From Halorubrum salipaludis (GTDB lineage: Archaea > Halobacteriota > Halobacteria > Halobacteriales > Haloferacaceae), in assembly GCF_002286985.1 (NCBI RefSeq), contig NZ_NSKC01000001.1, positions 124,001 to 188,000 on the forward strand: a DNA stretch of 64,000 nt, given 5' to 3'. The first letter of the stretch is position 1. The number at the start of each line of letters is the position of its first letter. Shown one piece after another: positions 1 through 64,000 of the stretch. The notes beneath the pieces are model-generated. The model was not told the DNA's origin and searched no databases. It saw nothing but the letters and a program-made list of their open reading frames with translations. The position numbers were made by a program, and so were the translations under genes.

Positions 1-1298
1 TACTCGCCGTCGTCGCTCTCGACCGGGTGCGGCGTCGCGATGGGTTCGAGGTCGTCGACGAACACCGCGCGGGGCTCGTCGACGACGGTGACCCGGTAGG
101 ATTCCGCGGGGGAGAGCGTCCGGACCGTGCCGTCCGCGTCGGTGGTGCCGATCGCTCGGCTGTCGCCGTCGCCGACGCTCTTCGTGACGGTGACGTCGGG
201 GACGGGCTCGCCGGTCTCGTCGTCGCGGACGGTCACCGTCACCAGGCCGCCGGCGTAGCTGCGGTCGACGGTGACGTTAAAGCCGTCGCCGGACTCGGAG
301 ACGGACTCGGTGTCGGGGAACGCGTCGAGCGCGATCCGCTGGTGCTCGACGAACACCCGCTCCGTGCCGCCGCTGACGAAGGTGCGCAGGAGCCCGTACT
401 CGTGGGGGATGGTGATCCGCTGGACCGAGCCGGCGCCGAAGGCGTCGGGCTCGCGGAGCGACGCCGTCTCGGGATAGGCGGCGGACGTGACCTCGATCGC
501 CTCGTCGTTGCCGATCGTGCCGCCGCCGCGGTCCCAGCGGTCGATCCGGAAGACCTCGCGGACGTACTCCCCGTCGACGATCGTCGCTAACACGATCGAC
601 CGGTCGCTCGACTCCACGTACACCTCGCTGGCCGACACCTCGCCGCGCGCCGCCGAGAGCGCGATCTCACGGACGGGCCCCTCGTACACCTGCAGCGCGA
701 CCTGGAGCTCGTCGAGCCGGGTCGGTGAGCTGAACCCGTCCGTCTCCTCGGCGAGCGCGTCGAGCTCGTCGAGCCGCTCGTCGTACTCGCGGGCGGTCGC
801 GGCGATGCGGACGAGCTCGTCGAGGAGCTCCCGGTCTGATAGCTCGCCGGCGGCGTGCGCGCTGAACGCCTCCGCCTGTCGGCTGTTGAGCGTCACCTCG
901 TCGCGTTCGACCTGGTTGATCGCCGCGAGGATGCGGCGCTGCCGTTCCGTGCTCGTCTCGGCGGCCTCGATCCGCTGGACGACCGCCGCGGTCTCCATGG
1001 CGGCGTCGGTCTCGTCGACGGCGAAGCCGACCGACGATCCGAGGTCCGCGCCGCGGGCGGCGGCGCCGACGCGCGTGTCCGCGTCGGTCGGCGCGGACAG
1101 CGTCCGGAACGTGAGGTTCGCCGCGTCGACCTGCGATCGGTCGGGGTCGACGCCGTCGAACGCGCCGACGCGATCGGACGCGACCGGATCGGACGCGACC
1201 GGATCGGCGACCGCCCCCGCAACCGCCGCCGGCGACACCGCGCCGGCGATCGGCGCGAGCAGAAGCAGGACCGCGAGGGAGATCGGGAGGGCTCTCAT
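1..1298 (-). CDS. Exported protein with C-terminal beta-sandwich repeat (partial)
   Basis: The reading frame runs off the left edge, so the C-terminus is missing. It starts at ATG 1298 and opens with a signal peptide (MRALPISLAVLLLLAPIAGA). A helical region of roughly residues 90-200 follows, rich in Glu, Arg and Ala. The last visible part (YAGGLVTVTVRDDETGEP and following) looks like a carboxypeptidase-regulatory or Ig-like beta-sandwich, as found on haloarchaeal surface proteins. A TATA-like run (1319-1329) lies about 25 bases before the ATG, which suggests a leaderless transcript. The gene is divergent from the membrane protein at 1451, and the two may share the 150-base spacer as a promoter region. 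The function is unknown; a cell-surface location is inferred from the signal peptide. Confidence 0.75.
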   Translation of the reverse strand, partial: MRALPISLAVLLLLAPIAGAVSPAAVAGAVADPVASDPVASDRVGAFDGVDPDRSQVDAANLTFRTLSAPTDADTRVGAAARGADLGSSVGFAVDETDAAMETAAVVQRIEAAETSTERQRRILAAINQVERDEVTLNSRQAEAFSAHAAGELSDRELLDELVRIAATAREYDERLDELDALAEETDGFSSPTRLDELQVALQVYEGPVREIALSAARGEVSASEVYVESSDRSIVLATIVDGEYVREVFRIDRWDRGGGTIGNDEAIEVTSAAYPETASLREPDAFGAGSVQRITIPHEYGLLRTFVSGGTERVFVEHQRIALDAFPDTESVSESGDGFNVTVDRSYAGGLVTVTVRDDETGEPVPDVTVTKSVGDGDSRAIGTTDADGTVRTLSPAESYRVTVVDEPRAVFVDDLEPIATPHPVESDDGE

Positions 1299-1318
1299 AC
1301 GTCTCGGTTCGCGCCAGG

Positions 1319-1329
1319 ATATAAAAAAT
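1319..1329 (-). promoter_or_regulatory. TATA box for the leftmost exported protein gene
   Basis: The A/T-only run, read on the minus strand, ends about 21-25 bases before the ATG at 1298. That is the usual spacing for a leaderless haloarchaeal transcript. Confidence 0.5.
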
Positions 1330-1450
1330 CCACCTCAACGAGCCGACGGAACCGATCGGGAGCGCGGCCGATCCGCCCGTCGCGACCTCGTTCGAAGGCA
1401 AAACGAACGATGGAAAGCGTTTTGCCCGGCGCCTGAGTGCCCTGATCTGT

Positions 1451-2782
1451 ATGCGGAACGCCCCGCCTCGCGCTCTCCTCGTCGGGCTGATCGCCGTCGC
1501 GCTCGTCGCGAGCGGCGTCGCCCCCGTCGCGGGAGACGCGCCCTCGCCTTCGCCCTCCATCGACGCCGACGCGGCGGCCGCCGGTTCGTCGACCGCCGGT
1601 CCCCCGGGAATCGGCTCAGCGACCGTCGGTCCGGCAACTGTCGATCCGGCGACGGTCGAACAGATCGACGAACCGTTCGACCCGGATACGGCGACGCAAA
1701 TCCGGATCGAGCCGACGCCCGACAGGGACGCCCGGTGGACCGTGTCGGTGAGGTACGCGCTCGCCGACGAGACCGACCGCGCCGCGTTCGACGCGACCGG
1801 CGACCGGTTCCGCGACGGGGAGATCGGCCCCGACGCCGCCCTGTTCGAGGGATTCGCCCGCGAGGCGAGCCGGAACGTCGACCGGACGATGCGGATCGAA
1901 GACGTCGAGCGCGAGGTCGTCGTCCACGACGACCCCTCGTCGTTCGACGTGGCGGGCGACCAGACGACGGCGGTCGGCGAACTCCGACTGACGTTCGTCT
2001 GGACCGAGTTCCTCGAAGCGGACGGCGAGAACCTGGTGTTGGGCGACGCCCTGACCACGCCGAACGACGGGACGTGGCTGCTCTCGCTGGAGGAGGGGCA
2101 GACGCTCGAGGTGGCGACGCCGGAGGGGTACACCGTCACCGGAACCCCGGGCGCCACGGTCCCGCTGCGGGACAACGCCGTGATCATCGAGGGGCCGCGC
2201 ACCTTCGCCGAGGGAGAGCGGGTCGCGGTCGTGTACGCCCCCGCGGGCACGACCGCGCCCCCGTGGACGATGCTCACCGCCGCGATCGTCGTCGCCGCGG
2301 TGCTCATCGCCGGGAGCATCGTCGGCTACCGGCGCCGGACCGACGGGGAACACGACCCGGTCGCGGGCGCGAGCGCCGACGAGGGAGCGGTCGACAGCGA
2401 CGGCGGAGAGCCGACCGACGGCGGGCCGCGCGGCGGCGCGGACGGGAATGCGGACGGCCCGGATCCGACGGGCGATGACACGGGAGCCGACGACGCGACC
2501 GGCGGAGCGGGCGACGGGGAGGACCTCTCGCTGTTGTCCGACGAGGAGCGCGTCGAGCGGCTTCTCGAGGACAACGGCGGGCGGATGCGACAGGCCGACA
2601 TCGTCGCGGAGACCGGGTGGTCGGACGCGAAGGTGTCGCAGCTGCTCTCCGCGATGGCCGATTCGGGGCGGGTGGAGAAGCTCCGACTGGGCCGCGAGAA
2701 CCTGATCTCGATCCCGGACGACGACGGCGACGGAGACGGCTCCGACGCCGAAGACGGCGGCGACAGGGTATCCGGGGCCTGA
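1451..2782 (+). CDS. Membrane-anchored winged-helix protein with extracellular domain
   Basis: The product is 443 residues. It has an N-terminal signal sequence (residues 1-28), a low-complexity Ala/Ser/Gly/Thr linker, a predicted beta-rich outside domain (about 75-270), one membrane helix near 275-297 followed by a positive stop (YRRR), an acidic low-complexity linker, and a C-terminal winged-helix region (about 360-425, containing RMRQADIVAETGWSDAKVSQ). This order is typical of haloarchaeal membrane-bound HTH proteins, which Pfam describes only as DUFs (I recall DUF7345/DUF7343 but cannot check). The topology places the DNA-binding-like domain inside the cell, so a sensor-regulator role is plausible but inferred. 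It is divergent from the leftmost gene. Confidence 0.8.
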   Translation: MRNAPPRALLVGLIAVALVASGVAPVAGDAPSPSPSIDADAAAAGSSTAGPPGIGSATVGPATVDPATVEQIDEPFDPDTATQIRIEPTPDRDARWTVSVRYALADETDRAAFDATGDRFRDGEIGPDAALFEGFAREASRNVDRTMRIEDVEREVVVHDDPSSFDVAGDQTTAVGELRLTFVWTEFLEADGENLVLGDALTTPNDGTWLLSLEEGQTLEVATPEGYTVTGTPGATVPLRDNAVIIEGPRTFAEGERVAVVYAPAGTTAPPWTMLTAAIVVAAVLIAGSIVGYRRRTDGEHDPVAGASADEGAVDSDGGEPTDGGPRGGADGNADGPDPTGDDTGADDATGGAGDGEDLSLLSDEERVERLLEDNGGRMRQADIVAETGWSDAKVSQLLSAMADSGRVEKLRLGRENLISIPDDDGDGDGSDAEDGGDRVSGA

Positions 2783-2964
2783 GTCGACGGCGGCGACGGG
2801 GGATCCGATATCAGAGTCCGACGGCGACGACAGGAGATCCGAGAGTCGAGGCCGACGACGAGGCGAAAGGGAACGGCCGACTTCGGCGAGGGAGAGGCGG
2901 AAACCGCGAGCCCGCGGTGCGGCGTTCCGAAAGCTCTTACAGGCCGAACGACGGAGTATCGATC

Positions 2965-3753
2965 ATGAAAGTTCTGGTGACAGTCAAGGAGGTTGCGGAG
3001 CCGGACGACGACTTCGCGATCGAAGGCACGGACATCGCCGCGTCCGACCTCGAGTACGACCTCAACGAGTGGGACGACTACGCGGTCGAGGCGGCGGTGC
3101 AGCTGGCCGAGGCGGGGATCGCCGACGAGGTCGTCGCCGTCACCATCGGCCCGGAGCGCGCGGAGGAGACGATCCGGATGGCGCTCGCGAAGGGGGCGGA
3201 CCGCGCCGTGCGGGTGTGGGACGACGCCTTCGAGGCCGGCTTCGCCGACGTCGCCGCGAAGGTGACGACGCTCGAGGCGGTCGTCGAGGCGGAGGAGCCA
3301 GACCTCGTGCTCGGGGGGGTACAGGCAGCCGACACGGGGTTCGGCGCGACGGGCGTCGCGCTCGCCGAGCGGATCGGCTTCGAGCACGCCGCCGTGGTCA
3401 ACGACCTCGAGGTCGACGCCGACGGCGGCGTCGCGCACGTCCATCGGGAGCTGGAGGGCGGCGTCGAGGAGCTGACGGAAGTGGACCTCCCCGCCGTGTT
3501 GACCGTCCAGACCGGGCTCAACGAGCCGCGGTACGCGAGCCTCAGGGGCATCCGACAGGCGCAGCGCAAAGAGATCGACGCGAGGGATCTGGCTGACCTC
3601 GGGCTGTCGGCCGCCGACGTCGAGAGCGCGCTGACGATCGCCTCGATGTACGAGCCGGAGAGCGAGTCGGACGCCGAGATCATCGAGGGCGACGCGGGGG
3701 AGAGCGCGTCGCGCCTCGCCGAGGTCCTCCGCGAAAAGGGGGTGGGCGCGTGA
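2965..3753 (+). CDS. etfB: Electron transfer flavoprotein beta subunit
   Basis: EtfB (FixA family) forms the AMP-binding half of the ETF heterodimer, which carries electrons from acyl-CoA dehydrogenases and related flavoenzymes to the respiratory chain. The 262-residue product starts MKVLVTVKEV and carries the family's conserved nucleotide-binding stretch (LVLGGVQAADTGFGATGVAL) and the C-terminal signature region (LRGIRQAQRKEI), close to the usual length of about 260. ATG 2965 was chosen because the sequence before it, although open, is Arg-rich and lacks family similarity. Its TGA overlaps the etfA ATG by one base, so the two are almost certainly co-translated. Confidence 0.95.
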   Translation: MKVLVTVKEVAEPDDDFAIEGTDIAASDLEYDLNEWDDYAVEAAVQLAEAGIADEVVAVTIGPERAEETIRMALAKGADRAVRVWDDAFEAGFADVAAKVTTLEAVVEAEEPDLVLGGVQAADTGFGATGVALAERIGFEHAAVVNDLEVDADGGVAHVHRELEGGVEELTEVDLPAVLTVQTGLNEPRYASLRGIRQAQRKEIDARDLADLGLSAADVESALTIASMYEPESESDAEIIEGDAGESASRLAEVLREKGVGA

Positions 3754-4697
3754 TGAGCGTGCTCGTCGTCTCGGAACACCGGCGCGGAGAGCTCCGAGAC
3801 GTGTCCCGCGAGGCGATCACGGCCGGCCGGGAGCTCGCCGACGCGCAGGGAGGCGACCTCCACGTTGCGGTGATCGGCGGCGACACCGACCGGTTCGCCG
3901 AGGACCTGAACCGCGAGGGCGTGGACGCGATCCACGCGGTCGCCAACGGCGAGGAGTTCGACCACAACGTCTACCAGTCGGCGGTCGAGGCGCTGCTCGA
4001 GACGGTCGACGCCGAGACCGTCGTGATCCCGAACTCGGTCAACGGACTGGACTACGCGCCCGCCGTCGCCGAGGCGACCGACCGGAGCCTGGTGACCGAC
4101 GCGATCGGCTTCGAGTCCGACGACGGGCTGACCGTCACCCGCGAGATGTACGGCTCGAAGGTGGAGACGACCGTCGACGTGGCCGACGACCGCTTCGTCC
4201 TCACCGTCCGCGGCGGCGAGTGGGCGCCGGCCGAGGGCGTCGGCGACGCGACGGTGGAGTCCGTCGACGTCGATCTCCCGGAGTCGGGCGCGCGCGTCAC
4301 GGGCTTCGAGGAGGTCGGCGGCGGCGACGTCGACATCGCCGACGCCGACGTGCTCGTCTCTGTCGGCCGCGGGATCGAGGAGGAGGAGAACCTGGAGCTG
4401 GTCGAGGGGCTCGCCGACGCGCTCGGCGCGACGCTCTCCGCCTCCCGGCCGATCGTCGACAACGGCTGGCTCCCGAAGAACCGCCAGGTCGGGCAGAGCG
4501 GGAAGGTCGTCACGCCGGACGTGTACATCGCGATCGGCATCTCCGGCGCGGTCCAACACGTCGCCGGCATGAAGGGCTCGGACACGATCGTCGCCATCAA
4601 CACCGACCCGAACGCGCCGATCTTCGACATCGCCGACTACGGGATCGTCGGCGACCTCTTCGACGTGGTGCCCGAGCTCGTCGACGAGTTCGCGTAG
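3753..4697 (+). CDS. etfA: Electron transfer flavoprotein alpha subunit
   Basis: EtfA (FixB family) is the FAD-binding partner of EtfB. The 314-residue product has an N-terminal nucleotide-binding-like domain and a C-terminal FAD domain (about 195-310) with the family signature around SRPIVDNGWLPKNRQVGQSG and IAIGISGAVQHVAGMKGSD. A GTG at 3750 is also in frame, but the ATG at 3753, overlapping the etfB stop (TGATG), is the better start. With EtfB it would make a soluble cytoplasmic electron carrier. No dehydrogenase or ETF:quinone oxidoreductase gene is adjacent, so the electron donor is not evident from this window. Confidence 0.95.
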   Translation: MSVLVVSEHRRGELRDVSREAITAGRELADAQGGDLHVAVIGGDTDRFAEDLNREGVDAIHAVANGEEFDHNVYQSAVEALLETVDAETVVIPNSVNGLDYAPAVAEATDRSLVTDAIGFESDDGLTVTREMYGSKVETTVDVADDRFVLTVRGGEWAPAEGVGDATVESVDVDLPESGARVTGFEEVGGGDVDIADADVLVSVGRGIEEEENLELVEGLADALGATLSASRPIVDNGWLPKNRQVGQSGKVVTPDVYIAIGISGAVQHVAGMKGSDTIVAINTDPNAPIFDIADYGIVGDLFDVVPELVDEFA

Positions 4698-4790
4698 TTA
4701 GCGTCGACCAGGTGCCGGTCCCGCGCCGGCAGCAACCTCTTTGACCCCGGGTGAGTACCGGACGGCCAGACGGGCCCGCCGTCGCTCACG

Positions 4791-5714
4791 ATGACCCCGA
4801 TCCGCGCCACCGTCCCGACCGCCGAGGAAGCGAGAGCGCTGCTCACCGGGATCCGGCGGACCGCCGGTCCGGGGGTCGACGCGGTCGCCGCGGACCTGGC
4901 CGCCGACGAGCCGGACGCGGCGCTGCTCGACCTCGTTACTGCCCCGTTCGCGTCCGTCGACGACGTCGACGAGCGGCTGGCGCGGACCGAGTCGTACCTC
5001 CGCGAGCGCGGCGACCGGCGGGCGGTGTTCCTCACGGTGTACAGCCGGATGACAGCGACCGTCCGGACCGCGATCGACGACGGCGCGTTCCTCGATCCCG
5101 AGTGGGCCGCGTCGTACCTCGTCGCCTTCGCGGAGCGCTACCGTCGGGCGCTGGTGGCATTCGAGCGGCGGGCGTTCGAGGCGCTCCCGCGGCCGTGGCT
5201 GATCGCCTTCGCCGCCGGGGCGCGCGGCGAGACGCTCGTCGCGCAGGACGCCCTGCTCGGCATCAACGCCCACATCGTCTACGACCTCGCGTACACGCTC
5301 GACGACGTGGGTATCGACCCGGATCGCAACGCCAAGCGCGAGGACCATGACCGCATCAACGCGATCCTCGCCCGCCTGGTCCAGACCGTGCAAGACGCGC
5401 TCGTCGAGACGTACGGCGCGGTCGGAATCGACGGGATCGACCGGGTGCTCGATCCCCTCGACGACCGGCTGGCCCTGCTCGGACTGAAAGGCAGTCGGGA
5501 GTTCGCGTGGCGGAACGCCGTGTTGCTGGCGGACCTCCCGGCGTGGCTCGCCGATCGGTACGTCGGCTGGCGCGCCGAGACCGTCTCGACGGGCGCCGCG
5601 GCGGTCGTCCTCGCGCCCGACATCGACGCCGAGGCGAAGGCGCACCTGCGGGAGTCGGAGGCCGAAGCCGACGCGGCGGCGGCCTTCCGCGAGGGGATCC
5701 GACGGCGGATGTGA
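4791..5714 (+). CDS. DUF5995 family protein
   Basis: This 307-residue soluble protein resembles haloarchaeal DUF5995 proteins. The characteristic stretch is the middle, with [14 protein letters not shown]-like sequence (here [19 protein letters not shown] near residues 160-180) followed by a helical region with a conserved Asn and Asp/His. No signal peptide, membrane segment or obvious catalytic motif was seen. It sits alone between etfA (93 bases upstream) and a small membrane protein on the same strand. I know of no function for the family and assign none. Confidence 0.75.
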
Positions 5715-5764
5715 GCGGTTTCGAGGGAGAAACACCTATCACGGTCGTCGCGGATGTGACGACT

Positions 5765-6019
5765 ATGCCACACATCCGGGGGACGATCCACGGCGTCGCC
5801 GCGATGGTGACGCTCGTCGTCGGATCGATGCTGACGAACACGATCCGCGAGGAGTACGAGCTGTTCGCGCAGGTCGCCGGGGCGACGACCCACCTGCTCG
5901 TCGAGGTCGCGGAACTGCCGGTCTCGCGCGAGATCGCCGAGGTGGTGGTTCCCGTGGGCGTGTTGATGGGGATCTGGGTGTTCGCGTACGAGCTCCAGCG
6001 GCTCTCGCGGGCGGACTGA
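5765..6019 (+). CDS. Small membrane protein (84 aa)
   Basis: The ATG at 5765 gives [21 protein letters not shown] first hydrophobic helix lies near residues 8-22, and a second near 59-76 ([20 protein letters not shown]) follows a polar amphipathic middle. It lies 50 bases downstream of the DUF5995 gene and 92 bases upstream of rfcS. I do not recognise a family. A two-helix membrane protein is as far as the sequence goes. Confidence 0.6.
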
Positions 6020-6081
6020 GGTTCGGACCCGCGGCGCGAACCGCCCGCTTCACCTCCCCGACGCGGCCCGGTCTCGGGGCG

Positions 6082-6088
6082 TTTATGA
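6082..6088 (+). promoter_or_regulatory. TATA box deciding the rfcS start
   Basis: TTTATGA lies 24-30 bases before the ATG at 6112. A transcript from this box would begin at or next to 6112, which favours that start over the upstream ATG at 6085 inside the box itself. Confidence 0.5.
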
Positions 6089-6111
6089 CCCCGCCGACCC
6101 TCCGATCCGGC

Positions 6112-7095
6112 ATGAGCGAGGCCGACGAGCAGACGGCTGCGACCGCGACCGGCCGGGAGATCTGGATCGAGAAGTACCGGCCGCAGTCGCTCGACGACAT
6201 CCACGGCCAACAGGAGATCGTCGAGCGGCTCCAGAGTTACATCGAGCAGGACGACATCCCGCACCTCCTCTTCAGCGGCCCTGCCGGCGTCGGAAAAACG
6301 ACCGCCGCCACCGCGATCGCTCGACAGGTGTACGGCGAGGACAACTGGCGCGGCAACTTCCTCGAACTCAACGCCTCCGACCAGCGCGGGATCGACGTGG
6401 TGCGCGACCGGATCAAGGGGTTCGCGCGCTCGTCGTTCGGCGGCGACTTCCGGATCGTGTTCCTCGACGAGGCGGACTCCCTCACCGACGACGCGCAGTC
6501 GGCGCTCCGCCGGACGATGGAGCAGTTCTCCGACAACACCCGATTCATCCTCTCGTGTAACTACTCGTCGAAGATCATCGACCCGATTCAGTCGCGGTGC
6601 GCCGTCTTCCGCTTCTCGCCGCTCTCGGACGAGGCCGTCGCCGCGCAGACCCGCGAGATCGCGGCGGCGGAGGGGATCGAGGTGACCGACGCCGGCGTCG
6701 ACGCCCTCGTGTACGCCGCGGACGGGGACATGCGCCGCGCGATCAACTCCCTGCAGGCGGCGGCGACGACCGGGGACGTGGTCGACGAGGAGGCGGTGTA
6801 CGCGATCACGGCGACCGCGCGCCCGGAGGAGATCGAGTCGATGGTGACGAACGCACTGAAGGGGGACTTCACGCGGGCCCGGGCGACCCTCGACACCCTC
6901 CTCACGGAGACGGGGATGGCCGGCGGCGACGTGATCGACCAGCTCCACCGCTCCGTCTGGGAGTTCGATCTGAGCGAGCGCGAGGCGGTCGCGCTGATGG
7001 AGCGGATCGGCGAGGCGGACTACCGGATCGCCGAGGGCGCGAACGAGCAGGTGCAGCTGGAGTCGCTGCTCGCGTCGCTGTCCCTGGAAGAATAG
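6112..7095 (+). CDS. rfcS: Replication factor C small subunit
   Basis: This AAA+ clamp-loader subunit opens the PCNA ring and loads it at primer-template junctions with the RFC large subunit. The 327-residue product shows the RFC box near the start ([16 protein letters not shown]), Walker A (GPAGVGKTT, about 57-65), Walker B (VFLDEAD, about 116-122), sensor 1 ([11 protein letters not shown]) and the SRC arginine-finger motif (QSRCAVFRF, about 160). It has no intein, unlike some haloarchaeal rfc genes. The C-terminal collar helices are complete. The first structured repeat lies about 100 bases after its stop, in the same orientation. Confidence 0.97.
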
Positions 7096-7200
7096 TCGAT
7101 CTCGGACGACGCCGGGATCGGTTGTAGGGGTGCTGGCAGACTGACGGCGAATGCCTTCGAGGCCCCGGTAGCCCGACGATACGTGATCGACGTTGCTGCG

Positions 7201-7437
7201 GTGAACAGCTTCAAACCCCCAGCCGCTCGGCTGTGCGCTGACACTTATAAACAGCCGATCGACACGAACGCCTCCAAAGCCCCAGCCGCGAGGCGGCTGC
7301 CCCTTTGAGTCCCGCCCCGCACAGCACCGCAGCCTCACGCCTCCCCAGCCTCGCCGCGGCCGCCAGTGGCGGCCGCGGGCTCCCTCGCGCGTGACCTCGC
7401 GCCCGTATCAGGGCGCTCGGCGGCACGCGCCACCGCA
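7201..7437 (+). repeat. Structured repeat element, copy 1
   Basis: This is the shortest of the five copies. A short unit comes first (conserved block at 7209, hairpin CAGCCG/CGGCTG), then a TATA-like TTATAAA at 7245-7251. The main element starts with CTCCAAAGCCC at 7272, 27 bases downstream of the box. Hairpin P1 is CAGCCGC (7283-7289) / GCGGCTG (7293-7299) with only a three-base loop; the roughly 58-base loop of copies 3-5 is missing. The conserved linker CTGCCCCTTTGAGTCCCGCC follows. P2 is an 11-bp stem (7354-7364 / 7368-7378). P4 is GCGCGTG (7387-7393) / CACGCGC (7424-7430) enclosing P3, GCGCCC (7399-7404) / GGGCGC (7411-7416). A degenerate extra unit may begin near 7153. It lies just after rfcS on the same strand. 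Confidence 0.85.
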
Positions 7438-7476
7438 ACACGCCCAAGTGTGAATCGGCGTCGACGCCGGGCGCGC

Positions 7477-7484
7477 TTTTTAAG
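7477..7484 (+). promoter_or_regulatory. TATA box of the phosphoesterase gene
   Basis: TTTTTAAG lies 24-31 bases before the ATG at 7508, which fits a leaderless transcript. It lies beyond the end of the copy 1 element, so the phosphoesterase appears to have its own promoter. Confidence 0.55.
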
Positions 7485-7507
7485 CCGGACGCGCACGGAC
7501 GGCGAGT

Positions 7508-8026
7508 ATGCTCGTCGTCGTCTCGGACACCCATTCGCGCGAGGAGACGAAGCTGCAGGGCCGGACCGCGGAGGCGGTCCGGGAGGCCGACCTCGTCGTT
7601 CACGCGGGCGATTTCTACCGCGAGCCGGTGCTCGACGCCTTCGAGTCGGCCGCGCGGAGCCTGCGGGCCGTCTACGGCAACAACGCCGACGCGGCGATCC
7701 GCGACCGGCTGCCCGAAGCCAGGACGGTCGAGTACGAGGGAGTCCGGTTCGCGGTCACGCACCGACACCGCAGCGGCGACACCGGGCTCGTGATGCTCGG
7801 CCGCGAGCGCGACGCCGACGCCGTGATCTGCGGCCACAGCCACCGTCCCCGCTTCGACGACTCGGGGGCGCTCCCGATACTGAACCCCGGAAGCCACGCG
7901 CAGCCCCGCGGGAACCGACCGGCGCACGCGGAGCTCGAACCGGTCTCCGGAGGGGAGCGCGCGCTGAACGGACGGCTCGTCACGCCGGACGGCGACGTCT
8001 TCGAGGAGTTCCGGATCGCGCACTGA
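7508..8026 (+). CDS. Calcineurin-like phosphoesterase, YfcE/MJ0936 type
   Basis: This metal-dependent phosphodiesterase has 172 residues, the usual size for the MJ0936/YfcE family. Visible metal ligands are Asp7 and His9 (SDTH), Asp35 (HAGD), Asn58 (YGNN), a His in the VTHRH segment near 85, and the terminal GHSH at about 112-115. All positions of the two-metal site appear present, so it should be active. The substrate is unknown; relatives hydrolyse model phosphodiesters. It is a single gene between structured repeat copy 1 and a 430-base gap. Confidence 0.9.
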   Translation: MLVVVSDTHSREETKLQGRTAEAVREADLVVHAGDFYREPVLDAFESAARSLRAVYGNNADAAIRDRLPEARTVEYEGVRFAVTHRHRSGDTGLVMLGRERDADAVICGHSHRPRFDDSGALPILNPGSHAQPRGNRPAHAELEPVSGGERALNGRLVTPDGDVFEEFRIAH

Positions 8027-8456
8027 GTCGGAGGAAGGGTGAAACGGTACCGCCCGCCGAACCGGGAAGGGGGGAGGGATCGGCGGGCGAACGCGACGCC
8101 CCGCGTGGATCGGTCGGACCGGGAGGCGGGCGTGGAGGGAGGGTAGGGGGCTGAGCGGGGAGGGTGGTAGAGACCCGAGCGGGTGCGGGTCGTGTGCCGT
8201 CGCAGCTCGCCGGTCGGCGACCGATCGTGGGGAGAGGGCCGAAGCGGGGGTCGCATCGACACCTTGCGCCGGTGATAGCTTATAGGTAGCTTATGGACAA
8301 AGGCGCGTTTTAGTCACCGGGCGACTCCGGTCGGGAGCGACGCCCGAGATCGACGCCCGAAACCGGCGGCCGGGAGCGACGCCCGGAACCGGCGGACTGA
8401 ACCGGCGGTCCATCGCCTGCCGAAACGCATAACACCGTGCCGACGGATTCGAGTGT
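8027..8456 (+). other. 430-base intergenic stretch with no convincing gene
   Basis: The plus strand is unusually purine/G-rich at 8030-8160, with repeated GGGAGG and GGCGGGCG runs. A short direct repeat TAGCTTATAGGTAGCTTAT occurs near 8276-8294. A diverged tandem motif around GGGAGCGACGCCCG and ACCGGCGG recurs three to four times in 8325-8412. Open frames here have the biased composition of GC-rich noise. I compared it by eye with RNase P and SRP RNA signatures and did not find them. Confidence 0.4.
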
Positions 8457-8585
8457 ATGCTCCCGGTCGAACCGTTGTTCGTCGTGATCCTCCTCGTCTT
8501 GCTCGGGTTCTTCTTCTTCGCGTTTCTGCTGGTCCGGCGCACGCTGACGGGGCTCCGCGAAGGGTACGAGGACGGGCAGCGGTAA
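8457..8585 (+). CDS. Small single-helix membrane protein (42 aa)
   Basis: ATG 8457 encodes a 42-residue product, MLPVEPLFVVILLVLLGFFF and on, with one long membrane helix (about residues 7-27) followed by a basic turn (VRRTL) and a polar tail ending EGYEDGQR. The TAA is one base before the phosphate permease ATG at 8587, so the two genes are in one operon and probably translationally coupled. A role as a small companion subunit of the permease is inferred from this spacing only. Confidence 0.65.
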   Translation: MLPVEPLFVVILLVLLGFFFFAFLLVRRTLTGLREGYEDGQR

Positions 8586-8586
8586 G

Positions 8587-9762
8587 ATGGTCGTCGCAAC
8601 TGTCGCCACCCTCGGGGTCGCCGCCGCGGCCAGCCTCTTCATGGCGTGGTCGATCGGGGCCGGCTCCTCCGGGTCGACCCCGTTCGCGCCGGCGGTCGGC
8701 GCCAACGCCATCTCCGTGATGCGCGCGGGGCTCGTCGTCGGGGTGTTGGGCCTGCTCGGCGCGATCCTGCAGGGCGCGAACGTGACGGAAGCGGTGGGGA
8801 CCGAGCTGATCGGCGGCGTCACGCTCACCGCCGGCGCCGCCATCGTGGCGCTGCTCACCGCGGCCGCGCTCGTCGCGATCGGGGTGTTCGCCGGCTACCC
8901 GATCGCGACCGCCTTCACGGTCACCGGCGCGGTCGTCGGCGTCGGGCTCGCGATGGGCGGCGACCCGGCGTGGCCGAAGTACACCGAGATCCTCACGCTG
9001 TGGGTGCTCACCCCGTTCGCCGGCGGCGGGGTCGCCTACGTCGTCGCTCGCGGGCTCATCGGCGACGCGCTCCCGGAGCGACCGCTCACCGCCGCGCTCG
9101 CCGGGCTCGTCGGCGCGATCGTCGCGAACGTCGGATTCGCGCTGCTCGGGCCGGCGGGCGAGCAGGCGTCGCTGTCGGAGGCGCTCGGTCCCGGGCTCGG
9201 GCTCGGCGCGATCGGGACGCCCCTGATCACGGCCGCGGTCGCCGCGATCGTCGCGGTCGCGGTGTACGCCGACCTCGGTCGCGACCGCGAGGGCGCTCAG
9301 CGCCGGTTCCTGCTGGCGATGGGCGGGCTCGTCGCCTTCTCGGCCGGTGGCTCGCAGGTCGGCCTCGCGATCGGCCCGCTCGTGCCGATCTTCAGCGACG
9401 TGGGCGTCCCGCTGTGGGCGCTGCTCGTCGGCGGGGGCGCGGGGCTGCTCGCCGGGTCGTGGACCGGCGCGCCGCGGATGATCAAGGCGATCTCGCAGGA
9501 CTACGCCTCGATGGGACCGCGGCGGTCGATCTCGGCGCTCATCCCGTCGTTCGCGATCGCACAGACCGCCGTCGCGTTCGGGATCCCCGTCTCGTTCAAC
9601 GAGATCATCGTCTCCGCCATCGTCGGCGCGGGCTACGCCGCGGGTGACGCCGGGGTGAGCCGGGCGAAGATGGGGTACACCGTGTTCGCGTGGATCGCGT
9701 CGCTCGTCGGGTCGCTGGCGCTCGGGTTCGGCGTGTACTCGGCCGTGCAGTTCGTGCTGTAA
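8587..9762 (+). CDS. Inorganic phosphate transporter, PiT family
   Basis: This 391-residue integral membrane protein has about ten or eleven hydrophobic segments and the internal duplication of the PiT/PHO-4 family. The first signature is VGANAISVMRAG (about residues 38-50) and the second is VSFNEIIVSAIVGAGYAAG (near 338-356). They correspond to the GANDVANA-type repeats that form the substrate site. PiT permeases move metal-phosphate or sodium-phosphate symport substrates. The N-terminus has no separate signal peptide. Structured repeat copy 2 begins 35 bases after the stop codon in the same orientation. Confidence 0.88.
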   Translation: MVVATVATLGVAAAASLFMAWSIGAGSSGSTPFAPAVGANAISVMRAGLVVGVLGLLGAILQGANVTEAVGTELIGGVTLTAGAAIVALLTAAALVAIGVFAGYPIATAFTVTGAVVGVGLAMGGDPAWPKYTEILTLWVLTPFAGGGVAYVVARGLIGDALPERPLTAALAGLVGAIVANVGFALLGPAGEQASLSEALGPGLGLGAIGTPLITAAVAAIVAVAVYADLGRDREGAQRRFLLAMGGLVAFSAGGSQVGLAIGPLVPIFSDVGVPLWALLVGGGAGLLAGSWTGAPRMIKAISQDYASMGPRRSISALIPSFAIAQTAVAFGIPVSFNEIIVSAIVGAGYAAGDAGVSRAKMGYTVFAWIASLVGSLALGFGVYSAVQFVL

Positions 9763-9796
9763 CGATCACCCGGATCCACGAGCGGTGAGTCTCCAG

Positions 9797-10095
9797 TTAT
9801 ATAGATTAACAGCGGAGCGGTGGTGAATACCTCCAAAGCCCCAGTCGGCTCCGGTCGAGGGGCTCGCTGCGCTCCTCAGTCGCTCGTTTCACTCGCTCCT
9901 CGCGGTGCTTGCGTCGCCCATCTTCCCGGAGCCGACTGCCCCTTTGAGTCCCGCACCGCACAGCACCGCAGCCTCACGCCTCCCCAGCCTCGCGGCTCGC
10001 TCGGGGCTCCCTCCGGTCGCCCACTCCGCTCACCGCTCCCTCGCGCGTGCACCTCGCGCCCGTATCAGGGCGCTCGGCGGCACGCACCGACCGCA
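9797..10095 (+). repeat. Structured repeat element, copy 2
   Basis: TATA-like TTATATA at 9797-9803 comes 34 bases before CTCCAAAGCCC at 9831. The P1 arms are CAGTCGGCTCCGG (9842-9854) and CCGGAGCCGACTG (9926-9938), a perfect 13-bp stem. It differs from the other copies at several positions with matching changes on both arms, the strongest covariation in the set. The intervening loop is 71 bases. The linker CTGCCCCTTTGAGTCCCGC and the block GCCTCACGCCTCCCCAGCCTCG are conserved. P3 (GCGCCC / GGGCGC, loop GTATCA) is identical to copy 1, and P4 (GCGTGC / GCACGC) is retained. The P2 position holds a longer, less clearly paired insert. The element ends 16 bases before the convergent ygfZ-like stop codon. 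Confidence 0.85.
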
Positions 10096-10110
10096 AAGCG
10101 ACGGTGGGAA

Positions 10111-11271
10111 CTACTCGTCGCTCGGGTACGTCGGCAGCCGGGCGGACTGCGCGCTCCCTCTGACGGAGGGGAACGGGAGGTCGGCGCGGGTCGCCGGCAC
10201 CTCCTCGCCGTCGACGCGCACGGTGGGGTCGGCGAGGTCGGCGTCGAACCTGACGAGCGCGAGGGCGATCGGGTCGCCGGCGGCGGGACCGACCGCCGCG
10301 CGGGTCACCTCGCCGACCGCCTCGTCGCCGTCGAAGACGGCCGCGCCGGGAGCGGGCAGGACCTCGTCGTACCCCTCCGGATTCGCGTCGCCGTCGATGT
10401 CGGCGGTCGCGTCGGCGAGGCCGCCGAGGTCGAGCCCGACGAGCCGCCGGCTCGGTCGGCCCTGATTCTCGACGCGGGAGACGACCTCCTGGCCGACGTA
10501 ACAGCCCTTCTCGAAGTCCAGGGCGTTGCGGAGCCCGAGGACGTTCGGCACCGTTCCCTCCAGTTCGTACTCGAAGAGGGGCGTGCCGGCCTCGAGCGAG
10601 AGCGCGTCCCACGTCCGGTAGCCGAAGGGGGCCGCGTTGAGCCCGCGGTTGAGCAGCGTGTCGAGCACCTCTTCGGCGTCCTCGGCGGCGCAGACGACCT
10701 CGTACCCCTCCTCGCCCAGGGGCGCGTCGGTCGCGATCACGGTGACGCCGGCGTCGACCATCGACCCGCGGACGAAGGAGAGCGGCTTCTCGGGGGCCCC
10801 CGGTCCGCCGAGCACCGAGGCGATCTTCTCGGTGGACTTGGGACCGTGGACCCCGAAGACGCCGAGCTCCTCGGAGATGTCGTCGATCGCCACGTCCTGG
10901 ATGAACACCTTGCTTGCCCAGTCCTCGGCGACCGCCTCGGCCCGCTCGGGCGGGAGGAAGACGAGCAGGCGCTCGTCGGCGTTGTACACGTACATGTCCG
11001 TCTCGATGCCGCCCTGCGGGTCGAGCAGGAGCGCGTACACCCCCTGTCCGTCCTCGTCCGGCACCCGGTTGGAGACGGCGTTGTCGACGAACTCGACGCG
11101 GTCTTCGCCCGTGACGGCGAGCACGCCGTACCCCATCTCGATCGCGCCGACGACGTTGCGGACCGCCTTGCCGACGCGCTCGGGCTTCCGGTAGTGGTCG
11201 ACCACCTGACGGCCGCCGCGGTCACGGTACACCGCGCCGTGGGCGCCATGAGTGTCGGAGACGAGAGTCAT
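10111..11271 (-). CDS. YgfZ/GcvT-like folate-binding protein
   Basis: The product is 386 residues from ATG 11271; the longer upstream frame lacks family similarity. It contains the YgfZ/CAF17 signature KGCYVGQE at residues 255-262 with Cys257, in the expected context LDFEKGCYVGQEVVSR, and an aminomethyltransferase-like fold before it (YALLLDPQGGIETDMYVY). The bacterial YgfZ and mitochondrial Iba57 relatives bind tetrahydrofolate and help assemble or repair certain Fe-S proteins. This role is likely here by homology. Haloarchaeal copies are often named aminomethyltransferase, but the KGCYxGQE signature argues for the YgfZ branch. It is transcribed towards structured repeat copy 2. Confidence 0.88.
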   Translation of the reverse strand: MTLVSDTHGAHGAVYRDRGGRQVVDHYRKPERVGKAVRNVVGAIEMGYGVLAVTGEDRVEFVDNAVSNRVPDEDGQGVYALLLDPQGGIETDMYVYNADERLLVFLPPERAEAVAEDWASKVFIQDVAIDDISEELGVFGVHGPKSTEKIASVLGGPGAPEKPLSFVRGSMVDAGVTVIATDAPLGEEGYEVVCAAEDAEEVLDTLLNRGLNAAPFGYRTWDALSLEAGTPLFEYELEGTVPNVLGLRNALDFEKGCYVGQEVVSRVENQGRPSRRLVGLDLGGLADATADIDGDANPEGYDEVLPAPGAAVFDGDEAVGEVTRAAVGPAAGDPIALALVRFDADLADPTVRVDGEEVPATRADLPFPSVRGSAQSARLPTYPSDE

Positions 11272-11391
11272 ACCGGTACGGAGTCGGGCGAGCGGCAAAA
11301 GGCCGCTGGCTTCGGCGGACGCGGGGCGATTCCCTGCCGCCCCCGCACCTCGCGGGTGCATTTCGTGTCGTTACGTCCCGATCCGGTGTCC

Positions 11392-11691
11392 CTACAGACC
11401 GAGCCGGTCGCGGACGGCGTCGACGAGGGAGCCCGCTCCGTCGTCAATCTGGTCCTCGGGGTCGGGGATGACGCGGTCGTGCGGGTACACGCGGACCCGT
11501 TCCCGACTCTCGACGGTGATGAGCGAGTCCTCTTTCAGCGCCGACAGCGCCTCCTCGACGGCGTCGATGTCGGCGTCGACGGCCGCGCGCAGCTCCAGCA
11601 CCGTCATCCCCTCGTCGCCGCGGTCGACGAGCGCGTCCAGCAGCGCGACCTCGACGTCCGGCCGGTCGCGGTACTCCGGCTTTGCGGCCAT
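11392..11691 (-). CDS. Small winged-helix protein (99 aa)
   Basis: This is a 99-residue acidic protein. The N-terminal two-thirds reads as a winged-helix fold: helix (VEVALLDALVDRG), a TVLELRAAVDADIDAVEEAL helix-turn-helix-like segment, then a basic wing (LITVESRERVRVYPH). Haloarchaea have conserved proteins of this size (I recall DUF6432, unverified). It could be a transcription regulator, but no operator is visible. It lies 120 bases upstream of the ygfZ-like gene on the same strand and 71 bases downstream of archaemetzincin. Confidence 0.7.
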   Translation of the reverse strand: MAAKPEYRDRPDVEVALLDALVDRGDEGMTVLELRAAVDADIDAVEEALSALKEDSLITVESRERVRVYPHDRVIPDPEDQIDDGAGSLVDAVRDRLGL

Positions 11692-11762
11692 ACATCGCAG
11701 TTAGACAGGATACGGTTTACGTCTACCGGCGGCGGGGAGTCGCCGACGGAGCAGCGAGACGT

Positions 11763-12284
11763 CTACCGGACGAGCCGCGAACAGGAGCCGCAGAGGTTCT
11801 CCTCTTTCACGTCGACCTCGCGGACCGTCGGCGAGAAGGACATGACGCACTTGCTGTTGTCGCAGTGCTCCAAGCCGAGCGTGTGGCCGATCTCGTGGAC
11901 GACCTCCTTGCGGACGCGGTCGGAGAACACGTCGACCGCGGGCTTCGTCGAGACGCCCCCGTCGGAGGAGGTGCGGAGGCGATGGGTCGAGATCACGGAG
12001 CCGCTGCCGTTGAGGTACGCGAGCCCGAACACGTAGTTCCGGCGGCGGTAGTAGAGGTCGCGCGGGGTGATCCCGATGTTCTTGTCGCCGCCCCCGACGC
12101 GACCGACGGTCTCGATGAGGTCCTCGGCGCGGTACTGGTCGCGGTCGCCGTCGTAGGCCGTCTCGGGGATCGGCTGGTCGTCGTGGACGGTCACGTCGCA
12201 GTCGTACACCGAACGGAGCGCGGCGGAGGCCTCGCGTTTCACGCGGGGGGTGACCTCCCCGACTGGGACGATGTCCACGAGCAT
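11763..12284 (-). CDS. amzA: Archaemetzincin (zinc metalloprotease)
   Basis: This 173-residue single-domain metalloprotease has the full archaemetzincin signature: [12 protein letters not shown] starting at residue 130 (zinc ligands His130, His134 and His140, catalytic Glu131), then four residues to a second Cys and the Met of the met-turn (CVM), and a C-terminal CGSC pair. The four cysteines would bind the second structural zinc seen in this family. ATG 12284 (MLVDIVPVG) fits the family N-terminus better than the upstream in-frame Met. Its physiological substrates are unknown. It is divergent from the UPF0146 gene, with only 39 bases between starts. Confidence 0.93.
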
Positions 12285-12323
12285 GGAACCGCTTATGACC
12301 GCCGCAATCATAAAGCCCGCGCC

Positions 12324-12836
12324 GTGGTCTCATCCACCCGTCGCGCGCTGGTCGAAGAAATTGCGGGACACGACCGCCTCGTCGAGGTCGGCGTCGGCGA
12401 CCGACCGGGGGTCGCGCGAGCGCTCGCGGAGCGGGGGTGCCGGGTCGTCGCCGTCGACGTCGAACCGGGAGACCGGACGCGGGCGGCCGCACAAGAAACC
12501 GAGAGCGAGGAGGTTGCGGGGTCGCTCCGCGTCCGGCGAGGGGACATCCTCGCGCTCGCGGACGGGAAAAGTGAACGCGACGGCGATCCCCTCGCTGACC
12601 CCGACGACGACGCGGACGGCCGCACCGCGGTCGGCGCGGTGTACGCGTGTCACCTTCCGGCCGAACTGCAGAGCCCGACCGTCGCGCTCGCCGACCGGCT
12701 CGACGCGGCCTGCGCGTTCACCACCCTCGGGTTCGAGGAGCCTGTCGTCCCGGTGCGGCGGCGTTCCGTCGACGGAGCCGTGCTGTACGTCGCACGGGAC
12801 GGGGAGCGCGGGGGACCGCCGCCAGACCCGGAATGA
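12324..12836 (+). CDS. UPF0146 family protein
   Basis: From the GTG at 12324 the product is 170 residues. It resembles UPF0146, a family of small archaeal Rossmann-like proteins related to methyltransferases. The N-terminal motif [20 protein letters not shown] and the following acidic strand VVAVDVEPG look like a degenerate SAM-binding site, and the C-terminal half has [11 protein letters not shown] typical of the family. The GTG start is chosen because upstream sequence belongs to the divergent amzA promoter and no ATG occurs in the first conserved stretch. No activity has been assigned to the family, to my knowledge. Confidence 0.78.
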
Positions 12837-12918
12837 GCCGACGGGAGCGAAACCGAACGAACCCGACCGGATCGACGAGAACCCGAACGTTCTTTCCCGT
12901 TCCTGCCGGCGTACGGGT

Positions 12919-13782
12919 ATGCAGGTCGACGCAGTCGTCCTCGACATCGACGGGGTGTTGGTCGACGTGGCGGACTCCTACCGGCGGGCCATCATCGAGT
13001 CCGTCGAACGAGTGTGTGACAAGACGATCGATCGCGACGCGGTCCAGTCGTTCAAGGACGCCGGCGGGTTCAACAACGACTGGGAGCTGACGAACGCGGC
13101 TGCCCTCTACGTGCTCGCCCGCCGCGAGGGGCTCGGGATGGACGTGGAGACGTTCACCGACCGAGTCGCCGAGGAGGGCGGCGGGCTCGACGCCGCGAAG
13201 GCGGTCGTCGGCGACCTCCCCCGCGTCGCGCAGGCGCGCGTCCGCGACCAGTGGGACACCGACCGCCTCCGCGAGACGTTTCAGGCGCTGTACCTCGGCG
13301 CGGACCTGTACCGCGAGCTGGAGGGCGGCGAGCCGCCGCTGTCGGCGCCGGGATACATCCACGACGAGCCGACCCTGGTCGATCCCGAGACGATCGCCGA
13401 CCTCACCGACCGGTTCGACGTGGGCGTGTTAACCGGGCGGCCCGCCGCCGAGGCGGAGATCGCCTTGGAGCGCGTCGGCCTCGACGTGCCCGAGGACCGG
13501 CGGTTCACGATGGACGACTGGGAGGAGGGGAAGCCGCACCCGCGGGCCCTGGTGACCCTCGCGGAGCGGTTCGACGCCGACCGGGTCGCCTTCGCCGGCG
13601 ACACGCTCGACGACGTGCGGACCGCGCGCAACGCCGACGACGAGGACGCGAGCCGCGTCTACTACGGGATCGGCGTCCTCACCGGCGGCCTGACCGGCGA
13701 GGATGGGCGTCGGAAGTACACCGAGGTCGGTGCGGACGCGGTCGTCGAAGACGTGAACGAGCTGGTGACGCTGTTGGAGTAG
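12919..13782 (+). CDS. HAD-superfamily hydrolase (TIGR01548-like)
   Basis: This 287-residue phosphatase-like protein has the HAD motifs. Motif I is DIDGVLVD (nucleophile Asp near residue 9), motif II is the Thr of VGVLTGRP (near 175), the motif III Lys is in [10 protein letters not shown], and motif IV is [12 protein letters not shown]. The C-terminal part and the cap match the archaeal TIGR01548 subfamily as I remember it. The substrate is not known. It follows the UPF0146 gene by 82 bases on the same strand, with tRNA(CAU) convergent downstream. Confidence 0.85.
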
Positions 13783-13808
13783 AAAACGAGAAAACGGGAG
13801 ATAGAGGA

Positions 13809-13884
13809 TGGGCCTTGCCGGATTTGAACCGGCGATCACTCCGTTATGAGCGGAGGGCTTTGAGCCAGACTAAGCTAAAGGCCC
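13809..13884 (-). tRNA. tRNA with anticodon CAU, probably tRNA-Ile2
   Basis: Read on the minus strand, a perfect 7-bp acceptor stem GGGCCTT/AAGGCCC encloses a D arm, an anticodon arm CTCCG-CTCATAA-CGGAG with anticodon CAT, and a T arm containing GGTTCAAATCC, plus discriminator A. There is no intron. Haloarchaeal elongator tRNA-Met normally carries an intron and the initiator has an A1-U72 pair. This intronless G1-C72 gene is therefore more likely the AUA-reading tRNA-Ile2, whose C34 is converted to agmatidine. That identity is an inference; elongator Met remains possible. Confidence 0.85.
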
Positions 13885-13927
13885 GACAGATCCGGGATAT
13901 ACGAGGCACGTTCTTTAGCCTACCGCA

Positions 13928-14392
13928 TTACCCCGATCGGAGGCGATCGAGGACCGTGTCAAGCCGGTACTCGGTGTGCCAGTTCACGTTCGCCCGGTTG
14001 TTGTTCGCGGCGGGTTCGTACCGGATCGTGGTCGCCGTCGATCCGGCGTCTTCGATCGGGACGAGATAGATCTCCTCGTTCGTGACGTTCAGGGCTGCGA
14101 AGTAGTCGATCTCGCCGTCGTATCCCTCTCGTTCGTACCCCTCGCTTTTCGTCCGAACGCTTCGGGTCCGGAACTCCACCGCACCGTCGCGTTTGCCGTC
14201 GAACGCGGTCTTGACCTGTATCCGGTGAAAGCTGCCGTCGATCTCCATCACGAGGTCGTATGGTTCGTTATCGTACGCCGGGGTGAGGACGGAGACGCCG
14301 CGAGCGATCAGCTCCGCCGTGACGATCGCTTCCGTGGCCTGTCCGCGCTTCTGAGGTTCGCCGAGTCGGTCGTACTGCTCGGAGCGCGACAT
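13928..14392 (-). CDS. PD-(D/E)XK nuclease, group I intron endonuclease-like
   Basis: From ATG 14392 (MSRSEQYDRLGEPQKRGQAT) the product is 154 residues. It shows a PD-(D/E)XK core: a conserved Glu in the first helix (ATEAIVTAELIARG), the acidic strand YDLVMEIDG, the catalytic IQVKTA with Lys, and DYFAALN after it. This matches the family of group I-intron-associated PD-(D/E)XK endonucleases (I-Ssp6803I-like). It is sandwiched between two tRNA genes on the same strand and probably shares their transcript. No intron-like ribozyme was found near it. A free-standing homing or defence nuclease, or a tRNA-gene-associated parasite, are the main options. Confidence 0.75.
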   Translation of the reverse strand: MSRSEQYDRLGEPQKRGQATEAIVTAELIARGVSVLTPAYDNEPYDLVMEIDGSFHRIQVKTAFDGKRDGAVEFRTRSVRTKSEGYEREGYDGEIDYFAALNVTNEEIYLVPIEDAGSTATTIRYEPAANNNRANVNWHTEYRLDTVLDRLRSG

Positions 14393-14454
14393 ACGACGCC
14401 CTGCGTCGGTTTCGTACAAAACGCGTGGTCGTCATCAAGACCGTATGAAAGAAG

Positions 14455-14563
14455 CGCCGAAGCCAGGACTCGAACCTGGGACCGCCTCGTGACTGTGACG
14501 TCCGGGGGGAAACCCACCGAGCGTCGTAACAGCGAGGCGCTCTACCAACTGAGCTACTTCGGC
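14455..14563 (-). tRNA. tRNA-Asn (GUU) with a 36-base archaeal intron
   Basis: The acceptor stem GCCGAAG/CTTCGGC, D arm GCTC/GAGC, T arm CCAGG-TTCGAGT-CCTGG and discriminator G are all clear on the minus strand. The 5' exon is 37 bases, ending CTGTTA (anticodon GTT). The 3' exon is 36 bases, beginning A-CGAGG. The intron of 36 bases sits at the canonical 37/38 position. Its ends make a textbook bulge-helix-bulge: a CUGU/ACAG 4-bp helix flanked by 3-base bulges UCA and UAC, then GACG/CGUC inside the intron. The mature tRNA would be 73 bases plus CCA. The CCA-adding enzyme gene lies next door. Confidence 0.92.
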
Positions 14564-14736
14564 TCATCTCCGAGTACTCGACTCGTTTTGATAGGGCTTT
14601 CGTTTCCGCCCGACGCGAGTGCGATCAGTTGGCGCGGCGCAGTCGAACCCGCCCCTCGTCTCCCGATCGCGATCCCGATCACCGCTTTCGCGCGGCCACC
14701 GACACGTTTTCGGCCGAACCGCGAGAAGCCGACTCC

Positions 14737-16149
14737 ATGGACGATCTCGAGGCGGTGCTGTCGCGCGTTCGCGACCGGGTGGTGCCCGAGCCGGCGGAGC
14801 GCGAGCACCTGCGAGCCGTCGCCGCCGATCTCACCGAGCGGACCCGGGAGGCGATCGCCGACCTCCCCGTCGACGCCGACGTGGTGCAGGTGGGGTCGAC
14901 GGCGCGGGGCACGTGGGTCTCCGGCGACCGCGACATCGATCTCTTCGTACGGTTCGACGCCGACCTCGACCGCGAACAGCTGGAGGAGTACGGGCTCGCC
15001 GTCGGCCACGCCGTCCTCCCCGACGGCCACGAGGAGTACGCCGAACACCCCTACGTGAAGGGCACCCACGAGGGGTTCGACGTGGATCTCGTCCCCTGTC
15101 ACGACGTGGCGACCGCCGGCGACCTCGTCTCCGCCGTCGACCGCACCCCCTTCCACGACGCGTACCTGTCCGCGCGGCTGGACGAGGACCTCGCCGACGA
15201 CGTGGTGCTCGCGAAGGCGTTCCTGAAGGGGATCGGCGCGTACGGCAGCGACCTCCGCACCGAGGGGTTCTCGGGGTACCTGACCGAGCTGCTCGTCTTG
15301 GAGCTCGGCGGGTTCGTCCCCCTCGTGGAGTCCGCGCGGAGCTGGCACCCTCCCGTGGAGTTCGACCCTGAGGGCCACGCCGAGCGGACCTTCGACGACC
15401 CGCTGGTCGTGGTGGATCCGACCGACCCGACGCGGAACGTCGCGGCCGTGCTCTCGGCGGCGAACCTCGCGCGGTTCCAGCACTACGCCCGCGAACTGCT
15501 CGCGACGCCGAGCGAGGAGCCGTTCGAACCCGAAGCGCTGACGCCGCTCGGCCCGGGCGACGTTCGCGACCACCTCGACCGGCGAGAGACGACGCCGGCC
15601 GCCGTCGTGTTCGACGCGCCCGACGTGGTCGACGACCAGCTGTGGCCACAGCTCCGGCGGTCGCTCGACGGGGTCGTCCGGGGACTGAACGAGCGCGGCT
15701 TCGACGTGCTCCGCGCGCAGGCGATGACGGACGCGGCGGACGGGGCGGACAACGGAGGCGACGGTAGAGACGACAACGAGTCCGGCGCCGAGCGCGCAGC
15801 GCTGTACGCCGAACTGGAGGTCGCGACGCGGCCGGCCGTAGTGCGCCACGAGGGGCCCCCGGTCGCGGTGCGGAAGCACGCCGCGAGCTTCTACGAGTCG
15901 TACGCCGACGACGTGGACCCGGAGACCTACGGCCCGTTCATCGACGGCGACCGGTACGTCGTCGAGCGGGAGCGGGAGTTCACGACGGTCCGCGAGTACC
16001 TCGAAAGCGACGCGGCCGGGGACGTGGCGCTCGGCGCGCAGGTCGAGCGGGAGTTCGCCGAGCGCGACGTGCTCGTCGGCGACGCGGTGGCGACGCTCGC
16101 GCCCGCGTTCGGAGTGCCGCTCAGGGAGTTCTACGAGCCGCATCCGTAG
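14737..16149 (+). CDS. cca: CCA-adding tRNA nucleotidyltransferase, archaeal class I
   Basis: This enzyme adds or repairs the 3' CCA end of tRNAs using CTP and ATP. It has 470 residues, slightly longer than the common 440-450 because of an acidic Gly/Asp-rich insert near residues 330-350. The class I polymerase-beta motif is clear: GSTARGTWVSGDRDIDLF (about 52-70), with the catalytic Asp pair and a third carboxylate in GFDVDLVPCH. The substrate-binding helices and tail domain also look complete. The gene is divergent from the adjacent intron-containing tRNA-Asn, with about 170 bases between them. Confidence 0.95.
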   Translation: MDDLEAVLSRVRDRVVPEPAEREHLRAVAADLTERTREAIADLPVDADVVQVGSTARGTWVSGDRDIDLFVRFDADLDREQLEEYGLAVGHAVLPDGHEEYAEHPYVKGTHEGFDVDLVPCHDVATAGDLVSAVDRTPFHDAYLSARLDEDLADDVVLAKAFLKGIGAYGSDLRTEGFSGYLTELLVLELGGFVPLVESARSWHPPVEFDPEGHAERTFDDPLVVVDPTDPTRNVAAVLSAANLARFQHYARELLATPSEEPFEPEALTPLGPGDVRDHLDRRETTPAAVVFDAPDVVDDQLWPQLRRSLDGVVRGLNERGFDVLRAQAMTDAADGADNGGDGRDDNESGAERAALYAELEVATRPAVVRHEGPPVAVRKHAASFYESYADDVDPETYGPFIDGDRYVVEREREFTTVREYLESDAAGDVALGAQVEREFAERDVLVGDAVATLAPAFGVPLREFYEPHP

Positions 16150-16200
16150 TGGCACGGAGGGGTCCGAGAGCGCGGCCGAGAACTGCGACCGAAGAGCAGC

Positions 16201-16515
16201 CTACCGCGAGAGCCGATCCGAGACGAGGTACACGAGCGCGACGAGCGCGAGCAGGACGGCGCCGACCGCCGACATGAACGCCGCGACCCGCGGGAAGACC
16301 AGCCAGAAAGCGACGTAAAACGAGAACGCGAACGCGAGCAGACCGGCGATCACCACCCCGCGGGTCGGGTTCTGGACGGCGGCGACGAACGCGCGCTGCG
16401 GGAGCGAGAGATCCCCGAAGTCGACCGGCACGTCGGGTTCGTCGGCGTCGTCGGGACTCTCGCCCGGAGCCTCGGTGGTCGAGGCGTCGATCCGATCCTC
16501 GGCGTCGTCGGTCAC
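16201..16515 (-). CDS. Small two-helix membrane protein (104 aa)
   Basis: An acidic, disordered N-terminal segment (residues 1-35) precedes a conserved-looking amphipathic stretch (LSLPQRAFVAAVQNPTRG) and two membrane helices at about 53-75 and 78-98, ending in a short basic tail. This layout is common among haloarchaeal hypothetical membrane proteins, and I do not recognise a named function. It converges with cca and precedes the crcB pair by 52 bases going leftward, possibly in one transcript with them. Confidence 0.65.
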   Translation of the reverse strand: MTDDAEDRIDASTTEAPGESPDDADEPDVPVDFGDLSLPQRAFVAAVQNPTRGVVIAGLLAFAFSFYVAFWLVFPRVAAFMSAVGAVLLALVALVYLVSDRLSR

Positions 16516-16567
16516 GCAAAGCGGTAGGGTCCGGACCCGCCTGTACCTGTCGTTCCCCGAACCGCGG

Positions 16568-16924
16568 TCAGGCGAGCGCGCCGCCGACAGCCGCCCCGAC
16601 GAGGAACGCGAGCAGCGCGACCGTCAAGTTCGCGGCCGCGAACCCGACCGCGGCTCGTCGCTCGCCGTCGGCCGCGGTCGAGACGGTTTCGACGGCGAAC
16701 GAGGAGAACGTCGTGAACGCGCCGCAGAACCCGACGGCGGCGAGGAGCGTCGCCTCCGAGCCGATCGGCGCGGCGAGGAGGACGCCGAGCGAGAGGCTCC
16801 CGAGCGCGTTGACGACCACGACCGAGCGGCGCCCCTCGACCCGGAGGCCGACCGCGTGCCGGGCCGCGGCGCCGGCCGATCCGCCGATTCCGACGAGGAC
16901 GGCCGCAAACAGCGGATCGGTCAC
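16568..16924 (-). CDS. crcB: CrcB/Fluc fluoride channel subunit (downstream copy)
   Basis: The product is 118 residues from GTG 16924, the normal CrcB length. It has four predicted membrane helices and the family signatures: an N-terminal GGSAGAAARHAVG with the conserved Arg, a VNALGSLSLGVLLA segment, and the TM3 break motif GFCGAFTTFSSFAVET carrying the Phe-box residues of the fluoride path. The GTG overlaps the last four bases of the upstream crcB copy (GTGA), so both are translated from one message. In archaea and Gram-positives such pairs form heterodimers with dual topology. Confidence 0.9.
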   Translation of the reverse strand: MTDPLFAAVLVGIGGSAGAAARHAVGLRVEGRRSVVVVNALGSLSLGVLLAAPIGSEATLLAAVGFCGAFTTFSSFAVETVSTAADGERRAAVGFAAANLTVALLAFLVGAAVGGALA

Positions 16925-17268
16925 AGTCGCCCCCCGACGAACAGCCCGGCCGCGGCGGCCGCGAGCCCGGCGACGTAGCTCGCGGCGACGTACGCGGCGC
17001 CGGCGGTCGTTCCGAGCGACGCGGCGTCGGCGACGAAGGTGCTGTAGGTGGTGAACGAGGAGAGCGCGCCGGTCCCGACGAACAGCCGCGTCCGGCGGCT
17101 CGGTGCGCACGCGAGCAACACGCCGAGCGCGAAGGAGCCGAGGACGTTCGCGAGGAGGGTCCCGACGCCGGTCGCGTCGCCGGCGGCGACGTCGACCCCG
17201 TGTCTGGCGACGGCGCCGACGAACCCGCCGAGCGCGACGAGGAGGAACCCGAGCGGCGTCCGTTCCAT
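16921..17268 (-). CDS. crcB: CrcB/Fluc fluoride channel subunit (upstream copy)
   Basis: The product is 115 residues from ATG 17268 (MERTPLGFLLVALGGFVGAV). It has four helices, with GGFVGAVARHGVD, LLANVLGSFALGVLL and GTGALSSFTTYSTF matching the conserved positions of its downstream paralogue. The two copies are clearly diverged rather than a recent duplication. Together they would export fluoride as a dimeric channel. I looked for a crcB-type fluoride riboswitch upstream and saw none. The HerA-like gene ends 22 bases upstream on the same strand, so the three genes could be co-transcribed. Confidence 0.9.
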   Translation of the reverse strand: MERTPLGFLLVALGGFVGAVARHGVDVAAGDATGVGTLLANVLGSFALGVLLACAPSRRTRLFVGTGALSSFTTYSTFVADAASLGTTAGAAYVAASYVAGLAAAAAGLFVGGRL

Positions 17269-17290
17269 ACCGCGTCGTCGTCCCCGCTTA

Positions 17291-18439
17291 TCATGGGTCT
17301 TCGGACTTCGCGGCGGCGCTCGCGGCCGCCTCGGTCCCGCTCGCGCACGGGCTCCCGCCGCCGTGCGGGGTCCGGCGCTCGCGGATCCGGACGGTGTGGG
17401 CCGTCTCCGTCGCGTCGTCGACGACGAGCGCCTCGCCGGTCCCGGCCGGGAGCCGCGAGGCGAGGTCGCCGGCGAGGTAGGTCGCCTCCGCCTCGGCGAG
17501 CCGGTCGAGGTCGCGCTCGGCGGTGAGGCGGTGGGCGACGAGCAGGTCGGACTGCGAGACGGCGACGCTCGGCAGCGCGCCGGGACGCTGCGTCGCACAG
17601 ACCAGCGAGACGCCGGGCGCGCGGCCGCGCGTTAACAGCGTCCGGAGCGCGGGGTCGGCGACGCCGCCGAAGAAGGCGTGCGCCTCGTCGACGAGCAGCC
17701 ACGGGAGTCGGTCGAGCGCGCCGCGTATCCGGGCGTCGTAGAGCCCGCGAGCGACCGCCCTGACGACCGCGGCCGCGGCCGCTTCCGGGGCCCCGGCGAG
17801 GTCGAGCACGGTCGGCGCGCCGTCGGCGGCGAGGCGTTCGACGGGGGGCGCGCCCGCGTCGAAGACGCCCCACGACTCCGCGAGCCGCAGGTGGTTCGCG
17901 GCCGCGCGGCGGTCGTCGGCGGGCGCGTCAGCGGTGGCGACGCGCTCGCGGATCGCCGCGAGCGAGGGCGAGTCGCTCGAACGCTCCGACCCGCCAACGG
18001 CGGCGTCGACGGCGCCGGCGACGACGCGCCAGACAAGACTTCCCGGCCCGCCCGCCGAGTCGAGGCCGAGCAGGTCCGGCCAGGCCTCCGGGGGGATCGC
18101 CGTCGGGCGGATGCGCGGTTCGACGACCCGTCCGCCGGCCGACTCCAGACCGCCGAAGACGCCCATCGGATCGACCACGACCGGAGAGACGCCGCGGGCC
18201 GCCCCGAGCCCCTCCGCGAGGACGCCGAGCGTGTACGACTTCCCGGTGCCGCGTTTACCGAAGACGACGCCCGCGTGCGGGCCGTCGGCGTCGACGCCGA
18301 CCGCGGCCCCGGCGCTGCCGTCGCGCGCGAGGAACGAGCCGAGCCGGACGGTCGGGATCCGGTCGCCGCCGGACCCGTCGTTCGCGCCGTCGGTGATGGC
18401 TCCCTCGTCCGAACCGAAGTGGCGTCCGAGCACGTGCAT
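17291..18439 (-). CDS. HerA-like ATPase (DUF87 type)
   Basis: This 382-residue P-loop ATPase of the FtsK/HerA class starts at ATG 18439. Walker A is GKRGTGKS (61-68) in the context AGVVFGKRGTGKSYT. Walker B is WLLVDEAHAFF (about 245), followed by a sensor-like VCATQRPGALP, all typical of HerA and DUF87 proteins. It has an N-terminal beta-barrel-like segment (TVRLGSFLARD). HerA itself works with NurA in DNA end resection, but no nurA is adjacent, so I call it only HerA-like. An Ala-rich, Gly-rich C-terminal tail follows the ATPase core. Confidence 0.85.
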   Translation of the reverse strand: MHVLGRHFGSDEGAITDGANDGSGGDRIPTVRLGSFLARDGSAGAAVGVDADGPHAGVVFGKRGTGKSYTLGVLAEGLGAARGVSPVVVDPMGVFGGLESAGGRVVEPRIRPTAIPPEAWPDLLGLDSAGGPGSLVWRVVAGAVDAAVGGSERSSDSPSLAAIRERVATADAPADDRRAAANHLRLAESWGVFDAGAPPVERLAADGAPTVLDLAGAPEAAAAAVVRAVARGLYDARIRGALDRLPWLLVDEAHAFFGGVADPALRTLLTRGRAPGVSLVCATQRPGALPSVAVSQSDLLVAHRLTAERDLDRLAEAEATYLAGDLASRLPAGTGEALVVDDATETAHTVRIRERRTPHGGGSPCASGTEAAASAAAKSEDP

Positions 18440-18554
18440 GGGCGCGGTGGCCGCGGTACCGCACAAAAAGGTCGGGGCGCGACGCGCCGGCCGATCCCCC
18501 CGACCCGCTCGACTCGTCCGATCCTTTATCAGTGATACCGCGGCCACCGGCCAT

Positions 18555-19031
18555 ATGCCGCACTCGAAACGGGACGGACGCACCGCGAACCGCCGATCGT
18601 TTCGCTCGGACCGTCGGGCGATCGAGGGCCTACCGGTCAGGCTGGTCATCGCGCTCGTCGTCGGCGTCGCGAGCCTCAGCGTGATGATGGGGATGATCGG
18701 CGACATCGACGGGCTAGCCGCGACGGAGGTCGACGCGCAGCCGCAGCCGGAGGTGACGACGCCGGGCGAGCAGTCGCTCGACGTGGCGGTCCTCGATCCG
18801 GACGGGTCTCGGGTCGCGGACGCGACGGTGATCGTGCGAAGCGGATCGGCGCAGATCGACGGCGTCGCCACCGCGACCACGGGATCCGACGGCACCGCGA
18901 CCGTCGACGTCGACCCGGAGCTCGGACCGAACCAGCCCGACGGGACCCTCACCGTCGACGTGAAACCGCCGGCGGAGGGCGACTACGTCGACGAGCGCGG
19001 GAACACCGAGGTGCTGGTGGTCGCGGAGTGA
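18555..19031 (+). CDS. Membrane-anchored protein with outside beta-sandwich domain (158 aa)
   Basis: A basic N-terminus of about 32 residues precedes one membrane helix (about 31-52, VRLVIALVVGVASLSVMMGM). The rest reads as a carboxypeptidase-regulatory-like or Ig-like beta-sandwich (LDVAVLDPDGSRVADATVIV, GSDGTATVDVDPEL). This is a common haloarchaeal layout in which the globular domain faces outside. I do not recognise a specific function. Its TGA directly abuts the stop codon of the convergent pcm-like gene at 19032, with no spacer at all. Confidence 0.7.
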   Translation: MPHSKRDGRTANRRSFRSDRRAIEGLPVRLVIALVVGVASLSVMMGMIGDIDGLAATEVDAQPQPEVTTPGEQSLDVAVLDPDGSRVADATVIVRSGSAQIDGVATATTGSDGTATVDVDPELGPNQPDGTLTVDVKPPAEGDYVDERGNTEVLVVAE

Positions 19032-19832
19032 TCAGAGCTGGTCGTCCCAGTCGATCCAGTCCTGCTCCCAGCCGTGGCGCGCGAAGTGGCCCTGCTGGGC
19101 GCGCTCGGCGTCCTCGCGGCGCGTGCGGTTCCGCTCGACGCCGCGCTGCTCGCCGTCGGCGAGCATCGGCTGCAGCCGCGTCGGGCCGGCGGTCTCGACC
19201 GTCCGGAACCCGGTCGGCGCCTCGTCGTCGGCCGGCTCGTCGGACGGCGCTCCCTCCGAGTCGGGTTCGATCGCGGCGATCGTCTGGACCGCGGTCCCCC
19301 GCGGGTAGACGATCCGACCGCCCGCAGCCAGCTGTTCGCGGAGCGCGCGCGGCGGCTCGACCACCCCGGCTTCGAGGAGGATCCGGTCGTACGGGGCGTA
19401 CTCCGGGAGCCCGTTCGCGCCGTCGCGCCGGTCGACGAGGACGGCGTCGTATCCGGCCGTCGAGAGGTTCGAGCGGGCGAGCGCGACCGCCTCGCGGTCA
19501 ATGTCGACCGCGTGGACGCGCTTCGCGCCCGCGATCTCGGCGAGCAGCGCGACCGAGTAGCCGACCCCCGCGCCCACGACCAGCACCTCGTCGCCCTCGC
19601 GAGCGTCGAGCGCGGAGATCAGCCGCACGACCGTCGCCGGCGCGAGCGACCGGTCCCCGTTCCCGCCGTCCCCGCCTCCCCGGCCTGTCTCGGCCCCGAC
19701 CGTCGAGGCGTCGTCGACGAACGGGTCGCGGGAGACGCGCTGGAGCGCCGCCAGCACGGGCTCGTCGAGCGTCTCGCCGATCTGATGTTCGAGCCCCTCG
19801 ATCATGTCGGCCCGAAGCGACGCCTCGTCCAT
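19032..19832 (-). CDS. Protein-L-isoaspartate methyltransferase-like protein
   Basis: This 266-residue PCMT-family protein has SAM motif I as VLVVGAGVGYSVALLA, an acidic strand VHAVDIDREAV, and the PCMT-like loop YDRILLEAGVVEPPRAL before GGRIVYPRG. It is less canonical than its neighbour. The substrate-side motif normally written as ISAPHM is changed to SLAPATVVRL here, and there is a Gly/Asp insert near residues 45-60 and a long tail from about 185. It may therefore act on a different substrate or be a partner. It lies 84 bases downstream of the second pcm gene on the same strand. Confidence 0.8.
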   Translation of the reverse strand: MDEASLRADMIEGLEHQIGETLDEPVLAALQRVSRDPFVDDASTVGAETGRGGGDGGNGDRSLAPATVVRLISALDAREGDEVLVVGAGVGYSVALLAEIAGAKRVHAVDIDREAVALARSNLSTAGYDAVLVDRRDGANGLPEYAPYDRILLEAGVVEPPRALREQLAAGGRIVYPRGTAVQTIAAIEPDSEGAPSDEPADDEAPTGFRTVETAGPTRLQPMLADGEQRGVERNRTRREDAERAQQGHFARHGWEQDWIDWDDQL

Positions 19833-19916
19833 AGCCGGACTCGGTGCTCGGCCCTCTAAAAGCGCTCGCTCGTCGTCGCACGGCTCGCCACCGGTCGGCT
19901 GCCGCCGTACCGCTCG

Positions 19917-20549
19917 TCACTGCATCGGAACGAACCGGACGCCGCCGTGGTCCTCGCGGTCGAGGCCCTCGTGGCCGACCGTCAGCCTGACGAGCCGCTG
20001 TGCGCCGGCGCGACCGACCGGCGCGACGACCCGGCCGCCCGTCCGTACGCGGTCGACGATCCGGTCCGGGACGCCGTCGCTCGGCGCGCAGGTCAGGTAC
20101 GCCGCGTCGAACGGCGCCTCCTCCGGAAACGCCGTCCGTCCGTCGCCGGCTCGAACGGTCACGTCGTACCCGAGCCGCCGGAGCCGATCGCGGGCCGCCT
20201 CGGCCAGCTCCGGGACGTACTCGACGCTGTAGACGTTTCCCGGACCGACGACCTCGGCGACGACGGCGGCGTGGTAGCCGCAGCCCGTGCCGACCTCGAA
20301 CACCTTGTCGCCGGATTCGACGTCCAGCAGATCGGTCATGACCGCGACCATGTGCGGCGCGCTGATCGTCTGATCGTGGCCGATCGGGAGCGGCCGGTCG
20401 GCGTAGGCGCGCGACCGGTGGCGCTCCGGGACGAAGGCGTGTCGCGGCACCGCCTCGATCGCCGCGAGCGTCCGCTCGTCGACGTCGAGGCGGCGGCGGA
20501 GCCGGGCGACGAGCTCGCGGCGCGCCGCCTCGTGATCGGCGTCGTCCAT
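19917..20549 (-). CDS. pcm: Protein-L-isoaspartate O-methyltransferase
   Basis: This enzyme methylates L-isoaspartyl residues in damaged proteins so they can revert to aspartate. It has 210 residues, the typical length, and the canonical PCMT motifs: the substrate loop QTISAPHMVAVM, SAM motif I VFEVGTGCGYHAAVVAEV, motif post-I VYSVEYVPEL, and FDAAYLTCAPSDGVP. ATG 20549 (MDDADHEAA) is preferred over the Met five codons upstream. It sits directly upstream of the diverged paralogue at 19032 and downstream of the hsp20 pair, making a protein-repair and quality-control neighbourhood. Confidence 0.93.
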   Translation of the reverse strand: MDDADHEAARRELVARLRRRLDVDERTLAAIEAVPRHAFVPERHRSRAYADRPLPIGHDQTISAPHMVAVMTDLLDVESGDKVFEVGTGCGYHAAVVAEVVGPGNVYSVEYVPELAEAARDRLRRLGYDVTVRAGDGRTAFPEEAPFDAAYLTCAPSDGVPDRIVDRVRTGGRVVAPVGRAGAQRLVRLTVGHEGLDREDHGGVRFVPMQ

Positions 20550-20615
20550 GCGTCGGCATAGCACGCGGCGCGTGGAGAAAGTGTCGGCGGGGTGGAAAAC
20601 GGGGTTGAATCGGGC

Positions 20616-21044
20616 CTACGCCACGTCGATCCGGTGGCCGTCGGCCGCCTCGTCGACGGCCTTCGGGAGCGTGACGGTGAGCACGCCGTGGCGGTACGTC
20701 GCGCTCGCGTCCTCGTCGACGACGTGTCCCGGAAGGTCGACGGAGCGAGTGATCGACTCGTGGCGGCGCTCGCGTCGGAGGTACCGCCGGTCCGCGTCCT
20801 CGCTCTCCGCGATCTCGGGGTCCGCGCCGCGCTCGGCGGAGATCGTGAGCCGCCCCTCCGTCGCCCGGACATCGATGTCCTCGCGGTCGTATCCCGGGAG
20901 GTCGGCCATGACGACGAACTCGTCGTCGTACTCGGCCACGTCGATGTCGGTGGTCCGGAGGTCGCGCCCCCACATGCGGTCGCCGCCGAGGGTGGTGCGG
21001 CCGAGGAACTGCTCGATCTCGTCGAAGGGGTTGGTTCTGTTCAT
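20616..21044 (-). CDS. Hsp20-family small heat shock protein (142 aa)
   Basis: The alpha-crystallin domain spans roughly residues 30-125. It opens with VAEYDDEFVVMADLPGYDREDIDV, contains LTISAERG, and closes with the diagnostic SATYRHGVLTVTLPK (A-x-x-x-G-V-L). ATG 21044 is chosen over GTG 21053 because an AGGTGAG Shine-Dalgarno-like sequence lies at the right distance before it. Such proteins bind unfolding proteins as oligomeric holdases. The C-terminal I-x-I/V anchor is represented by HRIDVA. Confidence 0.92.
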   Translation of the reverse strand: MNRTNPFDEIEQFLGRTTLGGDRMWGRDLRTTDIDVAEYDDEFVVMADLPGYDREDIDVRATEGRLTISAERGADPEIAESEDADRRYLRRERRHESITRSVDLPGHVVDEDASATYRHGVLTVTLPKAVDEAADGHRIDVA

Positions 21045-21160
21045 GATACTCACCTCATGGACGCACTCTGTGGTATTAAAGACGACAGGATAGGTGATAG
21101 CTCGCGGCAGTCGGGTCGAGAAGTGCGGAATGACGGCGACGGGGGACCGATCGCGGCCGA

Positions 21161-21661
21161 TCAGTTCACGTCGATGCTGTGACCGGCGGCGTCCGACGGC
21201 GACCGCTTGGGGAGGGTGACGGTGAGCACGCCGTCGTCGTACGAAGCGGTCGTCCCGTCGCGTTCGACCGGCTCGGGGATCGGAATCCGACGCGACACCG
21301 CGCGGCGGCTTCGCTCGCGGCGGTGGTACCGAACCTCCCCGTCGCCTGCCGCGTCGCCCTCGGCCGCGTCGCTGTCGCCGACGGTCGCCTCCGCGTCCCG
21401 CGTCTCCTCGCGGGTGGCCGCGATCGAGAGGGCGTCATCGCGGAGCTCCACCTCGATCTCGTCGGCGTCGAAGCCGGGGAGGTCGGCGATCACGGTGATC
21501 GCCTCGTCGTCCTCGATCACGTCGACGGCGACGTCGCGGGCGCCCGGGAACCCCGGGACGCCGGAGTCCGGCGCGTCGAGCGTACCGCCGAGCTCCTCGA
21601 ACTCCTGACCCATCCGTTCGAGCAGGTCCTCTATCTCGGTGAAGGGATCGCGTCGCGTCAT
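21161..21661 (-). CDS. Hsp20-family small heat shock protein (166 aa)
   Basis: This second alpha-crystallin-domain protein lies 117 bases upstream of the first. The conserved core reads VIEDDEAITVIADLPGFDADEIEV, LSIAATREE and ASYDDGVLTVTLPK, with an IDVN terminus. It carries an acidic Asp/Ala/Glu insert of about 20 residues (near 95-115) in the loop where dimer exchange normally occurs, which the neighbour lacks. The N-terminus (MTRRDPFTEIEDLLERM) parallels the neighbour's FDEIEQFLG, so the two are paralogues. They may form mixed oligomers. Confidence 0.92.
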   Translation of the reverse strand: MTRRDPFTEIEDLLERMGQEFEELGGTLDAPDSGVPGFPGARDVAVDVIEDDEAITVIADLPGFDADEIEVELRDDALSIAATREETRDAEATVGDSDAAEGDAAGDGEVRYHRRERSRRAVSRRIPIPEPVERDGTTASYDDGVLTVTLPKRSPSDAAGHSIDVN

Positions 21662-21776
21662 ACAGGTCAGGATTCGAGTCGGAGGGACTTGAACGTACGG
21701 GCGGATGTCGGCGAACGGGGGAAGCGAAGGCCGAAGCGGAGGGCGAATCGGCCGAGAGGACCGGGGAGTCGGGCGC

Positions 21777-23285
21777 TCAGAGGAACGGCCGCCAGTAGTA
21801 CGGGCTCACGAATCCCTCGATGAACGCGGCGACCGCGATCAGCGCGCCGACCCCGATCAACACCCAGAACGCGTTCTCCAGCGCGTCGGCGAACGCCTCG
21901 CGGGACAGGCTGCCGCGGAACGTCCGCCACGAGACGATCCCGAGGTGGATCCCTAACGCGCCGGAGACGAACAGGGCGGGGATCTCGAGGATTCCGTGGG
22001 GGACGACGAACGCGACCAGCGCGGCGAGGTTCTCCTCGAGCGCCGCGGTGGCGCCGAGGGCGAGCCCGTTGAACGCGATCGACGAGAGCGCGGGGACCAC
22101 GAGCGCGGTGCCCGCGAACGAGGTCGCGATCGCGACCGACCAGTTGTTGCCGAAGAAGTTGAGCGCGGCCGTCGGCGGGAGGTGACCGACCAGCCGCGAC
22201 TCGATCGAGGTGGTGACCGCGCCGACGAAGGGGTCGACGGCGAGCCATCCGACCACACCGAACCCGACGCCGACGAGGACGGTGACGAGGTGGAGCCCCG
22301 GCGTCCGCCGAACGAAGCCGACCATCTCTCTCCAGCCGCGGCGGAGGCCCCCGACGAACTGGTCGCGGATCCGGGCGTCGACCGGCTCGACGGGCGCGAC
22401 AACGCCGCGGTGGTCGCCGTACAGGAGGGTCTTGAGCAGGTCGAGCGCGGGGGCGGCGACGACCGCGCTGGCGAGCGCGACGGCGGCCCCGCCGCCGAGG
22501 AACGCGAGCGCCGACGCGGCCGAGGAGATCGCCACGAGCACGCCGACGGCGACGACGAGGTACGCGAGGGCGTCGACGGGGTTCCTCCGGATGAACCCGC
22601 CCGCTCCCTCGACGGCGCCGACCACGCCCGTCTCGTCGATGACCACCGCGGCCGGCGCGAACGCGAACACCGCGCGGACGAGGAGCAGGACGACCAGCCC
22701 GACCAGCAGCGCGACCAGCGCGACCGCGGCCCCGAGGAAGGGGTTGACGAGGAACCCCCCGGCGACCGCGAGGCCGGCGAGCAGCGTCACCCCGACCCAC
22801 AGCAGGAGTTCGGCGACGTAGAGGCCGAGGAACGTGAGCCAGCGCTCCCGGACGCCGGCGATCCCGGCCGTGAGCCCGCGACCGCCGCGAACGCGGCCCG
22901 CGACCGCCGACATCTGCCCCGCGGAGACCGCGGCGTACGTGAGGATCGCCAACAGGAGGGTCACGGCCATGCCGACGGTCACGAGGAGGAGCGCGGTCGG
23001 GGACGCGAGGGGTTCGAGCGCGGGCGTCACGCTCTCGGTCCACGCCTGAACCGCCTCGGGGTCCTGCGCGTCGGGCGGCGTCAGGTCCAGCTCGGCGAGC
23101 GCCCGGCGCGCGTCGGCGAGTCGCCCGGTCAGCTCGTAGTGGAGGTACGTCCCGGCGAGCGCGACGAAGAGGCCGATCCGGGCGACGACGGGGACGGCCG
23201 TGCCGAGGAGGTAAAACGGGAGCAGGTCGGCGGGGCGCCGCCGGAGGGTCGACGCAGTGGCGGAGACCGCGGATGACAGGTCCAT
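21777..23285 (-). CDS. SpoIIM-domain multi-spanning membrane protein (502 aa)
   Basis: The C-terminal third (about residues 345-502) matches the stage II sporulation protein M family, with the conserved LNFFGNNWSVAI and VPHGILEIPALFVSGALG motifs and several membrane helices. The N-terminal two-thirds is a separate membrane region with about six helices and conserved-looking FIRRNPVDAL. Archaea do not sporulate. SpoIIM-like proteins in archaea are widespread with unknown roles, possibly in membrane remodelling. It lies 50 bases downstream of the MATE transporter on the same strand, with 115 bases to the hsp20 gene. Confidence 0.85.
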   Translation of the reverse strand: MDLSSAVSATASTLRRRPADLLPFYLLGTAVPVVARIGLFVALAGTYLHYELTGRLADARRALAELDLTPPDAQDPEAVQAWTESVTPALEPLASPTALLLVTVGMAVTLLLAILTYAAVSAGQMSAVAGRVRGGRGLTAGIAGVRERWLTFLGLYVAELLLWVGVTLLAGLAVAGGFLVNPFLGAAVALVALLVGLVVLLLVRAVFAFAPAAVVIDETGVVGAVEGAGGFIRRNPVDALAYLVVAVGVLVAISSAASALAFLGGGAAVALASAVVAAPALDLLKTLLYGDHRGVVAPVEPVDARIRDQFVGGLRRGWREMVGFVRRTPGLHLVTVLVGVGFGVVGWLAVDPFVGAVTTSIESRLVGHLPPTAALNFFGNNWSVAIATSFAGTALVVPALSSIAFNGLALGATAALEENLAALVAFVVPHGILEIPALFVSGALGIHLGIVSWRTFRGSLSREAFADALENAFWVLIGVGALIAVAAFIEGFVSPYYWRPFL

Positions 23286-23336
23286 GCGAGTCGGTTCGGC
23301 CGTCCGATACTTAAAAAACCCGAGCGGTCCGGAGGG

Positions 23337-24791
23337 TCACTCCGAGGCGCGGTCGGGCCGATCCTCCGACGACAGCTCGGCGGCGTCGGCGTCGGGCGAC
23401 CCACCGTCGGCGGCGTCGGTCCCCCGCTCGGCCATCATCGCCGCGGCGCGGTCCGCCCATCCCGAGTAGCGGAAGCCGGCGATCACGACGAGCGCCATCC
23501 ACGCGTACGCGAGGAACACGCCGACGTACGCCCCCTGCGGGCCGAGTCCGGCCGTGCGCCCGAGCAGCCACGACGCTCCGAGGAAGAGGCCGAACATCCC
23601 GGAGACGCGGGCGACGAGGGGGATCCGGGTCTCGCTCGCTCCCTGTAGCGCCCCGGAGAGCGCGGAGAAGCAGACCAAGACGGTGCCGGCGAGCCCGTAG
23701 ACCCGGGCGAAGTCGACCGCGTACGCGATCGTGGGGCCGTCGTCGGTGAAGATCGGGACGAGCCGGGGCGCGAGCGCGACCAGGGCGAGCCCGATCGATC
23801 CGACGGTGAGCACGCCCAGCCCGGCGACGGCCCAGCCGTTGAACCGGGCCTCGTCCGGGTCGCCGGCGCCGAGCGACTGGCCGACGAGCACCGATGCGGC
23901 GACGTTGTACCCCCGCGAGAGCGGCCCGGTCACCTGCTGGTACACGCGGCGTCCGATCTGGAACCCGGCGTTGACCGACTCGCCGAAGCCTAAGAGGAGG
24001 GCGTTGAACGGGAACTCGGCGAGCTCCGAGCCGAACCCCTCGAGCACGCGGGGGGCGCTGACCCGGAGAAGCTGGCTCGCGATCGTGAGGTCGCGGGGGC
24101 GCGCGAACGACGCCTCGGTCCACGGGCCCCGGATGGCGAGACACAGGAGCCCCGCGGTGAGCACGTTGGCGCCGGCGGTCGCGAGGCCGACGCCGACGAC
24201 CTCCAGCCGCGGGAGTCCGAAGAGGCCGAGCCCGAGGGCGACCGAGCCCGCGATGTTGACGGAGTTGGCGGCGACGTTGACGTACATCGGGGTGCGGGTG
24301 TCGCCGGTCCCCTGCAGGGCGCGGGCGGCGACTAAGGCGACGTGGCGCGCGGGGGCGGTCGCGAAGACGATCGCGAGGTACGTCGAGCCGAGGTCGACGA
24401 CGGTCGGGGAGGTCCGCTCGCCGACGAGCCGGCCGAACACGTCGATCGCGTACTCGCCGAAGAAGAGCCCGAAGAGCACGAACGGGACCCCCGCGAGCGC
24501 GCCGACGAGGATCGCCTGCGTCACCGCCTCGTCGCGCGTGTCCGTCGCGCCCGCGCCGGTATCCTGCGAGGAGAGCGCGATCGCGCCGCCGCCGAGTCCG
24601 AGCCCGATCCGGAGGGGGAACCGGGCGTAGAGGTCGGCGAGCCCGATCGCGACCACGGCCGCCGGCGAGAACAGCGCGGTGACGAGGACGTCGGTCGTCC
24701 GCATCGCGGTGCGGAACGTCTGCTCGGCCATGACCGGCCACGCGAGCGAGAAGACGCGCGTCCAGACGCGCCGGAGCCGCGGAAGGTCCAT
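23337..24791 (-). CDS. MATE-family efflux transporter
   Basis: This 484-residue protein has about twelve membrane helices in two homologous halves, as in multidrug and toxin extrusion antiporters. The first-half signature near residues 10-35 (FSLAWPVMAEQTFRTAMRTTDVL) and the second-half repeat around PRVLEGFGSELAEFPFNALL are visible. The C-terminal tail is an acidic Asp/Ala-rich stretch. Such proteins export cationic compounds in exchange for Na+ or H+, but the substrate is not predictable here. It precedes the SpoIIM gene on the same strand and is divergent from the cyclotransferase gene. Confidence 0.9.
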   Translation of the reverse strand: MDLPRLRRVWTRVFSLAWPVMAEQTFRTAMRTTDVLVTALFSPAAVVAIGLADLYARFPLRIGLGLGGGAIALSSQDTGAGATDTRDEAVTQAILVGALAGVPFVLFGLFFGEYAIDVFGRLVGERTSPTVVDLGSTYLAIVFATAPARHVALVAARALQGTGDTRTPMYVNVAANSVNIAGSVALGLGLFGLPRLEVVGVGLATAGANVLTAGLLCLAIRGPWTEASFARPRDLTIASQLLRVSAPRVLEGFGSELAEFPFNALLLGFGESVNAGFQIGRRVYQQVTGPLSRGYNVAASVLVGQSLGAGDPDEARFNGWAVAGLGVLTVGSIGLALVALAPRLVPIFTDDGPTIAYAVDFARVYGLAGTVLVCFSALSGALQGASETRIPLVARVSGMFGLFLGASWLLGRTAGLGPQGAYVGVFLAYAWMALVVIAGFRYSGWADRAAAMMAERGTDAADGGSPDADAAELSSEDRPDRASE

Positions 24792-24938
24792 CTGTCACCG
24801 CGGAGGGACGCGCGGGGCTTTTGCGTGTCGGAGGCGGCGGCCACCGCCGGATGCGACCCGCCGGACGGTGGTCGCTCTCGGGCCGTAGCGGTCGTCCGCC
24901 GCCCGAACGTTGAAGCGTGCGAACGACGCACACGGACC

Positions 24939-25340
24939 ATGGACGTCTTCGTGTACGGAACCCTCACCGAGCCGGAGCGGGTCGCCGAGGTGCTCGGCTC
25001 GTACGTGTACGTCGGGCCGGCGACGCTGTTCGGCCTCCACCTCGTCGAGGGGCGGTACCCGACGCTCGCGCCGGGCGGCGAGACCGCGGGGCGGCTCCTC
25101 CGCACCGAGGAGGTGGGCGCGCTGGACGAGTACGAGCGCGTCGGAGAGGGGCTGTATCGGCGCGTGTCGGTCCCGCTCGACGCGCCCGACGACCACCCGG
25201 ACGAGGCGGCGGTGTACGTCGGCGACCCCGATCGGCTCGACGCGGACGCGGCGTGGCCGGGCGACAGCGAACTCGGATTCGCCGAGCGGGTCGATCGGTA
25301 CCTCGACCGGGAGGACGTTCGGGTGCGCCTGACCCCCTGA
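24939..25340 (+). CDS. Gamma-glutamylcyclotransferase-like protein
   Basis: This 133-residue protein of the GGCT-like (AIG2/BtrG) fold has the diagnostic N-terminal VFVYGTLTEPERV and a plausible catalytic acid in LDEYERVGEGLYRR (around residues 66-80). These small enzymes act on gamma-glutamyl amines or are general gamma-glutamyl cyclotransferases. Haloarchaea make gamma-glutamylcysteine as their main thiol, so a role in its turnover is possible but unproven. Confidence 0.85.
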   Translation: MDVFVYGTLTEPERVAEVLGSYVYVGPATLFGLHLVEGRYPTLAPGGETAGRLLRTEEVGALDEYERVGEGLYRRVSVPLDAPDDHPDEAAVYVGDPDRLDADAAWPGDSELGFAERVDRYLDREDVRVRLTP

Positions 25341-25611
25341 GATCCCGTCTGACGGAGCGATGACGGCCGCGCAGTCGTGCGGTTTCACTTTCACTCCGCT
25401 AGCCCCACCTTTTTGTGTTCGCGCCGTCTCGTTTCACTCGCACGTCACACGCGTGCATTCCCCCTTTCACAGACGGCGAGCCTTCGGCTCGGTCACGGAC
25501 GGCGAGCTCGCGGCTCGCTCTCGACGCGGTCTCGACTCGCCCGTTCGCGCGTTCGTCGGCGAGAGGGAACGGACCGGAACCGATTAGCGCCCGGCGCGGC
25601 GATGTCCGCAC
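25341..25611 (+). other. Intergenic stretch upstream of ilvA
   Basis: No gene was seen. The stretch contains a direct repeat of GACGGCGAGC with small hairpins (GAGCC-TTC-GGCTC near 25489, then GAGCTCGCGGCTC), pyrimidine-rich segments, and a CTCGTTTCACTCGC motif of the sort that recurs in haloarchaeal intergenic DNA, including the P1 loop of repeat copy 2. An ilvA leader may start here, but no attenuator was recognised. Confidence 0.4.
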
Positions 25612-26823
25612 ATGATCAGCCTCTCCGACGTTCGCGAGGCGCGCGAGCGCGTCGGCGACGCCGCCCGACACACGCCCTTGGAGCGGTCGCGGAGCTTCTC
25701 CGAGATGAGCGGCGCGGACCTCCACCTCAAGCTGGAGAACTTCCAGCGCACCGGGGCGTTCAAGATCCGCGGGGCGATGAACCGGATCGCCACGCTCTCC
25801 GAGGCCGAGCGCGAGGCCGGCGTGGTCACGGCGAGCGCGGGCAACCACGCGCAGGGCGTCGCCCTAGCTGCCGACCGCGCCGGCGTCGACGCCACCGTCG
25901 TGATGCCGAAGTTCGCGCCCGTCTCGAAGGTGAAGGCCACCCGCGGGTACGGCGCCAGCGTCCGGCTGGAGGGCGTCGACTACGACGAGGCGCAGGCGTA
26001 CGCCCACGAGCTGGAACGCGAGGAGGGCCGGACCTACGTCCACGCGTTCGACGACCCCGTGGTGATGGCCGGACAGGGGACGCTCGGCTTGGAGATCGTC
26101 GAGGACTGCCCCGACCTGGACACGGTCGTCGTCCCGATCGGCGGCGGCGGGCTCATCTCGGGCGTCGCGGTCGCGATCAAAGAACAGCTCCCGGACGTGC
26201 GCGTCGTCGGGGTGCAGGCCGAGGGCGCGGCCTCCGCCGGTGAGTCCCTCAAAAAGGGCGAGGTCCACGAGATCGACAGCGTCGACACGATCGCCGACGG
26301 GATCGCCACCCGGTCGATCGGCGAGCAGACCCTCGAGGTGATGCGCGAGTACGTCGACGAGGTCGTCACGGTCGACGACCGCGAGATCGCCTTGGCGCTC
26401 ACGCTCCTGTTGGAGCGCTCGAAGACCCTCGTCGAGGGGGCCGGCGCGGTCGCGCTCGCGGCCGTCCTCTCGGAGGCGTTCGAGTACGACGAGGGCGAGA
26501 CGATCGTCGCCGCACTCTGCGGCGGCAACATCGACCTCAACCGCCTCGGCACCGTGATCCGCCGGGGACTGGTCCAGATGGGCCGGTACCTCAAGATCAC
26601 GATCGACCTGAAGGACCGCCCCGGCGAGCTGGAGCGCGTCTCCAGCATCGTGGCCCGCACCGGCGCGAACGTGTACGCGGTCCACCACGACCGCACCTCG
26701 CGGGACGTGGCCGTCAACGCCGCGGAGCTCGAACTGGAGCTGGAGACCGACGACGCCGAACACGCCGCCGACATCGTCGACGCCCTCGAAGCCGAGGGGT
26801 ACGAGGTCGAGATACTCTCGTGA
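25612..26823 (+). CDS. ilvA: Threonine ammonia-lyase (biosynthetic) with ACT domain
   Basis: This enzyme converts threonine to 2-oxobutanoate and ammonia, feeding isoleucine synthesis. The 403-residue PLP enzyme has the cofactor lysine Lys51 in ENFQRTGAFKIRGAM, the Ser/Gly/Asn loop ASAGNHAQGVA, and the phosphate-binding glycine run PIGGGGLISG (about 177). The C-terminal 80 residues form an ACT domain (ITIDLKDRPGELERVSSIVA), as in the short TdcB/IlvA forms of archaea. Cytoplasmic and monocistronic here. The structured repeat copy 3 ends 26 bases after its stop codon and is convergent to it. Confidence 0.95.
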   Translation: MISLSDVREARERVGDAARHTPLERSRSFSEMSGADLHLKLENFQRTGAFKIRGAMNRIATLSEAEREAGVVTASAGNHAQGVALAADRAGVDATVVMPKFAPVSKVKATRGYGASVRLEGVDYDEAQAYAHELEREEGRTYVHAFDDPVVMAGQGTLGLEIVEDCPDLDTVVVPIGGGGLISGVAVAIKEQLPDVRVVGVQAEGAASAGESLKKGEVHEIDSVDTIADGIATRSIGEQTLEVMREYVDEVVTVDDREIALALTLLLERSKTLVEGAGAVALAAVLSEAFEYDEGETIVAALCGGNIDLNRLGTVIRRGLVQMGRYLKITIDLKDRPGELERVSSIVARTGANVYAVHHDRTSRDVAVNAAELELELETDDAEHAADIVDALEAEGYEVEILS

Positions 26824-26848
26824 GCGCCGTTCTTTATAAATAGGGCGC

Positions 26849-27263
26849 GGTGGCGCGTGCCGCCGAGCGCCCGAAGGGCGCGAGGTGCACGCGCGAGGGA
26901 GCCCGCGGCCGCCAGCGGCGGCCGCGGCGAGGCTGGGGAGGTGTGAGGCTGTGCGGTGCGGGGTGGGACTCAAAGGGGCAGCCGCGAGGACGCCACAGGG
27001 GACGCAAGCACCGCAGGGAGCGAACGAAGTGAGCGACCGAGGCGCGCAGCGAGCGTGTGGCGTCCTCGCGGCTGGGGCTTTGGACGTCTTCTCCGCGCCG
27101 ATCAGCGATTTATAAGCAATCGCATCGTCGTACAGCCGAGCGGCTGGGGCTTTGGAGGTCTTCTCCGCGCCGATCAGCGATTTATAAGCAATCGCATCGT
27201 CGTACAGCCGAGCGGCTGGGGCTTTGGAGGTCTTCACTACGGAGTCGTCGATCGTTTATAAAC
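26849..27263 (-). repeat. Structured repeat element, copy 3, with 72-bp tandem array
   Basis: Read on the minus strand, the order is GTTTATAAAC (27254-27263), then two near-identical 72-bp short units (blocks ending at 27222 and 27150, only one base different between them), then the main element. Each short unit has a TATA-like TTATAAA, 23-25 bases of spacer, CTCCAAAGCCCCAGCCG and a small hairpin CAGCCG/CGGCTG. The main element's P1 is a perfect 19-bp stem (27056-27074 paired with 26979-26997) around a 58-base loop. The linker CTGCCCCTTTGAGTCCC, an 11-bp P2 (CCGCGGCCGCC/GGCGGCCGCGG, loop GCT), P4 and P3 (GCGCCC-TTC-GGGCGC) follow. It ends next to ilvA and begins 41 bases after a zinc-ribbon gene. 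Confidence 0.88.
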
Positions 27264-27303
27264 AACCGAACGCAAACGCATCCATCCTCCGAATATAAAG
27301 CCG

Positions 27304-27441
27304 CTACTCCTCGCCGAAGTCGTCCTCGCTGGCCGGGGTCGTACAGACCGGGCAGCCGGTGTCGAGGATCGTCTCCCGCATCTCCTCGTTGACCTCGATG
27401 GTCTGCGTGCAGTCCGAACAGGTGAATTGAACCGTGGGCAC
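27304..27441 (-). CDS. Small zinc-ribbon protein (45 aa)
   Basis: GTG 27441 begins MPTVQFTCSDCTQTIEVNEE. A first CxxC (FTCSDC) and a second CxxC (CPVC in TGCPVCTTP) about 20 residues later form a one-zinc ribbon. An acidic tail (ASEDDFGEE) ends the protein. It is a paralogue of the 50-residue protein at 36730 (shared pattern VxFxCxxCxxxIEVxEEMRxTxLxxGCxVC). Haloarchaea carry several such proteins with no assigned role. It ends 41 bases before the TATA box that opens structured repeat copy 3, in the same orientation. Confidence 0.75.
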   Translation of the reverse strand: MPTVQFTCSDCTQTIEVNEEMRETILDTGCPVCTTPASEDDFGEE

Positions 27442-27531
27442 GCTTGCTCTCGTTGTCGGAGACGGCGGCGGGCGATATAAATGACCGGCTTCCGTTTCGG
27501 GACCCGGGAATCCGCGTCGAGAGCGGCCGCC

Positions 27532-28287
27532 TCAGTCCGTCCGCGGGACCGCGTACGCCCCCAGCGCGAGGAACGCGACGGCGAGCGCCGAGAGCACCGC
27601 CAGGTCGCCGAGCCACGGCCCCGGCTCGTGGACGATCGCCCGCGTCCCGCGGGCGAAGTACGTCAGCGGCGAGGCCGCGACCGCCGGGAGGAACCACTCC
27701 GGCAGCAGGGCCGGCGAGACGAACGTCTCGGAGAGGAACAGCAGGGGGAGCGCGACCGTGTTGCTCGCGGCGATCACGCCGTCCTGCGAGTCCGCGAGCG
27801 CGCCGAGCAGCGCGCCGAGCCCGCAGAACAGCGCGACGGCGACGGCGACGAAGACGGGCAGCGCCGCCAAGGCGGGCGAGACGACCGGCTCCGCGTCGGT
27901 CACGACCAGGACGAGCGCGAGGATGAGCAGGCTCGCCGCGCCGATGATCGCGACGTTGACCAGCGTATGCGCGAGCAGCCACTCGGCCCGCGAGAGCGGC
28001 GTCGTCGCCAGCTTCTCGAACCGGCCGCCGTCGCGGTGGCGGGCGATCTCGGAGCCGACCCGCGACAGCGGCGTGAAGAGGACGACGACCGCGAGGTAGC
28101 CGGGGATGTAGTAGCCGGCGGGCTCCGCGAACAGCCCGCCCCCGGTCGGCTGGGTCTGGACCAGCGCACCGAAGATCATCACGAGGATGACGGGGAAAAA
28201 GAAGGTGAAGAACACCGCCGTCCGCCGCCGGAGGAACGACCGGGACGCCGCGCTCGCCTCCGTCGCGATCCGGGCGAGCCGGCTCAT
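27532..28287 (-). CDS. ABC-2 type exporter permease
   Basis: This 251-residue membrane subunit has six hydrophobic segments and the ABC-2 permease look: an N-terminal cytoplasmic helix (LARIATEASAASRSFLRRRTAVF), then TFFFPVILVMIFGAL, the RFEKLATTPLSRAEWLLA coupling segment, and the conserved SNTVALPLLFLSETFVS region. Its ATG overlaps the stop of the ATPase gene by four bases (28284-28287), so the two are translationally coupled. It most resembles the drug, lipid or antibiotic exporters of the DrrAB type. The substrate is unknown. Confidence 0.9.
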   Translation of the reverse strand: MSRLARIATEASAASRSFLRRRTAVFFTFFFPVILVMIFGALVQTQPTGGGLFAEPAGYYIPGYLAVVVLFTPLSRVGSEIARHRDGGRFEKLATTPLSRAEWLLAHTLVNVAIIGAASLLILALVLVVTDAEPVVSPALAALPVFVAVAVALFCGLGALLGALADSQDGVIAASNTVALPLLFLSETFVSPALLPEWFLPAVAASPLTYFARGTRAIVHEPGPWLGDLAVLSALAVAFLALGAYAVPRTD

Positions 28288-29375
28288 CGGTCGCCCCCGT
28301 CGGCCGCGGTCTCGTCGAGGGGCCCCTCGCCGGGCGCCTCCGGTCGCGGCGAGTACTCCTCGCCCGTGAGCCGGAGGTACACGTCCTCCAGCGAGGGCTC
28401 GGACCACGCGAGCGACTCGAAGGCGACCCCGGCGGCCTCCAGCGCGTCGACGGCGTCGCCGATCCCCTCGGGCCGGACGCCCGCGATCCGGAGGCCGTTG
28501 CGAGTGGACTCAACCGCGGGGGCACCCCCACCTTCCCCCGCCGACGCTTCCCCGAGCGCCTCCCGGACGGCGTCGACCTCGGCCGCTGAAGCCGAGCCGT
28601 CGAGCGCGACCGCCAGCCGCGGCTCGCCCCCGTGTTCTTCGACCAGCTCGGCGGGGGCGCCGACGGCGACGACCGCGCCGTCCCGGAGGAGCGCGACGCG
28701 GTCGGCCAGCCGCTCGATCTCGTCCATCGCGTGGCTCGTGAGGAAGACCGTCGTGCCGCCGTCGGCGAGCCGCTCGATCAGGCGGTGGATCGAGCGCCGG
28801 CCCGCCGGGTCGATCCCCGTGGTCGGCTCGTCGAGGAAGAGCAGGTCGGGGTCGTTGACGACCGCGGTGGCGACGCAGGTCCGGCGCTGCTGGCCGCCCG
28901 AGAGCGTCTCGTACCACGCGTCGGCGTCGTCGGCCATCCCCACGTCACGGAGGACGGCGTCGGTGTCGCGGGCCGCGTCGTAGAGCCCGCCGTAGTAGTC
29001 GACCAGCTCGGCCGCCGTGAGCCGCTCCGGGGGGCCGAACGACTGCGGGAGCAGCCCGATCCGCTGCGGGTCGACCTCGCGCGGCGGGACGCCGAACACG
29101 CGCAGGTCGCCCTCGGCCTCGGTCGTCCCCGTCAGCGCGCGGACGAGCGTCGTCTTCCCCGCGCCGTTGGGACCGATGAGGCCGAACACCTCGCCGGGCT
29201 CGACCCGGAGGTCGACGCCGTCGAGCGCGACGACCTCGCCGTACGACTTGCGGACGCCCTCTCCGACGACGACCGGGCCGGAGTCGGCGGCAGTGGCGTC
29301 GGAGGCGTCGGTGGCGTCGCGGTCCGGTTCCCCGTCCTCGGCCGCGGACGCCGACGCGGCCGCAGTCTCGTTCAT
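28284..29375 (-). CDS. ABC-2 type exporter ATP-binding subunit
   Basis: This 363-residue ATPase has an acidic, low-complexity N-terminus (1-35). Walker A is GPNGAGKTT (about 69-77), followed by a Q-loop (GLLPQSFGPP), signature LSGGQQRR, Walker B LLFLDEPTTGID, and the H-loop TSHAMDE. The C-terminal part (from about 265) is a regulatory tail (SLEDVYLRLTGEEY), as in DrrA-type exporters. It is the first gene of the two-gene transporter operon. The upstream gap to the divergent folCP is 162 bases. Confidence 0.93.
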   Translation of the reverse strand: MNETAAASASAAEDGEPDRDATDASDATAADSGPVVVGEGVRKSYGEVVALDGVDLRVEPGEVFGLIGPNGAGKTTLVRALTGTTEAEGDLRVFGVPPREVDPQRIGLLPQSFGPPERLTAAELVDYYGGLYDAARDTDAVLRDVGMADDADAWYETLSGGQQRRTCVATAVVNDPDLLFLDEPTTGIDPAGRRSIHRLIERLADGGTTVFLTSHAMDEIERLADRVALLRDGAVVAVGAPAELVEEHGGEPRLAVALDGSASAAEVDAVREALGEASAGEGGGAPAVESTRNGLRIAGVRPEGIGDAVDALEAAGVAFESLAWSEPSLEDVYLRLTGEEYSPRPEAPGEGPLDETAADGGDR

Positions 29376-29537
29376 GCAAACGGGTCGGTGTGCCGCGCGC
29401 GTAAGGGTTGCTCTTCCGGGCGGACGAGGGGCCGGGCAGACGGGGGACCGGGACGGGCCGTCGAGGGAAGCCACGGCGCAGGGCCGCGATCGTCCCGGTC
29501 CGTTACGCCTAAGCGACGGCGAGCCGACCCACGGCGT

Positions 29538-32264
29538 ATGCACTACCACGAGGCGGCGGCGTTCCTCTTCGACCTCCGCCGCTTCTCGGTGAAGCCGGGG
29601 ACCGAACGGATCGCGGCCCTCCTCGATCACCTCGGGAACCCGGAGGAGGACGTGTCGTTCGTGCAGGTCGCGGGCTCGAACGGGAAGGGGAGCACCGCGC
29701 GCATGACCGAGTCGATCCTGCGCGAGGCCGGGCTCTCCGTCGGCCTCTACACCTCCCCGCACCTCTCCGCGCTCTCCGAGCGGATCCGCGTCGACGGACT
29801 GGAGATGACCGACGAGGCGATCGCCGACTTCGTCGCCGAGGTGAAGCCGTGGCTCGTCGAGCGCGCCGCGGCCGGCGAGCCCCTCACCTTCTTCGAGGTC
29901 GTGACGGCGATGGCGGTCCACGATTTCGCGCGCCGCGAGGTCGACGTGGCCGTCCTGGAGGTCGGGCTCGGCGGCGAGTACGACGCCACCAGCGCGGTCG
30001 ACCCCGTCACGACCGCGGTCACGAACGTCTCGCTCGAACACACCGCGGTCCTCGGCGACACGATCGAAGAGATCGCCCGCACCAAAGCGCGGATCGCCGA
30101 GCCGGACGCGCCGCTCGTCACCGCCTGCGAGGGCGAGGCCCTCTCGGTCGTCCGCGAGGTCGCCCGCGAGGCGGGCGCGCCGGTCGCGACCGTGGCGAGG
30201 GCGGGCGAGGACGCGGACGGGAATGCGGAGGGGGGCGACGGGGCCGACCCAACCCTCTCCGTCGCCTACGAGGGACGCGTGAGCCCGACCGACGCCGAGG
30301 TGACGCTGTCCGGCGAGGTCGACGGGACCTACCGGATCCCGCTGGTCGGCGACCACCAAGCGACGAACGCGGGGATCGCGGTCGCGCTCGCCCGGCGCAC
30401 CGCGGGGGCCCTCGGTGACGGGGACGGCGGCTCCGCCCCCGACCTCCCCGACGCCGCGGTCCGCGACGGCCTCGCGCGGGCGACGTGGCCCGGGCGGTTC
30501 GAGGTGGTCAACACCGCCCCGCTGACGGTGCTCGACGGCGCGCACAACCCGGCGGCCTGCCGGACCCTCGCCGGCACCCTCGCCGAGTACGACTACGACG
30601 ACCTCCACCTCGTGTACGGCGCCATGCACGACAAGGACCACGCGAGCGCCGCGAGCGCGCTCCCCGACGCCGCCTCGGCGGTCACCTGTCGCCCGGACCT
30701 CGACCGCGCGGAGGACCCCGAGGTGTTGGCGGCCGCGCTCCGAAGCGCCGGCGTCGACGACGTGACCGCCGGCGACGACGTGGCCGCCGCCCTCGACGCC
30801 GCGGTCGAGCGCGCCGCCCCCGGCGACTGCGTGCTGCTCGTCGGCTCGCTGTTCGCGGTCGCCGAGGCCCGCGCGGCGCGCATGCGGACCGTGACGCCGC
30901 GATCGGTCGGCGGCGGGAACGACCCGGCCGCGAACGCGGTCCGCGCGCTCGACGCCGGCGGGGTCCCGCCCGAGACCGGAGCCGACTCGGCCGCGGACCG
31001 CACCGAGGGGATCGACCACCGCGTCCTCTCGCTCCGGCTCCGCGGCGACCGCGCGGAGCGGATCGCGGCCGCGCTCCGCGCGGTCGGGGGCGAGGCCGCG
31101 ATCGGCGGGCTCGGCGGGGGCGAGGGGCGCGTCCCCGGCGGCGAGCGCGTCCCGGTCACGCTCGCGGGGACGGTCGCGGAGTACCGCGAGCTGCTCGGCC
31201 GGCTCCGCGAGCGCGAGGGGTTCGCGGGGATCGCCGACGACATCGCCGACCGGGTCGGGATCGACGGGGGTGACTCGGGGTCCGGGAGCGGTTCCGGCAC
31301 CGCCGGATCCGCCCCCGACGACTACCCCTGGACCGACGGCACCGCGGTCATGGGCGTGCTCAACGTCACGCCGGACTCCTTCCACGACGGCGGGCGACAC
31401 GCCGCCCTCGACGACGCGGTCGCGGGCGTCGAGCGGATGGTCGAGGCCGGGGTCGATATCGTCGACGTGGGCGGCGAGTCGACCCGGCCGGGCGCCGAAC
31501 CGGTGCCGGTCGACGAGGAGATCGACCGAGTGGTCCCGACGCTCGAAGCGATTCAGTCGGTGTCCGCGGTCGCCGACGGCGACGTGCTGGTCTCGGTCGA
31601 CACGCGGAAGCCGGCGGTCGCGGCGGCGGCGCTGGCGGCGGGCGCCGATATCATCAATGACGTGACCGGGCTGGCCGACCCGGAGATGCGCGAGGTCGTC
31701 GCCGACGCCGGCTGCCCGGTCGTGGTGATGCACAGCCTCGAGGCCCCCGTCGACCCGACGAACGACCCCGAGTACGACGACGCCGTCGACGACGTGATCG
31801 CGGCGCTCCGCGAGCGGCTCGCGCTGGCCGAGACCGCCGGGATCGACCGCGAGAAGGTGATCGTCGACCCGGGGATCGGCTTCGGCAAGTCGGCCGCCGA
31901 GGCGTTCGAGCTGATCGACCGCGCCGGCGAGTTCGACGCGCTCGACTGCCCGGTGCTGATCGGGCACTCCCACAAGTCGATGTACGGGGCGGTCGACCGG
32001 GGCCCGGACGACCGCGAGCACGCCACCGTCGCCGCGACCGCGCTCGCCGCCGACCGCGGCGCCGACATCGTGCGCGTCCACGACGTCGCCGAGAACCGCG
32101 CCGCGGTCGACGTCGCCGCCGCGGTGAACGGCTCCCTGCGCGGGGGAGATGGCGGCGGCGAGGCCGGCGAGGGGGGCGGCGACGATGGCGGCGGCGAGGC
32201 CGGCGACGAGAGCGACGACCGCGGCCCCGAGGTGGGCGCCGAGGCGGACGACCCCGACGAATGA
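29538..32264 (+). CDS. folCP: Fused folylpolyglutamate synthase / dihydropteroate synthase
   Basis: This is a 908-residue bifunctional folate enzyme. The N-terminal FolC ligase region (about 1-450) has the P-loop VAGSNGKGSTARM, an EHTAVLG motif and LDGAHNPAA. A middle linker domain (about 470-580) is Gly/Ala rich. The C-terminal DHPS (about 600-870) has VMGVLNVTPDSFHDGG, GGESTRPGAEPV, INDVTGLADPEM and a GIGFGKSA loop, the full set of pterin and PABA site motifs. The same fusion was described in Haloferax volcanii. The last 40 residues are Gly/Asp-rich and probably disordered. The DHH gene follows after 36 bases. Confidence 0.95.
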   Translation: MHYHEAAAFLFDLRRFSVKPGTERIAALLDHLGNPEEDVSFVQVAGSNGKGSTARMTESILREAGLSVGLYTSPHLSALSERIRVDGLEMTDEAIADFVAEVKPWLVERAAAGEPLTFFEVVTAMAVHDFARREVDVAVLEVGLGGEYDATSAVDPVTTAVTNVSLEHTAVLGDTIEEIARTKARIAEPDAPLVTACEGEALSVVREVAREAGAPVATVARAGEDADGNAEGGDGADPTLSVAYEGRVSPTDAEVTLSGEVDGTYRIPLVGDHQATNAGIAVALARRTAGALGDGDGGSAPDLPDAAVRDGLARATWPGRFEVVNTAPLTVLDGAHNPAACRTLAGTLAEYDYDDLHLVYGAMHDKDHASAASALPDAASAVTCRPDLDRAEDPEVLAAALRSAGVDDVTAGDDVAAALDAAVERAAPGDCVLLVGSLFAVAEARAARMRTVTPRSVGGGNDPAANAVRALDAGGVPPETGADSAADRTEGIDHRVLSLRLRGDRAERIAAALRAVGGEAAIGGLGGGEGRVPGGERVPVTLAGTVAEYRELLGRLREREGFAGIADDIADRVGIDGGDSGSGSGSGTAGSAPDDYPWTDGTAVMGVLNVTPDSFHDGGRHAALDDAVAGVERMVEAGVDIVDVGGESTRPGAEPVPVDEEIDRVVPTLEAIQSVSAVADGDVLVSVDTRKPAVAAAALAAGADIINDVTGLADPEMREVVADAGCPVVVMHSLEAPVDPTNDPEYDDAVDDVIAALRERLALAETAGIDREKVIVDPGIGFGKSAAEAFELIDRAGEFDALDCPVLIGHSHKSMYGAVDRGPDDREHATVAATALAADRGADIVRVHDVAENRAAVDVAAAVNGSLRGGDGGGEAGEGGGDDGGGEAGDESDDRGPEVGAEADDPDE

Positions 32265-32300
32265 CGGCAGCGTTTTGCGTCGCGACCCCCTCGCGCCGGT

Positions 32301-33737
32301 ATGGCCCGACGCCTGCTGCTCGGCTGTAGCGCGGTCGGGAACACGCTCGTCGAGCGCACCCGCGAGTCGCGCGGCGAGCTCGTGGCGATCACCGACGACA
32401 CCGGGTGGGCCTCGACCCTGCGCGACCGCAACGTCGCCACCGTGGAGGCCGACCCGACCGACCCCGGGACGTACCCCGACAGCGCCGCGGTCGTGCTGGT
32501 CGCGAGCGACGACCCGGCGCGGAACGTCGCCGCCGCGGAGGCCGCGCGGCGCAGCTACCCGGACGCGATGATCGTCGCGCACGTCGGCACGAACCCGACC
32601 GCGGCCCAGCAGGACGCGCTGGGGGCGGTCGCCGACCGCGTCGTCGACCCCGTCGAGGCCGTCGCCGCCCGTGTCCGCGAGGCGACCGGCGCCGACGCCG
32701 ACGAGGAGCCGGTCCGGCTGTTTGGGGCGCTCCGTGACCTCGCCGGCCCCCTGCTCGTCGTCGCGCACGACAACCCCGACCCGGACGCCATCGCGAGCGC
32801 GCTCGGGCTGGCGCGGGTCGCCGAGGCGGTCGGCGTCCCCGCGGACGCCTGTTACGGCGGCGAGATCGCCCACCAGGAGAACCGCGCGATGGTGAACCTG
32901 CTGGACCTCTCGCTGCAGTCCTTCGACGGGATCGACCTCGACGACTACGACGGGGTCGCGCTCGTCGACCACTCCCGCGCCGGGATCAACGACAGCCTCC
33001 CCGAGGGGCATCCGGTCGACGTCGTCATCGACCACCACCCGCCTCGCGGACCGGTGGCCGGGGAGTTCGTCGACATCCGGCCGGCGGTCGGCGCGACGAG
33101 CACGCTGATCGAGGAGTACCTCTCGCGGCTCGGGATCGAGCCGGACCGTGGGCTCGCGACCGCGCTCCTGTACGGGATCCGGATCGACACGAAGGACTTC
33201 ACGCGGTCGACGTCGATCCCGGACTTCGAGGCGGCCGCGTCGCTGTCGCCCCACGCCGACGAGTCGACGCTCGAACGCGTCGAGAGCCCGAGCGTGAGCC
33301 CGGAGACGCTCCGGGTGCTCGCCCGCGCCATCGAGGAACGGGACGTGCGCGGCTCGACCGTCGCCTCCTGCGTCGGCGAGATCGGCGACCGCGACGCCCT
33401 CGCGCAGGCGGCCGAGCGCCTCCTCGATCTGGACGGGATCGCGGTGACGTTCGTCTTCGGCTACATGGACGGCGTGGTCTACGGCTCCGCGCGGGCCCGC
33501 GGCGCGGACCTCGACGTGGGCGAACTGCTCCGCGACGCCCTCGACCCGGTCGGCTCCGCCGGCGGGCACGCGACGATGGCCGGCGCGCAGGTCCCGCTCG
33601 GCATCCTCCAGGAGGTGTCGGACGAGGAGTCGCTCGAAGACGTGGTCGAGGAGTTCGTCGCCGGGCGGTTCTTCGAGGCGCTCGACGACGCCCCCTCGCC
33701 GCCGACGGGGACCGTGCCGGAGTTCCCGACCGACTGA
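32301..33737 (+). CDS. DHH-family phosphoesterase with N-terminal nucleotide-binding domain
   Basis: This 478-residue protein has two parts. The first about 140 residues read as a TrkA-N-like Rossmann fold (LLLGCSAVGNTLVERTRE). The rest is a DHH/DHHA1 phosphoesterase, with VVAHDNPDPDAIASALGLA (Asp and His ligands), ALVDHSRAG, VVIDHHPP (the DHH signature), and the C-terminal GSAGGHATMAGAQVPLG (DHHA1 glycine motif). The catalytic set is complete. Substrates in related proteins include short oligonucleotides and cyclic dinucleotides. The fusion is common in haloarchaea and its role is not known. Confidence 0.9.
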   Translation: MARRLLLGCSAVGNTLVERTRESRGELVAITDDTGWASTLRDRNVATVEADPTDPGTYPDSAAVVLVASDDPARNVAAAEAARRSYPDAMIVAHVGTNPTAAQQDALGAVADRVVDPVEAVAARVREATGADADEEPVRLFGALRDLAGPLLVVAHDNPDPDAIASALGLARVAEAVGVPADACYGGEIAHQENRAMVNLLDLSLQSFDGIDLDDYDGVALVDHSRAGINDSLPEGHPVDVVIDHHPPRGPVAGEFVDIRPAVGATSTLIEEYLSRLGIEPDRGLATALLYGIRIDTKDFTRSTSIPDFEAAASLSPHADESTLERVESPSVSPETLRVLARAIEERDVRGSTVASCVGEIGDRDALAQAAERLLDLDGIAVTFVFGYMDGVVYGSARARGADLDVGELLRDALDPVGSAGGHATMAGAQVPLGILQEVSDEESLEDVVEEFVAGRFFEALDDAPSPPTGTVPEFPTD

Positions 33738-33805
33738 GAGCCTCCCTCGCGGTCTCGCCTGACCGCCGCAACGCACACCTTTCCGGCCGCCGATCCACCG
33801 ACCGC

Positions 33806-34534
33806 ATGAGCGACGGACTGTACGACGAGCACCCGGAGCTGTACGACGCCGTCCAGTCCGACTGGGACTACGACCGCGACGTCGCATTCGTGACCGACCG
33901 GCTCGCGCGCCACGGGGCCGACGGCGACCGACTCCTCGAGGTCGGCTGCGGCACCGGCGAGCACGCACGCCGGTTCGCCGAGCGCGGGTTCGCGGTCACG
34001 GCGATCGACAAGCACGGGCCGATGCTCGACCGCGCCCGCGAGAAGTGCGAGCGCCGGTCTCCCGACGACCGGGACCTCGACGTCGACTTCCGCGAGGCGG
34101 CGCTTCCGGAGCCGGACCTCGGCGGGACCTACGACGCGATCGTCGCGATCCGCGGGGTGATCAACCACCTCCCGCCCGCGGCCCTCTCGCCGGCGCTCGA
34201 CGCCCTCCGGGACCGCCTCGCCGACGGCGGGCTCCTCGTCTTCGACAACTCCCCGCTCCCGCCCGGGGGCAATCGCCCGGGACTCGACACCGGCACCGTC
34301 GGCGGCGAGCGGTACGCCCGCGTCAGCCGACACGTCCCGGTCGAGGGCGGACGGCTCGACTGGCGCTCGGTGACGTTCGCGCCCGGCGGCGAGGTGTTCA
34401 CCGACCGGCGTCGGATGACCCCGTTCGCGGACGACGAGATCGCCGCCGCGCTCGACCGCGCCGGGTTCGCGGTCCGCACCGCGGACGGCTACGGGCCGGG
34501 GGACGACCGGACCGTGTTCGTCGCGCTCGGATGA
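33806..34534 (+). CDS. Class I SAM-dependent methyltransferase
   Basis: This 242-residue protein has methyltransferase motif I as LLEVGCGTGEHARRFAERG (about residues 46-64), followed by VTAIDKHGPMLDRA (motif II acidic residue), a FREAALPEPD stretch, and YDAIVAIRGVINHL (motif IV). It resembles the Methyltransf_25-like small-molecule enzymes. The substrate is unknown. It lies 68 bases after the DHH gene and 146 bases before trxB, on the same strand. Confidence 0.85.
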   Translation: MSDGLYDEHPELYDAVQSDWDYDRDVAFVTDRLARHGADGDRLLEVGCGTGEHARRFAERGFAVTAIDKHGPMLDRAREKCERRSPDDRDLDVDFREAALPEPDLGGTYDAIVAIRGVINHLPPAALSPALDALRDRLADGGLLVFDNSPLPPGGNRPGLDTGTVGGERYARVSRHVPVEGGRLDWRSVTFAPGGEVFTDRRRMTPFADDEIAAALDRAGFAVRTADGYGPGDDRTVFVALG

Positions 34535-34680
34535 GGCGGGCGGGTCGCCCCGGGAGTCGTCGGGTCGCCTCAGGCGCCGTCGGGTCGCCGAGACGGCCGG
34601 CGCCTCCGGACCGTTCCGGTCTGCCGCGGCGCGCGCCCGAGGGCGCAACCTACATACTTCGCGGCGGCGAAGCGGTATCC

Positions 34681-35751
34681 ATGACCGACGACGCCGACGA
34701 ACACCGCCGGCTGATCATCGCCGGCACCGGGATCGCCGGGCTCTCCGCGGGCATCTACGCCGCGCGGTCGAACAACGACCCCCTGCTCATCGAGGGCGAC
34801 GAGCCGGGCGGGCAGCTCACGCTCACGACCGACGTGGAGAACTACCCCGGCTTCCCCGAGGGGATCTCCGGCCCGCAGCTGATCAACGACATGAAAGAGC
34901 AGGCGACGAAGTTCGGCGCCGAGACCCGCAACGGGGTCATCGAGGACGTCACCAAGGAGCCCGCGGGCCACTTCCGCGTGGAGCTCTCTAACGGCGACGC
35001 CTACACCGCCGACGCCTTCATCGCCGCCTCCGGCGCCAGCGCCCGCACGCTCGGCGTTCCGGGTGAAGACGAGCTGATGGGGTACGGGCTCTCGACGTGT
35101 GCGACCTGCGACGGCGCGTTCTTCCGCGGCGAGGACATGCTCGTCGTCGGCGGCGGCGACGCCGCGATGGAGGAGGCGAACTTCCTGACGAAGTTCGCCG
35201 ACACCGTCTACATCGCCCACCGCCGCGAGGAGTTCCGCGCGGAGGACGTGTGGATCGACCGCACGATGGAGAAGGTCGAGGACGGCGAGATCGAGCTCCT
35301 CCTCAACACCGAGCTCACCGAGATCCACGGCACGCCCGAGGACGGCGTCGACCACGTCACCCTCGTCGAGCACCCGGACGGGCACCCGAAGGAGAAGCTG
35401 GAGGACCCGGCGACCGCCGACGAGGTCGACGAGTACGACTTCGACGTGGGCGCCGTCTTCTTCGCCATCGGCCACACCCCGAACACGGACTTCCTGGAGG
35501 GGACGGGGATCGAGACCGACGACGACGGCTACCTGATCACCGAGGGCGGCCGCGGCGGGAATCAGACCGCGACCGGCGTCGAGGGCCTCTTTGGCGCGGG
35601 CGACGTGGTCGACTACCACTACCAGCAGGCGGCCACCGCCAGCGGGATGGGCGTGAAGGCCGCGCTCGACGTCGACGAGTACCTCACCGAGCGCGAGCGC
35701 GCCGGCGATCTGTACGAGCCCGAGGCCGACGCCGCGGCCGCGGACGACTGA
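34681..35751 (+). CDS. trxB: Thioredoxin reductase-like NAD(P)H flavoprotein
   Basis: This 356-residue enzyme reduces thioredoxin or a related disulfide using NAD(P)H and FAD. The FAD Rossmann motif is degenerate, IIAGTGIAGLSAGIYAA, where GxGxxG is the usual form. The redox pair is CATC (Cys140 and Cys143) in the standard STCATCDGAFF context. The NADPH-binding motif reads VVGGGDAAMEEA, and the C-terminal FAD motif is GLFGAGDVVDYHYQQAATASGMG. An acidic linker (about 235-250) is longer than in bacteria. Structured repeat copy 4 ends 36 bases after the stop and is convergent. Confidence 0.92.
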   Translation: MTDDADEHRRLIIAGTGIAGLSAGIYAARSNNDPLLIEGDEPGGQLTLTTDVENYPGFPEGISGPQLINDMKEQATKFGAETRNGVIEDVTKEPAGHFRVELSNGDAYTADAFIAASGASARTLGVPGEDELMGYGLSTCATCDGAFFRGEDMLVVGGGDAAMEEANFLTKFADTVYIAHRREEFRAEDVWIDRTMEKVEDGEIELLLNTELTEIHGTPEDGVDHVTLVEHPDGHPKEKLEDPATADEVDEYDFDVGAVFFAIGHTPNTDFLEGTGIETDDDGYLITEGGRGGNQTATGVEGLFGAGDVVDYHYQQAATASGMGVKAALDVDEYLTERERAGDLYEPEADAAAADD

Positions 35752-35786
35752 GCGACACCGGTAGCGACTCTTTATAAACGGATTCT

Positions 35787-36079
35787 GCGGTGGCGCGCGC
35801 CTCCGAGCGGCCGCCATCGGCGGCCGTGAGGAGCGCGTGCGAGGGACGCGGCGAACGCGAGCGGCGAAGCCGCGAGCCGTGAGCCGCGAGGCTGGGGAGG
35901 CGTGAGGCTTCGGTGCGGTACGGGTGGGACTCAAAGGGGCAGCCGCGAGGCGGGCGCAGGCGACGGAAGCACCGCAGGAACGAGCACAGCGAGTGACGAG
36001 GAGCGCAACAAGCGTGCGCCCGTCTCGCGGCTGGGGCTTTGGAGATCTTCACCGGAGGACGCCTCGGAACCGCTTATAA
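35787..36079 (-). repeat. Structured repeat element, copy 4
   Basis: On the minus strand a TATA-like TTATAAG (36072-36078) comes 35 bases before CTCCAAAGCCC. P1 pairs 36015-36033 with 35940-35958: 18 of 19 positions pair, with a single A/C mismatch, around a 56-base loop. Its inner part is CGGGCGCA/TGCGCCCG, different from copies 3 and 5 but still paired. The linker CTGCCCCTTTGAGTCCC and CCTCCCCAGCCTCG block are kept. P3 is replaced by CGGCCGCC-GAT-GGCGGCCG (8 bp). P2 holds a longer insert with GCGGC-TTC-GCCGC. A second TTTATAAA lies just past the end (35771-35778). It starts 40 bases after the flavin-binding gene at 36119, on the same strand. Confidence 0.87.
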
Positions 36080-36118
36080 GTGACAGCGAGAAGGGCGAAG
36101 CCGCCGATCGATGTACTC

Positions 36119-36586
36119 CTACTCGTCGTCGCGGTCGACGACGACCGTGCGACCGGTGAGCCGCTCCGGTTCGAACCGGTACAGCTCGATGTCGAGGTCC
36201 GCCTTTCCTTCGGCCCAGATCTCGAAGAGGGGCCGTTGGGCCTCGCCGTACTGCGCGATCGTCTCGGGCGTGAGATCGGCGAGGTCGACCCGGTGGAGGG
36301 TGCCGACGCCGACGACGCTCGCGTACTCCTCGCGGTCCCCCTCGCCGCCCTCCTCGTACACCACGATCCGGGCCTGCGGGTCGGACGCGAGGAACTCGCG
36401 CTTCTCGCTGTCGGGCGTCGACACGAGCCGGAGGAAGGCGTTCCGCGACTCCTCATCGAACCCGTACGAGATCGGGATCGCGTACGGCGTCTCGTCTCGC
36501 GCGAGGGACAGCACTCCGGTCTCGTGCCGGGACAGGAGCGCGTCGACCTCGGCGTCGGACATCTCGACCTCGCTTCTCGTCGCCAT
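36119..36586 (-). CDS. Pyridoxamine 5'-phosphate oxidase-like FMN-binding protein
   Basis: This 155-residue split-barrel protein of the PNPOx-like class, close to the haloarchaeal nitroimidazole-resistance or F420/FMN reductase-like group, has SLARDETPYAIPISYGFD at residues 25-45 and SDPQARIVVYEE, followed by an acid-rich loop and a VGVGTLHRVD strand. It may bind FMN, heme or F420, and a specific reaction cannot be assigned. Structured repeat copy 4 follows 40 bases downstream in the same orientation. Confidence 0.82.
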   Translation of the reverse strand: MATRSEVEMSDAEVDALLSRHETGVLSLARDETPYAIPISYGFDEESRNAFLRLVSTPDSEKREFLASDPQARIVVYEEGGEGDREEYASVVGVGTLHRVDLADLTPETIAQYGEAQRPLFEIWAEGKADLDIELYRFEPERLTGRTVVVDRDDE

Positions 36587-36729
36587 ACGCTATCTCTCTG
36601 GATACGAGGGGATAAAGGACACGAGACTGAGCGAGGCGGAGCCGACGGCTATCGGTGACAGCGGTCCGCAATGGCGAGGAGCCACGCGGGGGCCGAGGGA
36701 CTCGAACGGTCCGCAGGGGACGACGGTCG

Positions 36730-36882
36730 CTACGCGGTCTGGGGGTCCGCGATGTCCCCCTCGCCGATGGGGGCGCCGCAGACGACACAGCCCGCCTCGA
36801 GCAGCGTCGCCCGCATCTCGTCGTCCACCTCGATCGATCGGCGACACTCCGGGCAGACGAAGGTGTGCGTCCGTGGGCTCAT
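36730..36882 (-). CDS. Small zinc-ribbon protein (50 aa)
   Basis: ATG 36882 gives MSPRTHTFVCPECRRSIEVD. Two CxxC pairs (CPEC and CVVC) make a one-zinc ribbon. The middle (EVDDEMRATLLEAGC) aligns closely with the 45-residue protein at 27304, so the two are paralogues. The gene lies alone between the flavin-binding gene and the HTH activator, 121 bases from the latter. Possible roles are a small protein partner or an RNA-polymerase-type zinc ribbon, with no direct evidence. Confidence 0.75.
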   Translation of the reverse strand: MSPRTHTFVCPECRRSIEVDDEMRATLLEAGCVVCGAPIGEGDIADPQTA

Positions 36883-37003
36883 GCCCGGAAATACGACACG
36901 GATCCACATGAAGGATGATTCGAATTCCGAGGCCACAGGAATCCGACGGATCACGGGACTCGAAGGCGAGCGAACGCCGGACGGAGGACGGGCGGAGACC
37001 GAT

Positions 37004-37639
37004 CTAATCGAGCAGCGCCGAGAGCAGCTTCCGCTGTGCGGCCGCCACGTGCTCCGAGAACGTCGACCGATCGATGTCGAGCGACGCCGCGACCTCGCCG
37101 GCGTTGGCCCCCTTTGGATGGTCGAAGTAGCCGGCGTCGTAGGCGACGGTGAGCACCTCACGCTGGCGCTCGGTCAGCTCGCTCCGGTCGACGGTGACCA
37201 GGTCCGATTCCTCGGGCGTCGACGACGACTGGAGCAGCCGCAACACCTGCATGTCGGAGCAGGATTCCCGGAACTCGTCGAGCACGGCACGGAGCGTCGG
37301 GAGATCGGTCGCGTGGAAGGTGACGAGCAGCCGGCCGTCCCGGATCGTCGTCTCCGAGGCGGGGACCCCGTGCCGGTCGAGCACCGCGAACGGTGACTCC
37401 TCGACGCACGGCGTCTCGAAGCGATAGGCGGCCTTGGCGCCGTAGTCGAACACGACGTCGACCCCCTCGGGGACGGGGAGGTCCGCGTCGGCGATGAACT
37501 CGAAGACGACCGACTCCGGGTCGCCGGTCGAGGCGCTGCGCGCGACGCTGTAGATCGGCGTCGACCCGTCGACGACGCCCTCGAACGGGGAGGGCGCCGC
37601 CGTCGGGAGCGAGACCTCCGCCCTGATTCCGGATCCCAT
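37004..37639 (-). CDS. Bat-like (HTH_10) transcription regulator
   Basis: From ATG 37639 the product is 211 residues. The C-terminal about 50 residues form the bacterio-opsin-activator HTH: LTERQREVLTVAYDAGYFDHPKGANAGEVAASLDIDRSTFSEHV. The N-terminal part resembles the usual haloarchaeal Bat-type sensing domain (FEFIADADLPVPEG, VLDRHGVPASET). Regulators of this class control bop, DMSO reductase and other genes in haloarchaea, but a target is not visible here. The divergent HTH gene at 37770 starts 131 bases away, and the shared spacer carries a TATA-like CTTATAAAAC near 37706-37715. Confidence 0.88.
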   Translation of the reverse strand: MGSGIRAEVSLPTAAPSPFEGVVDGSTPIYSVARSASTGDPESVVFEFIADADLPVPEGVDVVFDYGAKAAYRFETPCVEESPFAVLDRHGVPASETTIRDGRLLVTFHATDLPTLRAVLDEFRESCSDMQVLRLLQSSSTPEESDLVTVDRSELTERQREVLTVAYDAGYFDHPKGANAGEVAASLDIDRSTFSEHVAAAQRKLLSALLD

Positions 37640-37705
37640 CTGCGTCCGTTCGTGTCCGCCGGCCGGCAAAACGTTGACGCCGTCCGGGCGTCGCCGTTCG
37701 GGTCC

Positions 37706-37715
37706 GCTTATAAAA
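37706..37715 (+). promoter_or_regulatory. TATA-like box in the divergent HTH spacer
   Basis: CTTATAAAAC lies 55-64 bases before the ATG at 37770 and about 65 bases upstream of the divergent start at 37639. It is the only strong TATA in the spacer and could serve either gene. The plus-strand gene would have a leader of roughly 30 bases. Confidence 0.45.
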
Positions 37716-37769
37716 CACCCCACATATGCAGGGCCGGTGTTGGGGTGGACGGAGCCGTTACCTACATCC

Positions 37770-38159
37770 ATGAAGCGAAACGCGCTGCAGGCGACCGGAC
37801 CGACGACCGCGACGGAAGGCGACGAAACGCTCGACGACACGTTCGACGCGCTCGCCGACCCCGACTGCCGGGCGATCCTCGGGGCGGCCGACACGGCGAT
37901 GACGACGAGCGAGCTGGCCGAGGCGTGCGACATCGCACTCTCGACCGCGTACCGCAAGGTGGAACGGCTCAGCGAGACGCCCCTGCTGGTCGAGGGCGTC
38001 CGCTTCGACCCCGACGGCGACCACGCGGCGGAGTACACGCGGGGCGCGACCGACGCGACCATCGAGCTCGGCGAGGGCGGCGTCACGCTGACCGTCGACG
38101 ACACCGAGACGGACGCGGTGAGCGCCGCGTTCGACACCACCGGCGTCTCGGCCGACTGA
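37770..38159 (+). CDS. ArsR-like winged-helix regulator (129 aa)
   Basis: The HTH region is clear: TFDALADPDCRAILGAADTAMTTSELAEACDIALSTAYRKVERLSETPLL (about residues 24-75), a classical haloarchaeal ArsR-like pattern. An acidic tail with VTLTVDDTETDAVSAAFD follows. It lies directly upstream of the PAS histidine kinase, but the 122-base gap and a separate spacer make a shared transcript uncertain. A 26-bp tandem repeat starts inside its last codons and includes the stop. Confidence 0.85.
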   Translation: MKRNALQATGPTTATEGDETLDDTFDALADPDCRAILGAADTAMTTSELAEACDIALSTAYRKVERLSETPLLVEGVRFDPDGDHAAEYTRGATDATIELGEGGVTLTVDDTETDAVSAAFDTTGVSAD

Positions 38160-38208
38160 TCGCTACTGACGTCTCGGCCGACTGATCGCTACTGGCGTCT
38201 CGACCGAC
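38145..38208 (+). repeat. 26-bp tandem repeat over the stop codon of the HTH gene
   Basis: GTCTCGGCCGACTGATCGCT plus six bases occurs at 38145-38170 and again at 38171-38196 with one base changed. A third, truncated copy (GTCTCGACCGACC) follows. The TGA of the HTH gene lies in the first unit, so the second unit is a downstream copy of the gene's own end. It looks like a slippage duplication. Confidence 0.8.
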
Positions 38209-38281
38209 CGCGGAAGCGAGATTTCCCTCGTGATAATCAGGCGATTAGCCTTATCAATCGCCTCGGAAAACGGGTACCCAT

Positions 38282-40087
38282 ATGGCCGAGTCTCCGGATC
38301 CCGCCGCCCTCCTGGATCTCGCCGGAGACAAGATCGCCGTTCTGGACGAGGACGGCGTCTATCGACACCTCAACGCGTCCGTCGCCGATCTGCTCGGGTT
38401 TCGGTCGGACGTGCTCGTCGGGACTGACGCCTTCTCGCGAGCGCATCCCGACGACGAAGAGCGGCTCCGCGAGACCTTCGCGCGGGTCGTCTCCGGAGAG
38501 CTGGGCGCCGTCGACTCGCTGGAGTACCGGTACCGAACCGCCGAGGGGGAGTGGGTGTGGCTCCGGTCGTCGGTGCACCCGCCCGCGGAGACGGGGATCG
38601 ACGGCTACGTAGTGACCTCGCGGGACATCACGGTCGAGGTCGAGTCCCGCCGCCGGCTGGAGACGATCGCGTCGGTGTCGTCCGACGTGTTCTGGATGTT
38701 CTCCGCCGAGTGGGACGAGCTGCTGTTCGTCAACGACGCCGTCGAGGAGATCTTCGGCGTCTCCCGAGACGAACTCGGGCGGTGTCCCCAGAGCTTCCTC
38801 GACGCTGTCCACCCCGACGACCGCCCGTACGTCGAGCGGGCGATGAGACGGCTCTCGAACGGTGAGTCGACGCGGATCGACTACCGGCTGGGCTCCGCCG
38901 ACGGGACCACGAAGTGGGTCCGCGTGCCCGGGAAGCCGGTGACGGAAAACGGCGAGGTCGTCGCGGTCACCGGGTTCGCGCGCGACGTCACCGACGAGTA
39001 CCGCCGCGAGCGACAGCTCGCCGTGATGGACAACCTCATGCGGCACACGATCCGCAACGACATGAACATCGTCGACGGGACCGCGGAGCGCATCGCCGAC
39101 ATCGTCGCCGCGTCGGACGCGTTCGACGCGGAGGCGCGAGACGGGGAGGCGATTCCCGGAGGCGACGACGATCCGACCGATCCCGACGCCCTCGCCGAGC
39201 TCGGCGCGGACCTGCAGGAGCACGCGGAGACGATCCGGCGGGTCGCCTCCGACCTGCTGACGACCGCGGAGAAGCAGCGCGGCGTGATCGACCTGCTTCG
39301 ACAGCGCGGCTCGCCCCGAGCGGTCGAGGTCGCGCCGATCGTCGAAGAGGCCCTCGGCATGGTCGTCGACGGCTACGACGAAGCGGTCGACCTCACCTAT
39401 CGCGATCCGGTCGACGACGGGGACGCGGCGGGGAGCGAGTCCGGAAACGAGCCGGGGGACGCAACCGAGGACACGGACTGGATGACCGACGGGACGGCGG
39501 CGAGCGCGGAGGTGGGAGACGAGGAGGCGGCGAGCGCGGAGGTGGGAGACGACCACCCGCCGCGGCCGCGGGTGTCGGTCTCGTACCCGCCGAACGCGAG
39601 GGCGTTCACGCATCCGGAGCTCGACTACGCGATCGCGGAGCTGGTCGAGAACGCGCTCGAACACGCGGAGTCGACGCCGCGGGTCCGGATCGACGTGCGC
39701 GCGGCCGACGAGGCGATCGAGGTGTCGATCCGCGACAACTGCCCGCCGATCCCGGTCGAGGAGCGGTACGTCATCACCGACCGGTGGGAGATGGACGACC
39801 TCCGTCACACCGGCGGGATGGGCCTGTGGCTCGTGTACTGGGTCGCGAACCGGTCCGGCGGCGACCTGACCTTCGACACCCACGCCGACGGGAACGTCGT
39901 GACCCTCACGGTGCCGAACGCGGAGACCGGCGCGGCCGACGAAAGAGCTCCCGGGGCAAGCCCGTCGAAGCGGCGAGGGACCGCCGCCGCGGGACGGCCT
40001 GACACGGAGATGCGAACGGACGGATCCGCGCCCTCGGATACCGAGGACGGCGACCGGGAGCCCCGGGACTCCGACGGCGAGGACTGA
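38282..40087 (+). CDS. Two-PAS sensor histidine kinase
   Basis: This is a soluble 601-residue kinase. A first PAS (about 14-118) ends with YVVTSRDITVEVE, and a second (about 125-240) has VDDAVEEIFGVSR-like sequence and ends with GFARDVTDEYRRE. The H box near residue 255 (DNLMRHTIRNDMNIV) carries the phosphoaccepting His. The N box is ELVENALEHAE (about 454) and the G box is GGMGLWLVYWV (about 513). The linker at 375-430 is acidic and includes a duplicated ASAEVGDEE/ASAEVGDDH segment. The C-terminal 55 residues are low complexity. The response regulator partner is not adjacent. Confidence 0.92.
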   Translation: MAESPDPAALLDLAGDKIAVLDEDGVYRHLNASVADLLGFRSDVLVGTDAFSRAHPDDEERLRETFARVVSGELGAVDSLEYRYRTAEGEWVWLRSSVHPPAETGIDGYVVTSRDITVEVESRRRLETIASVSSDVFWMFSAEWDELLFVNDAVEEIFGVSRDELGRCPQSFLDAVHPDDRPYVERAMRRLSNGESTRIDYRLGSADGTTKWVRVPGKPVTENGEVVAVTGFARDVTDEYRRERQLAVMDNLMRHTIRNDMNIVDGTAERIADIVAASDAFDAEARDGEAIPGGDDDPTDPDALAELGADLQEHAETIRRVASDLLTTAEKQRGVIDLLRQRGSPRAVEVAPIVEEALGMVVDGYDEAVDLTYRDPVDDGDAAGSESGNEPGDATEDTDWMTDGTAASAEVGDEEAASAEVGDDHPPRPRVSVSYPPNARAFTHPELDYAIAELVENALEHAESTPRVRIDVRAADEAIEVSIRDNCPPIPVEERYVITDRWEMDDLRHTGGMGLWLVYWVANRSGGDLTFDTHADGNVVTLTVPNAETGAADERAPGASPSKRRGTAAAGRPDTEMRTDGSAPSDTEDGDREPRDSDGED

Positions 40088-40295
40088 CCGGGTGGGTCGA
40101 GTCTCGGTCTGCGGCGCGAGGACCGAGCCGATCGACGGATCGGGAGCCGAAGCGACGGAACACTGGACCGAACGGGAGATCACCTCTCCGGACCTCGAAC
40201 GAGCCGGCGTCGATGCGATCGGTCGTTCATTAATATTCAGGATATGAGAACGCTCCCGTCGATCTTAAACCGCCGGTGCGTATAGTCACGTACCG

Positions 40296-42458
40296 ATGGG
40301 TACGCTCAACGATCTGTTCGACCCGGACCGGGTCGCCGTGGTCGGCGCGACCACCCGAGAGGGGGCCGTCGGTCGCGCCGTCACGTCGAATCTGCTCGAC
40401 GACTTCGACGGCGACACCGTTCCCGTCAACCCGAACTACGACGAGGTGCTCGGGACGCCCTGCGTCGACGAGGTGGGCGACGCCGACGCCGACGTCGCCG
40501 TGATCGTCGTGCCGCCGTCGATCGTGTTGGACGCGATCGAGGCGTGCGGCGAGGCCGGCGTCCGGAACGTCGTCGTGATCACCGCCGGGTTCGGCGAGAC
40601 GGGAGAGGACGGGGCCGCGAGGGAGCAGCGCCTCGCGGAGCTGGCCGACGAATACGACCTCGACCTCGTCGGCCCCAACAGCCTGGGGATCATGTCGACG
40701 CCCTCGGGAATGAACGCGACGTTCGGCCCGGAGAACGCGCTGCCGGGCGGGCTCTCCTTCATGAGCCAGTCCGGGGCGTTCGTCACCGCGGTCCTCGACT
40801 GGGCCAACGACAACGGGATCGGCTTCAAAGACGTGGTCTCGCTGGGCAACAAGGCGGTCTTAGACGAGACCGACTTCGTCGACCACTGGGGCGACGACGA
40901 GGAGACCGACGTGATCATCGGCTACCTCGAGGGGATCGAGGACGGCCGCGAGTTCATCGAGACCGCCCGCGAGGCGACCCAAGACACCCCGATCGTCGCC
41001 GTGAAGTCGGGCCGGACCAGCGCGGGCGCGCAGGCCGCCTCCTCGCACACCGGCACCCTCGCCGGCTCCGACAAGGCGTACGAGGCCGGCCTCGACCAGG
41101 CGGGCGTCATCCGCGCCGAGTCCGTCGACGAGCTGTTCGACTCGGCGGGCATCCTCGGGAGCCAGCCGCTCCCCGACACGGACAGCGTCGCGATCGTCAC
41201 CAACGCCGGCGGCCCCGGCGTGATGGCGACCGACGCGGTCGGCGACGCCGACCTCGACATGGCCTCGTTCACCGGAGAGACGAGCGACGCCCTCGCCGAG
41301 TCGATGCCGGAGGAGGCGAACATCCACAACCCGGTCGACGTGATCGGCGACGCCGACGTGGAGCGCTTCCGCGAGGCGCTGGAGATCACCGTCGCCGACG
41401 ACAACGTCGGCGCCGCCCTCGTGTTGGCCGCGCCGACCGCGACGATCGACTTCGACGAGCTCGCGGACGCGGTCCGCGAGGTGAGCGACGAGATGGACGC
41501 GCCCGTCGCCGCCTGCTTGATGGGCGGCGACCGGACCCGCGAGCCGAAACAGAAGCTCCAGGCGGAGGGGATCCCCTGCTACTTCGACCCCGCCCGCGGG
41601 ATCGAGAGCCTCGCGACGCTCGCGGAGTACCGCGACATCAAGGCGCGCGAGTACGCCGACCCGATGTCGTTCGACGTGGACCGCGAGCGCGCCCGCGAGA
41701 TCCTCGGGACGGTGCGCGACCGCGACGACAACCGCCTCGGCGTCGAGGCGATGGAGCTGCTCGACGCCTACGGCATCCCCACGCCTGCCGGCGAAATCGT
41801 CGACTCGCCGGAGCGCGCCCGCGAGGTCGCCGCCGACATCGACGGCGGCGTGGTGATGAAGATCGTCTCGCCCGACATCCTGCACAAGTCCGACATCGGC
41901 GGCGTCGCCGTCGGCGTCGAGGACGACGAGGTCGCCGACACCTACGAGGACCTGATCACCCGCGCGCGCAACTACCAGCCGGACGCGACCGTGCTCGGCG
42001 TGCAGGTCCAGGAGATGGTCGACCTCGACGACGGCGTCGAGACGATCGTCGGGATGAACCGCGACCCGCAGTTCGGTCCGCTGCTGATGTTCGGGCTCGG
42101 CGGGATCTTCGTGGAGGTGATGGAGGACACCACCTTCCGCGTCGCCCCCGTCTCCGAGCCGGAGGCCCGCGAGATGACCGAGGAGATCCAGTCGGCCCCG
42201 CTCCTCAGGGGGGCCCGCGGCCGCGACCCGGTCGACGTCGACGCCGTGGTCGAGACGATCGGCCGGCTCTCGCAGCTGGTCACCGACTTCCCGGCGATCT
42301 TGGAACTCGATATCAACCCGCTCGTCGCACTGCCCGACGGCGACGGCGACACGAACGCCGCCGCCGTCGACGTGAGACTCACCGTCGACCCGGAGGAGCT
42401 CGACTCGAACGACCCCGACGCGGCCGAACCTGACACGGAGGAACTCGACAATGTCTGA
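40296..42458 (+). CDS. acd: Acetate--CoA ligase (ADP-forming), fused alpha-beta form
   Basis: This enzyme makes ATP from acetyl-CoA (or other acyl-CoA) plus ADP and phosphate, the route to acetate in haloarchaea. The 720-residue single chain has the alpha part first (VAVVGATTREGAVGRAV, CoA-binding) with the phosphohistidine His251 in SSHTGTLAGSDKA, and the beta ATP-grasp part from about 470 (AMELLDAYGIPTPA, MKIVSPDILHKSDIGGV). Both halves are complete. The stop overlaps the next gene by eight bases (42451-42458), so they are in one operon. A TTAAACC sequence at 40265-40271 may be its TATA box. Confidence 0.93.
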   Translation: MGTLNDLFDPDRVAVVGATTREGAVGRAVTSNLLDDFDGDTVPVNPNYDEVLGTPCVDEVGDADADVAVIVVPPSIVLDAIEACGEAGVRNVVVITAGFGETGEDGAAREQRLAELADEYDLDLVGPNSLGIMSTPSGMNATFGPENALPGGLSFMSQSGAFVTAVLDWANDNGIGFKDVVSLGNKAVLDETDFVDHWGDDEETDVIIGYLEGIEDGREFIETAREATQDTPIVAVKSGRTSAGAQAASSHTGTLAGSDKAYEAGLDQAGVIRAESVDELFDSAGILGSQPLPDTDSVAIVTNAGGPGVMATDAVGDADLDMASFTGETSDALAESMPEEANIHNPVDVIGDADVERFREALEITVADDNVGAALVLAAPTATIDFDELADAVREVSDEMDAPVAACLMGGDRTREPKQKLQAEGIPCYFDPARGIESLATLAEYRDIKAREYADPMSFDVDRERAREILGTVRDRDDNRLGVEAMELLDAYGIPTPAGEIVDSPERAREVAADIDGGVVMKIVSPDILHKSDIGGVAVGVEDDEVADTYEDLITRARNYQPDATVLGVQVQEMVDLDDGVETIVGMNRDPQFGPLLMFGLGGIFVEVMEDTTFRVAPVSEPEAREMTEEIQSAPLLRGARGRDPVDVDAVVETIGRLSQLVTDFPAILELDINPLVALPDGDGDTNAAAVDVRLTVDPEELDSNDPDAAEPDTEELDNV

Positions 42459-43512
42459 CACCACCACCACACTCGTCACCGCGACCGGAGACAGCGCCGG
42501 AAAGACAGCGATCACCGTCGCCCTGGCGCGGCTCGCCGCCGACCGCGACCGCAGCGTCGGCTACATGAAACCGAAGGGGACGCGGCTCCAGTCGAACGTC
42601 GGCAAGACGCTCGATCAGGACCCCATGCTCGCCCGCGAGGTGCTCGACCTCGACGCCGAGATGCACCAGATGGAGCCCGTCGTCTACTCGCCGACGTTCG
42701 TCGAGGGCGCGATCCGCGGCACCGAGGACGCGGACGCGCTCCGCGACCGGATCCGCGAGGAGTACGAGGAGCTCGCCGCCGACCGCGACCACATGTTCGT
42801 CGAGGGCGGCGGTCGCTGGACCACCGGCGGCGTCGTCGACCTCACCGACGTTGACGTTGCGGAGCTCCTCGACGCGCGGGTCGTGCTGGTCGCCGGCTAC
42901 GACTCGCCGAACGACCTCGACGAGGTGCTGGCGGCCGCCGACGCGTTCGGCGACCGGCTCGCCGGCGTCGTGTTCAACAAGGTCTCCGACGACGCGTTCG
43001 AGTCGCTCGACCAGGACGGGATCCCGTTCCTGGAGTCGAAGGGGATCACCGTGTTCGGCGCGCTCCCCCACGAGAAGGAGCTGGCCGGCGTCACCGTCGG
43101 CGAGCTCGCCGACGAGCTCGGCGCGGAGCTGCTCACCGACGCCCCCACCGACGGCTTCGTCGAGCGCTTCCTCGTGGGCGCGATGGGCGGCGACGAGGCG
43201 CTCCGGTACTTCCGGCGCGCCCGCGACGCCGCCGTCATCACCGGCGGCGACCGCGCCGACGTCCAGACCGCGGCGCTCGAGGCCTCCGGCGTCGCGTGCC
43301 TCGTGTTGACCGGCGGCCACCGCCCCTCGGGCGCCGTCTTGGGGAAGGCGGCCGACGCCGGCAAGCCCGTCCTCGCGGTGAACACCGACACGGTCACCGC
43401 GATCGACCGCGCGGAGGAGGTCGTCCGCGGCGGCCGCACCCGCGACGCGCGCACCGTCGACCGGATGGCGGAGCTGCTCGACGCGCACGTCGACGTGGAC
43501 GCGCTGGTCTGA
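42451..43512 (+). CDS. Phosphotransacetylase-family P-loop protein with DRTGG domain
   Basis: The 353-residue product has an N-terminal DEAD-like or BioD-type P-loop (ATGDSAGKTAITVAL) and VVLVAGYDSPNDLDEVL. The C-terminal part (about 230-345) has the DRTGG-type motif VACLVLTGGHRPSGAVL. This is the N-terminal architecture found in bacterial phosphotransacetylases but without the Pta catalytic domain, and archaeal proteins of this type are named after it. Because it overlaps acd by eight bases it probably helps or regulates acetyl-CoA ligase, but this is inferred from context only. Confidence 0.85.
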   Translation: MSDTTTTLVTATGDSAGKTAITVALARLAADRDRSVGYMKPKGTRLQSNVGKTLDQDPMLAREVLDLDAEMHQMEPVVYSPTFVEGAIRGTEDADALRDRIREEYEELAADRDHMFVEGGGRWTTGGVVDLTDVDVAELLDARVVLVAGYDSPNDLDEVLAAADAFGDRLAGVVFNKVSDDAFESLDQDGIPFLESKGITVFGALPHEKELAGVTVGELADELGAELLTDAPTDGFVERFLVGAMGGDEALRYFRRARDAAVITGGDRADVQTAALEASGVACLVLTGGHRPSGAVLGKAADAGKPVLAVNTDTVTAIDRAEEVVRGGRTRDARTVDRMAELLDAHVDVDALV

Positions 43513-43624
43513 GTCGGAGCCGGCCGCCGAGCGAGGGAGATCCCCCAGCCCGATCCCCGTTCCGTCCCGCGCCGCGGGCGAACGTCTGACATACTGTTTT
43601 CAGGGAGGACGACGTAGGGCGCGT

Positions 43625-44665
43625 ATGACCAGTCTCTCGGAGGCGTACGGCGGACGGGGGCGCTCCGAGGTCGACCCGCGCCGACTGTACCTGGGCGTGG
43701 GCTCGTTCGTCGCCGGAACGCTGCTCCTCGTCGCCGGACTCCTCGTAGCCGCGGAGGTCGTCCTCCCGAGCGGCTACAGCTCCGGCGAAGCGAGGCGTCT
43801 CGGCGGCGTACTCGGTGGCGTGGGCGTCCCCCTGGTGTTTCTCGGCGTGATGACCGTCCTCCCGGCGGACCGCAACACCCGCGTCGCCGCGGTCGTCGGG
43901 GCGGGCGTGATGTGTCTCGGCGTCGCGCTGTTCGCATACGCCTACCCGTACCACTGGGTCGGCGGCCCGCGTCCCGAGCTGACGGACCTGACGCTGCCGA
44001 CCGCGGGGCTGTACTTCGCCGGCGCCGCGACGACGCTGTGGAGCGTGTTCGTCGGCGTCGCCAACTTCAAGACCCGGAACGACCCCGGCGGCACCGTCAC
44101 GATGGAGGTGACCCACAAGGGGGAGACGAAGGTGATCGAGGTCGACCGCGCCGAGCTCAACCGCGGCGGCGGCGTCGGCCTGCTCGGGGGCACGCCGGAC
44201 GGCGACGTGGAGACGCAGACGAACCGGCGCGGCGGGAGCGGCTCCGGTGCCGGTTCCGGCTCGCGATCCGGGTCGGTCCCGTCCGAGTCGACCGGTCCGA
44301 CCGGATCGTCTCCCCCGTCCGGATCCGCCGGAGCGTCCGGGTCGACCGGATCGTCCGGCGGATCGCGATCGAGCGGGAAGAGCCGGCCCGCCGGCGTGAG
44401 CGACGGCGGCGCGACCGCGAGCGACATCCGGTCCCCGCTCGACGGGGCGGGCGACGGGAGCGGTTCCGACGGCCCGTCCGGACCCGAGGGCCCGGTCACT
44501 CCCGGCGTCTCGCCCGCCGCGCGCGACGGCCCGGGCGACACCTACTGCGGGAACTGCGCGCAGTTCGACTACGTCCGCACGGAGCAGGGGATGCAGCCGT
44601 ACTGCGGTCACTACGACGAGCTGATGGACGACATGGACGCCTGTGAGGAGTGGACGCCGCGGTGA
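43625..44665 (+). CDS. Membrane protein with C-terminal zinc-binding motif
   Basis: This 346-residue protein has four hydrophobic segments in the first 145 residues (GTLLLVAGLLVAAEVVL and three more), then a conserved soluble stretch (VTMEVTHKGETKVIEVDRAE). A long Ser/Gly/Pro-rich linker follows. The C-terminus reads TYCGNCAQFDYVRTEQGMQPYCGHY, a CxxC/CxxH zinc-binding motif. I recall it as one of the haloarchaeal DUFs (DUF7139, not verified). It may link a membrane event to a soluble partner through the flexible arm. Its function is unknown. It is convergent with the DUF373 gene, with 36 bases between. Confidence 0.75.
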   Translation: MTSLSEAYGGRGRSEVDPRRLYLGVGSFVAGTLLLVAGLLVAAEVVLPSGYSSGEARRLGGVLGGVGVPLVFLGVMTVLPADRNTRVAAVVGAGVMCLGVALFAYAYPYHWVGGPRPELTDLTLPTAGLYFAGAATTLWSVFVGVANFKTRNDPGGTVTMEVTHKGETKVIEVDRAELNRGGGVGLLGGTPDGDVETQTNRRGGSGSGAGSGSRSGSVPSESTGPTGSSPPSGSAGASGSTGSSGGSRSSGKSRPAGVSDGGATASDIRSPLDGAGDGSGSDGPSGPEGPVTPGVSPAARDGPGDTYCGNCAQFDYVRTEQGMQPYCGHYDELMDDMDACEEWTPR

Positions 44666-44701
44666 GCCGGTCGGGGGACAGTCGCCCGCGTCGTCACCTT
44701 T

Positions 44702-45808
44702 TCAAGCCGGATCCGCCGACGGGAGCTGTGACTCCGCGACCGCGAACGCGAGCGTGCTCAACACCGCGGTGAGCGTCCCGGCCGCGAGCGCCATCGCGAG
44801 GTCGGGGAGCCCGAGCGAGGTCACGCCCGGCGCGGCCGGCAGGAAGAACCCGGAGACCGCGTACAGCACGACCGCGATCGAGAGGACGTAGAAGGGCGCG
44901 TTGAGGTACCGCCACCGGAACCGGCCCGCGAGGTACTCGTCGGTGATCTGGCCGAGGCTGGAGGTGACCCCGGCGACCGCGAGCCACTGGACGAACCCGT
45001 GGACGAACGCCGCGAGCGCGACGCCGGCGGTGACGCCGCCGCGGACCCCGCGGACGGTCTCGACCGTCTCCATCCCTTGGACCCCGCCGACGACGATCAG
45101 CGCGAGCGCGACGACGTAGGTGACGAGGGTCACCCGCCCGGTGTAGAGCACGTTGCGCACGGACGCGGCCACGCCGTCGACCGTGTCTTCGAGCCCGAGC
45201 CCGCGGAACAGCGAGTAGAGCCCGACGATCCCCGAGAGGATCCCGAGGACCGCCGCGCCGGCGACGTCGAACAGGTTGGCGACGACAACGAGCGGATAAA
45301 TGAGGAGGAGCACGCCGAGCGGCACCAGGATCGTGCCGCGGGTCTCCGGGTCCGCGAGCACCTGCTTGATCGTGTAGTAGAGCGACTCGAGGTCCTGCGC
45401 CTGGCGGACGACGACGCGGCGCATCCCGTCGATCGGCATCCGCGACCGGATCACCGGGAGCACCGACTCGTCTTGCGCGCCGTCGGTGATGACGACGGCC
45501 GACACCTCCTCGCCGGTCGACAGCTCCGCGAGCACGCGGTCGACCTCCTGTCCCACCGCGCGGTTCGCCCGCACGTCGGAGCCGTCGACGCCGGTGACCG
45601 CGGCGACCTCGACCGCCTCGCCGCCGGCGGCCAGCTCGTCGTAGACGTTGACGCCCTGAAAGAGGACGTTCACGTCGGAGTCCTCCGGGTCGGCGGTCGC
45701 GAGCGCGACCGCAGCCTCGGTGACCTCGTCCGCGCCGATGACGGGGGTGGGGATCCCCGTCTTCCGGCCGAGGTCGTCGTCGAGGTCGACGCAGAGGACG
45801 AGCAGCAT
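44702..45808 (-). CDS. DUF373 family membrane protein
   Basis: This 368-residue archaeal protein has a soluble N-terminal domain (about 1-145) with LCVDLDDDLGRKTGIPTPVIG and ITDGAQDESVLPVIRSRMP, both family hallmarks. About seven membrane helices follow (ILVPLGVLLLIYPLVV onward). The acidic DLDDD motif at the start suggests a metal- or nucleotide-binding site. DUF373 is near-universal in archaea with no assigned function. The gene is divergent from nothing nearby; its upstream neighbour, the lipoprotein, is 129 bases away on the same strand. Confidence 0.9.
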   Translation of the reverse strand: MLLVLCVDLDDDLGRKTGIPTPVIGADEVTEAAVALATADPEDSDVNVLFQGVNVYDELAAGGEAVEVAAVTGVDGSDVRANRAVGQEVDRVLAELSTGEEVSAVVITDGAQDESVLPVIRSRMPIDGMRRVVVRQAQDLESLYYTIKQVLADPETRGTILVPLGVLLLIYPLVVVANLFDVAGAAVLGILSGIVGLYSLFRGLGLEDTVDGVAASVRNVLYTGRVTLVTYVVALALIVVGGVQGMETVETVRGVRGGVTAGVALAAFVHGFVQWLAVAGVTSSLGQITDEYLAGRFRWRYLNAPFYVLSIAVVLYAVSGFFLPAAPGVTSLGLPDLAMALAAGTLTAVLSTLAFAVAESQLPSADPA

Positions 45809-45937
45809 TATCGGAGTCTACGCGAGGGGTCGGCATATGTTTTCGGCTCGGCCCGGTCGTCGCAGATCCGTCGACCGCACCGTCGCGCACGGCAGACGGT
45901 CGGGGGGATCCGTCGGCCCCGCGGCTCGACCGCGTCG

Positions 45938-46651
45938 CTACGCCTCTTCGTGTTCGAGCCCGTTCATCATGGCGCGGACGTTCTCGCCGTCGCCGAACGA
46001 CTCGGGGTACGCGGCCAGCGGGAGGACGTAGTCGTCGCCGACCTCGACCGTCTCCGCGATGTGGAACTCGAGCTCGACGCTCACGCCGGTTCCCTCGATC
46101 TCGCCGTCGGCCGAGTACACGACGACACCGGTGTCCGCGCCGAGTACCGCCGTGGTGTACTCGGAGCCGCGTTCGAGGTCGCTGACGCCCTCGTACCGGT
46201 CCGCGATCAGCTCTGCGCGCTCGTCGGCGTCGAGCTCGCCGACCGGGTTGAACGCCTCACCGAGCACCTCGACCCGCGGCGTCGCCAGCGCGGCGAAGAC
46301 CGCCGCCTGGTACCGCTCGCCGAACAGCTCGACGGCCTTGTCGTACTCGGCGATAGTGTTCGTCACCCGGACCTCGCGCGTCTGTCCGGCGGCCTCGACC
46401 TCCCGGGAGACAGTCTCTTCGCTCACGTCGTTGAGCTCGTACCCCGTCTCGGAGAGCGTCGCGTCGGCGACCGTCGCCGTGCCCGAGGAGAACTCCGCGG
46501 GCTCGTCGCCGGTGACGACGTCGAGGGCGGTACAGCCGGCGAGGCCGGCGGCGCCGACCGCGCCGGCGAGCGCGAGCGCACGGCGGCGGGTGGTCGGGGC
46601 GGTTCCCGTGCGGTCCTCCGCGGCGGCGTCGGAACGCGGCTCGGGCTTCAT
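45938..46651 (-). CDS. DUF6517-like Tat lipoprotein
   Basis: ATG 46651 begins a Tat-type signal (TTRRRALALAGAVGAAG) ending in the lipobox LAGC, so the mature protein starts at Cys near residue 40 and is lipid-anchored on the outer face. The rest is a soluble domain with a conserved-looking EFHIAETVEVGDDYVL, ending in LPLAAYPESFGDGENV. It is close to haloarchaeal DUF6517 proteins as I remember them. The 140-base spacer before the divergent radical SAM gene contains the promoters. The function is unknown. Confidence 0.8.
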   Translation of the reverse strand: MKPEPRSDAAAEDRTGTAPTTRRRALALAGAVGAAGLAGCTALDVVTGDEPAEFSSGTATVADATLSETGYELNDVSEETVSREVEAAGQTREVRVTNTIAEYDKAVELFGERYQAAVFAALATPRVEVLGEAFNPVGELDADERAELIADRYEGVSDLERGSEYTTAVLGADTGVVVYSADGEIEGTGVSVELEFHIAETVEVGDDYVLPLAAYPESFGDGENVRAMMNGLEHEEA

Positions 46652-46791
46652 ACCCCATCCGTCCCGGCGGCGGGGGTACATACTTTGTGTTCGTATGTTC
46701 GTCCCGACCGATTTGACCCCCGTGACAACGGATCACCCGGAAACGCGCGGTTCGGACGCTTTTTGAGGCCGCAGCCGGTAGAAGAGGGTAG

Positions 46792-47790
46792 ATGATCTCC
46801 AAGGGCTGCGAACAGTGCGCCAAGGGCGGGAAGATGGTGCTGTTCGTCTACGGCTACTGCGACCAGCGGGACTGCTTCTACTGCCCCCTCGGAGAGAACC
46901 GGAAGAACGTCACCGACGTGTACGCCAACGAGCGGAAGGTCGAGTCCGACGAGGACGTGATCCAAGAGGCCAAGCGCATGAGCGCGCTCGGCACCTCGAT
47001 CACCGGCGGCGAGCCGCAGGAGGCGATGGCGAAGACGTGTCGGTACCTCGAACTGCTGAAAGACGAGTTCGGCGAGGACCACCACACCCACCTGTACACG
47101 GGTATCACGGGCGGCCGCGAGAACATGCGCCGCCTCTCGGAGGCCGGCCTCGACGAGATCCGCTTCCACCCGCCGCTGGAGGTGTGGGGCGACATGCACG
47201 GCACCGAGTGGGAGGAGATCCTCCACATCGCCCGCGAGGAGGGGCTCACCCCCGCCTTCGAGATCCCCGGCATCCGCGCGGAGCCGGAGTTCCTGGAGTT
47301 CTTGGACGAGGGCGCCGCGGAGTTCTGTAACATCAACGAGTTCGAGATGTCCGACGGGAACTACCGCCGGATGCAGGAGGAGGGCTTCGAGCTGCAGGAG
47401 GGCCACATGTCCGCCGTCGAGGGGTCGAAGGACGACGCGATCGTCTCCGAGATGGCGAGCCACGAGAAGGTGTACTTCTGTACCTCGGTGTTCAAAGACG
47501 CCGCCCAACACCGGAACCGGCTGAAGCGGATGGCGAAGAACATCCGCCGGGAGTTCGACGAGGTGACCGACGACGGGACCTTGGTCTACGGGAAGGCGTT
47601 CGCCGACCCCGAGCGCTTCGAGGCGCTCGGCGTTCCCGAGGAGTTCTACACCGTGAAGTCGGACCACGTCGAGGTCGCGTGGTGGCTCCTCGAGGAGATG
47701 GTCGAGGACGGCGACCTGGCGGAGGGTGAGATCGTCGAGCAGTACCCGACCGTGAACGGCACGGTCGTCGAGCGCACGCCGGTCGCGTAG
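46792..47790 (+). CDS. Radical SAM protein with unusual cysteine spacing
   Basis: This 332-residue protein has the radical SAM core, but the cluster motif is C-x4-C-x2-C: Cys23, Cys28 and Cys31 in GYCDQRDCFYCPLG, where C-x3-C-x2-C is the usual form. A second Cys pair, CEQC, lies at residues 6-9. The Gly-rich GTSITGGEPQ (SAM-binding GGE) is present. The later part, with KVYFCTSVFKDAAQHRNRLKRMAKNIRREFDE, resembles archaeal radical SAM proteins of unknown function. The structured repeat copy 5 starts 21 bases after its stop, in the same orientation. Confidence 0.88.
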   Translation: MISKGCEQCAKGGKMVLFVYGYCDQRDCFYCPLGENRKNVTDVYANERKVESDEDVIQEAKRMSALGTSITGGEPQEAMAKTCRYLELLKDEFGEDHHTHLYTGITGGRENMRRLSEAGLDEIRFHPPLEVWGDMHGTEWEEILHIAREEGLTPAFEIPGIRAEPEFLEFLDEGAAEFCNINEFEMSDGNYRRMQEEGFELQEGHMSAVEGSKDDAIVSEMASHEKVYFCTSVFKDAAQHRNRLKRMAKNIRREFDEVTDDGTLVYGKAFADPERFEALGVPEEFYTVKSDHVEVAWWLLEEMVEDGDLAEGEIVEQYPTVNGTVVERTPVA

Positions 47791-47810
47791 ACGCGGAGCG
47801 GCTCGGAGAC

Positions 47811-48327
47811 CCTTATAAATCGCTGAGGGACACGGACACCGCCGAAGTCCCAACCGCTTGCTTATAAACGGTTGCTGTTAGATCGACGACGAACACCGCC
47901 GAAGCCCCAACCGCTTGCTTATAAACGGTTGCTGTTAGATCGACGACGAACACCGCCGAAGCCCCAACCGCTCGGCCGTACGCCGATGCGATTGCTTATA
48001 AACCGCTGAGCGACACGAACACCGCCGAAGCCCCAGCCGCGAGGCGGCCGCACGCTCGCTGTGCGCTTCGGTCGCTCGCGTTGCTCGCTCCCTGCAGTGC
48101 TTGCGTCGTCTGCGGCCGCCTCGCGGCTGCCCCTTCGAGTCCCGCCCCGCACAGTACCGCACAGCGCCTCACGCCTCCCCAGCCTCGTCGGCGGCTCCCG
48201 TTGGTCGCCGCCGACTCCCTCGCACGCGCTCTCGCCGGCGGCGTCGCCGCCGGCTGTCAGAGAGACCTTCGGTCTCTCCCTACTCGCGCCCTTAAAAGGG
48301 CGCTCGGAGGCGCGCGCCGACCGCACA
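47811..48327 (+). repeat. Structured repeat element, copy 5, with 57-bp tandem array
   Basis: This is the largest copy. Three short units with conserved blocks at 47840, 47897 and 47954 repeat with a 57-bp period, each behind a TATA-like TTATAAA. The main element follows at 48023 (CGCCGAAGCCCC), 27 bases after TTATAAA. P1 is a perfect 19-bp stem (48034-48052 / 48111-48129) around a 58-base loop. The linker CTGCCCCTTCGAGTCCCGCC and CCTCCCCAGCCTCG block follow. P2 is TCGGCGGC/GCCGCCGA. Two extra hairpins are inserted, GCCGGCGGC-GTC-GCCGCCGGC and GAGAGACC-TTC-GGTCTCTC. P3 is extended to GCGCCCTT/AAGGGCGC. The element ends GCGCGCCGACCGCA, matching copy 2. Confidence 0.88.
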
Positions 48328-48352
48328 AAGTTGCTTGTCAACATGGACCATG

Positions 48353-48359
48353 ATTTAAA
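48353..48359 (+). promoter_or_regulatory. TATA box for the rubredoxin-like protein gene
   Basis: ATTTAAA lies 25-31 bases before the ATG at 48384, consistent with a leaderless transcript. It lies beyond the end of repeat copy 5, so the gene after the repeat again has its own promoter. Confidence 0.55.
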
Positions 48360-48383
48360 CCGACCCGGCGCGTATCCCCGCGC

Positions 48384-48680
48384 ATGGCCTCCGAAGAACC
48401 CGTGTTCGCCAACGTGAGTATCGGCCAAGAGGTATACGACGAGGACGGCGGGCGGCTGGGGACGGTTCGGGGCGTCGACGACGACGGCTTCTACGTCTCG
48501 TCGCCGGCGGGCGCGGAGTCGCTGCCGCTCACCGAGGCGCGCGACGTGTTCGGCACCGCCTACGTGATGTGGCGCTGTTGGGAGTGCGGAGAGATGGGCG
48601 AGATCAGCGGCGAGCTCCCCGCGAACTGTCCGAGCTGCGACGCGCCGCGCGAGGATCTGTACTACTGGGCCGAGGACTGA
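48384..48680 (+). CDS. Rubredoxin-like zinc/iron-binding protein (98 aa)
   Basis: The N-terminal 55 residues read as a PRC-barrel-like small beta domain (VSIGQEVYDEDGGRLGTVRGVDDDGFYV). The C-terminus carries two CxxC pairs, WRCWECGEMGEISGELPANC-PSC, in rubredoxin-like spacing, followed by the aromatic DLYYWAED. Haloarchaea have several such proteins (I recall DUF7130, unverified). It could be a small electron carrier for the adjacent AOR-like oxidoreductase, which starts 80 bases downstream, but this is context-based inference. Confidence 0.8.
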   Translation: MASEEPVFANVSIGQEVYDEDGGRLGTVRGVDDDGFYVSSPAGAESLPLTEARDVFGTAYVMWRCWECGEMGEISGELPANCPSCDAPREDLYYWAED

Positions 48681-48759
48681 GTCCCGTCGGGGCGACCTGC
48701 CCCTCGGAGATCTCGGTCGCCGTCACGCTTTTGCGTACCGGCGCTAAACCGAGGGAGAG

Positions 48760-50574
48760 ATGCCCGAACGAGACCGCGTCCTGCGGGTCGACCTCTCCTC
48801 GGAGACCGTCTCCCGCGAGCGCGTTCCGGAGGCGTGGCGCCGCCGCTTTATCGGCGGGAAGGGGCTCGGTGCCCGCTACCTCTACGACGGGCTCGACGGG
48901 GGGACCGACCCGCTCGGCCCCGACAACCTGCTGGGCTTCTGCGTCGGTCCGCTCTCGGGATACCTGCCGGGCGAGACGCGCTACGCCGCGGTGACGAAGT
49001 CGCCCCTGACCGGCGGCTTCCTCGACTCGTACGCCGGCGGCGACTTCGCCGACCGCCTGGTCGGCTCGCTCGACGACTGCCTCGCCCTGCTCGTGACCGG
49101 CGTCGCCGACGAGCCGGTCCGGATCGTCGTCGAGGGCGGCGACGCCCGCGTCGAACCGGCCGAGACCTGGGGCGCGGACACGGTCGAGACCGACGCGGCC
49201 CACCCGGACGCGGGCGTCGCCTGTATCGGTCCGGCGGGCGAGCGCGGCGTGGCCTACGCGACGATCGCCTCCGACGCGGGCGACCACCACGCCGGTCGCG
49301 GCGGCGCCGGCGCGGTCATGGGGTCGAAGCGGCTCAAGGCCGTGGTGGCCCGCGGCGATCCGCCCGGGGTCCCGCCCGCGCTGGCCGCCCTTCGGGAGCG
49401 CGACGAGCGCGCCTACGCCGAGGGCGACACGGGGCGCTGGCAGGCCGCCGGCGAGACCATCGAGAGCGTCGACTTCGCCAACGAGGTGGGCGCGCTCGCC
49501 ACCGAGGGGTGGCAGCGCGACCGCTTCGAGGCCGCCGATGACATCGGCATCGAGGCCGCCCGCTCCGCCGCGGTCGGACGGGAACGCCCCGACCGCGAGG
49601 TACCCGGCGGCTTCGAGGTCGAGACCGACGCGGGGCGCTCGGTCCCCCGCGGCGCGGCGCCGATGACCCTCGGCGCGGGGCTCGGCGTCGCGGAGTTCGA
49701 CGCCGTCGCGGCGCTGGGCGAGCACTGCGACCGCCTCGGCGTCGACGTCATCTCGGCGGGCAACGCCGTCGCCTGGGCGGTCCGCGCGGCCGAGGCCGGC
49801 CGCGTCGACTGCGAGGTCTCGTTCGGCGACCCCGAGGGCGCCCGCGCGCTCATCGAGGCGATCGCGACGGGCGGGGCCGGCCCCTGCGAGCCGGGCGTCG
49901 CCGACGCGCTCGCCGGGGGCGTCGATGCCGCGGCCGACGCCTACGGCACCGACGACGCCATCCCGACGGTCAAGTCGATGGAGCTGCCGTCGTACGACCC
50001 CCGGGCGGCCGTCGGCATGGCGCTGGCGTACGCGACCAGCGACCGCGGCGGCTGTCACCGCCGGGCCCGCCCCATCGAGTGGGAAGCCGTCGCCGACGGG
50101 GCGTCGACGAGCGACCGGGTCGCGGCGGTCGTGACCGCGCAGAACACTCGGTCGGCGCTGTGGAGCTTCGTCGCGGACGACTTCGCCGGCGAGCCGCTGT
50201 GGGACGGGTTCGGCGCCGAGTGGTTCGACGCGCTCGGCTACGACCACGACGCCGCGTCCCTCCGGCTGGCCGGCGAGCGCGTCTGGAACCTCGTTCGGCT
50301 GTTCAACGCCCGCGAGGGGTTCGACCGCGAGGCGGACGAACTCCCGCCCACCCTGACCGAGCCCGTCACGGACGGCCCCGCGGCGGGCGACCGCGTCGAG
50401 CCGGCGGCCTTCGAACGCCTCCTCGACGCCTACTACGCCGCCCGCGGCTGGGACCGCGACGGGCTGCCGACCCCCGAAACGCTCGCCCGGCTCGACCTCG
50501 ATGCGGTCGCCGACGCCGAGACGCCGGTCGGAACCCCGCCCGAGAACGACCCTCCGAGACACGACGATGACTGA
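48760..50574 (+). CDS. Aldehyde ferredoxin oxidoreductase homologue lacking cluster cysteines
   Basis: The 604-residue length fits the AOR family (tungstopterin enzymes oxidising aldehydes). Domain 1 is well kept: VDLSSETVSRERVPEAWRRR, FIGGKGLGARYL, GPLSGYLPGETRY, TKSPLTGGFLDSYAGG, and GRGGAGAVMGSKRLKAVVARG. The C-terminal MELPSYDPRAAVGMALAYA-TSDRGGCHRRA is also kept. However, the CxxCxxxC motif that ligates the 4Fe-4S cluster (expected near residues 280-300) is absent, and the last cluster cysteine is missing. Only scattered single cysteines remain. The pterin-binding fold may survive without the cluster. An SD-like GAGGGAGAG precedes the ATG. It overlaps the next gene by eight bases. Confidence 0.88.
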   Translation: MPERDRVLRVDLSSETVSRERVPEAWRRRFIGGKGLGARYLYDGLDGGTDPLGPDNLLGFCVGPLSGYLPGETRYAAVTKSPLTGGFLDSYAGGDFADRLVGSLDDCLALLVTGVADEPVRIVVEGGDARVEPAETWGADTVETDAAHPDAGVACIGPAGERGVAYATIASDAGDHHAGRGGAGAVMGSKRLKAVVARGDPPGVPPALAALRERDERAYAEGDTGRWQAAGETIESVDFANEVGALATEGWQRDRFEAADDIGIEAARSAAVGRERPDREVPGGFEVETDAGRSVPRGAAPMTLGAGLGVAEFDAVAALGEHCDRLGVDVISAGNAVAWAVRAAEAGRVDCEVSFGDPEGARALIEAIATGGAGPCEPGVADALAGGVDAAADAYGTDDAIPTVKSMELPSYDPRAAVGMALAYATSDRGGCHRRARPIEWEAVADGASTSDRVAAVVTAQNTRSALWSFVADDFAGEPLWDGFGAEWFDALGYDHDAASLRLAGERVWNLVRLFNAREGFDREADELPPTLTEPVTDGPAAGDRVEPAAFERLLDAYYAARGWDRDGLPTPETLARLDLDAVADAETPVGTPPENDPPRHDDD

Positions 50575-51274
50575 ACGGATCGACCTCGACGACATCGAGA
50601 CGGACGGTGACGACGACTCCCGACCCGACCGCGACGCCTGGCTACAGCGGAGCGAGGACGGCGACGAGACCGGCGCCGACTCGGCCGGCAGCGGGTCGCC
50701 CGATACCGACTCGGTCGCCGCCGACTCGCCCGATTCCGACGCGGCTGATTCCGACGCGGCCGACGACAGCCCGTCCGGCGCCATCCCGCGAGTCCCGCGG
50801 GAGAACGACGACAAGCCCGCCGGCGTGCCGACCGACCGCGGCGGCTCCGGCGCGGGCGCGACGGTCTCGGAGGCGCCCGACGACGCCCGTCCGATGGGCG
50901 GCGGCCCGCACGGCGGCGGCACCGACGAGATGACGATGGCGTTGACGTACAACGCCTTGACCGCGCTCGCCGACCCACGGCTGGTCGTCGCCTCCGCCCG
51001 CGAGTGGGCCGACTGGATCGGGATCGTCGGCGACGTGAGCGCCCCGGTCATCACGCGGTTCCAGCGCGATCACGGCGTCGACGCCGACTTCTTCAACGGC
51101 ACGGGTGACGGGCCCGCCGAACGGCTCGCCGAGGTCGACGAGACCTCGATGTTCCACGCCGAGCGGCTGGCGGTCGTCGGGACGCCCGACGACGAGTGGA
51201 TCGCCGAGGCGGCCGGCTGGGAGTTCGTCCCCCTGGAGACGGCGGCCGAGAAGGCCGGCTGGGACCTCGCGTAG
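50567..51274 (+). CDS. Acidic protein with conserved C-terminal domain, AOR partner
   Basis: This 235-residue protein has an N-terminal half that is a disordered Asp/Ser/Ala-rich acidic stretch. The second half (about 120-235) is an ordered domain, with EMTMALTYNALTALADPRLV, ADWIGIVGDVSAPVITRFQR and FHAERLAVVGTPDDEWI. I recall this as DUF7124 (unverified). The ATG lies eight bases inside the AOR-like gene, so the two are co-translated and the proteins probably work together. No cofactor motif is seen. Confidence 0.78.
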   Translation: MTERIDLDDIETDGDDDSRPDRDAWLQRSEDGDETGADSAGSGSPDTDSVAADSPDSDAADSDAADDSPSGAIPRVPRENDDKPAGVPTDRGGSGAGATVSEAPDDARPMGGGPHGGGTDEMTMALTYNALTALADPRLVVASAREWADWIGIVGDVSAPVITRFQRDHGVDADFFNGTGDGPAERLAEVDETSMFHAERLAVVGTPDDEWIAEAAGWEFVPLETAAEKAGWDLA

Positions 51275-51363
51275 CCGCGGGGGAGTCGCCCGCCGCCCGA
51301 GCGGTTCCGGACCGCTTGCCGGCACGGGGAACACTTTAGACCGTGTGGTGAGATATCACGGGC

Positions 51364-51621
51364 ATGGGTCTTCGAACCGCGAGCCAGCAGAACGGACTGC
51401 TTCTGGCAGGACTGCTGTTGTTCATCGGATGGGGCGCGCTCACCGCGCTGAACGTCGCGACGAGCGCCGGACCGATAGCCGCCGACTGGTGGATCGGCCA
51501 ACACGGCGTCGGCGCCGTCGTCGGGGCCGTCGTGCTGTTGGCCCTCGTCGGGTTCGCCATCGCCCTCGTCGGCGAGCTGAACGAAGATGGTCCCGCGCCG
51601 GACGAGTGGCCGCCGCAGTAG
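51364..51621 (+). CDS. Small two-helix membrane protein (85 aa)
   Basis: The 85-residue product has a polar start, a first helix (NGLLLAGLLLFIGWGALTAL, about 10-29) and a second (VGAVVGAVVLLALVGFAIAL, about 49-68), then an acidic, Pro-rich tail. A TATA-like CTTTAG at 51334 lies about 25-30 bases before the ATG, so the gene opens its own short operon. The next, 44-residue gene begins one base after its stop. Confidence 0.7.
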   Translation: MGLRTASQQNGLLLAGLLLFIGWGALTALNVATSAGPIAADWWIGQHGVGAVVGAVVLLALVGFAIALVGELNEDGPAPDEWPPQ

Positions 51622-51756
51622 ATGTACTACGAGTGTGCCGAGTGCGGGCTGGTCGACCGGGGGAACCCGCTGGACGAGCCCGTCGTACGCGAGTGTCCCG
51701 ACTGCGGAGTGACCACGACGTGGGAACCGGCCTTCGAGGGGGCGCCGAACTCGTGA
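51622..51756 (+). CDS. Tiny zinc-ribbon protein (44 aa)
   Basis: ATG 51622 directly abuts the TAG of the upstream gene. The 44-residue product, starting MYYECAECGLVDRGNPLDEP, has two CxxC pairs (CAEC and CPDC) 20 residues apart and ends in an acidic WEPAFEGAPNS. The stop overlaps the GTG of the next gene by two bases (GTGA). The tight packing and the zinc-ribbon pattern make it a real gene despite its size. Confidence 0.72.
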   Translation: MYYECAECGLVDRGNPLDEPVVRECPDCGVTTTWEPAFEGAPNS

Positions 51757-52103
51757 GCGACCCGATCGAGGTCCCGATCTCGGAACGGTTCCGCCGCGGG
51801 GCCGACCAGTGGGCCGAAGAGCGCGTGATGACCGAGGAGGCCGCCCTCGAGGCCAAGGCCGAGCAGGCGCTGCTGGAGATCGAACACCTCGCGACCGGCG
51901 CTCAGGAGGTCGACTTCGAGCTCGACGAGGAGGGGGAGATCATCCGATACGTCCCCAGCGGGGAGCTGCGGGCGTTCCTCGACGCCCAGGCCGAGGCGTC
52001 CGGCGTCGACCGCGAGACCGTGCTGCGGCTCCACGTCGATCTCTTCGCCGGCGCGTTCCTCGACTCCGACACCGTCACGCCGGAGTCAGTGACCCACGAC
52101 TGA
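51753..52103 (+). CDS. Conserved helical protein (116 aa)
   Basis: From GTG 51753 the 116-residue protein is acidic and mostly helical (RFRRGADQWAEERVMTEEAALEAKAEQALLEIEHL), with a short beta stretch EVDFELDEEGEIIRYVPSG, and a C-terminal helix (RAFLDAQAEASGVDRETVLRL). No known function. Its stop codon lies inside a hairpin that resembles the end of an IS200/IS605 element (52093-52112), so its last five residues (SVTHD) may come from inserted DNA. Confidence 0.7.
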   Translation: MSDPIEVPISERFRRGADQWAEERVMTEEAALEAKAEQALLEIEHLATGAQEVDFELDEEGEIIRYVPSGELRAFLDAQAEASGVDRETVLRLHVDLFAGAFLDSDTVTPESVTHD

Positions 52104-52138
52104 AGTCGTGGGCTTCCGCCTCGTGCCTCTGTGAGGCG
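52093..52138 (+). mobile_element. Two hairpins resembling an IS200/IS605 right end
   Basis: CCCACGACT (52093-52101) and AGTCGTGGG (52104-52112) form a nine-pair hairpin around GA. A second hairpin CGCCTC/GAGGCG lies at 52117-52122 / 52133-52138. Sequences of the type CCCACGACT-N-AGTCGTGGG are familiar at the right ends of haloarchaeal IS200/IS605/IS1341-type elements. No transposase or tnpB is present in the window. It is best read as a solo remnant, or a terminator-like hairpin borrowed from one. Confidence 0.5.
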
Positions 52139-52226
52139 TCGGCTCCCCTCCGTTTCGCCTCGCCGCCGGGCCGAGAAAACGCGGTCGAGGGGAAGCTATT
52201 TGTCCGTGCACGGGTATGACAGTCGT

Positions 52227-52385
52227 ATGCACGAAGACAGCGGATGGCGTCCCGACACCGGCTGTCAGCGGTGTAACGGTCACGAGACGTGGACGCACAA
52301 CGCGGCCCACGAGATAAACGACGGCCAGCGCGACCCCGACGAGATGGACCTCGGACTGACCGAGGACGACGAAGACGACGAGTAG
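52227..52385 (+). CDS. Small conserved acidic protein (52 aa)
   Basis: The 52-residue product starts MHEDSGWRPDTGCQRCNGHETWTHN. A CQRC pair plus several His residues (GHETWTHNAAHE) hint at metal binding. The tail is acidic (DLGLTEDDEDDE). It lies alone, about 120 bases after the hairpin remnant and convergent with the TorD-like gene (33 bases). I have no function for it, and being this short the call rests on composition and the Cys-His pattern. Confidence 0.55.
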   Translation: MHEDSGWRPDTGCQRCNGHETWTHNAAHEINDGQRDPDEMDLGLTEDDEDDE

Positions 52386-52418
52386 GGCGCCGGAAGCGGC
52401 GAACGCCCAGCCGGCCGG

Positions 52419-53051
52419 TCAAGTCATCTGACTCGCGATCTCCTCCTCGAAGGCGACGTACCCCGACAGCAGGTACGCCGCCGCCTCGTAGAACGGCTCG
52501 TCGGTGTTGTCCAACACGTCCCGCGCGCAGTCGTCGATCCACTGCGAGAGGTGTTCGTCGTGGAAGACGCGCTGGAACCCCAGCGTCTCCTCGTCGCCCG
52601 CCCGCTGGCGCTCGATCAGGTGCCGGAGGAACGCCAGCTCGACGGCGACGTGGTCGTTCTCCTCGGGGTAGTCGTCGGGCGGCGACCAGCCCGCGGCCCC
52701 GTAGCTGGCCTCGACCTTCGCGAGCCCCTCGCCGCGGAAGTCGGTGTCGTCGCGGTAGTGCGTCTCGTGGGGAAGGACCGGCGGCCGCGGGCCGACGAAG
52801 ACGCGGGTGTACTCGCGTTCGAGGTCGTCGCGGACCGCGTCGACGTCGCGCCCCTCGTTGTCGGCGGCGAACGCGCGGAGGCGCTCGAACCCGGCGTCGA
52901 GGTCGTCCGAGACGGCCTGCTCCGGGACCTCGAAGTCGCCCGAGAGCAGCCGTTCGAGCAGCTCCTCCGGCGGGTAGTCGGCGAAGGCGTCCACGAGGAA
53001 CCCCGAGAGCTCGAGGCGGGTCTCGTAGAGGGCGGTCTGGTCGAGGCTCAT
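52419..53051 (-). CDS. TorD/DmsD-family molybdoenzyme chaperone
   Basis: This 210-residue all-helical protein matches the TorD/DmsD/NarJ chaperones that bind the Tat leader of molybdoenzymes and hold them until cofactor is inserted. Key stretch: REYTRVFVGPRPPVLPHETHYR with the EYTRLFxGP-type motif near residues 80-100, then RHLIERQRAGDEETLGFQRVFHDEHL. It overlaps the polyferredoxin gene by four bases (53048-53051), and sits opposite the formate dehydrogenase operon, whose catalytic subunit has a Tat leader, a natural client. Confidence 0.88.
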   Translation of the reverse strand: MSLDQTALYETRLELSGFLVDAFADYPPEELLERLLSGDFEVPEQAVSDDLDAGFERLRAFAADNEGRDVDAVRDDLEREYTRVFVGPRPPVLPHETHYRDDTDFRGEGLAKVEASYGAAGWSPPDDYPEENDHVAVELAFLRHLIERQRAGDEETLGFQRVFHDEHLSQWIDDCARDVLDNTDEPFYEAAAYLLSGYVAFEEEIASQMT

Positions 53052-55246
53052 CGGTCGCCCCCCACGTCGCCGCTCCCGTGAAGGAGCCGCACGCGGCAGT
53101 CCGGACAGTAGTCGAAGACGTTCTCGTCGCCGGCGGTGAGCCCCTCGACGAGCCCGCCGACCTCCTCTTGGATCTTGCTGGCCGTGCCCTCGCTGGCGAA
53201 GGGCGTCCCGCAGTTGGCGCACTCGCGCATCTCGCCCTCGAAGGCCGTCTCCCACGACTCCCCGTCGCGGTTCTCCGGGAGCCGGTCGAGGTGGATCCCC
53301 GGATCGAGCTCGATCGCGTCCTCCATACACCCCTCCTCGCAGAGTCCGCAGTTGACGCACCGCTCGTGGCTGAACTGGAGCTCGGCGCCGTCTCGGCGGA
53401 GCGCGTCGGTCGGACAGAGGTTCGAACACGTCGGCGTCAGCGCGCAGTCGTCGGACACCTCGACGGCCGCGAAGTCCTTCAGCCCGCGGATCACGTCCCG
53501 CTCGGGGTCGACGTGGTCGAGGATCGTCCGGACGCTCTCTAACGTCCAGTCGTGGCTGTTGAACGCGGGGTTCGGGCGCTCGCCGCCGCTCGGCTGGGCC
53601 GCGATCCCGCCGTCGGTCAGGGCGGCGCCCGCCCCGTCCCTCCCGGCGCCCGGGTCGACGAGCCGCCCCGTCGCCTCGTGTTCGCCGGCGGGGACGGGCG
53701 ACGGGTCGAGCGACTCGACGAACGCGTCGAGCTCGTCGACGAACGGCCCGTGGTCGGCGAGATTCGGCGCGAAGAAGGCGACGCGCTCGCCGAGGCCGAG
53801 GTCGGTCGTGGCGCGGTTGAGCCGGTCGACTAACTCGGCCTTGGGGTCCGGTCCGGAGTGCAGGCAGTCGTCGCCGCAGCCGACGACCGCGACGCCGTCC
53901 GCGCCCGCGGCGAGCGCGTGGGCGACGTGCGCCTCGCCGACGGTGTCGGTGCAGTTGACCCGGACGGGGAGGATCGGCGGGTACTCGACGCCCGGCCCGA
54001 TCTGCGAGCGGCGGCCGTACTCGGAGAGCGCCTCGGCGGCGCGCTCCGAGCAGACGAACGCGACGACGGGCGTCTCGATCCCGTCCGAGCCGCGGTCGAA
54101 GAGCCAGCCGCCCGAGTCGTCCGTGGTCGGACGCAGCAGGGCCTCCACCTGTCGGGCGATGCGCTCGTTGTCGGGCTCGCTGAGCGTGACCGCGCCGGTC
54201 GGACACGAGCTGGTGCAGGCGCCGCAGTTCCGGCACGCCTCCTTGAAGAAGTCCACGTCGTCGACGCGGGGGCGCTCGACGGCGCCGTGGGGGCAGGCGT
54301 CGACGCAGGCGGTACAGCCCTGCTGGCCCGACTCGCCGGCGGCGCAGACGTCCATATCGAGATCGAGGTGGTCCGGACCCTCGTAGCCGCCGAGCATGGA
54401 CTCGATCGCCGAGACCGCCCCGGCGTCGACGTGCGTGTAGAACCCGATCCGACCACCGCGGGTGTCGGCGTCGGCGCCGGGGTAGACGACCTGGTCGACC
54501 TCCAGCTCGCGGGCGACGCCGTCGGTGTCGATGGCGTCGACGGGACAGCAGTCGGTCCACGCGCCGTCGGGCGCGTCGGGGTCGATGTCGACCGGCCTGG
54601 TCGTGACCATCCCGTCGGGTCCCCGTCGGACGCACTCCATACAGGAGATGCAGTCCTCGGTGACGCGGGCCTCGAGCGTCAGGGTGAACTCGCCGAACCG
54701 CCCCGAGACGTCGGCGACGCGGCCGCGCTCGACGGTCACCTCGTCGAGGTCCGCCTCGCCGGCCAGCTCCCGGCCGTCGGCGACGAGCGTCACGTCGGCC
54801 GTGTCGGCGAGCGCCGCGGCGGTCTCGGCGTCCCCGACGACGGCGACCCGGTCGCCTGCCTCGCGGGTGTGGACGCGCTCGACCGGCTCGTGGTCGAAGC
54901 GGGTGGCCGCGGCGTTGGCCAGTCGCGCGGTCTTGTCGGTGGCGGCGGACTCGCCGTGGACCCAGCCGGCGCCCTCGCGCTGGTCGACGAACTCGATGGC
55001 GTCCGGGTGGAGCCCGTGGTCGACCGCCTCCTCCCGGAGCGACTCCTGGACGCCGGGCTCCGGACAGGTGACGACGAGCTGGTCGAGGTCGTGCTCGTCG
55101 ATGACCGCCGACATGGCATCGCGGCCGTCGCCGCAGAGCATCCGCGAGCTCGCGGCGACGTCGACCCCCTCGATGCCCTCTCGGGCCTCGGCGAGGTCGA
55201 CGTCGCAGGTGTCCGCACAGGAGCAGACGAAGGTCCCCGTGTTCAT
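53048..55246 (-). CDS. Polyferredoxin with MvhD/FlpD-like domain
   Basis: This 732-residue Fe-S protein has an N-terminal CSCADTCD cysteine group, 4Fe-4S motifs (CISCMECVRRG, CAAGESGQQGCTACVDACP, CRNCGACTSSCP), a middle MvhD/FlpD-like domain (VAFVCSERAAEALSEYGRR ... VVGCGDDCLHSGPDPKAEL, about 360-470), a later double-ferredoxin region (CSNLCPTDALRR, CVNCGLCEEGCMEDAIEL), and a C-terminal zinc ribbon (CANCGTPF / CPDC). This matches the hydrogenase/heterodisulfide-reductase iron-sulfur type that couples electrons between partners. No flavin HdrA domain was seen. It is divergent from fdhG with a 430-base shared promoter region. Confidence 0.9.
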   Translation of the reverse strand: MNTGTFVCSCADTCDVDLAEAREGIEGVDVAASSRMLCGDGRDAMSAVIDEHDLDQLVVTCPEPGVQESLREEAVDHGLHPDAIEFVDQREGAGWVHGESAATDKTARLANAAATRFDHEPVERVHTREAGDRVAVVGDAETAAALADTADVTLVADGRELAGEADLDEVTVERGRVADVSGRFGEFTLTLEARVTEDCISCMECVRRGPDGMVTTRPVDIDPDAPDGAWTDCCPVDAIDTDGVARELEVDQVVYPGADADTRGGRIGFYTHVDAGAVSAIESMLGGYEGPDHLDLDMDVCAAGESGQQGCTACVDACPHGAVERPRVDDVDFFKEACRNCGACTSSCPTGAVTLSEPDNERIARQVEALLRPTTDDSGGWLFDRGSDGIETPVVAFVCSERAAEALSEYGRRSQIGPGVEYPPILPVRVNCTDTVGEAHVAHALAAGADGVAVVGCGDDCLHSGPDPKAELVDRLNRATTDLGLGERVAFFAPNLADHGPFVDELDAFVESLDPSPVPAGEHEATGRLVDPGAGRDGAGAALTDGGIAAQPSGGERPNPAFNSHDWTLESVRTILDHVDPERDVIRGLKDFAAVEVSDDCALTPTCSNLCPTDALRRDGAELQFSHERCVNCGLCEEGCMEDAIELDPGIHLDRLPENRDGESWETAFEGEMRECANCGTPFASEGTASKIQEEVGGLVEGLTAGDENVFDYCPDCRVRLLHGSGDVGGDR

Positions 55247-55497
55247 GCGAACCGGGTTATGGCCGGAGTGTCAAAGGGCTTGCTGCGAACCGAACCGGAT
55301 CCGGTCAGAACCGCCGCGACCGCCGGCACGGATCGGGCCGCGACCCGCACGTGGGTCTGTCCCGGGCACAGATCAGTGTCCCGCGCCGGACTCGGAATGC
55401 GTCACCGCTCGCACCGCGCGTCCGCCGATCGCGGGCCGGCGCGCGCGAGCGATATCCGCGCCAATCGGTAGCACATTCATCGCCCTTCGTCGGAGGG

Positions 55498-55563
55498 TTT
55501 AAATACTATAAATAGATTTTCCGCGTTCCAGCGGTCTGAAAAGTAACTATAATCATAAATACA
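55498..55563 (+). promoter_or_regulatory. AT-rich promoter region of the formate dehydrogenase operon
   Basis: In this GC-rich window, 55498-55563 is strikingly AT-rich. It has TTTAAATA (55498-55505), CTATAAATAG (55506-55515), ACTATAATC (from 55546) and CATAAATACA (55554-55563). Two TATA-like boxes give two possible starts, with leaders of roughly 90 or 140 bases before the ATG at 55677. It lies in the shared region with the divergent polyferredoxin gene. The rest of 55247-55676 holds no gene I can support. Confidence 0.6.
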
Positions 55564-55676
55564 GGAAGATCTGGCCGGTTCTGTCGGAAGTTTCTTTTGA
55601 TTACGGTCGTGGGCCCATGCTGTATGCCGATCCGGCGTGCGGGACACGTGGGGTTGGGCACACGGAGCGGCAACCA

Positions 55677-58600
55677 ATGAGCGAGCCCGTAACACTCGAC
55701 CTGGACAGGCGGTCGTTCATGAAGGCCTCCGCGCTGGCGGGCGCGGTCGCCTTCGGGGGCGGCGCGACTGGACAGGTCCTCGGACAGGAGGAGGAACCGG
55801 ACGGCGTCGGCGACGACGCCGAGACAGCGAAGGTGATCTGTAACTACTGTTCCATCGGCTGCGGCTTCAAGGCCGTCAAGGACGGCGAGGCGTTCGTCGG
55901 CCAGGAGCCGTGGCACGAGAACCCGCTGAACAACGGGTCGCTGTGTTCGAAGGGGGCCGGGATCTTGGAGACCGAGCACTCCGAGCGGCGGCTCAAACAC
56001 CCGATGCGGAAGGAGGACGGCGAGTGGCGGAAGATTTCGTGGGACGAGGCGTACAGCGAGATCGCCGAGACCTACGAGGAGACGGTCGAGCAGTACAGCC
56101 CGGAGAGCGTGATGCTGCTGGGATCGGCGCACCACTCCAACGAGTCGGCGTACGCCTCCCGGAAGTTCTCCGCGTTCCTCGGCACCAACAACATCGACCA
56201 CCAGGCGCGTATCTGCCACTCGACGACCGTCACCGGCCTCGCGAACACGTGGGGCTACGGGGCGATGACCAACACGATCAACGACTACCGGAACTTCGAC
56301 CTCCTCATCATCATCGGGCAGAACCCGGCGGAGGCGCACCCGGTCGTGATGCAGCACATCCTGGAGGGGCAGAAGCGGGGCGGCACCATCGTCTCTATCG
56401 ACCCCCGGTACACGAAGACGTCGGCGCACGCCGACCGCTTCCACCGGATGCGCCCGGGGACGGACGTGGCCATCATGATGGGCCTCATCAAGTACGTCCG
56501 CGACCAGGGCGAGCTCGACGAGGAGATGCTCGACGAGCGGACGATGGGGTGGCCGGACGTCGACGCCGAGCTCGACCAGTACGACCTCGAGACCGTCGCC
56601 GACATCTCCTGGATAAGCGAGGAGAGCCTCCAGGAGATCGGCGACCTCGTGATCGAGAACCAGCCCAACATCCAGATCGAGTGGGCGATGGGCGGCACCC
56701 AGCACAACAACGGGACGCAGAACATCCGCTCGTACGCGCTGGCGTCGCTGGGGTGGGGGTCGGCCGCCCGCTCCGGCGGCGGCCTCCAGGTTATGCGCGG
56801 CCACGCCAACGTCCAGGGGGCGACCGACCTCGGCGTCGAGTCGTCGATCCTTCCGGGCTACTACGGCGTCGGCGGCGCGGGGTCGTGGGAACACTGGACC
56901 AACGTCTGGAACCAGAGTCCGTGGACCTCGGGGTCGATCACGGCCGAGGAGCTCCACGACGACTACTTCGCCACGATGGACGACGAGCTCTTCGAGAAGA
57001 TCAACGGCGGGCCCCCGGGCGACGACCGGGACACGAGCTGGCCGGACACCGCGGGCAACATGATGTTCCGCGAGGGGCTGACCGTCGCCCGGTGGTACGA
57101 GGCCGCGCTCGACCAGAGCGACCGGCTCAACGAGTCCGACCTCTACCAGCCCGACCCGGTGAAGATGGCCTTCTACTGGGGCCACTCGGCGAACTCCATC
57201 TCGGAGATGGACAAACAGCGACAGGCGATGGAGGCGCTCGACCTCCTGGTCGTGGTCGACGTCTTCCCGGCGGTCGCCGGCACGCTCCCGAAGGAGGACA
57301 ACGTCCTGCTACTGCCCGCGTCGAGCCAGTACGAGCACGTCCGGACGCTGACCAACACCAACCGCTCGGTCCAGTGGTCCGAGCGCGCCTCGCCGCCGGC
57401 GCACAACTCCAAGCCGGACCTCCAGATATTCATGGAGCTGGCCCACGAGCTCGGCTTCGGCGAGCACTTCGACTGGGGCTCCGGGAAGGGGATCTACAAC
57501 GGCCGGTCGACCCACGAGGACGTCGTCCGCGAGATCAACCTCGGGACGCGCTCGATCGGCTACCAGCAGCCGCCGGAGAAGCTCCAACAGCACGTCGAGT
57601 ACGACTACCTGTTCAACACCGACACGCTCCGCGCCGACGCGCCGGGCACGCCGGTCGACGGGGAGTACTGGTCGCTGCCGTGGCCCTACTGGGGCGGCGA
57701 CCACCCCGGGACGCCGATCATCTGGACCTCCGAGCTCGACCCGCGCGACGGCGGCCACGACTTCCGGACCAGCTGGGGGACGCAGGCCCCCACGCCCGAC
57801 GAGTGGGACGACATGGGCGTCGACAAGCCGTACCCGATGTCCGAGACGGTCGCCGAGGAGGGCGAGGCGGACGGCCTCGATCTGCTGCGCGACCCCTTCG
57901 AGCCCGAGTGGTGGGACGACACCATCGAGGGCGTCCCGCAGTATCCGGCGTTCACGACGACGCTGCCGGACGACGTGACCGAGCCGCACCAGCAGTCGCT
58001 CCCGCAGGAGTACGCGCTCCGCGAGGACCGCTCCGCGTTCGACGCGGCACAGGAGCTCAACGAGAACTACGGTCACGACCACGACCTCGACTTCTGGGCG
58101 CAGTTCGACAACAACCAGCCGGACCCGCCGACGGGACGCGGCAAGGCCCGCGCGGTGGCGTGGAACTTCCTCGACACCGTCCCGGTCCACCGCGAGCCGA
58201 TCGAGAGCCCGCGCCCGGACCTCGTCGAGGAGTGGCCCGCGAACGGCCAGCAGCACAACTTCTGGCGGCTCGACCAGAACAACGCGACGACACAGGAGAA
58301 CGCGATGCAGGAGGTGCAGTCGGCCCAAGCGGAGATGCCCGACGGCGCCCAGCAGCTGATCCTCACCTCGGGGCGACAGGTCGAACATCAGGGCGGCGGC
58401 GCCGAGACGCGCAACAACCCCCTGACGGCCGATCTCCAGCCGCACATGTACGCGGAGATCCATCCGGACGTCGCCGAGGAGATGGACCTCCGCGGCGGCG
58501 AAGACCACGTCATCGTCCACCCGACCGCCTCGGAGAAGAGCTCGATCCTCGTGAAGGCGAAGGTGACGGAGCGCCCGAACACCGAGGAGATATTCCTGCC

Positions 58601-58901
58601 GTACCACTGGGGCGGGGTCTTCAGCGGCCAGAGCCAGGCCGACGCCTACCCGGAGGGGACGAAGCCGCTGGCGATCGGCGAGTCGGCGAACATCGTGACG
58701 GCCTCCGGGTTCGACGTCGAGACGCAGATGCAAGAGACCAAGGCGGGGATCGTCGTGATGGAGAAGGCGACGGAGGCGCGCGTCGAGGAACTCGACATGG
58801 AGTTCATCGACTACCCGCAAGACGAGGCCGGCATCGGCCGCCAGAAGTCCTACGACACGCGCGACTGGGACATGGCACAAGAGAGCTTCGGTGACGACTA
58901 A
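55677..58901 (+). CDS. fdhG: Formate dehydrogenase catalytic subunit, Tat-exported, Cys form
   Basis: This is a 1074-residue bis-MGD molybdo/tungsto enzyme. A Tat leader (RRSFMK at residues 11-16, then a hydrophobic Ala/Gly stretch) sends it to the outer face. The 4Fe-4S ligands are Cys55, Cys58 and Cys62 (CNYCSIGC) and Cys90 (NNGSLCSKGAG). The active-site residue is Cys180 in DHQARICHSTTV, the position of selenocysteine in E. coli FdnG (NQARV-U-HGPTV), followed by TGLANTWGYGAMTN. The C-terminal dinucleotide-binding domain is complete (LTSGRQVEHQGGGAETRNNP). ATG 55677 is preferred to one 60 bases upstream, since the Tat motif then sits near the start. Confidence 0.93.
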   Translation: MSEPVTLDLDRRSFMKASALAGAVAFGGGATGQVLGQEEEPDGVGDDAETAKVICNYCSIGCGFKAVKDGEAFVGQEPWHENPLNNGSLCSKGAGILETEHSERRLKHPMRKEDGEWRKISWDEAYSEIAETYEETVEQYSPESVMLLGSAHHSNESAYASRKFSAFLGTNNIDHQARICHSTTVTGLANTWGYGAMTNTINDYRNFDLLIIIGQNPAEAHPVVMQHILEGQKRGGTIVSIDPRYTKTSAHADRFHRMRPGTDVAIMMGLIKYVRDQGELDEEMLDERTMGWPDVDAELDQYDLETVADISWISEESLQEIGDLVIENQPNIQIEWAMGGTQHNNGTQNIRSYALASLGWGSAARSGGGLQVMRGHANVQGATDLGVESSILPGYYGVGGAGSWEHWTNVWNQSPWTSGSITAEELHDDYFATMDDELFEKINGGPPGDDRDTSWPDTAGNMMFREGLTVARWYEAALDQSDRLNESDLYQPDPVKMAFYWGHSANSISEMDKQRQAMEALDLLVVVDVFPAVAGTLPKEDNVLLLPASSQYEHVRTLTNTNRSVQWSERASPPAHNSKPDLQIFMELAHELGFGEHFDWGSGKGIYNGRSTHEDVVREINLGTRSIGYQQPPEKLQQHVEYDYLFNTDTLRADAPGTPVDGEYWSLPWPYWGGDHPGTPIIWTSELDPRDGGHDFRTSWGTQAPTPDEWDDMGVDKPYPMSETVAEEGEADGLDLLRDPFEPEWWDDTIEGVPQYPAFTTTLPDDVTEPHQQSLPQEYALREDRSAFDAAQELNENYGHDHDLDFWAQFDNNQPDPPTGRGKARAVAWNFLDTVPVHREPIESPRPDLVEEWPANGQQHNFWRLDQNNATTQENAMQEVQSAQAEMPDGAQQLILTSGRQVEHQGGGAETRNNPLTADLQPHMYAEIHPDVAEEMDLRGGEDHVIVHPTASEKSSILVKAKVTERPNTEEIFLPYHWGGVFSGQSQADAYPEGTKPLAIGESANIVTASGFDVETQMQETKAGIVVMEKATEARVEELDMEFIDYPQDEAGIGRQKSYDTRDWDMAQESFGDD

Positions 58902-59575
58902 TGTCAACACACAACCAAAACCGGATGAGCGACGGCGTGATGTCCACGGGCGAGGGGATGCGCATCTTCCCCGACGTGGAGGCCTGCATCGACTGCGGGG
59001 CCTGCGTCGTCTCGTGTAAGCGCACGTGGGACGTACCGAACACCGAACAGCGCATCGAGATATCGACCATGCTGGAGGGCCGCGAGGGCGACGAGGGGTA
59101 CAACCACCGCCAGACGGCGGCCCTCGCGGAGGGACAGAACCCCGGGGAGACCAGCCTCCCGATGCAGTGTTACCACTGCGAGAACGCCCCGTGCGTGTCG
59201 GTGTGCCCGACCGACGCCCTCCAGAAGGAGGACGACGGCTTCGTGACGGTGTCGGACGACCTCTGTGTTGGCTGTCAGTACTGCCTGTCGGCCTGCCCGT
59301 TCGGCGCCCCGCAGTTCCCGGACGGCGAGGGGACCGTCAGCTCCGAGGTGTTCGGCACCGGCGGCGTGATGGACAAGTGTACCGGCTGCCGGTCGCGCCA
59401 GAAGGCCGGGAAGGGACCGGCGTGCGCCGAGGAGTGCTCGACGGACGCCATCCTCGTCGGCTCCGCCGGCGACATCGCGGACGAACTCGAACAGCGCGGG
59501 AGCGGGTCGTTCTTCAACGACACCGCCCTAGAGATAATCTTCGGCGACGACGCCGACATGGTGAGCGACGCATGA
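58901..59575 (+). CDS. fdhH: Formate dehydrogenase iron-sulfur subunit
   Basis: This 224-residue ferredoxin-like subunit resembles FdnH/HybA/DmsB-type four-cluster proteins. Four Cys groups are visible: CIDCGACVVSC (about 31-41), CYHCENAPCVSVCP (about 88-101), CVGCQYCLSACP (about 121-132) and CTGCRSRQKAGKGPACAEEC (about 160-179). Together they would pass electrons from the catalytic subunit to the membrane part. No signal peptide was seen, so it likely leaves with the Tat-borne catalytic subunit. Its ATG overlaps the fdhG stop by one base (TAATG). Confidence 0.92.
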   Translation: MSTHNQNRMSDGVMSTGEGMRIFPDVEACIDCGACVVSCKRTWDVPNTEQRIEISTMLEGREGDEGYNHRQTAALAEGQNPGETSLPMQCYHCENAPCVSVCPTDALQKEDDGFVTVSDDLCVGCQYCLSACPFGAPQFPDGEGTVSSEVFGTGGVMDKCTGCRSRQKAGKGPACAEECSTDAILVGSAGDIADELEQRGSGSFFNDTALEIIFGDDADMVSDA

Positions 59576-60033
59576 GCGATCCCGACCCGACCGACGGCGA
59601 CACGAGCGACGAGGAGCCGGCGACGACGGAGGCGTCGGGGGCATCGAGCGGCGGCGACCGCGCCGACAGCCTCGTCTTCTGGGGCTGTGCGGTCTTCGGC
59701 CTCGCGCTGGCGACCGGGTCGGTGTGGTTCTTCAGTTCGCAAGGGATCTGGCACGAGGCGCTGATGCGGGTCCACCCCACGCTGAGCGGCGGCGGCGTCG
59801 GCGCCAGCTGGGAGGCCGGCGTCACGAACACGGTCCTGACGTTCCTGATCGACTTCATCCACGTCGCGGACGTCGTCATGGGGATCTTCATCCTCCTGTT
59901 GATGCTGATCCACTGGACGGCGTTCCACCGGCTCGCGAGCCGGATGCGACCGCCGGCCGGGACCGGGACCGGAATGGAGACGGAGGCGCCCGTCGCCGAT
60001 GGCGGCGAACCGAAGGGAGGTGACCGCGAATGA
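59572..60033 (+). CDS. Two-helix membrane subunit in the formate dehydrogenase operon (153 aa)
   Basis: This 153-residue protein has an acidic N-terminus (1-32), a membrane helix at about 35-57 (LVFWGCAVFGLALATGSVWFF), a second at about 87-113 (VLTFLIDFIHVADVVMGIFI), and a Gly/Pro-rich tail. It overlaps fdhH by four bases and the cytochrome gene by four bases (60030-60033), so it is a real operon member. It is not a subunit of the classical FdnGHI complex, so it may be a haloarchaeal accessory or part of an enlarged membrane anchor. The two His residues in its helices could be heme ligands, but that is a guess. Confidence 0.8.
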   Translation: MSDPDPTDGDTSDEEPATTEASGASSGGDRADSLVFWGCAVFGLALATGSVWFFSSQGIWHEALMRVHPTLSGGGVGASWEAGVTNTVLTFLIDFIHVADVVMGIFILLLMLIHWTAFHRLASRMRPPAGTGTGMETEAPVADGGEPKGGDRE

Positions 60034-61031
60034 CGAACCTCGACCACGGTAAGTTCTCGCGGGTGACGACCCTATTCCACTCGATGCTGGCGCTGACGGT
60101 GTTCCTGCTCTTCTTCACGGGCTACGCCGTCGCCTTTAACACCGAGCTGTGGTGGCTCGTGGAGCTGATGGGCGGAAACGCCGGGGTGTTGGTGGTCCAC
60201 CGCGCGGCCGCCTTCGCGCTCATCGCGCTGACCGGCTTCTGGGTGCCGTACATGCTGTTGAGCCGGACGAACGGCGGCGGGATCCGGTCGCTGTTACCGA
60301 GTAAGGGCGACGTCGACGCGTTCGTCCAAGACGTCCAGTTCGCCCTCGGTCGGGCGGACGAACGCCACCCGAACGCCCGCCAGTTCGCCGGCTACAAGGC
60401 CGACGAGGTGCCCCTGCTCTCGTACATCGGCAAGGGCGTCGTCGCCATCTTCACCGTCGAGCTCCTGTTGCTGATGGTCACCGGGCTGCTCATCTGGCAG
60501 AAGTCGTGGCTCATCGGGATCTACAACACCCAGTCGGCGGCGATGGCGTTCGTCGCCTTCCACGGGCTGCTCGGCGTCATCATGCTGATGGGGGTCATGT
60601 TCCACACCTTCGAGCACGGCTTCCATCCCGCCTTCTTCCCGGTCGAGATGAAGGCGTTCCTGCCGAAAGACGACACGCCGAACTTCCACGGCGACCCGGA
60701 CGACCACGAGACGACCGGCATCGAGCGGCTCCGCCGGAAGAAGTCGTGGCGGTGGGCGACCAACGTCGTCGGCGCCCTCACCGTGCTCGGCATCGTCAGC
60801 GTGATGCTCTCGTCGGTCTCGTACGGCGGCTACCCGGTCCCGAGCGAGCTCGCGTTCAACGAGGGGAGCCTCCTGCGGACGATCGGCATCAACGCCGGGT
60901 TCCTCGTGCTGTTCATCGGACTGACGCTGTCGATGTACGGCAACGTCCTCCGAGCGCGGTACAAGAAGGAGCGGCAGACCGAAGAAGTCCCGGCGGCTGC
61001 CGCCGACGGCGGCGAACCGCGCGAGGACTGA
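60030..61031 (+). CDS. fdhI: Formate dehydrogenase cytochrome b-type membrane subunit
   Basis: This 333-residue membrane protein resembles the gamma (FdnI) cytochrome b556 family. Likely heme ligands are His residues in TTLFHSMLALTVF (helix 1), VLVVHRAAAFALIAL (helix 2), FVAFHGLLGVIML and MFHTFEHGFHPAFF. The family core is about 210 residues; here there is an extra C-terminal helix pair (about 235-320, WATNVVGALTVLGIVSVML and NAGFLVLFIGLTLSMYGNVL). It would take electrons from the Fe-S subunit to the quinone pool. Last gene of the operon, followed by a convergent small gene. Confidence 0.9.
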   Translation: MTNLDHGKFSRVTTLFHSMLALTVFLLFFTGYAVAFNTELWWLVELMGGNAGVLVVHRAAAFALIALTGFWVPYMLLSRTNGGGIRSLLPSKGDVDAFVQDVQFALGRADERHPNARQFAGYKADEVPLLSYIGKGVVAIFTVELLLLMVTGLLIWQKSWLIGIYNTQSAAMAFVAFHGLLGVIMLMGVMFHTFEHGFHPAFFPVEMKAFLPKDDTPNFHGDPDDHETTGIERLRRKKSWRWATNVVGALTVLGIVSVMLSSVSYGGYPVPSELAFNEGSLLRTIGINAGFLVLFIGLTLSMYGNVLRARYKKERQTEEVPAAAADGGEPRED

Positions 61032-61111
61032 CGCCGGCCGCCCGCTCCGCCCGACGCTCTCTTGTTCTCGCTTCTCGTCGAGTCCGTTTCGAGAAGCGCC
61101 TTCCCTCGTCG

Positions 61112-61507
61112 TTACAGCAGCTCCGCCGCCTCGGGAGAGAGGTCGACGGTCACGTCCTGTCGGGTCTGTTCGGCCATCTGGTCGATGTTGCGGGTCAACA
61201 CCTTGAGGATGTCCTCCGGTTCGGGGTAGACTAACATGTTGCCGTCGGCGTCCTCCATCACCAGCTGCGTGTCGGAGAGCTGGATCTGGTTGTCGCCGAT
61301 CGAGGCGACGATCGCCGGCAGGGCCTCGGCGCCCCCGGTGTCGCCCTCCTCGACGTAGGTGATGTACAGCGAGTCGATGCCGATCAGGTCCTTGTACTCG
61401 CGGATGCGCTCGGCGCATTTGACCATGTCCCGCGTGACGGCGGTCTTGTGATCGTTTCCGTGCTCGCCGTTGTGACAGTGTTTGCACACCCGCAGTTCCA
61501 TCCGCAT
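61112..61507 (-). CDS. Conserved protein with Cys-His motif (131 aa)
   Basis: From ATG 61507 the protein starts MRMELRVCKHCHNGEHGNDH, a CxxC plus His pattern that could bind heme or metal (CKHCH is CxxCH, the cytochrome c heme motif, though no signal peptide is present). A well-ordered alpha/beta region (MVKCAERIREYKDLIGIDSLYIT and the VEEGDTGGAEALPAIVASIG stretch) follows. It is convergent with fdhI, 80 bases apart. I know of no function. Because of the missing signal, the CxxCH is more likely a zinc site. Confidence 0.65.
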   Translation of the reverse strand: MRMELRVCKHCHNGEHGNDHKTAVTRDMVKCAERIREYKDLIGIDSLYITYVEEGDTGGAEALPAIVASIGDNQIQLSDTQLVMEDADGNMLVYPEPEDILKVLTRNIDQMAEQTRQDVTVDLSPEAAELL

Positions 61508-61677
61508 ACACGCCGCAAGGGCGAGGACGGAAATATACCTTGGCACGCCGGTTCCGTCGGCCGGAACCGCGGCGTCGGGAGCCGGGGACGGAACGAGTCG
61601 CCGCCGACCGGGGCCGAACGAGGGCCCCGCCGAGACCGCGGACGAACTTTCAAGAGGCGGGCCGCCCATGCGGTGAT

Positions 61678-61851
61678 ATGGCATTACTCACGGACGCGCT
61701 GGCCGTCCTGATGGTGGCAGTGGGCGTCGTCGGCATGCTCGCGGTCGCGTTTCGCGCCCGCGAGTACGACATGATCGGGAGGGCAGACGGCGCCGTCGTC
61801 GCCCTCGGCGCCGCGATGTCCGTCGCCATGACGGCGACGGCCTTCCTCTAG
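61678..61851 (+). CDS. Small two-helix membrane protein (57 aa)
   Basis: ATG 61678 begins MALLTDALAVLMVAVGVVGM; two membrane helices (about 6-24 and 38-55) flank a short basic turn (RAREYDMIGRAD). A GGTGAT Shine-Dalgarno-like sequence lies just before the ATG. It converges on nreA (50 bases). Its size and layout are common among haloarchaeal hypothetical proteins, and I cannot assign a function. Confidence 0.55.
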   Translation: MALLTDALAVLMVAVGVVGMLAVAFRAREYDMIGRADGAVVALGAAMSVAMTATAFL

Positions 61852-61901
61852 CGGCGACCGGCCCCACCACGACCGGTCTCCGGCCGCGACCGCCGGACGG
61901 G

Positions 61902-63230
61902 TCACCCCGCGTCGACGAAGTCCCCGAGGTTCGCCTGCAGGCCGGCCGCCATCGTCGACTTCCGCCGGAGACGACCCAGCGAGACCGGGAGGTGCTCGGC
62001 GACGCCGCGGACCGCCTCCCCGAACGTCTCGGCGGTCCCGCGCTCGCCCTCGAACGCGTTCCGGATCGCCTCGCGCACCTGCCAGACGCCGACCGGCCCC
62101 CAGTAGTCGTCGGAGACGTGACGGAGCACCAGCGCCTTCGCCTGTCGCCCGCGGTCGTCGAGGTGCTCTAAGACGCCGAGCCGAGCCGCGTAGTAGGCGC
62201 CTGCGGTCTCCTCGACGTAGCCGGTCCGCCCCTCGCGGCCCTCGCTGGCGGCCGCGAGGTAGACGCCCGCCTCGGGGTCGGGGTTCCAGATCGAGCCGGG
62301 CGACTTCATCTCGACGAGCTCGTACTCCCAGCGTCCCGGGACCAAGATTACCCAGAATGCGTTGCCGAGGTACTCGTTGCGGTGGACTTCGATCCGGTCG
62401 ACCGTCGGGTTGTCGCGGATCGAGCCGCGGAGGAACTGCCCGACCGTGTCGTCGACCGCCGTGATCGACCAGCGCGTCGGGACGAGCCGCCGGTTCTCGC
62501 CCCGCCCGAGCGCGCCCGCGGAGAGGATCGTGTTGATCTCGTACACGTCGAACCCGCGCCGGTAGAGGTACGTCATCGCGCCCTCGGCGCGCCAGTCGTC
62601 GTCTTCGAGGGTCTTTTTCACCGGTCGCGGGACGTGCGGGTTCTCCCCCAGGTCGGCGGTCCGGGCCGCGGCGCGGGGGCCGGTCGGCGTCTTGATGTCT
62701 TCCGTGCCGACCTCGAAGTCGAGGTCGGGGGTGCCGTCGAGCCCGATCTCCACGTCGACCGGCCGGTCCGCGATCGCGACCTCGCGTTGCACGCCGAGCC
62801 AGCCGTCCCACGCGTCGTGGACGCTCTCGGCTGGACCGCCGCCGGCGCCGACCGACTTCACGCCGCCCGTCGCGCCGGCGTCCGCCACGTCGACCCCCCG
62901 CGTCGAGTTGAGCAGGCTCGTGCGCCGGTCAAACACGTCGGCGATGGAGACGCCCTCGTCGTACCACGCCGCGGAGGTCTCGAACGCCGCCGCGCGATCC
63001 TCGCGGCCGACCGGCGAGAGCAGCCCGGTCGAGACGTTCGGGTAGTTCGAGCGCCCGACGAAGATGGAGGGCGAGACGCTGCCGACCACGGCGTCGTCGG
63101 AGACGTGCTCCTCGAAGCGCCGCTCGAAGGAGTCGAGGTGGTCGAGAATCCCGTAGTCCTTCTCGGCGGCGAGGCGCCGCCGCTCGGCGCGCTCGTTCGC
63201 CTCGAACTCGATGAACTCGTCGAGCCGCAT
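61902..63230 (-). CDS. nreA: DNA repair protein NreA
   Basis: This 442-residue archaeal repair protein works with PCNA and is linked to UvrABC-independent damage survival in Haloferax. Family hallmarks are present: SPSIFVGRSNYPNVSTGLLSPVG (about 53-75), STRGVDVADAG, and the C-terminal PIP-box-like LQANLGDF that would bind PCNA. The N-terminal zinc-finger cysteines seen in some NreA proteins are not present here, as far as I can tell typical of haloarchaea. It converges with a small membrane protein and follows the TFB gene by 82 bases on the same strand. Confidence 0.92.
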   Translation of the reverse strand: MRLDEFIEFEANERAERRRLAAEKDYGILDHLDSFERRFEEHVSDDAVVGSVSPSIFVGRSNYPNVSTGLLSPVGREDRAAAFETSAAWYDEGVSIADVFDRRTSLLNSTRGVDVADAGATGGVKSVGAGGGPAESVHDAWDGWLGVQREVAIADRPVDVEIGLDGTPDLDFEVGTEDIKTPTGPRAAARTADLGENPHVPRPVKKTLEDDDWRAEGAMTYLYRRGFDVYEINTILSAGALGRGENRRLVPTRWSITAVDDTVGQFLRGSIRDNPTVDRIEVHRNEYLGNAFWVILVPGRWEYELVEMKSPGSIWNPDPEAGVYLAAASEGREGRTGYVEETAGAYYAARLGVLEHLDDRGRQAKALVLRHVSDDYWGPVGVWQVREAIRNAFEGERGTAETFGEAVRGVAEHLPVSLGRLRRKSTMAAGLQANLGDFVDAG

Positions 63231-63312
63231 TCGTCGGCCGTTGGCGGCGCGGCGGCTTGAACGTTTCCGGCGCGGGCGACGAAACGCGCGACCGACGGCC
63301 CTCCCGCGAGGC

Positions 63313-64000
63313 CTAGCTGTGGATCCCCATCGCTTCGATCTGTTCTTGGTACCGGTTGCGGATGGTGACCTCGGTGACCTGCGCGACGTCGGCGACCTCG
63401 CGCTGGGTCTTCTTCTCGTTACAGAGCAGGGAGGCGGCGTAGATCGCGGCGGCCGCGTATCCGGTCGGAGACTTCCCGGAGAGCAGCCCCTGATCGGCCG
63501 TGGTCTCGATGATCTCGTTGGCCTTCGACTGGACCTCCTCGGAGAGCTCCAGCTCCGAGGAGAAGCGGGGGACGTACTTCTTCGGGTCGACGGGGCGCAT
63601 CTCTAAGCCGAGCTCCTGAGAGATGTAGCGGTAGGTGCGCCCGATCTCCTTGCGGTCGACCCGCGACACGTCGGAGATCTCCTCCAGCGAGCGAGGGATC
63701 CCCTCCTTGCGACAGGCGGCGTAGAGGGCGGCGGTGGAGACGCCCTCGATCGAGCGCCCGCGGATGAGGTCCTCGTTGAGCGCGCGGCGGTAGATGACGG
63801 AAGCGACCTCGCGGACCGATCGGGGTACCCCGAGCGCGCTGGCCATCCGGTCGATCTCGGAGAGCGCGAACTGAAGGTTGCGCTCGCCCGCGTCCTTCGT
63901 CCGAATCCGCTCCTGCCACTTGCGCAGCCGGTGCATCTGCGACCGCTTCTTCGAGGAGATGGAGCGCCCGTAGGCGTCCTTATCCTTCCAGTCGATCGTC
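63313..64000 (-). CDS. tfb: Transcription initiation factor IIB (partial, N-terminus outside)
   Basis: The frame runs off the right edge, so the zinc ribbon and B-finger region are missing. The visible part has the two cyclin-like repeats: the first ([28 protein letters not shown] ... [22 protein letters not shown]) and the second ([35 protein letters not shown] ... [20 protein letters not shown]), ending MGIHS. TFB binds the BRE next to the TATA box and recruits RNA polymerase. Haloarchaea carry several TFBs and this one cannot be assigned to a specific paralogue. Confidence 0.92.

Follow-up and report, generated by a model that had tools for sequence, protein, structure and literature searches.

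What is the short unit that stands repeated beside an ilvA-like gene of Halorubrum salipaludis, and does its repetition reflect a set of promoters or something else? Within the window, the whole stretch of 64,000 nucleotides that was analysed here, there are five copies of one repeat, two of which carry tandem arrays of a unit that looks like a promoter. A preliminary description of this DNA had taken the unit for just that, with local duplication giving each locus several starts for short or long transcripts.

Tandem arrays in the window

The first of the arrays belongs to copy 3 (26834-27261, minus strand, comprising the array, hairpin A, box C and the 3' hairpins), which lies in the gap between a convergent ilvA-like gene (25612-26823, plus strand) and a small zinc-ribbon gene that was read by eye (27438-27304, minus strand); the orientation earlier taken as sense is the minus strand. 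The near-identical 72-bp units described for this copy are found by TRF as a tandem array at 27068-27235 (minus strand, 2.3 copies, 98% identity), and a conserved block is present three times on the minus strand, at 27216-27227 (CCAAAGCCCCAG), 27144-27155 and 27072-27083, the last of these being the main block, whose CAAAG (P1), CCC and P2 sequences form the 5' arm of hairpin A. A TATA-like TTATAA precedes each block on the same strand, at 27256-27261, 27182-27187 and 27110-27115 respectively.

Copy 5 (47813-48320, plus strand) has the 57-bp units that had been reported, TRF giving an array at 47832-47972 (plus strand) with 2.5 copies and 97% identity. Its blocks lie at 47842, 47899 and 47956 and then, 69 bp further on, at 48025, with TATA boxes at 47813, 47862, 47919 and 47996, box B at 48127-48143 and box C at 48170-48187. 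The one unit ascribed to copy 1 (7211-7436, plus strand) is likewise there as a single degenerate block at 7211-7222, and is followed by a TATA box (7245-7250), block (7274-7285), box B (7297-7313), box C (7336-7353) and end motif (7424-7436); hairpin A is minimal in this copy, the apical part being missing, while P1, a 7-bp P2 and the C-loop between them are kept. Copy 2 (9797-10089, plus strand) has TTATAT at 9797-9802, its block at 9833-9844, box B at 9936-9952 and box C at 9975-9992, and copy 4 (35772-36079, minus strand) has a TATA box at 36074-36079, its block at 36031-36042, box B at 35926-35942, box C at 35887-35904, the end motif at 35787-35799 and a 3' TATA at 35772-35777.

The arrays had been set apart from CRISPR, and rightly so; there are no unique spacers between the repeats, with the entire unit repeated at 97-98% identity, and a CRISPR was rejected on these grounds. 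The window also holds an unrelated 26-bp tandem repeat (38144-38208, 2.5 copies, 94%) and a tRNA of 109 nt (14455-14563, minus strand) that matches Rfam, was missed by ARAGORN and probably contains an intron. About 13 kb of the window (48681-61900) is missing from the syntenic region in six relatives, in which the alignments jump from 48681 to 61900, and this stretch is apparently a lineage-specific island adjoining copy 5.

Structure of the repeat

In the orientation of the preliminary description, the order of the element is a variable number of block and TATA units, a further TATA, GAAnAC, the main block CTCCAAAGCCCCAG and a variable P2 stem, in which further hairpins may be nested, and 3' of P2 there follow box B CTGCCCCTTTGAGTCCC, box C CACGCCTCCCCAGCCTCG, P3, P4, GCCACCGC and TTATAA. 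The block, made of CAAAG, CCC and one P2 arm, pairs with box B some 100 nt downstream in what we call hairpin A, which is layered as P1 (CAAAG/CTTTG), a symmetric CCC/CCC internal loop and then P2. Copy 3 has hairpin A, with a long P2, at 26971-27082, box B CTGCCCCTTTGAGTCCC as its 3' arm at 26965-26981, box C (CACACCTCCCCAGCCTCG) at 26928-26945, the end motif CACGCGCCACCGC that closes the 3' hairpin at 26847-26859 and the 3' TTATAA at 26834-26839, all on the minus strand. Other short hairpins, TCGTTCGAAAGGCGCGAAGCGCCTTTCG for example, are nested at preferred positions within the P2 apical loop and P3, with examples among the copies of this genome at G000:C1:352847, C12:139975 and C26:270874.

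Hairpin A is real, is the conserved core of the repeat and covaries throughout the class. P1 in 290 distinct copies is CAAAG/CTTTG in 200, GAAAG/CTTTC in 65 and CGAAG/CTTCG in 19, with 6 others; copy 5 of the window is among the 19, its CTTCG in box B compensating CGAAG in the blocks. P2 arms taken from one copy pair at 11.2 of 12 positions, a value reached by none of 500 shuffles, and when arms are exchanged between copies only 7.4 of 12 positions (other genera) or 9.2 of 12 (own genome) are paired; in the genus g20 the P2 arm is nearly invariant and that set is uninformative on pairing either way. With 39 diverse copies from many genera RNAalifold predicted P1, the CCC/CCC loop and P2 unguided, and 11 of the 15 pairs of this structure are changed on both sides. 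When the structure is fixed at 12 pairs, 97.9% of cells pair and the covariation is 0.593 compared with 0.139 when shuffled, and sliding the partner by 1-3 columns reduces pairing to 33-48% and covariation to 0.04-0.08; the shuffles ignore the relatedness of the copies, the slide control does not.

There are weak hints that the strand opposite to the one described is the one that folds. Mismatches in P2 are mostly A-C, which would be G-U on the opposite strand (89 versus 25, or 50 versus 21 once one hot column is removed), and in 46 of 47 copies the opposite strand is predicted to fold with the greater stability (-67.1 versus -59.1 kcal/mol), with both the wobble and the energy figures inflated by shared ancestry and strand composition.

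Copy number and genomic setting

The 3.5 Mb host genome contains about 124 copies of the repeat. Box B CTGCCCCTTTGAGTCCC has 126 matches in it at up to 2 mismatches, with 2 for the reversed control, and at up to 1 mismatch all 35 sampled Halorubrum genomes have between 6 and 185 matches each and one other genus, g20, has 72. In the 1.57 Mb of the own genome from which full copies were recovered there are 62, and 59 of 61 lie outside genes called with a home-made GC3-based caller, which is crude and misses small genes. By the same caller the gaps of these 61 copies are convergent in 32 cases, tandem in 21 and divergent in 8, compared with 97, 154 and 87 among all gaps of at least 200 bp, and in tandem gaps 12 copies read with the genes and 9 against them, so there is no orientation bias. 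The element is GC-rich, at 74% in the core and 3' part. It probably breaks assemblies, as several contigs of this genome (G000 contigs C23, C26 and C27) start or stop inside a copy.

Spread across the haloarchaea

P1 has the C-G form in Halorubrum and the G-C form elsewhere. The G-C version, searched as GAAAGCCCC-N75..105-GCCCCTTTCAGT, is found in 184 of the 382 haloarchaeal genomes, belonging to 56 of the 85 genera, with up to 49 matches per genome and zero for the reversed control in any genome. Halorubrum is essentially without this version because it carries the compensated C-G version, which is present in 43 of 46 Halorubrum genomes, in g20 and in a few others (control 0). Exact core matches in named genomes are nearly all from Halorubrum, with one more from an unclassified archaeal MAG, and in some genera box C and the 3' part resemble those of Halorubrum. 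Some other genera (L375-L378, L405 and L409) have hairpin A paired head to head in a palindrome around GTCCCACCC..GGGCGGGAC, with ends like AACAGCCAGAAAGCCCC.

None of the 4227 Rfam models matches copy 3 at E<=5, and the core words are absent from, and the repeat is not described in, the open PMC literature on haloarchaeal MITEs, REPs and ncRNAs. The repeat family is a previously unnamed one that is class-wide, structured and supported by covariation.

TATA-like boxes and possible transcription

The most obvious reading of the arrays is that every unit is a working promoter, with nested short and long ncRNAs starting from GAAnAC and unit number tuning the output. A TATA box at -48 to -28 from CCAAAG, a promoter-like distance, is found in 50 of 62 main units and 28 of 42 array units in Halorubrum, with 0.6 and 0.2 expected from shuffles. 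The haloarchaeal promoter has a TATA starting at -26, and the 58-bp class I intergenic repeats of the halovirus HF2 are proven promoters in Halorubrum (PMC8707807), sharing with the arrays a TATA in the repeat, although HF2 motifs such as TCTTTAAGTC are missing from the Halorubrum unit and the HF2 repeats stand alone without hairpin A. From the -26 rule (PMC8707807) starts would be predicted at GAAnAC, and for block 2 of copy 3 at about 27161.

The TATA box does not, however, define the unit. The preliminary description had a TATA-like box in each unit at a distance of 27-35 bases from the block, which stands for every block of copies 3 and 5 and, as to distance, for most Halorubrum units, yet about one third of the array units across Halorubrum lack the box and in the ortholog L173 it is much farther from the block. 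Outside Halorubrum it is absent from all 67 main blocks (0 of 23 in g20, 0 of 44 in other genera), although extra upstream blocks do occur there (11 of 23 in g20, 5 of 44 in other genera), and between those blocks no TATA is found either (0 of 11 and 0 of 5). As it is absent where extra blocks are present, the TATA is a local feature of Halorubrum. This, together with the absence of a preferred orientation next to tandem genes (12 with them, 9 against) and with the wobble asymmetry and folding energy that favour the opposite strand, indicates that it is the block, forming the 5' arm of hairpin A, that is the conserved unit. That all units are promoters is therefore unlikely, and the 'promoter array' would be at most a use specific to Halorubrum, in which the TATA boxes may additionally start short transcripts at GAAnAC.

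Number and spacing of the tandem units

Two or more blocks are present in 25 of the 62 own copies. The period had been thought to differ between loci, and this did not hold: the 57-bp spacing is found at 14 own loci and makes up 70 of 132 distinct pairs in Halorubrum, and the 72-bp class is found at 4 own loci, where the units are 98% identical inside a locus and 87% identical from one locus to another. As the same periods recur, unit types are common to several loci, with local duplication acting on top. Local duplication itself, also part of the preliminary description, is borne out by unit identities of 91-99% within a locus and 72-87% between loci, and by comparison of unit number across relatives, which ranges from 0 to 4 at one orthologous site, the 3' site of ilvA, where the period is 51, 57, 69, 72 or 75 in different species.

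Of 151 distinct pairs of adjacent blocks, taken from two genera, 147 are spaced by an exact multiple of 3. Halorubrum contributes 128 of 132 (51, 54, 57, 60, 63, 66, 69, 72, 75, 102 and 114, the exceptions being 56 and 61) and g20 19 of 19 (72, 75 and 78); many of these pairs share ancestry, yet 11 of the 13 distinct Halorubrum lengths fit the triplet rule. The distances from block to box B and from box B to box C are not multiples of 3. Such a register could be expected if the arrays were coding repeats with units of 19-25 residues, in which the TATA-like motif would be read as Tyr-Lys or Phe-Ile codons, and one minus frame is stop-free in 90 of 119 units where 60 are expected. There are, however, stops in every frame of the arrays and no common reading frame in those of g20, mismatch rates are equal at the three codon positions (0.297/0.307/0.306) and there is no GC3 skew as seen in haloarchaeal genes. 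On account of the stops and the missing codon periodicity the coding explanation is disfavoured and appears extremely improbable. RadA-type recombinases step in base triplets, and it is conceivable, if rather doubtful, that the non-coding triplet register is the footprint of a RadA-like recombinase or comes from an unrecognised reading of the arrays by ribosomes.

Terminal inverted repeats and apparent mobility

Whether the repeat moves can be approached from its ends and from its distribution. About one third of the 62 own copies lie inside a longer element of 430-630 bp with inverted repeats GATCGATnGCGGGAGTGnGTnTnGCA at both ends, the first block being preceded by the inverted repeat at 103 nt in nearly all cases, and on other Halorubrum contigs all 9 of 9 inverted-repeat pairs enclose the core (446-502 bp). 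Between the inverted repeats of the 430-630 bp elements there is no ORF, these being too short for a transposase. Comparison of orthologous gaps among Halorubrum species shows them occupied, empty, decayed or filled in the opposite orientation, which speaks for both insertion and loss; the gap of copy 5, for example, has a copy in the opposite orientation in two relatives and no copy in three. Because orthologous gaps vary in this way the element looks mobile in a MITE- or BOX-like manner, and we infer that it transposes. Deletion derivatives are also seen, with the ilvA 3' site of genome G295 (L175) having lost the core between two GGCTGGGG words, and L423 having lost box B and box C with its nested hairpins kept.

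Against this model, the five window copies, and two thirds of the own copies, have no GATCGATnGCGGGAGTGnGTnTnGCA inverted repeats, and no transposase with matching ends was found: neither the 1.57 Mb of this genome nor some 130 loci contain an inverted-repeat pair around a larger ORF, as an autonomous transposon would have. As to target-site duplications, no common word was seen in the flanks of the copies and the empty sites compared are strongly diverged, with none near-identical; low-stringency BLAST of the outer flanks gave GC-rich noise only.

An alternative is that the repeat derives from IS200/IS605 as a PATE, or is of the REP/RAYT type, and is moved as ssDNA by a Y1 transposase that recognises the hairpins. 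The heterogeneous copies with hairpins near the element ends resemble the PATEs of Haloquadratum (PMC3119063) and the wobble preference for the G-rich strand would agree with the reading of a single ssDNA strand, but the only Y1 transposase of the genome belongs to an ordinary IS200/IS605 pair with different ends that lack hairpin A, and terminal inverted repeats, missing from PATEs by definition, are present in one third of the copies. Mobilisation of this kind is disfavoured and seems quite improbable.

A viral or plasmid origin was also rejected, as viral contigs and phage records hold no copy of the core and the sole plasmid match is one copy on one Halorubrum plasmid. This scarcity is unusual for a simple selfish element, and fits instead with a host ncRNA gene family, in which a class-wide functional RNA gene became multi-copy, much as SINEs derive from 7SL, and was kept for its function, not as a parasite. 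Hairpin A is conserved class-wide, and copies adjoin the same ilvA gene at its 3' end in many Halorubrum species, which could reflect retention instead of repeated insertion. No conserved single-copy locus is seen, though, with 0-185 copies per genome, orthologous sites may be empty, decayed or inverted, and about half of haloarchaeal genomes have no match, such that a host ncRNA family is again quite improbable.

The most probable explanation, and one held with fair confidence, is that a dispersed intergenic repeat of haloarchaea, mobile and structured, has the arrays as its 5' module of variable number; the repeat would work like a MITE and most resemble the pneumococcal BOX. It is preferred because of the covarying hairpin, the copy number, the class-wide spread, the terminal inverted repeats in about one third of copies, the polymorphism of orthologous gaps and an array number that differs between species; it does not predict the triplet spacing seen in the arrays. 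Each unit would repeat the block, which as the 5' arm of hairpin A finds its pairing partner, box B, about 100 nt further 3', and Halorubrum units have a TATA-like box besides. Copies may spread via a transposase acting in trans, arrays may lengthen or shorten locally through recombination between the repeated blocks, and a folding single strand, RNA or ssDNA, could be recognised via the C-loop hairpin.

Comparison with known repeats

The BOX of Streptococcus pneumoniae (boxA-boxBn-boxC) is a modular intergenic repeat of more than 100 copies with TIR-like outer parts, a short variable-number inner module and stem-loops (PMC3049150). The likeness to the haloarchaeal repeat, which is likewise modular and intergenic with more than 100 copies, inverted repeats in its outer parts, a short variable-number tandem module and stem-loops, is architectural only; the haloarchaeal repeat is GC-rich (74% in core and 3' part), its core hairpin is conserved over a whole archaeal class and the module that it repeats in tandem corresponds to a single arm of the main hairpin and is placed 5' of that hairpin. 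Comparable too are the families of 110-520 bp from Haloquadratum walsbyi, which include SMRs whose TIRs are unrelated to known transposons and PATEs with near-terminal palindromes (PMC3119063). These MITEs, SMRs and PATEs are also short, transposase-free haloarchaeal repeats, but are from one species, whereas the present repeat has a covarying hairpin through at least 56 genera and tandem 5' modules. With the bacterial REP and BIME it shares high-copy intergenic palindromes that are nested and clustered, differing from them in being much longer, in having a conserved internal C-loop and tandem arms, and in that no RAYT partner was found.

Significance

The repeat provides an archaeal counterpart to modular BOX-type repeats, one present more than 100 times in Halorubrum and without an Rfam model. 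Its arrays also lend themselves to use as a VNTR system, with 0-4 units, depending on the species, at the 3' site of ilvA alone, and such repeats could account for breaks in assemblies and for spurious GC-rich ORF calls in the genomes that carry them.
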